Notes under the pieces: model-generated
What the model saw: only the letters and a program-made list of their open reading frames with translations
Databases searched by the model: none
Told to the model about the DNA's origin: nothing
Assembly: GCA_027067785.1 (NCBI GenBank)
Contig: JAMOVL010000041.1
Coordinates: 1 to 32,961, forward strand
Direction: 5' to 3'
DNA: 32,961 nt
Source: Desulfurococcales archaeon
Lineage (GTDB): Archaea; Thermoproteota; Thermoprotei_A; Sulfolobales; Desulfurococcaceae
Shown here: positions 1 to 32,961 of the stretch, one piece after another
How positions within the stretch are numbered: the first letter of the stretch is position 1
How the letters are laid out: each line of letters opens with the position of its first letter
Program-made: the position numbers and the translations under genes

Positions 1-1
1 A

Positions 2-277
2 GGCAAGCACTCCTACACGATAACCTCGCCGATCGCTGGAGCCGTTACATACATAGATAACGCAGCCATAACAACAATCGCACGTGCAGCTGGTGCACCA
101 TTCGACAAAGGGGCCGGAGTATATCTGCACGCCAAAGTAGGCTATAGAGTCAACAAGGGAGACCCATTAATAACAATATACAGCAGTAGCTCTACACGTC
201 TCCAAGAAGCAGTCAACCTAGCGACTAGATACTCACCACTAATAGTTGAAGGCATGTTGCTCAAAGTACTACCGTAA
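2..277 (+). CDS. AMP phosphorylase / thymidine phosphorylase family, C-terminal fragment (truncated by window start)
   Basis: Frame-2 translation GKHSYTITSPIAGAVTYIDNAAITTIARAAGAPFDKGAGVYLHAKVGYRVNKGDPLITIYSSSSTRLQEAVNLA..; the IARAAGAP-DKGAG-Y-K-G--V--GDPL-TIY pattern is typical of the C-terminal domain of archaeal AMP/thymidine phosphorylases; TAA at 275-277. Confidence 0.85.
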   Translation, partial: GKHSYTITSPIAGAVTYIDNAAITTIARAAGAPFDKGAGVYLHAKVGYRVNKGDPLITIYSSSSTRLQEAVNLATRYSPLIVEGMLLKVLP

Positions 278-311
278 ACCAAGGTCTTTTCTTAAATAAA
301 TTCCTTTGTTT

Positions 312-1112
312 TTACTCTTGCTTCAACTCGACCCGGATATTCTTGAGCCTTGTCGATGCAGGGAGAACGTTTTTCAAGAATCCTTCAATAACCCCTATTA
401 ATGCATTGGCGAGCTTATCATCTAGGACTACGAGCTTATCATTAACGAATAATCTTATCCCTCTGGTCTTGATACACTGTGAAGGAGTTATGATGCCTTT
501 TAAGAGTTTTTCAGCTATCTCGTGTTTTGAAGCCATGCCACATATGCTTGGCTCGACCGTTATGGCTGAGGAGATCTGGGATACTGCGTCGAGATATATT
601 TCTCTTGCAAGCTTCTCGGCTTCATCGATGAGTAGAGCATTGAAGCCCATTTGTAAGGCTTTCTCCACCGCCTCTAGATCATTACTGACAATATACCATA
701 ACCCCGGTTCTCCAGCGATTAGATCTACTTCGCCGGGCTCCTCGATGACCGCTATGGCTCTGCCGATATCGGATCCTTTAAAGCCCTCGGCGATCACTAA
801 TGGTGTATAGTAGGGTATGTTCTCAATAATTTCTTCAAGGCTCTCCATAGGCTCGGAAACAATTATTAGTTCTTCGGGATTAGATACTACGATATTTGTG
901 GCGCCGGCATACCTATATCTTGCAGCATCACCTAGATCCTCAAGGATAGATGAGCTCGTCTGCAGAATAATCACGGGCTTAACGCCTAGACGATTAAGTT
1001 CTCTAGTGAGAAGAACGCCCAGGCTTGTCTTTCCTACTCGTGACTTCACAGAAATTATTCTGTAAACACAGGTTAGCCCCTCTAGGAGTCTATGTCTATT
1101 CTTCGGCGCCAT
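312..1112 (-). CDS. P-loop NTPase, molybdopterin-guanine dinucleotide biosynthesis MobB-like
   Basis: 266-aa ORF, ATG start; N-terminal RIISVKSRVGKTSLGVLLTRELNRLG.. P-loop-like motif, then LVIAEGFKGSD motif seen in MobB-like proteins; the first Gly of the canonical P-loop is replaced by Ser. Confidence 0.5.
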   Translation of the reverse strand: MAPKNRHRLLEGLTCVYRIISVKSRVGKTSLGVLLTRELNRLGVKPVIILQTSSSILEDLGDAARYRYAGATNIVVSNPEELIIVSEPMESLEEIIENIPYYTPLVIAEGFKGSDIGRAIAVIEEPGEVDLIAGEPGLWYIVSNDLEAVEKALQMGFNALLIDEAEKLAREIYLDAVSQISSAITVEPSICGMASKHEIAEKLLKGIITPSQCIKTRGIRLFVNDKLVVLDDKLANALIGVIEGFLKNVLPASTRLKNIRVELKQE

Positions 1113-1337
1113 GCGTATTTACACCACACTTCGTTCCAAGATATAAATTGAACGTACACTAGAATCTAGGTTCTCCCGACTAATTTAGATATCCACAAAA
1201 AGACATTGGTTTTCCAGTAATGGTTTTGTCTGGCCGAATAGTTGTAAAGGTGATATTGTGGATAGTTCATGGTTGACCTTATAAATTGTTACGTGGATAT
1301 ATCCTTAGACTAGTAAACATTTTTCGCAGGTGTAAGC

Positions 1338-2717
1338 ATGCCCGAGAAATATGATGTAGCAATTATCGGTGCAGGCGTCGCGGGGCTGACCGCGGCGTAT
1401 GACCTGGTTGCCCGGGGCTTCAAAGTAGCTGTTATTGAGAGCAAGCCCCGGGAACGAATAGGTGATAAGACCTGTGGCGATGCCATAGGCACTCATCATT
1501 TCACCGAGCTCGGATGGAAGCCTCCATCAAATATTATAGACCACAAATACTCTGGGGTAAAGATCTATAGTCCTAGCGAGAAATACGGCCTCGCCGTCCC
1601 GGGCGAGGGAGTTAGTGTTAATCGTGTTAAATTCGGTCAATGGCTACTATCACGTGTTCTTGATCATGGCGGTGTTCTCTACGATAAACATGTCCTTGTT
1701 GATGTCGGTCTGAAGAACAACCGTGTCGAGAAGATCATCGTGAAGGAAGTCGGGGAACCCGGAGTCAAGGAAATATATGCTGAGGCATTCATAGATGCGA
1801 GCGGTGCTAAGCCCAGTCTCCGCCCGAGACTCCCGAGAGAATGGCCTATAGCGGAAAGGCCCTACATGACCGATTTCAACATCGCTTATAGAGAAGTTAT
1901 TGAGCTAGAGAAACCGCTTGAAACCGATAAGGAATACGCCGTCATCTATCTAAATACCGAGATAGCGCCTGGAGGGTACTGGTGGTTATTCCCCAAGGAC
2001 CCGGAGGGCAGAACTATAAATGTTGGCCTAGGCGTTGTCTGGGGGCCGCAGGGCTATAATCCGAGGCACAACTACAACAAGTACCTTAAACCCAGGTTCA
2101 AAGGCAGATTGATACATGCTGGTGGAGGCATAGTACCGACACGTAGACCGCTCCCCACGCTTGTATGGAGCAATGTAGGAGTAGTCGGTGATGCAGCATA
2201 CACTGTTAACCCTGTCCACGGAGGCGGAATAGGATCTTCGATGCTTTCGGCCAGTATAGTAGCCAGGAATATGGCTAACGCGCTCGAGTCAGGAAGAGTG
2301 GATGAGACGACAATGTGGAAGGCAAACAAGGAATACATGGCAGTATACGGTGCGAAACAGGCTTCACTAGATATTCTGAGAATGTATCTCCAGAAGCTTA
2401 CAAACGATGATTTCGAATGGATACTGAAGAACAAGATAGTTGACGGAGCCTCAATATATGATCTGGGGACAAAGGGTAGTCTCGTTGAGGAAATAGTCCG
2501 TGGCGTAGGCAGGCTGATCAGACTCTTGGGAAGACCGAGCCTGCTGAACCAGCTCAGAATAGTTAGGAGCTATATGAACAGGGTTAAAACACTATATCTC
2601 GACGAATACCCAGAATCACCAGATAAACTCCATGAATGGATGCTCCGTGCAGACTCTGTCTTCGACGAGTATAGGGTTGAGATAGGATACGATCCTGGGC
2701 CAAGGGTTAAATGGTGA
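1338..2717 (+). CDS. Geranylgeranyl reductase family FAD-dependent oxidoreductase
   Basis: N-terminal Rossmann FAD motif DVAIIGAGVAGLTAAYDLVARGFKVAVIE; CGDAIG; GGYWWLFPK; GVVGDAAYTVNPVHGGGIGSSMLSA, characteristic of archaeal GGR family. Confidence 0.85.
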   Translation: MPEKYDVAIIGAGVAGLTAAYDLVARGFKVAVIESKPRERIGDKTCGDAIGTHHFTELGWKPPSNIIDHKYSGVKIYSPSEKYGLAVPGEGVSVNRVKFGQWLLSRVLDHGGVLYDKHVLVDVGLKNNRVEKIIVKEVGEPGVKEIYAEAFIDASGAKPSLRPRLPREWPIAERPYMTDFNIAYREVIELEKPLETDKEYAVIYLNTEIAPGGYWWLFPKDPEGRTINVGLGVVWGPQGYNPRHNYNKYLKPRFKGRLIHAGGGIVPTRRPLPTLVWSNVGVVGDAAYTVNPVHGGGIGSSMLSASIVARNMANALESGRVDETTMWKANKEYMAVYGAKQASLDILRMYLQKLTNDDFEWILKNKIVDGASIYDLGTKGSLVEEIVRGVGRLIRLLGRPSLLNQLRIVRSYMNRVKTLYLDEYPESPDKLHEWMLRADSVFDEYRVEIGYDPGPRVKW

Positions 2718-3253
2718 TAGTCGCGGGCCTGGACCTGAGGGCGCGTAGCGATAAGCCCACGGGAATAGCTTTTCTTAAAGACAATAAACTCGTTTTTGTA
2801 TCCAAGACCTATACCGATGAAGAAATAATCGCGCTCCTCACAAGATATAAGCCACTAGTGGTTGCCCTAGATGCCCCGCTATCACATGCAAATGGATTTA
2901 GAGAAGTCGATAAAAAGATGATCAGGCAGGGCTATCGAGTTCTACCACCGGGATGGAAATCCATGAAGATGCTCGTATCAAGAGCGCTCAGGATCAAAGC
3001 ATTATTGAGCGATAAAGGCATATATGTGATAGAGACTCATCCCAGAAGCTCGCTCAAATCCTCGGGCTGTAGCATAGAGGAATTACTGGGTATGGTAGGG
3101 ATCGAAAAGGAAAGAATAAGGTGCTTGTCGAGGGATGAGGTGGATGCAGTGGTAGCTGCTTTGACAGCCTATTATTATGTTAGGGGAGAATATGTTAGCG
3201 TGAAAGACGTGGATGGAGAGATAATATTGTTGCCGAGAATATGCGGTTTATAG
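2711..3253 (+). CDS. DUF429-like (predicted RNase H-fold) protein
   Basis: 180 aa; MVIVAGLDLRARSDKPTGIAFL.. VVALDAPLS.. pattern typical of DUF429 proteins; overlaps the upstream stop by 7 bp. Confidence 0.6.
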   Translation: MVIVAGLDLRARSDKPTGIAFLKDNKLVFVSKTYTDEEIIALLTRYKPLVVALDAPLSHANGFREVDKKMIRQGYRVLPPGWKSMKMLVSRALRIKALLSDKGIYVIETHPRSSLKSSGCSIEELLGMVGIEKERIRCLSRDEVDAVVAALTAYYYVRGEYVSVKDVDGEIILLPRICGL

Positions 3254-3259
3254 ACGGGT

Positions 3260-4243
3260 TTAGGATAGATACTGTGGTGCGATCTCCACTATCCTATTCA
3301 TAATGTAGTCGAGAACAGCTGTCTCACTGAATGGTTTCTTTAGTTTTATAAGTAATGGTATTTTCAGTGCAAACCCGCTTGCATGTGGGTGACCTCCTCC
3401 TCCGAGGGCTTTGGCTATTTCTCTGATGTTAACATTTCTGCTTCTCAGACTGACTTTTCCCTGATCAGATATGACAGCGACTACTTCAGCGTTTTTCCTG
3501 GCCATGATATAGGCGGCCGCAAAGCTGTTCTCGATGTACTTGTTGGACTTGATGAAAGCGAAGATTATTCCGTTGATATTCTTGATCCTTACATGTTTTT
3601 CTATCTCCTTGTACGCGTTGATCTCCTTCTCAACCCTCTCAATGAGTATATCGTTAAAGCTTTTATCCCATAGTTTTTCCTCGAGAATAGTTTCGAGGAC
3701 TTTCATTCTCCACGTGTCAGGATCATCTCTACGTATGAGTCTGAGATACCATGGGCCCAGCCAGTGATCGAACCTCCATAGATCTCCTGAGCATACTCCT
3801 CTGACAAGTTCTTCTACGAAGTCCTTATTGATTTGTTCTCGATGTTGAGCATATCGTGCTACGACGCCGGTGGCACAGATAGATCTATCAACATGTATGT
3901 CAACACCTATTTTCTCGAATTCTTTGAGCCATTCCGCGTCCCATACGTGGTGATCATACCATTCTATCCTTATTCCTCCACGGATCTTTTCCTCGAGAAT
4001 AGGCTTGATGTATTCGAAGGTTTTCTGGTTCATCCCCAGATCCATGAAGGCTATCGTACCGACATCATTGATCTTCTTTATCTTTTTGAAGGCCTCTATT
4101 AGCAGGTATGGCTCTGTGAACATTATATGGGCTGGCATGTAGCCCCTATAGTGAATATATACTGCGGCAGACCCTACTCCATCCATATCGGTGTGTGTCA
4201 CAACCATGTATTTATCGGAGCCACTCAATGTTCTTGCCACCAC
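3260..4243 (-). CDS. DHH/DHHA1-family phosphoesterase
   Basis: 327 aa; MVVTHTDMDGVGSAAVYI, IEWYDHHVWD, C-terminal VSLRSRNVNIREIAKALGGGGHPHASGF (DHHA1-like GGGGH motif); GTG start. Confidence 0.85.
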   Translation of the reverse strand: MVARTLSGSDKYMVVTHTDMDGVGSAAVYIHYRGYMPAHIMFTEPYLLIEAFKKIKKINDVGTIAFMDLGMNQKTFEYIKPILEEKIRGGIRIEWYDHHVWDAEWLKEFEKIGVDIHVDRSICATGVVARYAQHREQINKDFVEELVRGVCSGDLWRFDHWLGPWYLRLIRRDDPDTWRMKVLETILEEKLWDKSFNDILIERVEKEINAYKEIEKHVRIKNINGIIFAFIKSNKYIENSFAAAYIMARKNAEVVAVISDQGKVSLRSRNVNIREIAKALGGGGHPHASGFALKIPLLIKLKKPFSETAVLDYIMNRIVEIAPQYLS

Positions 4244-4317
4244 TGCCTTGTCGAATCATTTTATCTAGCCTTATAAGGAAATATAAAGTAAGTGATAACC
4301 CGGTATAAAGTAGTGGT

Positions 4318-5559
4318 GTGAACACGGGCTTGCCGGGTATACCTAGAGATCTCTGTCTACGTTGCAAGGGCTACCGTAATCTATGCGGTCTAGGATATTG
4401 TCCCCTTCTCCGGAGCTTCCGCGGCAAGGTCAAGGTTATCACGAGTATTAATGATACGAGGGTTAACGGGGCAACTCCTCCTTCTGCGCTTGTCGGGGAG
4501 CATGGGTACCCCTATATTAACGTCTATATAGGGTTGCCTCCAAGTGTATACGGCGATGAGGCGAAGAAATATGATGATCCCCGTTCATGGTTCCTGAGGC
4601 TCGGCCTAGGCGATATTATAGAGCTGAGATCTCAGCTTGTCTACGCTAAGAAGAAGAGCAGAGCTAATAATCCATGGAGGCTCTATGAGGAAGAGATAGG
4701 ATTAGCTGCTCTATCAAGAAGGCCTGTAGATGCAGAAGCAGAGCTCTCAAACATACCGAGACCGAGACTAAAGCTTGATCCTCTTCTACCACCGATGGGG
4801 CCGAGCATTACTGCCCGTAGAATAAGAGTTTCCGGGAATCCATCGCTACACCCGGTATTGGAGAAGACTATATGGGATGACCTTAGGGCCGAACAAGCTG
4901 TGTGGAGACTCCACAGAGTAGGCCTAGATCACTATGAGATAATTAGGGCTTTATCGCTAGGATTCATCGGTACGTTGAAGCGTAGAAGACTCGTGCCAAC
5001 AAGGTGGAGCATAACAGCGGTAGATAGTATGCTCGCCAAGATGTACTTGAAGAAAATACATTTATCCAGACCAGTAAGCGATATACTCGTATATCACGCC
5101 GAGTATCTTTACAATAAGTACACGATAATACTAGCGCCCGGCCGGTATACCTCGACATGGATAGAGGTATGGATGCCTAACAGTCTCTGGAACCCGCATG
5201 CAGAGCCCTCAATACTCATAATAAAGGATGACTACTGGGGACGCCCCGAGAAAATGGATGGAGGATTCCTCGCAGCGAGAACCCCGATCCTCGAGCATTT
5301 AGCCCGTATGAATAGGCAGGCTAAAGTCATCATTCTGAGAGAAGTACTGCCACAATACATTTATCCCGTTGGAAACTGGCAGATAAGAATGACTGTCGCC
5401 GAAGCCCTCCGTCGAGGTCCCGTGTTGAAAAACCCTATGAAGAACGAGCTACTATTATATCTTAGAAAAACACATAGTGTACCCGATCACATCTATGACT
5501 ATGTATGTAGGAAAATATATGGCGAGAGGCAGTTGACCCTCGATGATTTTCGGCATTAA
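4318..5559 (+). CDS. nreA: NreA-type archaeal DNA repair protein
   Basis: 413 aa; N-terminal Cys cluster CLRCKGYRNLCGLGYCPLL, NGATPPSALVGEHGYPYINVYIG, C-terminal PIP-box-like QLTLDDF; GTG start. Confidence 0.8.
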   Translation: MNTGLPGIPRDLCLRCKGYRNLCGLGYCPLLRSFRGKVKVITSINDTRVNGATPPSALVGEHGYPYINVYIGLPPSVYGDEAKKYDDPRSWFLRLGLGDIIELRSQLVYAKKKSRANNPWRLYEEEIGLAALSRRPVDAEAELSNIPRPRLKLDPLLPPMGPSITARRIRVSGNPSLHPVLEKTIWDDLRAEQAVWRLHRVGLDHYEIIRALSLGFIGTLKRRRLVPTRWSITAVDSMLAKMYLKKIHLSRPVSDILVYHAEYLYNKYTIILAPGRYTSTWIEVWMPNSLWNPHAEPSILIIKDDYWGRPEKMDGGFLAARTPILEHLARMNRQAKVIILREVLPQYIYPVGNWQIRMTVAEALRRGPVLKNPMKNELLLYLRKTHSVPDHIYDYVCRKIYGERQLTLDDFRH

Positions 5560-6865
5560 TAGAAACAACAACGTAGAAGAGGAACTTCGTTCGAATAAAG
5601 AAGCATATGTTTTATCTATTTTCATATATGTTGCGTTCATAGTATCAATAGCCATGTCCATATATATGTTCTGGCAAACATATTTCTTATATCCAAACTT
5701 ATTAATCAAATTCAGCACATATTTTGTTTTGACAATATTCATATATATTGCTATAACAGAGATGTACGATCTGAACATTATGCTTTCAAAAATCAAGCTA
5801 TTCTCAGAATTGCTATATATTAATGTAGGCTATATTCTCATAGCTCTGAGCATTTTATTATCTGTGGACTTATTAACAGATATATTAACAAATATATCAA
5901 GTAGCTATGTTTATTTATTCACGATAACAGATATCATATTTATTCTAGGCGAAACAATCCTACTATATACCCTAGGAAGAAAAATATTGTCAGAACTCGA
6001 TCTAAAAAGGCTAATAGAAAGAATTTACGGCGACATATATGGACTCATAAGTAGTTTCTGGAAAAAGATCAAGAGATTAGACTTCTTTGCAGATACTACA
6101 TATTTAATATTCATGACGTTGCTAAACACCTACCTAGCAATAGGTTTTCAGGCAGTGAGGATATTCAGTGTCGTAACGGATCATATATCTATTAATTCTA
6201 TTCTGAACTGTCTAGTACTTATTATAATGATTAAGATCTTAATGTATTCGTTAACCATTTCATATATGACATATACCGGGGTAATACTTTCATCACAACA
6301 GAAGACTGAACTAAGAGATGTTCTACTTGCATTCAATAGACGTCAACCATTTATCGCGGCTATCTATTATAGGACAAATGACGAACTAAAGGATTATATC
6401 AAACATATTTTCAAAAACCCATTAAACGATGTAATCATAATAGTGCCATATGATCTTAAATCAGAGTGTGTGAAGTTTATCAAAGCTGTAGAGAATAATA
6501 ATACAGCTGTTATAATTTATCTGAGAAGCCAAATGGTTGCCCTTCAGAAACTGCCCATGTCAACAAATAAGAAGATATTCTACATAAGCTCGCCTCAATT
6601 TATGCAGATAAGCCATGTAATACGGGATGTCAGGCTTTCAGCTCCAACTTTAAGAATAGTATTTTGTCTAGTGGGTAAAGAGAGTGTAATCGAGAAATCA
6701 GGTACTACGACAGTCTACAGGTTTATTAGAAGTATACTAAACTATTTTTGTATAATTGGGTCTTCACGTGTGTTCATAGAATTTCTTGTTCCACAAAATA
6801 TTTCCAGCAAGATATTGGAGCTTTTATCACTAATTGTTCATGATAAATATACATTGTCTAAATAG
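5543..6865 (+). CDS. Polytopic membrane protein (about 6 TM segments by eye) with soluble C-terminal domain, possibly degenerate RecA-like/DUF835-like
   Basis: 440 aa; repeated hydrophobic segments in residues ~1-240 followed by soluble alpha/beta region with VYRFIRSILNYF..SRVFIEFLV; overlaps nreA end by 17 bp. Confidence 0.55.
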   Translation: MIFGINRNNNVEEELRSNKEAYVLSIFIYVAFIVSIAMSIYMFWQTYFLYPNLLIKFSTYFVLTIFIYIAITEMYDLNIMLSKIKLFSELLYINVGYILIALSILLSVDLLTDILTNISSSYVYLFTITDIIFILGETILLYTLGRKILSELDLKRLIERIYGDIYGLISSFWKKIKRLDFFADTTYLIFMTLLNTYLAIGFQAVRIFSVVTDHISINSILNCLVLIIMIKILMYSLTISYMTYTGVILSSQQKTELRDVLLAFNRRQPFIAAIYYRTNDELKDYIKHIFKNPLNDVIIIVPYDLKSECVKFIKAVENNNTAVIIYLRSQMVALQKLPMSTNKKIFYISSPQFMQISHVIRDVRLSAPTLRIVFCLVGKESVIEKSGTTTVYRFIRSILNYFCIIGSSRVFIEFLVPQNISSKILELLSLIVHDKYTLSK

Positions 6866-7049
6866 TAATGAATAATAAATATGTTTTTTGAAACCGTTGT
6901 AATGTATGAGAATATTTATCGGATACTGTTGCCGTTTGATTTTATGGAATAAATCAATATTTAGTCTCAGATACATACTAGTTATGTAGATGGAGCGAAA
7001 AAATATTATGCACAAGGAGTTTGCTTATGGGATGTATGGAGGGATTATT

Positions 7050-7790
7050 ATGAGTGTAATTGAAAAAATACCTACAGGAATCAAAGGATTTGACGAGATT
7101 ATTGAAGGGGGCCTGCCACGACCAGGTATAACATATATAATAGGTCATCCGGGCACAGGTAAGACCACACTGGCACTACAGATCCTCTATAACCGAGCGC
7201 TTCAAGGAGAAAAAGGAATGTATGTGTCGTTAACGGAAAAGAAAGAATCAGTTATCATGAGATATAAGAATTTCCCTGCATTCAAAAAACTAGAAGAATT
7301 TATCAATGAGAAAAAACTCATGTTATTCGAAGCCATACCAACTTATGGTCTCAGTAAGGATATGGTGATAAGCCTTATCGATGATGCATTTAACATTGCC
7401 CAAGAGAACGGGGTAAAGAATATCATATTTGATACAGTGACAAGTCTAACAATGTATCTTAAGAGAGACGAGGTACGTACGATTTTATCGTATATTAACG
7501 ATAAAATCTATAGCCAGAAGATAATGGGGATTATGATAGCAGAGCTCCCATTGTATAGCGAAGTAGTTAATCCTCCGAACGAGGAATTCATGTGTGACGT
7601 CCTAATAGTCATGGACTATGTATGGATCTATGCTGGGGCACCTAAGCTTGATGTGAGACTAATACCTGTTAAGAGCAGAGTAAGTAGAGTAGACAGGAGA
7701 TCGTATATTGCTGTGATATCACCGGAAACAGGTATAGAGGTAATAGGTACAATAGAGACGGAACATTTCACCCCATTCAGACAGGGATAA
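7050..7790 (+). CDS. KaiC/RecA-superfamily ATPase
   Basis: ORF open from 6990, but GGAGGG at 7038-7043 fits ATG 7050: MSVIEKIPTGIKGFDEIIEGGLPRPGITYIIGHPGTGKTTLALQIL (Walker A), NIIFDTVTSL (Walker B). Confidence 0.85.
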   Translation: MSVIEKIPTGIKGFDEIIEGGLPRPGITYIIGHPGTGKTTLALQILYNRALQGEKGMYVSLTEKKESVIMRYKNFPAFKKLEEFINEKKLMLFEAIPTYGLSKDMVISLIDDAFNIAQENGVKNIIFDTVTSLTMYLKRDEVRTILSYINDKIYSQKIMGIMIAELPLYSEVVNPPNEEFMCDVLIVMDYVWIYAGAPKLDVRLIPVKSRVSRVDRRSYIAVISPETGIEVIGTIETEHFTPFRQG

Positions 7791-7795
7791 CCTAG

Positions 7796-9331
7796 TTGAA
7801 CAACAGGTTTTCATCCTGTATACGTAGATCTATAAGGCATGCCCTCTTCATACCTTTATTCCTATTTATATTAATTATTCTAGTAACTGTTCTCTTCGTA
7901 TTATCGAGTTCAGGTACTACGATAATTGTTTCGCCTGATTTTCTCCTTATATCAATGATTGTTTATATGCTTTTCATCACACTATTCCTACGTGTTTACA
8001 ACTATGCTAAGACTGTTCTCGATATAGAGGTTTCGTGTGATATTATATCTTTGGAAAAACTCTTGTTTATCTACATCGTTACGATAATAATACCGTTGAT
8101 TTATCCAGTTAAAGAGAACTTATCATATGTCATAGACATATTTATAACGATAACAGCGATTATTGTACAACTACACTATGCATCCATATTATCAAGAATA
8201 TCGTATCTTATGGCTTCAACCTATAAATCGGGACAAGAGGAGACTCCAAGATTTCCGATGTATAGGTTTAGGAATATATGGCTTCTCCGAGGATTCATAG
8301 TTTTGGGAATCATACTTGTCCTAGCACTTTTTATATCTCTGAGATTTTTTATGTCCGGTATCAGCAATGATTACATAGTATTCATTGCCATCCTAACAAT
8401 ATTTTTTCTTGTATTATCAGGCATTTTGTCTATAAAATATAAGATAGCGAATGATCCGTATCGTGGCCTTAGATTTGCCTCCCTCTACAGGATGTTCACG
8501 ATCATGAATATGCTAGCAGTATTCATATTCTACGGAATCGCTACAGCAAGCACGAGAAAAATATATGGAACTATTGATCCGTATGTTGTATCATTTCTCG
8601 TCGAAACTGTTGCTGCTATGTTCATAATTGTTTATCTAAAGTACTCTCTCGACGATCTCATTGGATTGATAATAGTGTCCAAGGTTCCAGGGATAGCTAA
8701 GGAAGCCGGTATGCTTCCCATATATATGATTATACATGACATCCCTGTTATGGAGAGTATATCCAAGGTATCACACGCATTTAACGATATCTTAAGATCC
8801 ATATGGCTCGCTGGATTCCCTATAAACACGGTAATTTATATTTCGAAACCATATAGTCTTCTAAGAACAATGCTTCTTTTCAACTTTAACGAGACATTTG
8901 AAGAAGTCAAAGAAGAGATGACAAGTCTAGGTGAAGATTTCGTAAAAGTAGTTGGACCGCCTGAAGCCTATATATTTAATATAGCGTACCCAGTAGCTGA
9001 AACTCTACCACGTCCGCCGAGATATTATTTCAATATTAAAGTACATGAGAGAAACATTACGTTCGAGAGGATCTACTTAATACGTTCTATAATGAGCATT
9101 ATCAGAAAGTCGAAAGGTGTTCTATTAATAATAGAGGATCTATCTGATCTAATCAATATTAGTAGTTTCACGACAGTATATTCACTCATCAGAACACTCC
9201 TTTCCCTATTGAGACCAAACGTCGATGCAATGATCATAATCACGCCCGATTATAAGCCTCACGAACAATACATAAATGTTTTCAAGAACATAGCAAATAA
9301 CGTAGTGGATGTAACAAGATTATTAATCTAA
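7796..9331 (+). CDS. Polytopic membrane protein (about 8 TM segments by eye) with soluble C-terminal domain, possibly DUF835-like
   Basis: 511 aa, TTG start 6 bp after the KaiC-like stop; C-terminus KSKGVLLIIEDLSDLINISSFTTVYSLIRTLLSLLRPNVDAMIIITPDY resembles DUF835/KaiC-like folds. Confidence 0.55.
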   Translation: MNNRFSSCIRRSIRHALFIPLFLFILIILVTVLFVLSSSGTTIIVSPDFLLISMIVYMLFITLFLRVYNYAKTVLDIEVSCDIISLEKLLFIYIVTIIIPLIYPVKENLSYVIDIFITITAIIVQLHYASILSRISYLMASTYKSGQEETPRFPMYRFRNIWLLRGFIVLGIILVLALFISLRFFMSGISNDYIVFIAILTIFFLVLSGILSIKYKIANDPYRGLRFASLYRMFTIMNMLAVFIFYGIATASTRKIYGTIDPYVVSFLVETVAAMFIIVYLKYSLDDLIGLIIVSKVPGIAKEAGMLPIYMIIHDIPVMESISKVSHAFNDILRSIWLAGFPINTVIYISKPYSLLRTMLLFNFNETFEEVKEEMTSLGEDFVKVVGPPEAYIFNIAYPVAETLPRPPRYYFNIKVHERNITFERIYLIRSIMSIIRKSKGVLLIIEDLSDLINISSFTTVYSLIRTLLSLLRPNVDAMIIITPDYKPHEQYINVFKNIANNVVDVTRLLI

Positions 9332-9403
9332 GACTGCGTTTAACATCTTATAGTTATGTTTAGACAATGTTTTTAGCCCGGGTTTTGTAGGGGAGGGTTA
9401 TCA

Positions 9404-10213
9404 TTGGCGGAGAATGCCGAGGAAAAGGAAATCTACGAGATTATTGCAGGCATGCCTATTGAGACAGATAAGCTAAACGTCCTCTCCGACATAACATTTG
9501 AAGCCCAGCTCTTACTGAGGAGCAAGTTTATAAAGAAAATAAAGCTTGGGTTCGAAGACTTTAAGAATCTGCCTAAACTCGCCGAAGATAAAGAAGTTCT
9601 CCTCACAACAACCCTAGATGGCAAGAGGTTTATCATTTATTTGAGCCATGGCAAAATAGTCTCCTCCGCAATGGTTGATACCAGTAGTGGTACTAGGCAG
9701 GTTGGATTAAAGCCACTCGCAACCCTCATAGCAGCTTCTAAGATCTCCCCTATAACTTTCAAGCTATATGAAGTACAACCTATGGTTTCGGAGGATAGAA
9801 CAAGAGAGGCAAGTATAAGGCCTTCACTCCTAGAAAAGGGTTCGAGGAAACGTAGCGGGCCCATCGAAGTCAAGGCTGTGCCCGAAGTAAGGCCTGTACC
9901 GATACCAAAAGAAGAAAAAGAAGGACAGCCTATCATCCTGGAGTTCACGAGGCGCATTAAGGAGTTCATGGATAAAATGAAGGAAGACGTGTCTGATCTA
10001 GCCGGTTATTACGGATGTAAGTTCCTCGACCTCAAGATCGAGATAAGCAGAGGTGTCCTGAAGATTAAGATCTATGTTAAAAAGAAAGGATTATTCACAA
10101 AATGCAGAACAGAGGATCTCAAAAAAGCCGTGGAAAACGATGCTGATATACTTCTAACAATGCTCGATCTCGATACACCGTGCGAGGTATATGTTATTGA
10201 GCGTAAGAAGTAG
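9404..10213 (+). CDS. Uncharacterised archaeal protein, two domains joined by a charged/proline-rich linker
   Basis: 269 aa; TTG start with GGGAGG about 8 nt upstream; linker KGSRKRSGPIEVKAVPEVRPVPIPKEEKEG. Confidence 0.6.
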   Translation: MAENAEEKEIYEIIAGMPIETDKLNVLSDITFEAQLLLRSKFIKKIKLGFEDFKNLPKLAEDKEVLLTTTLDGKRFIIYLSHGKIVSSAMVDTSSGTRQVGLKPLATLIAASKISPITFKLYEVQPMVSEDRTREASIRPSLLEKGSRKRSGPIEVKAVPEVRPVPIPKEEKEGQPIILEFTRRIKEFMDKMKEDVSDLAGYYGCKFLDLKIEISRGVLKIKIYVKKKGLFTKCRTEDLKKAVENDADILLTMLDLDTPCEVYVIERKK

Positions 10214-10379
10214 GGCTAGTCATATATAGTGGAATATTTATATTTCGGTCTTATCCTCGCTGCTTAGTATTTGACTATCATTTATATTTGATAGCCACAA
10301 TAGATACATTATGTAATTAATAGTGGTTAGAAGTTTTGGTAATTTACTATAAGATGATAAACGAAATGGTGGATCTCGG

Positions 10380-11252
10380 TTGATACTGAGATTTGTACGT
10401 GTTAGAGAAAAACCAGCTGGCAAAATGCCCGATCTCTATATTGATACCATATATGAGCTGGGAAAATACTCGTATTCGGCAATGGTCCTCCGTGTAAAGG
10501 ATCGGCCAGGAGTTCTTGCCAAGATACTGAACGTGCTTGCCGAGCGAGGAGTTGATATAGCGAAGGTTAATGTTCCTGAAATACCTAGTGGTGGAGAAGG
10601 TTTCGTCTCGATCCTGATGCGTAATTGTGGTGAAGCCTGCCTCGAAGAAGTGGAGAAACAGCTCAAGAAGCTAGACGTCGTTCTCGGGATAAGGAAGTTT
10701 CTTCCTCAGACCGGGTTCTTGTTCATCAAGTATAACTCTATAAAGCTCATTGATCAACCTGCAGTCATAGTTACGCGCAACATGATACGTAGCATTATAG
10801 ATGTTTTTATCAAGCAGGGAGGATACGCTGATCTAGGGACGAGGAATGCGTTGAGAACAATAGGTCATGGTATAGGAAAGCAGTTGTACGAGTGTATATC
10901 AAAGATAGAGATGGAGGTTGGCGAGGGCATTGAAGAATATAAGGTAGCCTTAAACCTGTTGAAAGACATTTATGAATCGCTAGGATTTGGTATAATGGAT
11001 ATAATCGAAGTGTTGCCGATGATGAGGTATACGATAAGGATAAAGAATAATATGGAGTGCATTGCTGCCCGTGACCTCCATATAATTGATTTCACGGGAT
11101 ATATTACGAGAGGGATACTGGAGAGGTTCTTTGCCGATCTCTTTGGTCGTCGTGCAGTAGCAAAAGAGACGAGATGCATCAATCATGGAGATGATGTCGA
11201 TGAGTTCAAAGTAGACATCTATGAGTCATCATCAACGCTATTACTCAGGTAA
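10380..11252 (+). CDS. ACT domain plus V4R (4-vinyl reductase)-like domain protein, predicted small-molecule sensor/regulator
   Basis: 290 aa; N-terminal MVLRVKDRPGVLAKILNVLAERGVDIAKVNV (ACT); C-terminal region ARNMIRSIIDVFIKQGG...GIGKQLYE...LGFGIMDIIE...CIAARDLHIIDFTGYITRGILERFF resembling V4R; TTG start with upstream GGTGGA. Confidence 0.6.
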   Translation: MILRFVRVREKPAGKMPDLYIDTIYELGKYSYSAMVLRVKDRPGVLAKILNVLAERGVDIAKVNVPEIPSGGEGFVSILMRNCGEACLEEVEKQLKKLDVVLGIRKFLPQTGFLFIKYNSIKLIDQPAVIVTRNMIRSIIDVFIKQGGYADLGTRNALRTIGHGIGKQLYECISKIEMEVGEGIEEYKVALNLLKDIYESLGFGIMDIIEVLPMMRYTIRIKNNMECIAARDLHIIDFTGYITRGILERFFADLFGRRAVAKETRCINHGDDVDEFKVDIYESSSTLLLR

Positions 11253-11392
11253 TACTTGTTTTAAATAATATTAAGTGTATAAATGCTCATTATTTAAAGA
11301 ATTTCATTTTTAGAATCCATAACCAGATCAATGTGTGGTTTCAAAAGATACAATATATGAAGAAGATAGAGAGACAAAATAGGGGGTTATAG

Positions 11393-14300
11393 TTACATTC
11401 CAAGCTCTCTTGTTCTCTCGAATAATTCCTTCGTAGCTTCGCCTACTTCTTTAGTGCCTGAGACTAGCTCTGCCGTTTCTGCGGCCTCTGTTTCTGGAGC
11501 CATTGACAGTACTTCTGCTTCTGTTCCTGTCTCCTTGAGCTCTTCTACAGCGCGCTTGTAGACTGCTGCTGGGTCGTAGTAGTAGTTGAAGATTATTCTT
11601 GATACATCCCATACGTTGGTGACTCCCTTGTAGAGCATCCAGTTGAGTATGGTGGCTTTCCTGTAGATCTCGTCGATTATGTCTTCTAGTTCTAGTCCGC
11701 TCTTCATAGCTATATCTCTGAGATGTATGCTTTTCTCCATGTCGATCCTGAAGGCGTCTTTCTTGGGATCCCACTGTGCGATCGTTATGTAGCGGTTGAA
11801 GTCCTCCACTTCTTGTATAACGGTCACTCTTCTCTGTACCTTGACGACACCTTTCTCAATACGTGTGATCACACGGCGTAGATGTATGAATATATTCATA
11901 AGCCTCATATATGTTGGCGGAATATTCATCGGCGGACTCGTCAGCCTCTTAATAGCGTAATCAAGAGTCTCGGCATGGATAGTTGAGTTGTGTGTTAGTA
12001 CTAGTCCTCCTGATATTGCGAACATATGCGTGCCCGGTACTTCGATATCATATAAAAGTGAATCTTTCTCTACGGTCTCTGTACGTATAACTTTATGTAT
12101 GTATAGCCCGTCATATTTCTTGACCTTAGTATAAGTTCTCTTCTTCAATAGTTCCCGCCTACCGAGTATTTCCAGTATTTTAACCTTGCTACTACCGCCG
12201 ATAATCGTTATAACATAGATTATGGATGATTTCTTTGCAAATCCTCTAGTATTATCAACTATTCTTAACGAAGCAAGTATATCCAAGCTTTTCAGAATCA
12301 CGATGATTGATTCGGCAAGTTTTCTATTTACAGTCCGAGCGTTTATACGTATATGTTTGTCTTTATCAACTATTACACTTCCATCTCCATCCCAATAACC
12401 CTCAATAATACCTCTGCGGAAGTCTTCTGGAGCTCTTAGAGCTAAGTCTAGTGGTACGCTACGTTCATAGTCATTGACTTTTCCTTGGAGTATTTCATAG
12501 ATTAGCAGTGCTAATGCTTTGGAATCAACATTTATGAATAGAATGTTGTCCTTCGTTTGTACTACATATATTGCTTCTTCGTCTAGCCCGATCCTTTTCA
12601 GTGTTTCAATGAACTTATTTGCTAATCTGGTGTCTTTACCCGGATATAGTACGATGCGTCTTGGTAGCCCGTCCTTGTCGTCATATTGTATTGTTCCATC
12701 TGCTAGGAAGAATCCTAAGATATAGCCGAAATTCCTGTCTAGTTTGATTCTTATCGGTATGGATCTTCTTCCTTTTTCTCCGTACTTTACTTTTCCATCA
12801 CTTAGCTTATCAGGGTGTATTCCTAGCTCTATGAATAATCTGTAGGGTATTGAGGCTTTTCCATAGTACCAATCATCAACATCACTAATTGATCTACCGA
12901 TCTTGGATGCAGTCTTACGGATTTCTCCTTTTCCATACTCCCTGAGTACTTTACTAGCATTTTCTATGTAGAGCTTGTCACTGTATTTCTCTAGAAGTTT
13001 AACTGCATTGATCTCATTTATTTCTTCATCAGTTAGTGCCAACGTTCTTAATGAAACAAGTAGGTCGCCCTTCTTAAGCTTGTGTGCTGGCTTGGTGGTC
13101 AGCTTTCCGTTCTCGAGGACGATCACTGGATGATTCTCGTGTACTTCATGTACGACGCCTCCTTCGAGATGTATTCTAACGAATCTATTTGATCCGTTCT
13201 TTACTACAACTCTTGAAACGGGTACCCATAGCGGTTTTCCATCTGAATATGTTAGGACTTTAAGATCTTTTACTTTGTTATCTATCACATCTTCGACTAG
13301 TTTTCCTATCTCGTATAGGTCTATACGTCCATTAACAGAAGCTAGTACTAGCTGGTCTCTCGGTAGACATAGGCCTCCGTGTCCTGTGGCTAGTGATTGG
13401 AAGAGCACAAACGCTTCTTCACCGCGAACCTCACCAACAATAATATAGTCAGGACGATAACGCAGGCTCAGCTTTACCAGATCGAACAACCTAATACTCG
13501 TACCACCCGAAGAGCCAACCAGGTAGCTCTCACGGCTCGTAAGCTGCACCCAGTTAGGATGAGGCAGGTTAATCTCAGGAGTATCCTCAACAGTAACAAT
13601 CTTCATACCAGGCTTGATAAACATCGAGATAACGTTTAGCAGAGTGGTGTTGTGGTTTAGCCTCCACCCTATCTGTCCTATGACGAAGTTATGCGTGTCT
13701 TCTACTTCGAAGTCGTAGAGATACTCATTTGTTGGTTCGACTTGTTCGATCCTCAGTATTTTCTCGCAGAATACATCGCCGATAACCAGTGATTCCATCT
13801 TGTCGAGTAGGGCTATTGCCTGGCTACCAGTTTTTGCCTTATAATATCCGATGAAGTCTAGAAGGTCTTCTCTATCAAGAGCTCTATATCCGTGCTCGTA
13901 CTGTCTAACGTATCTACTGGATAGCCCTAGTTCTTTCTCAACACGTTTCTTACCAATGCCGAGCCTACTCCTTATCTCTGCAAGCGCTGGGCCTACAGGG
14001 AATACATCTATGTTCGGGTTGGGCTGAACATCTGCATTATTACCGATAATCTCTTCGATCTTCTCTCTGGATATACTGTATTCTCTGAGCATAGCTATGA
14101 ATCTGGCCGCCTCGGAGCCATATATGATAACTCTGTATAACGGTGTGTTCTTGACAGGTTTTTCTTTGACTACGTGTTTTATACGCATCCTCTTCAGGAT
14201 CAAGGATATGCCGTTGGCGAGATCCTTAGACCTGGTTGAGAACCCAACTATGATCTCGTTCTTGCCGCTGCTCTTCTTGACGTACAGTGATCCATCTGCA

Positions 14301-15916
14301 TCGAATAGCCCGGCTAGGAATGCCTTTAGAACATCCGGATCATTATTGAACAATATTTCTTCGGGTATGCGGACGGTATAGCTCTTCTTTTCATTGAATA
14401 GCTTGGCTAGCTTAGCGGCTAGGTTTTCGTCGTTGAATCTAATGAGTAGTACTTCGTTCCTCTTGTCCACTGTAATATTGGGGGTTTTACCGTATAGTCT
14501 GCGTGCTATACTGATGTATTTCTCCTTAATGCTCTGATCCTTCGTTGTCAAGCATACCGTGGAGCGGTCGAGGTAGCCATCACCTATCCATAAGCCCAGG
14601 AAATATGCTTCCTCGGGCGAAACCCTGTATATACCGCCATAATCAGTGTTAAGCCATACGTTTACGAGGTAGTCTCCCTCTCTTATGTCCTGGGCTGTTA
14701 CAGGTACTAGTTCTAGTGTCTCAGGATCAAGTTTGATGAAGTTGTGGTCTATGGTCGTAGTTATTATTGATGAGTTCGTCACAACCTTCACTAATGCCCT
14801 GTTATCTCTGTGTTTAATGGCGCGAACTATGCGTTTCCATGTTAGCTTGTAGTCGTTATCTATGCTTAGGACCTCGATATTTTCTTCGACATCCTTAACT
14901 ATGTGGTCGCCTACACGGTATTCTCTTGATTTAATCATCTCGTATAGTTCATCGGCACGTACTATGCGTGGCTCCCCGTTTATCCTTGCTATGATAAGTG
15001 TGTCCCCAGGGAAGCTCTTACCGGTACCAGTGCCGCCGGCGATCATTGCTGTTTTGGCGTGTTCGATTAGTTCCCATAGGTAGGCTGCTACGAGTGTATC
15101 GAGTTCTCCGGACTGTATTATCTCTATGACACTGAACGGTCTCTCACGGAACTTACGTATTGTGAAGGTTGGCCCTTTGACTGATACTTCTCTTCCGAAG
15201 GTTGCTGCTAGCCTGTGTTTTTCCGGTAGCATTGCGTCTAGGATTGGAAATGCTATGCTGATGTGTTTGCCAGCCATGTGCGCCATTTTCATGATGAACT
15301 CGTTGAGGTAGTCTTCGTCGAGGAATGTTATGTTGGTCGGTATGCTCTCGTATTTCTTGTGCCATACGTAGATCGGTATGTTTACTCCGTTACAGCTTAT
15401 ATCCTCAATGTTCGGGTCTTTCATGAGCGGGTCTATCGGGCCGTAGCCAAGGAGGTTTCTCTCGATATAGTAGAGTAGCTTGATACGCCTAGCGCCTACT
15501 AGGCCTAGTTTCTGCTTGTACTTATCCGCTATGCGCTCTGCTTCTCTGAACACGTATCCCTTCAGGTCCTTTATGTCCTCGGGCTTTGTAGGCGGCTTGA
15601 TCTCGTCCATCAAGATCTCGGTGAGCTTCTCGAGGACCGCTCTATCTGTTGGTGTCAAACCGTATTCTTCGACAAAATACATTGGGCCCTGCGGTGTCTC
15701 GGCTATAACTACTTTGACGAACGGCTTGTAGACGTAGTAGCTCTCCATTATCCTCCAGCTAGGATCGCGGCGTGCCACCTGTATAGGCTCTGTAGGCATA
15801 ATGACGTGGCGTATAGCCTCCATCTCGGCCTGGCCAGCGCGGAGGCTCCTAGGCTTTCTCTTCTTACTCTTCTTGGTAAATACTCTGCTCTGCAAAATCT
15901 TCTTCAGTGAAGGCAA
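11393..15916 (-). CDS. Type II/IV secretion (archaellum/type IV pilus) ATPase containing two inteins; extein 590 aa
   Basis: 1507 aa; extein AGGTGTGK/TTLLN (Walker A), VTVEDTPEINLPHPNWVQL, YRPDYIIVGEVRGEEAFVLFQSLATGHGGL/STIHAETL (Asp, Walker B and His boxes of GspE/FlaI-type ATPases); TTG start. Confidence 0.9.
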   Translation of the reverse strand: MPSLKKILQSRVFTKKSKKRKPRSLRAGQAEMEAIRHVIMPTEPIQVARRDPSWRIMESYYVYKPFVKVVIAETPQGPMYFVEEYGLTPTDRAVLEKLTEILMDEIKPPTKPEDIKDLKGYVFREAERIADKYKQKLGLVGARRIKLLYYIERNLLGYGPIDPLMKDPNIEDISCNGVNIPIYVWHKKYESIPTNITFLDEDYLNEFIMKMAHMAGKHISIAFPILDAMLPEKHRLAATFGREVSVKGPTFTIRKFRERPFSVIEIIQSGELDTLVAAYLWELIEHAKTAMIAGGTGTGKSFPGDTLIIARINGEPRIVRADELYEMIKSREYRVGDHIVKDVEENIEVLSIDNDYKLTWKRIVRAIKHRDNRALVKVVTNSSIITTTIDHNFIKLDPETLELVPVTAQDIREGDYLVNVWLNTDYGGIYRVSPEEAYFLGLWIGDGYLDRSTVCLTTKDQSIKEKYISIARRLYGKTPNITVDKRNEVLLIRFNDENLAAKLAKLFNEKKSYTVRIPEEILFNNDPDVLKAFLAGLFDADGSLYVKKSSGKNEIIVGFSTRSKDLANGISLILKRMRIKHVVKEKPVKNTPLYRVIIYGSEAARFIAMLREYSISREKIEEIIGNNADVQPNPNIDVFPVGPALAEIRSRLGIGKKRVEKELGLSSRYVRQYEHGYRALDREDLLDFIGYYKAKTGSQAIALLDKMESLVIGDVFCEKILRIEQVEPTNEYLYDFEVEDTHNFVIGQIGWRLNHNTTLLNVISMFIKPGMKIVTVEDTPEINLPHPNWVQLTSRESYLVGSSGGTSIRLFDLVKLSLRYRPDYIIVGEVRGEEAFVLFQSLATGHGGLCLPRDQLVLASVNGRIDLYEIGKLVEDVIDNKVKDLKVLTYSDGKPLWVPVSRVVVKNGSNRFVRIHLEGGVVHEVHENHPVIVLENGKLTTKPAHKLKKGDLLVSLRTLALTDEEINEINAVKLLEKYSDKLYIENASKVLREYGKGEIRKTASKIGRSISDVDDWYYGKASIPYRLFIELGIHPDKLSDGKVKYGEKGRRSIPIRIKLDRNFGYILGFFLADGTIQYDDKDGLPRRIVLYPGKDTRLANKFIETLKRIGLDEEAIYVVQTKDNILFINVDSKALALLIYEILQGKVNDYERSVPLDLALRAPEDFRRGIIEGYWDGDGSVIVDKDKHIRINARTVNRKLAESIIVILKSLDILASLRIVDNTRGFAKKSSIIYVITIIGGSSKVKILEILGRRELLKKRTYTKVKKYDGLYIHKVIRTETVEKDSLLYDIEVPGTHMFAISGGLVLTHNSTIHAETLDYAIKRLTSPPMNIPPTYMRLMNIFIHLRRVITRIEKGVVKVQRRVTVIQEVEDFNRYITIAQWDPKKDAFRIDMEKSIHLRDIAMKSGLELEDIIDEIYRKATILNWMLYKGVTNVWDVSRIIFNYYYDPAAVYKRAVEELKETGTEAEVLSMAPETEAAETAELVSGTKEVGEATKELFERTRELGM
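11987..13369 (-). mobile_element. Intein 2 (461 aa, codons 850-1310) with LAGLIDADG (DOD) homing endonuclease domain, inserted after GHGGL
   Basis: Starts CLPRDQLV, B-block GVVHEVHENHPVIV, DOD motifs GYILGFFLADG and RRGIIEGYWDGDG, F-block LLYDIEVPGTHMFAI, ends VLTHN followed by +1 Ser; removal restores TGHGGLSTIHAETL. Confidence 0.92.
13649..15016 (-). mobile_element. Intein 1 (456 aa, codons 301-756) with LAGLIDADG (DOD) homing endonuclease domain, inserted in Walker A between Lys and Thr
   Basis: Starts SFPGDTLI, B-block TTTIDHNF, DOD motifs AYFLGLWIGDG and KAFLAGLFDADG, F-block YLYDFEVEDTHNFVI, ends RLNHN followed by +1 Thr; removal restores GGTGTGKTTLLN. Confidence 0.92.
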
Positions 15917-16066
15917 ATGCAGACGCCCCTCTCTGACAAAACTAAATAGTGCTGGACATAATTCTTTTGCTTTCAGTAATAATAAGTTTTTAATCCCAGT
16001 ATGTAAACCTTGTCTAGCGATATGTATATGTGTGTGACAAACACTAGGATCGATCTGGGGGCCGAG

Positions 16067-16078
16067 GATAAATATATG
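16067..16078 (+). promoter_or_regulatory. Putative archaeal TATA element for the FlaJ/PilC-like operon
   Basis: GATAAATATATG about 50 nt upstream of TTG 16129, within the 212-bp divergent intergenic region. Confidence 0.35.
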
Positions 16079-16128
16079 CTCCGTAAAAGAAAATAAATAA
16101 AATATAGTAGTTTTGCGGTGATGCTCTC

Positions 16129-17916
16129 TTGGGTTTCTGGGACTGGGTTTACATGGTTTTCGGGGGTTTTGGCAAGAAAATACTTGAGATCTACCCTAAC
16201 CTCCCTGATCAGATAAGGAAAAGCGGTATGCATATTTACCCTGAGGTATACGCTTCTTTCGTAGCATTCATGACACTAGTCATATCTGGTTTCTCAGCAG
16301 TCCTAGCAGTACTCCTCATAGTTTTCAGGCTCCACTTCCTGATATTCATCCCTATACTTCTTCCCGCATTCAGCTTCGTGTTCCTCGTCTATTTCCCATC
16401 GATGCTCGCGAGTAGCCGTGCAGGAGGTATTGAGGGAGAATTCCCATATACGGTTGCATATCTAAGCATGATGGTTATGAGTGGCCTATCACCATACAGT
16501 GCTTTCGAAAGGATCACTAGGAGCAGGCGTGTCTTCATCAAGAGCAGTGAGCTTAGCCAGCGTTTCATACTGCTGGTTAGAGTACTGGGCCGTGACCCAT
16601 TATCCGCTTTCGCCATGCTGAGCGCACGCACACCGAGCGCCACAGTACGTGATCTCCTGATGGGCTATGTAACAACTGTCCGTGCAGGCGGCGATGTAGC
16701 CGACTACTTGACGAAGAAGGCTAGACTATTGTTCTCGGAGATAATCGTAAAGATGAAGATCATAGCCGATAAGCTTGCCAGCATACTGGAGGCCTACCTT
16801 GCGCTCGTCCTCCTTTCCATGATAAGCCTAACCGTGATGTACTTCGTAACAGTATCATTCGTCAGTGTGATTCCCTTCGGCCTAAGCCCGGGCGGGATGT
16901 TCCTATTCCTCTACGTCATGATGCCAATGATGTCCGCGATGATCATCTACCTAACGGATCTGATACAGTATAAGGAGCCGTGGGTAGATTATCGCCCATA
17001 CATAGTCTTCGCAGGCCTCTCCCTACCTCTAGCTGCTTATCTCTCAATCTTCGGGATCCTACTACCAAGTGTCCTACCGCCGGGTAACAGATTAAGAGAG
17101 AGCTTCCTCGTAAAAGGCCTCCACGACTTCCTAGCCCTACCAGCAACCCTCGTCCACGCACCGAGCTACGCTGTATCCAGCATACAGTTCGCACTAGTAC
17201 TCCTCATAGCAACACTCCCAGCAATGATATATTACGAGTACGTATCCCGCGAATACAAGGTAGTAAACGGGATAACATTGTTCCTTAGAGACCTGGTAGA
17301 AGTTAGGAAAACAGGTTTATCGCCCGAGAGATCAATAATCGAGCTCTCAAGAAGAAACTATGGAGCATTCACAAAGTACTTGAGGAAAATGGCTTTACAG
17401 CTAAGCCTAGGAGTACCCCTCTCAAAGATAATCGATGACCTGTTCAAGAAGATAATAGTGTGGAGAGCCAAAGTCCTTCTATACGTCCTCACCGACGCTA
17501 TAGAGGTCGGAGGCGGAACGATCGAGGTAATGGAGAACCTAGCATGGTTCGCGGAGAGCATAGATGCTATAGAGGATGAGCGTAAAAAGAACCTCCGCAC
17601 ACTACTCATAGTACCCTATATGGGAGGAATACTCACCGCAGCAACAGTAGTCATGCTGACAGCCTATCTCGGAAGCTTACCACTAAGTATGGGAGCGTTC
17701 GCGACCGCAGCAGCTATGACATTACCCTCAATCATACTCAACACTTACTTCATGGGATTAGTGGCTGGAAAAGTATCGGCTGGAAGTGTAGCCTCAGGAT
17801 TCAAGCACGCCTTCCTACTAACACTGATATCAATGGTACTCCTGCTCGCCTCGGGGATCATAGGATCACACTTAATGGTAACGCCCTCAGGACGCGCAGT
17901 AATACCGGGTGGATAA
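16129..17916 (+). CDS. Archaeal FlaJ/PilC/TadC-like pilus assembly membrane platform protein (two T2SSF-like domains)
   Basis: 595 aa; two repeats of the T2SSF pattern (AYLSMMVMSGLSPYSAFERI.. and LFLRDLVEVRKTGLSPERSIIELS.. followed by GVPLSKIIDDL) separated by TM clusters; TTG start with GGTGAT upstream. Confidence 0.85.
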   Translation: MGFWDWVYMVFGGFGKKILEIYPNLPDQIRKSGMHIYPEVYASFVAFMTLVISGFSAVLAVLLIVFRLHFLIFIPILLPAFSFVFLVYFPSMLASSRAGGIEGEFPYTVAYLSMMVMSGLSPYSAFERITRSRRVFIKSSELSQRFILLVRVLGRDPLSAFAMLSARTPSATVRDLLMGYVTTVRAGGDVADYLTKKARLLFSEIIVKMKIIADKLASILEAYLALVLLSMISLTVMYFVTVSFVSVIPFGLSPGGMFLFLYVMMPMMSAMIIYLTDLIQYKEPWVDYRPYIVFAGLSLPLAAYLSIFGILLPSVLPPGNRLRESFLVKGLHDFLALPATLVHAPSYAVSSIQFALVLLIATLPAMIYYEYVSREYKVVNGITLFLRDLVEVRKTGLSPERSIIELSRRNYGAFTKYLRKMALQLSLGVPLSKIIDDLFKKIIVWRAKVLLYVLTDAIEVGGGTIEVMENLAWFAESIDAIEDERKKNLRTLLIVPYMGGILTAATVVMLTAYLGSLPLSMGAFATAAAMTLPSIILNTYFMGLVAGKVSAGSVASGFKHAFLLTLISMVLLLASGIIGSHLMVTPSGRAVIPGG

Positions 17917-17919
17917 ACC

Positions 17920-19827
17920 ATGAAGAAACCCAGGAGGAGACAGAAAGCAGTAAGCGAAGTAATATCAACAGTGATCCTAGCTGCAACCGTGATAATGATA
18001 TCGCTCATAGTATTCTACTACGCTATGCTCTCCTTCCAGACAAGCAGTCTAGCAACACAGTTCGGCTACACGAAATCAGTCCTACTAGTCCTAGCGTCAA
18101 ACATTAACTATATACTAGCGGGAAACCAGTACTACGCAAACATACCTACAAAATCAGTAGGCGTGGGCTACAACCACACATCAACATACACTTTATCGAT
18201 TGGAATCCCAGCCTATAATATAACGATAAAGATCTATAATCCATTGAATAGGCCTCTCGAGAACTACCAAGTACTAGTATGGCTTAATTCAACCAATTTC
18301 CATGGATGGAAATACCTAAACATGACAGGTAATACTACAGACTTTATCTTCGTGGATCCAAACTACCATATACTCAGTTTCTACGTGCAAGAGTTTAACC
18401 CGGCTTCAGAGCAGGCGAAGATCTGGGTAAAGATACCTTATATCCCGAGTAACGGCTCGATAAACATTACGATGTTCTATGGAAATCCATCAATTAAGGG
18501 CACTAGTGACTTCTACGCTGTTTTTGACAAATTCTATGATGATTTTACATCTAATCCATATACTGATGGAAAATGGGTGATATTCAAAAATCTAGGTAGT
18601 AATACTTCTGCAGAGTTTGTCTGGGATCAAAAGCTAGGTATAGTAAATCTCACAACACTAGATACTGATCTAGGAACAATAGGTTTTGCCGCACAGAATG
18701 GGAAGCCTATAGAAGGTTTACCTGTAAGGGCTGTTATTAGGTATTTAGGAGGGAATCCCGCAAACCAGCCAGCTGATGGTTTTGCGTTTGCCTTTAACAA
18801 GAATATAACCACATACGAGTTGTATGCTGATAAATACAATGATAGCGGTCAAGGCGGCTCTCTTTATTTAGAACTATTTAAAGAGTACTCATCATCGAGT
18901 ATCAAGTTGATCAAATCTGATGGATATGCTTTGGTGCTCGACGCCTATCGTAATCTAAACACGCGTATTCCTCAATATTCTGACCCGCCAGTACCGTATG
19001 TAGCTATTGAAAGAACCAATGTGACATTCCCGTATCCCAAGATAGATAATAAGTATAACACTACGAGTATAGTTACTGATCTAAGATGGCATGTTATCGA
19101 GCTTAATATAGCGCCGGATTATTCTTATGCTAATGTAAGCATCGATGGCTATTTATCCAGCAATCTAACCAATATACGATTGCCAGGCATTATTCCTGGA
19201 TGCACTGGTTTTGGAATAGCGGCTGCGACTGGAGGGTTGTATGCATATTTTTGTGTTGACTATGTAGATGTTTATTACAGAAAATATTATGGCGTAGATC
19301 CGCAGGTATACGTGTATCCGGTAAATGGTACAGGTTATGCACCGATCTATACTATGGATTACCTAGGCATATATACGGCTGCCTACGCAGCCTTTACTAC
19401 GACGTGGCAAGTAGTCTATGGTACGAGTAACTATACTGTTGATGATATCAGGCTTCTGCCGAGAGTGGTTCAGTTCTATAAGGATGGTTTCACCTATGCA
19501 GAGCTCGACACTTTCAGGTTTCTTGTGAACAGATATGAAATAAGAACGGCTACTGGTACAACCACTAATACAACCTATATTATTAGCATGTTAGGTGTTG
19601 AGCTATCCCCCCAGATAATGTCTTCGAGCCCATCGCAGCTGGTAGTATCATATGCCGGAATAGCGTACACTAGATCATTTAACACTACTGGTCTAGCCGT
19701 GATAGTAAGTATTAATGGCCGGCATAAAATAACGGACCTAGCATCTCTATTGCCCGGCTATAAACCTCCCACATCGAGCATAGAGATATTCATAACTATT
19801 AAGAAGCTCAACGTGGTGTTCATCTGA
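17920..19827 (+). CDS. Large pilin-like surface protein with class III signal, DUF2341-like and lectin-like regions
   Basis: 635 aa; MKKPRRRQKAVSEVISTVILAATVIMISLIVFYYAM (class III prepilin-like); ITIKIYNPLNRPLENYQVLVWLNSTNF...SNGSINITMFYGNPSIKG typical of DUF2341; GFAFAFNKN and LRWHVIELNIAPDYSYANVSIDGYL lectin/LamG-like. Confidence 0.7.
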   Translation: MKKPRRRQKAVSEVISTVILAATVIMISLIVFYYAMLSFQTSSLATQFGYTKSVLLVLASNINYILAGNQYYANIPTKSVGVGYNHTSTYTLSIGIPAYNITIKIYNPLNRPLENYQVLVWLNSTNFHGWKYLNMTGNTTDFIFVDPNYHILSFYVQEFNPASEQAKIWVKIPYIPSNGSINITMFYGNPSIKGTSDFYAVFDKFYDDFTSNPYTDGKWVIFKNLGSNTSAEFVWDQKLGIVNLTTLDTDLGTIGFAAQNGKPIEGLPVRAVIRYLGGNPANQPADGFAFAFNKNITTYELYADKYNDSGQGGSLYLELFKEYSSSSIKLIKSDGYALVLDAYRNLNTRIPQYSDPPVPYVAIERTNVTFPYPKIDNKYNTTSIVTDLRWHVIELNIAPDYSYANVSIDGYLSSNLTNIRLPGIIPGCTGFGIAAATGGLYAYFCVDYVDVYYRKYYGVDPQVYVYPVNGTGYAPIYTMDYLGIYTAAYAAFTTTWQVVYGTSNYTVDDIRLLPRVVQFYKDGFTYAELDTFRFLVNRYEIRTATGTTTNTTYIISMLGVELSPQIMSSSPSQLVVSYAGIAYTRSFNTTGLAVIVSINGRHKITDLASLLPGYKPPTSSIEIFITIKKLNVVFI

Positions 19828-20339
19828 TGGTAGCGCCGATAATAACACATGTTATCGGTATAACGGCGCTACTAGCTATCATGATGATCATAATAATGTA
19901 TGTGGGCTTTATGACGCAGACAATGATGTATGAGAACGTTAAGAAAAACCTCGAAATCGTAGCCCGGTCCCTGGCTATGCAGCTTTACTATGGGATAACA
20001 TCGAATAGCAACATGTCGTTACAGCTAGACTATCCATTAGTCGTAGGAAAAAATGTTTTCTATAACATATACATTGCCAATACATCATATATCCTAGGAG
20101 TAGCCCCATCCCTCTCCGATAAGCTTCAACCATCACAGCTCTACGTACTCGTCATGACCCCGGACAAACAAGTATATGCCTACACCCCTGTCTGCAACAT
20201 AACTTTTAATGGTAAGACAATACTGGTTCAGAACAACATGATCGTCATAGGGAGCGGTACCGTGGCAACCCTGGCGATAGAAATAAACTCCACCAACATA
20301 TACATATCTATATACAAAATAGAGGTAAGATATCCATGA
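19827..20339 (+). CDS. Pilin-like / FlaF-FlaG-like membrane-anchored protein
   Basis: 170 aa; single N-terminal hydrophobic helix then beta-rich, N-glycosylation-sequon-containing ectodomain; TGATG overlap with upstream gene. Confidence 0.6.
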   Translation: MVAPIITHVIGITALLAIMMIIIMYVGFMTQTMMYENVKKNLEIVARSLAMQLYYGITSNSNMSLQLDYPLVVGKNVFYNIYIANTSYILGVAPSLSDKLQPSQLYVLVMTPDKQVYAYTPVCNITFNGKTILVQNNMIVIGSGTVATLAIEINSTNIYISIYKIEVRYP

Positions 20340-21670
20340 AAGAAATAATCGAATACATTTTAGCCGCCTTAATCATAGTTTCCGTTATACCCATAATAAC
20401 ATACGTAGAAAATACAGTATATTCTCCAAGACCAAGACCTGTAGAGCCTATCGTACAAGCCGTTTTCACTAACAAGCTTTTCAATATAATAAACAATATC
20501 TTCTCTTCAGGAAACCTTACACTTTTCCAGTCGAGCTTATTTAATGCACTAATAGCACAACAGTTATCCGCATACAGCGACTACGGCTACAACATAACGA
20601 TCAGATCATACGCTATAAAAATTGACGCAGTAAGTTATACAATAAACGTTACAACAATGTATAAAGGCACAGTATCACTACTAGTGGTTTCAACAGACTT
20701 ATCAATAGCGACTAAGAATACTCCACGCCAGATAATACCACTACCAAATAACACATATGAATACGTATTTGAAAACCCTATCCATAAACCTAAATCTATT
20801 GCCCTCGTCGTAGCAGTACTTGATATTGGAACAGCAAAATTCATAGACTATAAAATAGTAAGCAATGATATGAAACAACTATCACTAATAAACATCAATG
20901 GACAGGTATACCTCGTAGCACCAACAACACTAACGACAGCACTAGCCACAGCACCCGGACAAGCAATAATATGCTACTATGATCCAACGACACAGAATTT
21001 CTACACATACGGTCATAGAAACTATAAATATGTTAGTAGTAGCAGTATGTATAAACAACCACATATTAACAGTACGTTCACCGGTATATTTAACAGGACG
21101 ATAATATACACTAACTATACCAATATTTGGTACAACGTCTCATATGCTGGAAGTATAAATCTACATGGAAGCCCATATAACATGTTCAAATTATATTCCT
21201 ATATAAACGAAACCAATGGGTACTTCCAGGGTAAATATAACTTTACAGGCACACTAGTCACCAATACAGCAACAGTAACAACAACACTGGTTGTAAGAAC
21301 TGTAACTAAGACAATTTTATTACCTACTTTTACAACTATTACATATACTACATCATTACCTGTCCAAGCTAATGTTACTGTATATTACGCAAAGATAACA
21401 AGTACCACTCTTCGCTATAGCTCTACAACATCATATCCACTAGGATCAAATACAGCCACATACGCGATCTATTACCCATTATTGAATGCCGTCGCAATAA
21501 TAGTGAAAGACTCGAGCGGTAACTTGTATGTTGCATTACCGTATTTTAACTATCTCACAGCCGGGTCAACTATACCGAAGAACTGGCCAGTGAGCCGCGA
21601 AGCTTACTGGTATACAGTGGGAATGTTCAGTTACTATGTTGAAATATCTGTTTGGAGGAAATCAATATGA
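20336..21670 (+). CDS. Membrane-anchored Ser/Thr-rich surface protein of pilin operon
   Basis: 444 aa; N-terminal TM, Thr-rich C-terminal half; ATGA overlap with upstream gene. Confidence 0.6.
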   Translation: MKEIIEYILAALIIVSVIPIITYVENTVYSPRPRPVEPIVQAVFTNKLFNIINNIFSSGNLTLFQSSLFNALIAQQLSAYSDYGYNITIRSYAIKIDAVSYTINVTTMYKGTVSLLVVSTDLSIATKNTPRQIIPLPNNTYEYVFENPIHKPKSIALVVAVLDIGTAKFIDYKIVSNDMKQLSLININGQVYLVAPTTLTTALATAPGQAIICYYDPTTQNFYTYGHRNYKYVSSSSMYKQPHINSTFTGIFNRTIIYTNYTNIWYNVSYAGSINLHGSPYNMFKLYSYINETNGYFQGKYNFTGTLVTNTATVTTTLVVRTVTKTILLPTFTTITYTTSLPVQANVTVYYAKITSTTLRYSSTTSYPLGSNTATYAIYYPLLNAVAIIVKDSSGNLYVALPYFNYLTAGSTIPKNWPVSREAYWYTVGMFSYYVEISVWRKSI

Positions 21671-22050
21671 AGAGCCAATCAGTTGTTATATCAGCATATA
21701 TGGCTGTCGCATTACTAATAGTAGCCATGGCCACTATTTACGTTTATATACTACCGCATTCACAAACATTTCTCTCATCATACTCTACTATGGATGTTAA
21801 AAGTATCGTCTATAGCCGCTATTCATGGAGTGCTAAGGCTTTGGCTGAACAACTACACAACGTCTTAGGATTTAAGTATGTCTACGTTAATATCACTGTT
21901 TACAATATAACTTCGGGTAAACTGATCAGTAGTGATTACTACATCATATTACCTACTAAGACGGAAAGCCTTGTTTATGCATCGTATAATCTTACATCGT
22001 TTTCGCCGAACGGATTGATGTACATTTATAATATAAGGGTGGGAAGATGA
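21667..22050 (+). CDS. Small pilin-like surface protein
   Basis: ORF open from 21652, but GGAGG at 21653-21657 fits ATG 21667 (MKSQSVVISAYMAVALLIVAMATIYVYI); ATGA overlap with upstream stop at 21668-21670. Confidence 0.6.
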   Translation: MKSQSVVISAYMAVALLIVAMATIYVYILPHSQTFLSSYSTMDVKSIVYSRYSWSAKALAEQLHNVLGFKYVYVNITVYNITSGKLISSDYYIILPTKTESLVYASYNLTSFSPNGLMYIYNIRVGR

Positions 22051-23408
22051 GGGGACAAATACCGATTATTATAGCCCTAGCAATCATAATGGCCATAATA
22101 ATATCTACAGCTCTTTATTTGTCAACTATACCAGTTAATGTAAAGTACTCATTTGCTGGTAAGCAATATTCTGACTGGGAGGTATACGATCATGAGCTGA
22201 CACAACTTCTCATATATATGCTTAGAGAAGGAGGACAAAAAGCAACTACTACGGCCGAGGACGAGCTTACGAGTATTATTTTCAAGCAGGAGTACAATTA
22301 TACAAGAATTACTGCGCCAATTAGGGTTAGAGTGACAGTGTTCACAATTTTTCCTTTACACTTCTACTATTTGTATTACTGGGTAAATGTTACTACTGGA
22401 AAAGAATATGTATCGATTATTCCGACCTATTATTCAAACACTATTCTTTCATTGATCAGTAGTGATGCGACCAAAGTTCTCAACACAACAGCATTGTCTA
22501 TTCTCAATAACTGGATTAATAGTATGAATAAACTTGGAATAAGAGTAGTACTTGATAAGTTTAATGCATTCTATAATTTATCGTTGACGAGCAGTGGAGG
22601 TACAGTTATTGGTACAACATTGGTTTCCGTTAATTATACGCTTACGATATTTAATCAGCTCGGCGAATACCGTGTATACACAAAGACATCGCTTCTTTAC
22701 TGCCAAGAAAACTTTACCCATGGATATGTATTGGGCAAAGATAACTATAGTGGTGGGTTTATATTACCGGCAACTATTCGTTCTTACTTGGTAATTGACG
22801 GTACTAAATATTACTATGTATTATCTTCCCAGAACATAAAGACATATTATTATTCACCATTATTTGCAACATTGCCCGTATTTGCCACGATATATGGTGG
22901 AAACCCAACTGTACAGGCATACATAGTTAATAATGGAGCAGCAATATTCTATCGTGGCAAAGGACTAGTCAATGTATCAACAATAATAAGGTACACGCCA
23001 TACAATAGTTTCCTTGTTAATTGGCTAAAATATGTTCATTTCTTACCAATAATTAGCTTAATAAAATCTCCGGAAGTCGACAGGGACAATGCATATGTTA
23101 TATTTAATAATATGACGTGGGAACGCAACTACTATGCCGATCTAAACGTATCTTACTCACGTCTAATAAGAAATAGTGTAAACATTACTAATATAAGAGG
23201 AAGTAACGTCTTAGTAGACTTCTCATTATATTCTTCATGGCTCAAAGTTAATTATACTAAGTCAATAACCTTCTATGTTCCCGGATACACGGTAACCCAG
23301 GTTAATGGTATCCCTGTAATAATTCCAACGCAATTCTTCATACATTACTGGGGAGACTATTACTCTTATGACAGATATGTAGCTAGTATAGATATTAGGG
23401 GGACATGA
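22047..23408 (+). CDS. Pilin-like surface protein
   Basis: 453 aa; MRGQIPIIIALAIIMAIIISTALYL (prepilin-like N-terminus with RG|Q junction); ATGA overlap with upstream gene. Confidence 0.6.
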   Translation: MRGQIPIIIALAIIMAIIISTALYLSTIPVNVKYSFAGKQYSDWEVYDHELTQLLIYMLREGGQKATTTAEDELTSIIFKQEYNYTRITAPIRVRVTVFTIFPLHFYYLYYWVNVTTGKEYVSIIPTYYSNTILSLISSDATKVLNTTALSILNNWINSMNKLGIRVVLDKFNAFYNLSLTSSGGTVIGTTLVSVNYTLTIFNQLGEYRVYTKTSLLYCQENFTHGYVLGKDNYSGGFILPATIRSYLVIDGTKYYYVLSSQNIKTYYYSPLFATLPVFATIYGGNPTVQAYIVNNGAAIFYRGKGLVNVSTIIRYTPYNSFLVNWLKYVHFLPIISLIKSPEVDRDNAYVIFNNMTWERNYYADLNVSYSRLIRNSVNITNIRGSNVLVDFSLYSSWLKVNYTKSITFYVPGYTVTQVNGIPVIIPTQFFIHYWGDYYSYDRYVASIDIRGT

Positions 23409-23490
23409 GCCAATACGCTAAAATATTGAAGACAGTACATTAAATATAAATTCATATGCTAGGAACGCGTAATACAAGCAGTAAACTATA

Positions 23491-23502
23491 AGCTTTTAAA
23501 CC
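23491..23502 (+). promoter_or_regulatory. Putative TATA box for pilin 1
   Basis: AGCTTTTAAACC about 57 nt upstream of ATG 23559. Confidence 0.4.
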
Positions 23503-23558
23503 ATTATCGGCCTTTTGTCAAGGTATAAGAGGATAAATTCATTATTTGGTGAGTGAAT

Positions 23559-24020
23559 ATGCGCGCTATATCGCCTGTTATTGCGACTGTTATTATTGTA
23601 TCTGTTGCGATCGCTATTAGCATTGCTGTGGCGTTGTGGCTCACCGGCATAACAAGCGGATTCACCCAGACGGAGGATTTGCAGATAGTATCGAGCTACG
23701 CGTCAGGAAACTCGACTGCAGGATGGAATATAACACTAATAGTAAAGAACACTGGGACTGTCGCTGCAACTATCGATAATGTCTTTGTTAATGGAAAGCC
23801 ATACAGTTCCCAGGGATTAAACGTATACGTCAACGGCACAGGTACGGGCGGAGTCTTCAAGAAATTCACGTCAACATACACGATCAATCCCGGCGACACA
23901 GCGACAATAAAGGTAGAGATACCCAAGAATACTTCGGGATTCACCGATGGCCAGATGGTTAACGTTAAGATACATACCGCTAGTGGCAGAGACTATCCGG
24001 CGACAGTAACACTTCCATAA
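23559..24020 (+). CDS. Archaeal type IV pilin, tandem array member 1 (P1)
   Basis: ORF track starts at GTG 23553; GGTGAG SD favours ATG 23559. MRAISPVIATVIIVSVAIAISIAVALWLTGITSGFTQTE, ending GQMVNVKIHTASGRDYPATVTLP. Confidence 0.85.
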   Translation: MRAISPVIATVIIVSVAIAISIAVALWLTGITSGFTQTEDLQIVSSYASGNSTAGWNITLIVKNTGTVAATIDNVFVNGKPYSSQGLNVYVNGTGTGGVFKKFTSTYTINPGDTATIKVEIPKNTSGFTDGQMVNVKIHTASGRDYPATVTLP

Positions 24021-24146
24021 ATTTATGTATACAATGATCGTAAGCCTAATATTTTTAAAACTTTTTACACTTTCAAATATTTCCTTCACTTTATAGTAGT
24101 ATTATGAAATGTAATCAATCAATAATACCCTGTGAATACTGAAAGA

Positions 24147-24158
24147 AGTTTTTAAAAC
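24147..24158 (+). promoter_or_regulatory. Putative TATA box for pilin 2
   Basis: AGTTTTTAAAAC about 52 nt upstream of ATG 24210. Confidence 0.4.
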
Positions 24159-24209
24159 AATTAAAGCCATAATATAGAAAGAAAAATAAGACGTATAAGG
24201 TGTAACGCT

Positions 24210-24659
24210 ATGAGAGCTATATCTCCGGTCATAGCAACAGTTATCATAGTGTCTGTTGCTATTGCGATCAGTATAGCTGTTGCATTATGGCTAACTGGTA
24301 TTACCAGCGGTTTTACACAGACGGAGAATTTACAAATAGTATCAAGCTATGCAACAGGTAATTCAACTACGCATTGGACAATAACTCTCCTAGTCAAAAA
24401 CACTGGTACAACCACAGCAACAATAGACAATATATTCATAAACGGTAAGCCATTTAACGATTATACAGGTGTATCTATAAGTATAAACGGAACAACATTT
24501 AATCCTGGAATTACCTATCCTATAAAGCCAGGTGATCATACTAATATAACAATAATTATCCCAGGATCAACTCAAGGATTCACAGATGGCCAGATGGTGA
24601 ATATTAAGATTCATACCGCGAGCGGTAGAGACTACCCCGTGACAGTAACACTACCGTGA
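24210..24659 (+). CDS. Archaeal type IV pilin, tandem array member 2 (P2)
   Basis: MRAISPVIATVIIVSVAIAISIAVALWLTGITSGFTQTENLQIVSSYA ... GQMVNIKIHTASGRDYPVTVTLP. Confidence 0.85.
   Translation: MRAISPVIATVIIVSVAIAISIAVALWLTGITSGFTQTENLQIVSSYATGNSTTHWTITLLVKNTGTTTATIDNIFINGKPFNDYTGVSISINGTTFNPGITYPIKPGDHTNITIIIPGSTQGFTDGQMVNIKIHTASGRDYPVTVTLP
24586..24637 (+). repeat. 52-bp exact repeat, copy A (C-terminal block of P2)
   Basis: ATGGCCAGATGGTGAATATTAAGATTCATACCGCGAGCGGTAGAGACTACCC, identical to 25299-25350. Confidence 0.9.
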
Positions 24660-24852
24660 AACCCGGAAGTACCATATATAATAAAGGTAGGAATACGATG
24701 GCGTTTTCCACTATGTCACACTTTAGGGGGAGACATTGTAATTATTTTTTCTAATCTTGAACGAAACAAACAAGTAATATTTAGAAGACTCCTTTATTAA
24801 CAAAATGCGAATGTTATCAATAAATATAGTGAAAAACAAGAATATTATCTTG

Positions 24853-25000
24853 TAGGTGAATGGTTATGAAGGCTATATCCCCGGTTATTGCTACGGTTAT
24901 TATTGTCTCTGTCGCTATTGCTATTAGTATTGCTGTGGCGTTATGGCTGACCGGTATTACTAGTGGGTTCACTCAGACAGAGAACCTACAAATAGTATCA
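24853..25000 (+). repeat. 148-bp perfect direct repeat, copy A (SD plus signal peptide plus N-helix of pilin 3)
   Basis: Base-for-base identical to 25487-25634 (offset 634); no evident homology immediately upstream. Confidence 0.93.
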
Positions 25001-25372
25001 GCGTACGCGACATGGAATGATACATTAGCTGTTTGGAATGTTACGCTAACAGTAAAGAATACTGGTACCACTGCTGCGACAATAGACAATATATTCATAA
25101 ACAATAAACCAATAACTATATCATCCTCCGAAAGTTATATAGGAAAAGTTATTAATATCACGAAAATAACCATTGATCCCGGTGAGCAATCCATAATTTC
25201 TATATATTTAACAAACTATACTGCTACCAATACTAACCAATTATTCAGTTCTTGGAATATACCGAGTACTGTATTACAGGCGCTATCTGGTTATACTCAT
25301 GGCCAGATGGTGAATATTAAGATTCATACCGCGAGCGGTAGAGACTACCCTGTAACAATAACATTACCATAA
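24866..25372 (+). CDS. Archaeal type IV pilin, tandem array member 3 (P3)
   Basis: ORF track starts at 24860; AGGTGA SD at 24854-24859 favours ATG 24866 (MKAISPVIATVIIVSVAIAISIAVALWLTGITSGFTQTENLQIVSAYA ... GQMVNIKIHTASGRDYPVTITLP). Confidence 0.85.
   Translation: MKAISPVIATVIIVSVAIAISIAVALWLTGITSGFTQTENLQIVSAYATWNDTLAVWNVTLTVKNTGTTAATIDNIFINNKPITISSSESYIGKVINITKITIDPGEQSIISIYLTNYTATNTNQLFSSWNIPSTVLQALSGYTHGQMVNIKIHTASGRDYPVTITLP
25299..25350 (+). repeat. 52-bp exact repeat, copy B (C-terminal block of P3)
   Basis: Identical to 24586-24637. Confidence 0.9.
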
Positions 25373-25486
25373 CCAAAACCCATTATTTTTTAAATTGAAC
25401 TAATTTTAATCAAAATACAGATGAAAAATATAATATTATACATGTATAATAGGATTTAAAATCCTTATAGACAAATAACCTAATCA

Positions 25487-25634
25487 TAGGTGAATGGTTA
25501 TGAAGGCTATATCCCCGGTTATTGCTACGGTTATTATTGTCTCTGTCGCTATTGCTATTAGTATTGCTGTGGCGTTATGGCTGACCGGTATTACTAGTGG
25601 GTTCACTCAGACAGAGAACCTACAAATAGTATCA
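25487..25634 (+). repeat. 148-bp perfect direct repeat, copy B (SD plus signal peptide plus N-helix of pilin 4)
   Basis: Identical to 24853-25000. Confidence 0.93.
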
Positions 25635-26117
25635 AGCTATGCCCAGGTTGGAAACTATTATAACTTTACAGTTAATAATACAAAGCCACTAAACTACACT
25701 TTATTATTTGGAGTAGGTAATTACTACTGGGGTCTCTATACAAACAACTGGACAAGTTTCAATCTAACATACCCGAATGTTGCCAAAGCGACTATTAATG
25801 TAACAAACTTAGTACATGGTTCATCCTGGTTTCCATCGAAAAATGGTACAGATGGATGGGTTATAAGAATAATGATTAAGAATACTGGTACTGTTCAAGC
25901 AACTATCGACAATATATTTATAAATAACGTACCATTATCAAATGCTGCAGGCGTTGTATGCTATAATGGTACATCGGCAAGTATTGCGTCAGGTAAAGAA
26001 CTGCAGATTCTAATATTTCTCGAAAGCGGTACACACTTCTCTTCTGGCCAGATGGTGAATATTAAGATTCACACCGCGAGCGGTAGGGATTATCCGACGA
26101 CGATAACTCTGCCGTGA
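25500..26117 (+). CDS. Archaeal type IV pilin, tandem array member 4 (P4), with about 65-aa N-glycosylation-sequon-rich insertion
   Basis: ORF track starts at 25494; SD favours ATG 25500. Same N- and C-terminal blocks as P1-P3; insertion between the LQIVSSYA block and the IKNTG block. Confidence 0.85.
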   Translation: MKAISPVIATVIIVSVAIAISIAVALWLTGITSGFTQTENLQIVSSYAQVGNYYNFTVNNTKPLNYTLLFGVGNYYWGLYTNNWTSFNLTYPNVAKATINVTNLVHGSSWFPSKNGTDGWVIRIMIKNTGTVQATIDNIFINNVPLSNAAGVVCYNGTSASIASGKELQILIFLESGTHFSSGQMVNIKIHTASGRDYPTTITLP

Positions 26118-27151
26118 TGGTGGTTTAGTGTATTTGTTTTTTTGGCTTTGATTAATACTATTTTTTCATCTCTTCTTGCTTTTCTTGTTGGTGGGGGTAG
26201 TATTATTGTTGTCTGCATGGTTTTTACTGCTATGATCTTGTAGGTGTGTTTTGGGTCTTGCTGGTTTAGTTGTTGTTCTATTTCGGCTAGTGTTTTACCG
26301 TCTTGTTGGTCTGTGATTCTTTGTTCTATTAGGTCTGCTGTTCCGCGACGTGTTGTTAGTTCTTTGATTACTTCTAGGACTGCTGGTTCGAATACGCTGC
26401 TGGCTATTGTTCTTCCTAGTAGGCGTGTTGATAGTGTGTGGTGGGCTCCTGCTTGGCGTAGTAGTTCTTCTGTCTCTGCATTCTTGGCTATTGCTGAGAT
26501 CTTTGCTGTGGGGTTTATTTTGCGGAGCAGGAGTGTTAGGTGTATTGCTTGGCTGTCTTCACGGCTACATATTATCAGGTGTTCTGCCTTGTCTGCCCCG
26601 GCTTTGCGCAGGGTTTCCTCGTCGGCTAGCTCGCCGACCATATAGTCTACTCCGGGGTCTCGTTTGGGCTGGCTGGATGTGAGCCAGCCGGCCTCATCCT
26701 CTAGGCCGTTAAGCCTTAGCTCATCGATAACCTCGTAACAGGACTCATCGTCACCGATAACTAGTATCTTCTTGTTCCTCAACGGAGCCAGCCCCAATAA
26801 CTTCTTCATACTTGCTTGTAGGAAGGCATCAGCTATAACTGATACTGTCAACGTATAGGCGAGTATACCCATAACCGCCGTGAATCCAGCCACGAGCCAT
26901 CCAACACCACGAGTAGGCACTATGTCTCCATAGCCTATCGTCGCCATTGTTATAATGCTCCAGTAAAGACTAGCCCAGATATCAATATCTCTCCGCCCAG
27001 CCAATACGTGCTCCGAGTAATAGAAGAGCAACGCACAGACAATCCACATCGAGAGGAAGAAACCAGCAACAAATACCAGTCGAGAACGCAGTATTTTTCC
27101 TGGTTTTCTCTTCAGTCTTCGCAGTATCTTATAGATTATGCTGACAACCAA
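26090..27151 (-). CDS. Two-TM potassium channel with TrkA-N (RCK) and TrkA-C-like domains (MthK-like)
   Basis: 353 aa; pore LYWSIITMATIGYGDIVPT (selectivity filter TIGYGD); KKILVIGDDESCYEVIDELRLNG Rossmann; C-terminal RCK_C-like region; TTG start. Confidence 0.9.
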   Translation of the reverse strand: MVVSIIYKILRRLKRKPGKILRSRLVFVAGFFLSMWIVCALLFYYSEHVLAGRRDIDIWASLYWSIITMATIGYGDIVPTRGVGWLVAGFTAVMGILAYTLTVSVIADAFLQASMKKLLGLAPLRNKKILVIGDDESCYEVIDELRLNGLEDEAGWLTSSQPKRDPGVDYMVGELADEETLRKAGADKAEHLIICSREDSQAIHLTLLLRKINPTAKISAIAKNAETEELLRQAGAHHTLSTRLLGRTIASSVFEPAVLEVIKELTTRRGTADLIEQRITDQQDGKTLAEIEQQLNQQDPKHTYKIIAVKTMQTTIILPPPTRKARRDEKIVLIKAKKTNTLNHHHGRVIVVG

Positions 27152-27298
27152 TGCTTAGACACCATAGATGCGTAAATAACATACAAGCACTAATTATATA
27201 TCTTCGTATCCCGTTGAAATATGAACTAATAAACAAATATATTGTTTGCACCCAAGTGCTCATGAATTGGTTCAAGATCTAAAATGGAGGTGATAGTA

Positions 27299-27928
27299 TT
27301 GTCCAGCTCCAAGACAAGTATTGCCGTCTTAATTATAATTGTTATCATAATAGCCGGAATGATAGGCTACTACATAGGACGTACTAGTACCACTAATAAA
27401 CAAGCAAAGATAACACCATCCAAACAATTAACTACAACCCAGGCTCCCCCTACAAGAACAAATACATTATCAACAACTACGACTACGCCACATGAAAATC
27501 TAGAGGTAATACCGAGCTACCCCATATACACCAAGAATATAAAGTATCTACCAGATAAGAACGCTTACATGGTTCTCGAAAAAGGAAAAATAATTAAGAT
27601 AAAAGGACTAATTAACGGGCTCTCCCACAACGCTACATTAGGCAACGGAACAGCCGGGTGGCTCGTAACAATAGTGATTAAGAATACTGGCCCGATATCT
27701 GCGAGAATAACACAAATATACTTGAATAATATTCCCATAAATAAAATGTTAGGAGTAATCGCCTATAACGGAACAGACACTGTGATAAAACCCGGTGAGA
27801 CCAGAACACTATACATAATCCTCCAAAAGGATGGCACTAAAATAATGTTCACACCCGGCATAATGGTGAATATTAAGATTCACACCGCCAGTGGCAGAAC
27901 ATATCCAACAACAATAGTACTACCATAG
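27299..27928 (+). CDS. Chimeric pilin-head protein (P5): non-pilin membrane anchor plus Ser/Thr-rich linker plus pilin globular head
   Basis: ORF track starts at 27284 but GGAGGTGA 27286-27293 favours TTG 27299: MSSSKTSIAVLIIIVIIIAGMIGYYIGRTSTT..., C-terminal IVIKNTGPISARITQIYLNNIPI...MVNIKIHTASGRTYPTTIVLP matches pilin heads. Confidence 0.75.
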   Translation: MSSSKTSIAVLIIIVIIIAGMIGYYIGRTSTTNKQAKITPSKQLTTTQAPPTRTNTLSTTTTTPHENLEVIPSYPIYTKNIKYLPDKNAYMVLEKGKIIKIKGLINGLSHNATLGNGTAGWLVTIVIKNTGPISARITQIYLNNIPINKMLGVIAYNGTDTVIKPGETRTLYIILQKDGTKIMFTPGIMVNIKIHTASGRTYPTTIVLP

Positions 27929-27953
27929 ATTAAGGTCTATGTACCTTAATCTA
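27926..27953 (+). terminator. Putative hairpin terminator overlapping the P5 stop codon
   Basis: Perfect 11-bp inverted repeat TAGATTAAGGT-CTATGT-ACCTTAATCTA followed by ACATCTTTTTG. Confidence 0.5.
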
Positions 27954-28073
27954 ACATCTTTTTGAACTAAATTACATTCTCCATGCCTAGTAGTAAGGAG
28001 AAACAAACTTCTCAAAAACACCCATACGCCCACCATGACAAAAGGAGAAAAAGAATACGGAATAATCAAAAAT

Positions 28074-29315
28074 TCATGGAGCCCTAATATTAGCAGGATA
28101 CTTGTATCCTGATGACGAATGCACTATTATAGAGTACAACGTCCCAGGCGACACATTAGGCGACACCAACACCAATACAGCTTTCTGACCAGGCATCAAT
28201 GTATATGGTAGTGGATGTCCAATGACGATCACTACTTGAACAACAGGCTCCAAGGCAAAACCTATATCTGAATATAAATGAATATCTAGGGTATTATTGT
28301 AATAATAGTCTTTTTTATCAGTACCGTTATATGAGAGCGTTAAGATATCCTTGTTGTTAAAATCATAGGAAATGATTGGCGTGTTATTAGTATATATTGT
28401 AAACCTATCTATATCAAGACTATAATCAATTTGTATAGGCACACTCCCTATAATTGCGGGTACATCTAATTCTTGAGAATACACTATTACTCTCCATATA
28501 GTTATATTAATAGCATTCGCAACAAGGCTCTTGTATAGCGGAACATTGTCCACAACGGGTTTACCATCCAAGAAGAAGCTTATCCGCCATAAGCTCAAAT
28601 TACTATAAGTATAGATGTTGACCCTTAGGTCATGCCAATTACGAACGGCTACAATACCGTTAAGATCTACGTTTTTAGAATAGAGTGTAACCCATCCGGA
28701 TCCGGATTTATGCAACATTATACTGAGTTGTTTATAATTAGCACAATATGAGACACTTAATGTATATATATTAATTGTGCCATTATTAAATCCAACTTCA
28801 TAGTTAAAGACTAGATCATATGTGTACATAGTGTAATTTACATTACCTCCAACACTATAGCTGAAATTATCATATCTTGCTACATAGTCTATAGTGAATG
28901 ATATCGGATAGGTATAGGTAGTATCAATATATCTACCTATACTCTCGCCACAACCACATTCATTGCTTGCAGTTCCATTTATATTTACATGTATATTTAG
29001 ATAGCCTTTATTCAGGTCTTGCGGGTTAAAGTTCTCCTCATTGACGAAAAAGGCCTTGAAGCCCATCTGGTTGTAGGGCTTATTATCGATGAATATGTTA
29101 TCGATTGTTACTGGGCGTGTGCCCGTGTTTTTGAGGTAGAGTATCATGTAGTAATTGCTGTTATATTTCATACAATATGTATCGTATATGTCTAGTCTCT
29201 CTATACCTGTATAGCCCGTTATAATCCCTGAAACCCATAAGGTGATGACAACTGTGATTGAGAGTGTTACAGCGACTATGATAACTGTTGCCACGAGAGG
29301 GGATAGGGCACGCAT
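28074..29315 (-). CDS. Divergent archaeal type IV pilin (P6) with about 290-aa insertion, possibly LamG/lectin-like
   Basis: MRALSPLVATVIIVAVTLSITVVITLWVSGIITGYTGIERLDIYD...LYLKNTGTRPVTIDNIFIDNKPYNQ ... LYSIIVHSSSGYKYPANIRAP; insertion contains NWHDLRVNIYTYSNLSLWRISFFLDGKPVVDNVPL. Confidence 0.75.
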   Translation of the reverse strand: MRALSPLVATVIIVAVTLSITVVITLWVSGIITGYTGIERLDIYDTYCMKYNSNYYMILYLKNTGTRPVTIDNIFIDNKPYNQMGFKAFFVNEENFNPQDLNKGYLNIHVNINGTASNECGCGESIGRYIDTTYTYPISFTIDYVARYDNFSYSVGGNVNYTMYTYDLVFNYEVGFNNGTINIYTLSVSYCANYKQLSIMLHKSGSGWVTLYSKNVDLNGIVAVRNWHDLRVNIYTYSNLSLWRISFFLDGKPVVDNVPLYKSLVANAINITIWRVIVYSQELDVPAIIGSVPIQIDYSLDIDRFTIYTNNTPIISYDFNNKDILTLSYNGTDKKDYYYNNTLDIHLYSDIGFALEPVVQVVIVIGHPLPYTLMPGQKAVLVLVSPNVSPGTLYSIIVHSSSGYKYPANIRAP

Positions 29316-29484
29316 TATGTCATCATCTAATTAGAAAACGAAGAACATATTCTTAATAATATGAGTGGTATAAGATTACTAACGATATATTATATATAAT
29401 AATATTTGATTAGATTGTAAAAGACTTATATTTTTAATCATTTATTTAAAAATATAACGATCTTGTTTTAGATTTTCGGGTTAG

Positions 29485-29498
29485 GTTTATATAAAAAT
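29485..29498 (+). promoter_or_regulatory. Putative TATA box for the sugar ABC transporter operon
   Basis: GTTTATATAAAAAT about 45-57 nt upstream of GTG 29542. Confidence 0.45.
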
Positions 29499-29541
29499 AG
29501 GAACAATAAAATATTAGAATGGCTCTTTTAGCGGTGGTATC

Positions 29542-30942
29542 GTGTCCCCAGTTAAAACATCTTATCTAGTCGCCGCCTTCATCATAATAATTATAATTGT
29601 TGGTGTTGGTGCATTCTTTGCAGGTCGAGCGACTGCTCCCCTTAAAACCATTACATCACCGATAACATCCTCAGCCCCCGGAACATCAACAACTTCTCCG
29701 GGACAGGAGGAATTGATAATATTCCATTGGTGGACCGCTGGAGGAGAGAAACAAGCTATTGAGAAATTATTCCAAATATATCATGAGAAATATCCCAATA
29801 TAAAGATAGTTCCTAACCCGATACCTGGTGGAGGCGGTGTAAACCTCAAGGCAGTCTTGATGAGCAGGTTATCCGCTGGTATACCACCTGACACATTCCA
29901 GTCACTAAGCGGTGCAGAGCTCAAATCATATGTTGACGCTGGATACCTACAGCCCGTAGACCAGATATGGAAGGAGACTGGCCTCATAAACCATGTACCG
30001 CCTCTCCTGAAGAAGGTGAGCTACTTCTACGGCCACTTCTACGGAGTACCGATAAGTGTTCATAGAGCTAACTGGCTATGGTATAATAAGAAGATCTTTG
30101 ACCAGCTGGGCCTGAAGCCGCCGACAACAGTGCCTGAGCTGCTCCAGGTGTGTAAGACTATTAAGGAGAAAATGCCCAATGTGTGGCCGATTGCTCTTGG
30201 TATGAGAGAGAAATGGGAGATAGTGTTCATATTTGATGATCTTCTACTATACTATGGAGGGCCACAGTACTATCAGAGATTCTACACGGGACGCGTAAAC
30301 TTCAATAACCAGACGGACGTTAAGCCCGTAGAAGAGGCACTTCAGACGCTTGAGACAATGATAAAAGATGGATACATCTATCCGTATAGCGCCTCCCTAA
30401 CATGGGATCAGAGCGTGGCATTGGTAGCCCACGGCAAGGCAGCAATGGTCTTCATAGGGGACTTCGCACTAGGATACTTCCTCGCAAACGGCTATAAGCC
30501 AGGCGTAGACTTCGACGGCGTGCCATTCCCGCAGAAGCCTACAGAAGTATTCCTAATGATAGTAGACGAGTTCACACTGCCGAAAGGAGCTCCTCACGAG
30601 GACGCGGCTATAAAGTGGCTGAAACTACTGGCCGATCCACAGGCGGAGTTCGAGTTCACCAAGATCAAGGGGAGCATTGCGCCGAGACTAGATGCACCCA
30701 CAAACTACCCCGATAAGTTCAGGCAGGAGAACGTTAAATTCTACAGAGAGCATCCGAACCTAGTCATCCCGATGTCAGCCCACGGCGTACTTGCACCACT
30801 GGCCTTCCTGAGAGACTACTTCGACTTAATGGCCCAGTTCGTCACGCAGCCCAACGTCGATCAGACAATACACCAGTTATCACAGCTGTTCGTTAAGGAC
30901 ATGGTTAAAGAACAGAGTGAATGGTACTGGTCACAATCATAA
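29542..30942 (+). CDS. ABC transporter sugar-binding protein (family 1 extracellular solute-binding)
   Basis: 466 aa; N-terminal TM plus Ser/Thr/Pro linker, then ELIIFHWWTAGGEKQAIEKLFQIYHEKYPNIKI.. LSAGIPPDTFQS.. GVPISVHRANWLWYNKKIFDQLGL typical of CUT1 binding proteins; GTG start. Confidence 0.9.
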   Translation: MSPVKTSYLVAAFIIIIIIVGVGAFFAGRATAPLKTITSPITSSAPGTSTTSPGQEELIIFHWWTAGGEKQAIEKLFQIYHEKYPNIKIVPNPIPGGGGVNLKAVLMSRLSAGIPPDTFQSLSGAELKSYVDAGYLQPVDQIWKETGLINHVPPLLKKVSYFYGHFYGVPISVHRANWLWYNKKIFDQLGLKPPTTVPELLQVCKTIKEKMPNVWPIALGMREKWEIVFIFDDLLLYYGGPQYYQRFYTGRVNFNNQTDVKPVEEALQTLETMIKDGYIYPYSASLTWDQSVALVAHGKAAMVFIGDFALGYFLANGYKPGVDFDGVPFPQKPTEVFLMIVDEFTLPKGAPHEDAAIKWLKLLADPQAEFEFTKIKGSIAPRLDAPTNYPDKFRQENVKFYREHPNLVIPMSAHGVLAPLAFLRDYFDLMAQFVTQPNVDQTIHQLSQLFVKDMVKEQSEWYWSQS

Positions 30943-30963
30943 CGGATCGGGGGAGTTGACGCT

Positions 30964-31842
30964 GTGAAGGCCAGCTATAGATATGCAATTATTTTTTTAA
31001 CACCCCTATTCTTTATTCTAGGAATTCTATATTTCATGACTTTCTGGACTATTTACATATCATTCACAAACTGGGTAGGAATGAGGCCTAATTATCAGTT
31101 GGCAGGGCTTAAATGGTATAGTTACATGTTGAGCAGTGACAAGTTCTGGGTTAGTCTTAAGAATAACCTGTTATGGCTTGTAGTCTTTATCGTGCCTACA
31201 GCGATACTTGGTCTGTTAATAGCTTATGTTCTCGAACTATATATTGTCAGGGGAGAATCTATTTACCGCACAATATTTCTTTACCCGACAGCGTTATCAT
31301 TCGTTGTCACAGGAACTCTCTGGGCATGGATATATGATCCCGCCAATGGAGTCATAAACAGCATATTGTCAAGGCTGGGAATAGATACTAGTCATCTAGG
31401 ATGGATCTGTGATCCCAACATAGCGACCTACTGCCTAATAGCTGCAGCAATATGGCAGTATACTGGTTTTGCAATAGTGTTGTTCCAGTCGGCTCTGAGA
31501 GGAGGTTATCTGAAAAGCATTATTGAAGCCGCACTCGTCGATGGAGCGCATGGATGGAGACTATTATGGTATGTGATCGTCCCGAACATACGTTCAGCGT
31601 TCGTAATCGTGGCTGCATTACTCGCAATATTCTCTCTCAAAGTATTCGACCTAGTATACGTGATGACCCAGGGAGGCCCTGGCATCTCAACATATGTACT
31701 GGCTTTCTACATGTACATGGCTACATTCTGGAAAGAAATGGTAAGCCTTGGTGCAGCGATAAGCGTTGTGATCTTCGCGCTCAGCATGATCATAATCATA
31801 CCCTATAGCTACTACGCGCTTAAGAGGTGGTTAATGAAGTGA
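30964..31842 (+). CDS. Sugar ABC transporter permease (MalF-like)
   Basis: 292 aa, 6 TM-like segments, EAA loop IIEAALVDGAHGWRLLWYVIVPNIRSA. Confidence 0.9.
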   Translation: MKASYRYAIIFLTPLFFILGILYFMTFWTIYISFTNWVGMRPNYQLAGLKWYSYMLSSDKFWVSLKNNLLWLVVFIVPTAILGLLIAYVLELYIVRGESIYRTIFLYPTALSFVVTGTLWAWIYDPANGVINSILSRLGIDTSHLGWICDPNIATYCLIAAAIWQYTGFAIVLFQSALRGGYLKSIIEAALVDGAHGWRLLWYVIVPNIRSAFVIVAALLAIFSLKVFDLVYVMTQGGPGISTYVLAFYMYMATFWKEMVSLGAAISVVIFALSMIIIIPYSYYALKRWLMK

Positions 31843-32660
31843 AGCTCCGCACAATCAATATAATAGCCTACATAGTCCTCGGGATCATAGCGGTGCTATG
31901 GCTTGTACCACTATACCTAGCGATCACGACCTCGCTGAAAACATTGAGAGAAGTAAGCGCGATGAACTACTTATCACTACCACGAACACCTGAGCCAAGC
32001 AACTATGTACAGGCATGGAACTCCGGGATAGGTAAAGGCCTGCTCAACAGCATCATTATAACAATACCGACGACAATTCTCTGCGTATTCATAGGGGCAT
32101 GGGCAGGATACTTCTTATCAAGGTTCAGGTTCAGGTACGCACCGCTAATATTCTTTATAACAGCAATAGCAACATTCATACCCTACCAGATAGTATTGAT
32201 CCCCCTCACACAGATAGTAGCATCTCTAAGAATAGGGCAATCGCATCTAGGACTCATCTTCGCCTACACAGTATTAAATGTACCCTTAGCAGCACTTGTC
32301 ACCGCAACATTCTTTACATCGATACCCAAGGAACTGGAGGAGGCAGCATACATAGATGGCTGTGGCCCTGTCAAGATATTCTGGAAGATAATACTGCCAG
32401 TAGCGAAACCCGCTCTAGCTTCAGCGGCTATTCTGGTGTTCACACAGGTATGGAACGAATTCCTCATAGCATTAACGCTATCAACGCCTTCCACGAAGCC
32501 CGTAACACCAGTAGTTGCAGAGCTCAAAGGAAATTACGTAGCTCAATGGAATATTCAGATGGCAGGCGCTATACTAGCTATACTTCCTCCTTTAATCCTC
32601 TTCCTCCTAATGGGTAAATACTTCATAAGAGGGCTCCTCGCAGGAACCCTCAAAGCTTGA
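31827..32660 (+). CDS. Sugar ABC transporter permease (MalG-like)
   Basis: 277 aa, EAA loop LEEAAYIDGCGPVKIFWKIILPVAKPA; overlaps upstream gene. Confidence 0.9.
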   Translation: MVNEVKLRTINIIAYIVLGIIAVLWLVPLYLAITTSLKTLREVSAMNYLSLPRTPEPSNYVQAWNSGIGKGLLNSIIITIPTTILCVFIGAWAGYFLSRFRFRYAPLIFFITAIATFIPYQIVLIPLTQIVASLRIGQSHLGLIFAYTVLNVPLAALVTATFFTSIPKELEEAAYIDGCGPVKIFWKIILPVAKPALASAAILVFTQVWNEFLIALTLSTPSTKPVTPVVAELKGNYVAQWNIQMAGAILAILPPLILFLLMGKYFIRGLLAGTLKA

Positions 32661-32675
32661 TAGGGGTGTGTAAAA

Positions 32676-32961
32676 ATGGCTAGGGTTGAGGTCAGAAATC
32701 TATTGAAAAGGTTCGGGAAAGTAGTAGCAGTAAACCATATAACATTCACTGTTGACGACGGCGAGTTCTTCGTACTTCTGGGCCCCTCTGGTTGTGGTAA
32801 GACGACGACTCTTAGATGCATAGCTGGGCTTGAGGATCCCGATGAGGGTGATATAATTATTGATGGTAAGAGAGTGAATGATCTCCCTCCCTACAAGAGA
32901 GATATAGCAATGGTGTTCCAGAACTACGCGCTATACCCGCACATGAAAGTATACGATAACC
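32676..32961 (+). CDS. Sugar ABC transporter ATP-binding protein (MalK-like), truncated by window end
   Basis: [95 protein letters not shown]; Walker A and Q-loop. Confidence 0.93.

Follow-up and report, generated by a model that had tools for sequence, protein, structure and literature searches.

The window, meaning the whole analysed stretch of 32,961 nucleotides from a draft genome of a Desulfurococcales archaeon (81% complete), holds four pilin genes, P1-P4, arranged head to tail (23559-26117) and immediately following the genes for pilus assembly:

P1, 23559..24020, + strand: 153 aa, complete open reading frame, class III signal MRA-ISPV
P2, 24210..24659, + strand: 149 aa, complete open reading frame, AlphaFold2 model showing a helix (6-35) and a beta-sandwich head
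P3, 24866..25372, + strand: 168 aa, complete open reading frame, lengthened loop ahead of GQMVN
P4, 25500..26117, + strand: 205 aa, complete open reading frame, sequon-rich insertion of about 64 residues at the beta1-beta2 tip

A 48-residue N-terminal block (N-block) and a 23-residue C-terminal block (C-block) are common to all four, and the stretch between them differs. The N-terminal, core and C-terminal motifs quoted in an earlier sequence-only reading of this DNA were all recovered as written, and its claimed spacing of roughly 130-200 bp agrees with intergenic gaps of 189, 206 and 127 bp. Each copy carries a class III signal, M[RK]A-ISPV, with a predicted prepilin-peptidase site before a hydrophobic helix, comparable to the cut signals KAIS of UpsA and RALS of AapA (PMC4371748), and an archaeal prepilin peptidase is encoded in the same genome. 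In the list of open reading frames, P3 and P4 each start 6 bp upstream of the coordinates above (ATGGTTATG), but translation more likely begins at the second ATG in both, since a GGTGA ribosome-site motif abuts the first. The similarity among P1-P4 is far beyond chance, as 27 of 40 family genomes have homologues at E <= 1e-10, the named homologue records being Desulfurococcales draft genomes.

The surroundings of the array comprise the following features:

11393..15916, - strand: PilB/ArlI-type assembly ATPase, PF00437 in pieces, two inteins
16129..17916, + strand: PilC/TadC-type platform protein, PF00482
17920..23408, + strand: five genes in the same orientation, probably encoding minor pilins or tip proteins
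26090..27151, - strand: TrkA-type ion channel gene that converges on P4; it also flanks the pilin in G001
28074..29315, - strand: P6, large pilin of 413 aa with a RALS signal, overlooked by the sequence-only reading

The earlier claim of one assembly machine is borne out insofar as PilB, PilC and the minor-pilin genes lie directly upstream of P1-P4, and the PilB/PilC gene order is kept in G001, a relative of the same genus, and in G005. The ATPase spans 1507 aa and contains Intein_splicing and LAGLIDADG_3 domains in two stretches each, while its orthologues in G001 and G005 measure about 597 aa, uninterrupted and free of inteins. The five small genes follow the same order in both relatives, and a minor-pilin or tip role is probable by analogy with PMC4858521. 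The first of them (17920-19827) has an N-terminus resembling that of pilins, a DUF2341 domain and a weak match to L-type lectins, and its product may be a tip adhesin; its 19 sequons exceed the number in every one of 2000 shuffles. The TrkA-type channel gene marks the right border of the array, and its 3' end overlaps that of P4 by 28 bp (26090-26117), the corresponding overlap in G001 being 14 bp. Upstream of the pilus locus, a KaiC-type ATPase gene lies between two membrane protein genes (5543-9331); it stays adjacent to the pilus locus in G005 and is a possible regulator. Elsewhere in the genome, on contig C1 (L100 13273-16755), genes for a further pilin, a secretion ATPase and a membrane protein stand in a row as another type IV pilus-like system, so that a one-to-one pairing of machine and pilus cannot be taken for granted.

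The assignment of P1-P4 as pilins rests on fold, signal and locus. The AlphaFold2 model of P2 (mean pLDDT 93.6) predicts a long helix (residues 6-35) followed by an Ig-like beta-sandwich head, and by this model P2 is a type IV pilin; Foldseek places 8q30 first (E 4.8e-7, TM about 0.6), ahead of other archaeal pili. Foldseek and profile searches alike rank the Sulfolobus acidocaldarius Aap pilus first and a Pyrobaculum pilus second, with further matches to other crenarchaeal pili and Iho670, and the profile search gives significant homology to solved pili; weak profile matches to annexin and other PDB entries were taken as chance. The Pfam search returned no confident pilin call for any of the four, the short N-terminal models being narrowly missed (Pilin_N on P2, 19.7 bits against a cut-off of 25.2; TIGR02537, 15.5-15.8 against 20). 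The nearest family model for P1 and P2 is UpsA (E 1e-11), and all four score 33.6-44.7 bits on the UpsA equivalog NF046073, below its cut-off of 130.

Variation is concentrated in three regions of the predicted head. Over 33 homologues, mean entropy stays low in the N-block (0.63) and the C-block (0.88) and rises at the beta1-beta2 tip (3.06), in the middle (2.66) and in the loop preceding GQMVN (2.27). The big length changes in the same alignment fall within these regions: the P4 insertion sits at the beta1-beta2 tip, where it is modelled mostly at low confidence, and the length gain of P3 falls in the loop before GQMVN. Because both entropy and length changes are concentrated in these loops, the block pattern is that of the usual pilin architecture, in which the tail and core strands are kept and the surface loops are free to change. 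Three large pilins of G033 (273-278 aa) carry about 130 extra residues at the insertion site of P3, in which Pfam finds no confident domain:

L055 768-1601: large G033 pilin
L056 236-1057: large G033 pilin
L056 1159-1995: large G033 pilin

The sequence-only reading had also singled out the N-x-S/T sequons of the P4 insertion, and enrichment in sequons holds for P4 only. Seven of its eight sequons lie within the insertion (residues 49-116), and their number exceeds the composition expectation (shuffle p=0.016); P1-P3 have 3-4 sequons each, not above what shuffles give, and enrichment as a general property of the array was dropped. A homologue of the STT3-type oligosaccharyltransferase is encoded in the genome of the window.

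The locus was also compared among relatives. In G001 the order from PilB and PilC through the five minor genes to TrkA is the same, with a single pilin at the position where the window has four; PilC is 93% identical between the window and G001 and likewise between the window and G005, which shows one pilin on a contig that ends just past it. Copy number differs between species (four against one in G001), which speaks against the invariant array that the sequence-only reading had named as its refutation, at the species and not the strain level. Just one further copy of the locus, on G002:C89, comes from what has to be the same population; it is identical over 4,782 bp and begins inside P4. At least two such pilins are found in each of G028, G033, G018 and G023, with the N-block in the version of their own lineage. 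Contigs that end inside a pilin N- or C-block are G002:C89, G012:C45, G016:C31, C6, C8, C16 and C76 of G031, and G033:C480; such ends are what near-identical copies would produce by breaking an assembly, so pilin numbers in drafts are probably underestimated, with further copies hidden. Both a loss of copies in G001 and a gain in the lineage of the window are possible. G018 also contains a broken pilin copy with an internal stop (L052 7946-8736, - strand) beside intact copies in both orientations. A viral source of the pilins is unsupported; viral contigs yielded one distant relative (L131 4001-4393, 35% identity) on an 18-kb IMG/VR contig, which may itself be host sequence.

Upstream of the individual genes, three TATA-like elements can be pointed to:

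23490..23499, + strand: AAGCTTTTAA, TATA-like promoter element of P1, RAGYTTTTAA at -69
24146..24155, + strand: AAGTTTTTAA, TATA-like promoter element of P2, RAGYTTTTAA at -64
25454..25461, + strand: ATTTAAAA, possible TATA-like element of P4, weaker than those of P1 and P2

The RAGYTTTTAA element occurs in 6 of 39 upstream regions (about 0.07 expected), namely those of P1, P2, the G001 pilin, the G005 pilin and two Thermogladius-type pilins; P3 and P4 lack it, and the TATA-like sequence of P4 differs from it. The suggestion of such elements before some copies is therefore clear for P1 and P2, plausible for P4 and unconvincing upstream of P3. The further suggestion of separate promoters stands in a narrower form: with the shared element absent from P3 and P4, separate control of at least P1/P2 versus P3/P4 is likely from these motifs, and co-transcription of P2 and P3 is possible because a promoter of P3 is not evident. 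T-runs follow each of P1-P4 and could be archaeal terminators.

These features are probably, though far from surely, best explained by P1-P4 being interchangeable major pilins of one type IV pilus, comparable to PilA1-6 of Haloferax and chosen by their promoters. The upstream PilB/PilC machine would polymerise any of the four; the near-invariant tail of the N-block would pack the filament core and be recognised by the machine; the near-invariant C-block would form core strands of the head beta-sandwich; and the variable segments, as surface loops, would set adhesive, recognition or glycan properties. Separate promoters, with P1 and P2 sharing an ancestral element that P3 and P4 do not have, would choose the composition. 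Indirectly, the single pilin of G001 speaks for an ability of each pilin to form pili alone. The same data might instead describe a mixed filament, in which at least two of P1-P4 would be expressed together and assemble into one heteropolymer, as ArlB1 and ArlB2 of Methanocaldococcus villosus do in its archaellum; this is the main alternative, possible but rather doubtful. With near-identical tails, heads that differ and one extra, putatively glycosylated loop, P1-P4 follow the M. villosus pattern (PMC8821640), and the promoter element common to P1 and P2 allows for their joint expression; yet P3 and P4 lack that element, and a single pilin suffices for the machine in G001, where the same machine is accompanied by one pilin, so that the machine has no need of a fixed filament of four parts.

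The evolutionary history of the array combines old copies with mosaic ends. The N-blocks of P1, P2 and P3 encode near-identical protein while differing pairwise at 14-18 of 25 fourfold sites, and whole-gene silent divergence among the three (0.58-0.67) approaches that between species (about 0.65-0.7). As silent sites have diverged under a near-identical protein, these copies are, judging from their sequences, old, with the N-block held by selection. Against this background, two pairs of exact tracts stand out:

24853..25000, + strand: 148-bp exact P3/P4 tract, first copy, starting 12 nt ahead of the ATG and reaching codon 45
25487..25634, + strand: 148-bp exact P3/P4 tract, second copy, starting 12 nt ahead of the ATG and reaching codon 45
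24586..24637, + strand: 52-bp exact C-block tract, P2 copy, common to P3
25299..25350, + strand: 52-bp exact C-block tract, P3 copy, common to P2

Silent differences between P3 and P4 number 0 of 43 inside the 148-bp tract and 20 of 47 elsewhere (p=2.1e-7), and those between P2 and P3 number 4 of 20 in the C-block and 41 of 77 elsewhere (p=0.011). The mosaicism anticipated by the sequence-only reading is thus present in the DNA of the array itself. Fixed codon choice was ruled out as the cause of the exact tracts, since P1 differs in the same blocks. In G033, two pilins are exactly alike over their last 73 bp and differ at 30 of 135 positions of the N-block. The simplest reading of these patterns is segmental recombination or gene conversion of the end blocks.

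Conversion tracts, together with identical terminal blocks around variable middles, also bring to mind a switching store, in which the extra copies serve as recombination donors to one expressed locus, as pilS does for pilE in Neisseria. Such an arrangement is very improbable here, given that each copy is complete, with its own start, ribosome-site motif and upstream region, and that the detected tracts lie in the ends and not in the middles; phase-varying switching from silent cassettes is unsupported for the same completeness of P1-P4.

Trees of the heads add a second layer to this history. P4 pairs with the single G001 pilin (support 97/91), and one head type is common to G028 and G033 (99/98); because these heads pair across species, the head types seem older than the species. 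The trees speak against monophyly of the P1-P4 heads without firmly rejecting it (AU p 0.0096 when long branches are kept and 0.067 when they are removed), so a recent expansion is possible; a simple recent expansion from one copy to four was rejected, as silent divergence among P1, P2 and P3 is close to that between species and P4 pairs with the G001 head. Taken together, the array appears from these comparisons to evolve by duplication or loss and by recombination in the end blocks. It is also conceivable, if improbable, that P1-P4 are redundant paralogues, which provide dosage or are drifting, with ends kept for fold and assembly and heads varying as unconstrained loops. Structure alone predicts the observed conservation pattern, and the broken copy in G018 would fit such redundancy, but the four genes have all stayed intact over a long divergence, and head types are retained between species. 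For interchangeable major pilins, the repertoire would change by tandem duplication, loss and end-block gene conversion, such that heads diversify and ends stay alike.

Beyond the pilins themselves, the same type of head occurs on membrane stalks:

27284..27928, + strand: P5, pilin head with an unrelated membrane anchor and Thr-rich linker, missed by the sequence-only reading
L082 875-1399: stalked head G033:C454
L087 5695-6183, - strand: stalked head G029:260697

The P5 head is of the P1-P4 type and ends in MVNIKIHTASGRTYPTTIVLP, its N-terminus differs from the pilin N-block, and its anchor and Thr-rich linker resemble, by eye, those of the neighbouring solute-binding protein. The three stalked heads come from three genera and have different anchors, each head being like the pilin of its own lineage (that of G033:C454 has 83% DNA identity to one G033 pilin), and in all three the stalk joint lies near the same border between N-block and head. 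More distant anchored heads occur in G021, G009 and G029. A head that forms a mobile module in two formats, on tails and on stalks, is a possible but unlikely reading; if true, stalked heads could bind the pili of sister cells, as possible partners in self-recognition, or could act as decoys for pilus-binding viruses.

The idea of a surface-variation repertoire, as put forward in the sequence-only reading, accordingly retains its shared ends, varied loops, upstream machine, species-level change in copy number and mosaicism; that the four serve as alternative pilins, assembled by one machine under separate regulation, is what we infer from them. As a case from hyperthermophilic archaea, in which the tail and end strand of major pilins are kept alike and heads diversify, the array offers DNA evidence of recombination at module borders together with a natural control in the single-copy relative of the same genus. 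It makes testable a change of pilus surface through the choice of subunit, which has been inferred for Haloferax, as well as the effect of such choice on cell recognition or virus attachment. In UpsA, it is a segment of low conservation that makes aggregation species-specific (PMC7064770), and in Sulfolobus islandicus PilA1 or PilA2 is required for infection by many viruses (PMC7217056); by analogy, partner recognition or virus pressure could act on head diversity in P1-P4.

Among known systems, PilA1-PilA6 of Haloferax volcanii have a conserved H-domain, each forms pili alone and adhesion differs among them, and four of the six are predicted to be N-glycosylated (PMC4371748). The likeness lies in a shared tail, different heads and one machine, PilB3/PilC3 in Haloferax, whose pilin genes are not co-regulated with the assembly genes; P1-P4 differ in their tandem position beside the assembly locus, their shared C-terminal block and their DNA conversion tracts. 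UpsA/UpsB and AapA/AapB of Sulfolobales are similar in that UpsA is the nearest family model and the Aap filament the nearest solved structure, and are dissimilar in gene order, in the four copies and in the sub-cut-off UpsA scores of P1-P4. Neisseria pilE and pilS have a constant N-terminal part, a variable remainder and gene conversion; P1-P4, by contrast, are all complete, with no silent truncated cassettes and with conversion in the ends. ArlB1 and ArlB2 of M. villosus have identical tails, different heads and a glycosylated extra loop in one of the two (PMC8821640), but are archaellins of the archaellum, whereas P1-P4 belong to a pilus locus and are known from their genes.

Archaeal major pilins are already known to undergo tandem duplication. 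In the 2016 census by Makarova, Koonin and Albers (PMC4858521), which treats PilA families, major pilins are often in tandem and prone to tandem duplication, assembly in any combination is considered possible, and Desulfurococcales loci have 3-4 extra minor-pilin-like components; mosaic end blocks, head trees and stalked heads were not found in the portion consulted. To this picture of tandem duplication, the locus described here adds mosaic end blocks, a single-copy relative and stalked heads.

Follow-up and report, generated by a model that had tools for sequence, protein, structure and literature searches.

The closest described systems to the protein reported here are ArlF and ArlG (FlaF and FlaG), stator proteins that arose by duplication of an archaellin and carry a membrane helix. 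ArlF attaches to the S-layer, and the stator is regarded as unique to the archaellum (PMC8667602). According to the paper on the Aap pilus, it is unknown if that pilus is led across the S-layer by a protein complex (PMC11178815). The accessible part of a census of archaeal type IV pili reports solitary PilA genes and additional, unexplained components in Desulfurococcales, and that part contains no mention of a pilin head on a non-pilin anchor (PMC4858521). We found no description of such chimeras in the literature searched, the coverage of which is incomplete.

The window (the whole stretch of 32,961 nucleotides that was analysed) comes from a heat-loving archaeon and carries, in order, a type IV pilus locus, four tandem class III pilins (P1 to P4), a K+ channel gene on the other strand, the gene considered here (P5), a reverse-strand pilin and a GlcS-like ABC transporter (Table 1). 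The reverse-strand pilin is a protein of 413 aa with a head interrupted by an insertion of about 270 residues, and the family has further large, pilin-like proteins that carry long additional domains (G062, G067, G075). Close to the 3' end, about 27 nucleotides are nearly identical in P2 to P5, a pattern suggestive of either recent exchange or strong constraint. The pilus ATPase (11393-15916, reverse strand) is 1507 aa long because it contains two inteins with LAGLIDADG homing-endonuclease domains, one within the P-loop and the other after LATGHGG; the homologue in G062 has 598 aa and no inteins.

Congeners are arranged differently on either side of the channel gene. A single pilin adjoins the channel in G062, and in G060 one pilin follows the pilus genes, at a contig end; in the window, four tandem class III pilins (23553-26117) stand where one was found in these two genomes. 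Lacking beyond the channel in G060, G062 and G063 are P5, the reverse-strand pilin and the transporter, with other genes found there, so that P5 has no orthologue at the syntenic place in these congeners. In the window, P5, the reverse-strand pilin and the transporter replace an HD-domain gene and others, and the region 27152-32961 is, judged by comparison with congeners, a lineage-specific insertion or rearrangement.

Table 1. Features of the P5 region, in window coordinates.
Feature	Position	Strand	Basis
P1-P3, class III pilins of the array	23553..25372	+	ORFs, BLASTP
P4, class III pilin, closest relative of the P5 head	25494..26117	+	BLASTP, tree
Shine-Dalgarno-like GGAGGTGAT of P5	27286..27294	+	sequence
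P5, tethered pilin-head protein, 209 aa (TTG start)	27299..27928	+	ORF and start context
N-terminal membrane helix of P5, not pilin alpha-1, no class III site	27308..27388	+	motif search, HMM, AlphaFold
Disordered Ser/Thr-rich linker of P5	27389..27493	+	AlphaFold pLDDT < 50 for residues 32-66; composition
PilA-type beta-sandwich head of P5	27494..27928	+	BLASTP, AlphaFold, Foldseek, tree
Terminator-like hairpin 3' of P5	27926..27953	+	consensus match only
Reverse-strand class III pilin, large insertion in head	28074..29315	-	ORF, BLASTP, head-profile search
Sugar-binding protein compared with the P5 N-terminus	29542..30942	+	

The P5 reading frame is intact, with two in-frame candidate starts, ATG at 27284 and TTG at 27299, and is closed six codons above the ATG, from which the protein would count 214 residues. 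The GGAGGTGAT motif is spaced from the TTG much as GGTGA is in the pilin genes, and the ATG overlaps the motif. Because GGAGGTGAT suits the TTG, the coordinates 27299-27928 of the initial annotation are retained. The channel gene is divergent, the reverse-strand pilin convergent, and a terminator-like hairpin follows the stop; thus, P5 is predicted to be transcribed alone. An identical, intact copy was identified in a second assembly, which may derive from a related sample. The gene is known from these two assemblies of one species only, and a scan of genome contigs with P5 alone gave matches in the same species only.

The C-terminal part of P5 is a pilin head. BLASTP aligns it with the adjacent pilin P4 at 48.6% identity over 111 aa (E 2e-30) and with P1, P2 and P3 at 39-47% identity; with the last 25 residues of the reverse-strand pilin the identity is 40%. 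The homology begins at residue 71 (ATG numbering), directly after alpha-1 of the pilins, where HENLEVIPSYP of P5 aligns with TENLQIVSSYA. AlphaFold2 divides P5, in the same numbering, into a helix (9-35), a linker (36-70) and a head (71-214), with pLDDT mostly 80-94 in the head, which has the PilA-type beta-sandwich of type IV pilins. The top structural matches in Foldseek are archaeal type IV pili, the closest being the Aap pilus of S. acidocaldarius (8q30, E 9e-5), followed by Pyrobaculum pili, and the bona fide pilin P4, searched as a control, returns the same top matches. Overall TM-scores of P5 are low, probably owing to the flexibility of helix and linker with respect to the head. The FlaF-FlaG structure 6pbk ranks 12th among the P5 matches (TM 0.50 by target length) and scores about as well with P4, which points to a shared fold and not to a specific relationship of P5 with the stator. 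No Pfam or NCBIfam family scored above threshold for P5.

The N-terminus is not that of a pilin. The class III site, searched as [KRDE][GAS][ALIFQMVEDS][ILMVTAS] (FlaFind type), is absent from P5 with either start codon, and no prepilin signal was identified in any of the three frames upstream, which leaves neither a hidden site nor an upstream prepilin exon as a candidate. Archaeal prepilin processing depends on G, A or S at position -1, preceded by a charged residue at -2 (PMC4371748); P5 has K-T-S, with T at -1. An HMM of pilin alpha-1 gives 81-84 bits with real pilins but -4.5 bits with the P5 helix in the ATG form and 3.6 bits in the TTG form. A conserved hydrophobic alpha-1 joined directly to the head is also lacking, as the disordered linker intervenes. 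The initial annotation had described P5 as a chimera, a pilin head without class III signal or pilin helix, tethered by a different membrane anchor, and had noted that another fold or a misassigned start would speak against this. The sequence comparisons and structure prediction agree with that description on each of these points, with membrane tethering as a prediction.

It had further been proposed that the P5 anchor came from the neighbouring sugar-binding gene, by domain swapping within the locus. The resemblance of the two N-termini is visible, but weak and not robust to the choice of start: a profile of solute-binding-protein N-termini gives the ATG form 26.5 bits (4 of 1000 block-preserving shuffles score as high), the TTG form 14.6 bits (57 of 300 shuffles) and a true pilin 16.1 bits. 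We do not rely on this score, since it falls with the better start codon and is then equalled by those 57 shuffles. No DNA similarity between the P5 anchor and the sugar-binding gene was detected beyond chance words of 14-18 nt, and no solute-binding domain was identified in P5 by Pfam. The sugar-binding gene is therefore not supported as the source of the anchor; the likeness appears generic, limited to the general plan of a membrane helix followed by a Ser/Thr-rich linker. The part of the proposal that stands concerns the head, which by its sequence relationships does derive from the pilin array of its own locus, as sister to P4. The sugar-binding protein itself has no class III site (KTSY); such a site is present in 24 of the 58 solute-binding proteins that were sampled from the family.

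Searching 216 genomes of the order with a head profile (14 rows) gave matches in 100 genomes. In Desulfurococcaceae, where N-termini were read for most of the matches, the majority of those read are class III pilins. A membrane helix that is not of class III type, followed by a linker and a full head, was identified in G081 (162 aa), G067 (174 aa) and G083 (149 aa from the likely start), and more diverged cases were found in G069, G093, G091 (two) and G064. The architecture thus recurs in at least three other genera of Desulfurococcaceae. The initial annotation had proposed a search for it beside pilin arrays in other genomes; it was found in other genera, but wherever the neighbouring genes were legible it lay apart from the pilin loci. 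In those cases the genes are stand-alone and mutually non-syntenic, and some are on short contigs. An archaellin-like gene (L200:12142-12783) lies about 2 kb from the tethered head of G081. A separate arrangement, a helix with two tandem pilin-type heads, is conserved in G080, G081 and G082 (L141, L140, L142), again with no class III site and away from the pilin locus. G027, which belongs to a different family within the order, has a short ORF (L209) in the neighbourhood of several class III pilins; its product has a membrane helix lacking the usual class III motif, and its match to the pilin head is weak (E 1e-7).

The surroundings of these genes bear on the possibility that P5 is a tethered beta-sandwich without a pilus function, whose head was recruited to bind S-layer, glycan or substrate in the manner of a solute-binding protein, possibly with the neighbouring sugar transporter. 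P5 shares the general form of anchor and linker with archaeal solute-binding proteins and adjoins a GlcS-like ABC transporter, and the G069 case adjoins an opp-type operon with a solute-binding protein. However, the cases in G081, G067 and G083 have no transporter neighbour, and repeated recruitment of an organism's own pilin head, with its sequence retained, is more easily explained by a pilus-related ligand. We consider this reading unlikely.

One of the relatives complicates the question of processing. The G067 protein starts with MNEAIVFF and passes a loose site rule (EAIV), although its helix is not a pilin helix, and on its sequence we regard this case as ambiguous. It can be cited for the view that P5 is a cryptic minor pilin, cut at the non-canonical K-T-S and entering the base or tip of the pilus with the linker as a hinge, as can the window's sugar-binding protein, which shares the K-T-S motif, and the class III sites in the solute-binding proteins sampled. 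Genuine class III signals are carried by some crenarchaeal solute-binding proteins, for which assembly into a bindosome has been proposed (PMC2910488). This view is harder to hold than the preceding one, and we judge it quite unlikely, given the T of P5 at a position that requires G, A or S (PMC4371748), a helix that does not fit the pilin HMM, and a disordered linker of about 36 residues between helix and head, unlike known pilins.

The tethered heads do not form one family. In a tree of 55 heads (IQ-TREE, 109 columns, several long branches), the P5 head groups with P4 of its own genome (94/85), and the G067 head with a pilin of its own genome (86% identity; 100/99). The G081 head falls inside the pilins of its own genus (97/95), and the G083 head is with pilins of its own genus and others (85/81). 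The fewest changes that the tree requires are eight, and the starred branches force at least four. AU tests reject a clade of all 12 anchored heads, a set defined by architecture (p 4e-5), and a clade of the best four, a set picked after viewing the tree (p 2e-72). A single common origin in one ancient tethered-head family is thus rejected by tree and AU test, on 109 columns with several long branches. At the DNA level, the similarity of anchored genes to a pilin gene begins at the helix/head junction and ends at or near the stop: nt 202-525 of the G067 gene match pilin nt 106-429 (82.8% over 325 columns), and similarity starts at nt 205 in G081 (pilin nt 115) and nt 157 in G083 (pilin nt 91). 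We hold the architecture and the recurrent origin of tethered pilin heads, taken together, with high confidence.

The heads are under purifying selection in the pairs that could be measured. Between the G067 head and its own pilin, dN is 0.087 and dS 0.765, and the two-head proteins of G080 and G081 give dN 0.19 and dS 1.46; these pairwise values describe overall constraint, with branches not separated, and P5 and P4 are too diverged for such a test. The dS of 0.77 in G067 also argues against an assembly chimera in that genome, for which the estimated contamination is 7%. Constraint of this kind, with dN well below dS, together with independent recurrence, argues for selection on the architecture and weighs against P5 being a functionless remnant left when pilin genes were duplicated and rearranged in a variable region. 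The P5 region does vary between congeners and the head has diverged from the four tandem pilins, as a leftover might, but the ORF is intact, has a good ribosome site and is identical in two assemblies; this explanation seems to us very improbable. Repeated independent joins in relatives instead suggest that a fixed copy of the pilus subunit, outside the fibre, is useful to the cell.

The sequences show P5 to be a duplicated, local PilA-type pilin in which the class III signal and the filament-forming alpha-1 helix have given way to an ordinary signal-anchor helix and a flexible Ser/Thr-rich linker of about 36 residues. P5 should then stay in the membrane, outside the filament, since known processing and assembly need a prepilin-peptidase site and a packing helix, which it lacks. 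The linker would reach roughly 10-12 nm at most (an estimate), and this short tether would keep the head in the space under the S-layer. There it would most likely bind the usual partners of a pilin head, either adjacent heads where the pilus is rooted or the S-layer where it emerges, and would in this way anchor, guide or cap the pilus, by analogy with ArlF/ArlG in the archaellum. That P5 is a non-polymerising, membrane-tethered pilin head at the pilus base, of a construction that arose several times in Desulfurococcaceae, is a reading to which we give close to an even chance; action at the pilus base, taken by itself and argued from that analogy, we put forward a little more tentatively.

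Among the roles suggested in the initial annotation, that of a filament anchor is possible and is the one we prefer, while a subunit regulator, which P5 may also be, is less favoured. The third suggestion, a virus-related decoy or altered receptor, would have the cell-bound head compete with pili, or replace them, as an attachment point. Several viruses need PilA pilins to infect Sulfolobus islandicus (PMC7217056), and an arms race could produce the repeated, lineage-specific gain and loss seen here. The short tether, however, would hold the head under the S-layer, and no defence genes were noticed next to P5, and we give this role little credence. Some evidence also runs counter to a core role for the filament anchor: the anchored genes are orphans without shared synteny, present in some species and missing from others, whereas for a core component of the pilus, as for ArlF/ArlG, conservation within an operon would be expected. 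With this patchy, orphan distribution, an anchor that is accessory or serves under particular conditions is a better fit than an essential stator.

A broader generalisation is that Desulfurococcaceae repeatedly make dedicated envelope anchors for type IV pili by placing their own pilin head on a signal-anchor and linker, a convergent, pilus-side counterpart of ArlF/ArlG in which the head is renewed as the pilin drifts; we regard it as speculative and somewhat improbable. Recurrent, non-polymerising tethered heads provide concrete candidate genes for passage of the pilus through the S-layer, and some of the genomes, G080 and G081 among them, are single-contig. They also represent a repeated natural experiment, in which replacement of one helix turns a filament subunit into an envelope protein.

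Compared with known systems, P5 resembles the PilA-family pilins of Sulfolobales and Desulfurococcales (Aap, 8q30; Pyrobaculum, 6w8u and 8fk7) in the sequence and fold of its head, and differs from them in having no class III signal, no filament-forming alpha-1 and an added disordered linker. With the membrane-anchored archaeal solute-binding proteins of bindosome type it shares the N-terminal plan of a membrane helix and a Ser/Thr-rich linker, but not a solute-binding domain, a class III site or DNA similarity to the neighbouring member. The likeness to ArlF/ArlG lies in an N-terminal membrane helix with a beta-sandwich of archaellin/pilin type, found in both P5 and the stator, and in an origin by duplication of a filament subunit; ArlF/ArlG act in the pseudoperiplasm. 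Unlike them, P5 has a head nearly 50% identical to a local PilA pilin, no NCBIfam ArlG match and a Ser/Thr-rich linker, and it stands alone outside an arl operon, between the K+ channel gene and the reverse-strand pilin. The stator is conserved, whereas the P5 architecture is lineage-specific and recurrent. With ArlF/ArlG as precedent, the anchored pilin head can be viewed as the head of a filament subunit turned into an envelope-anchored protein.
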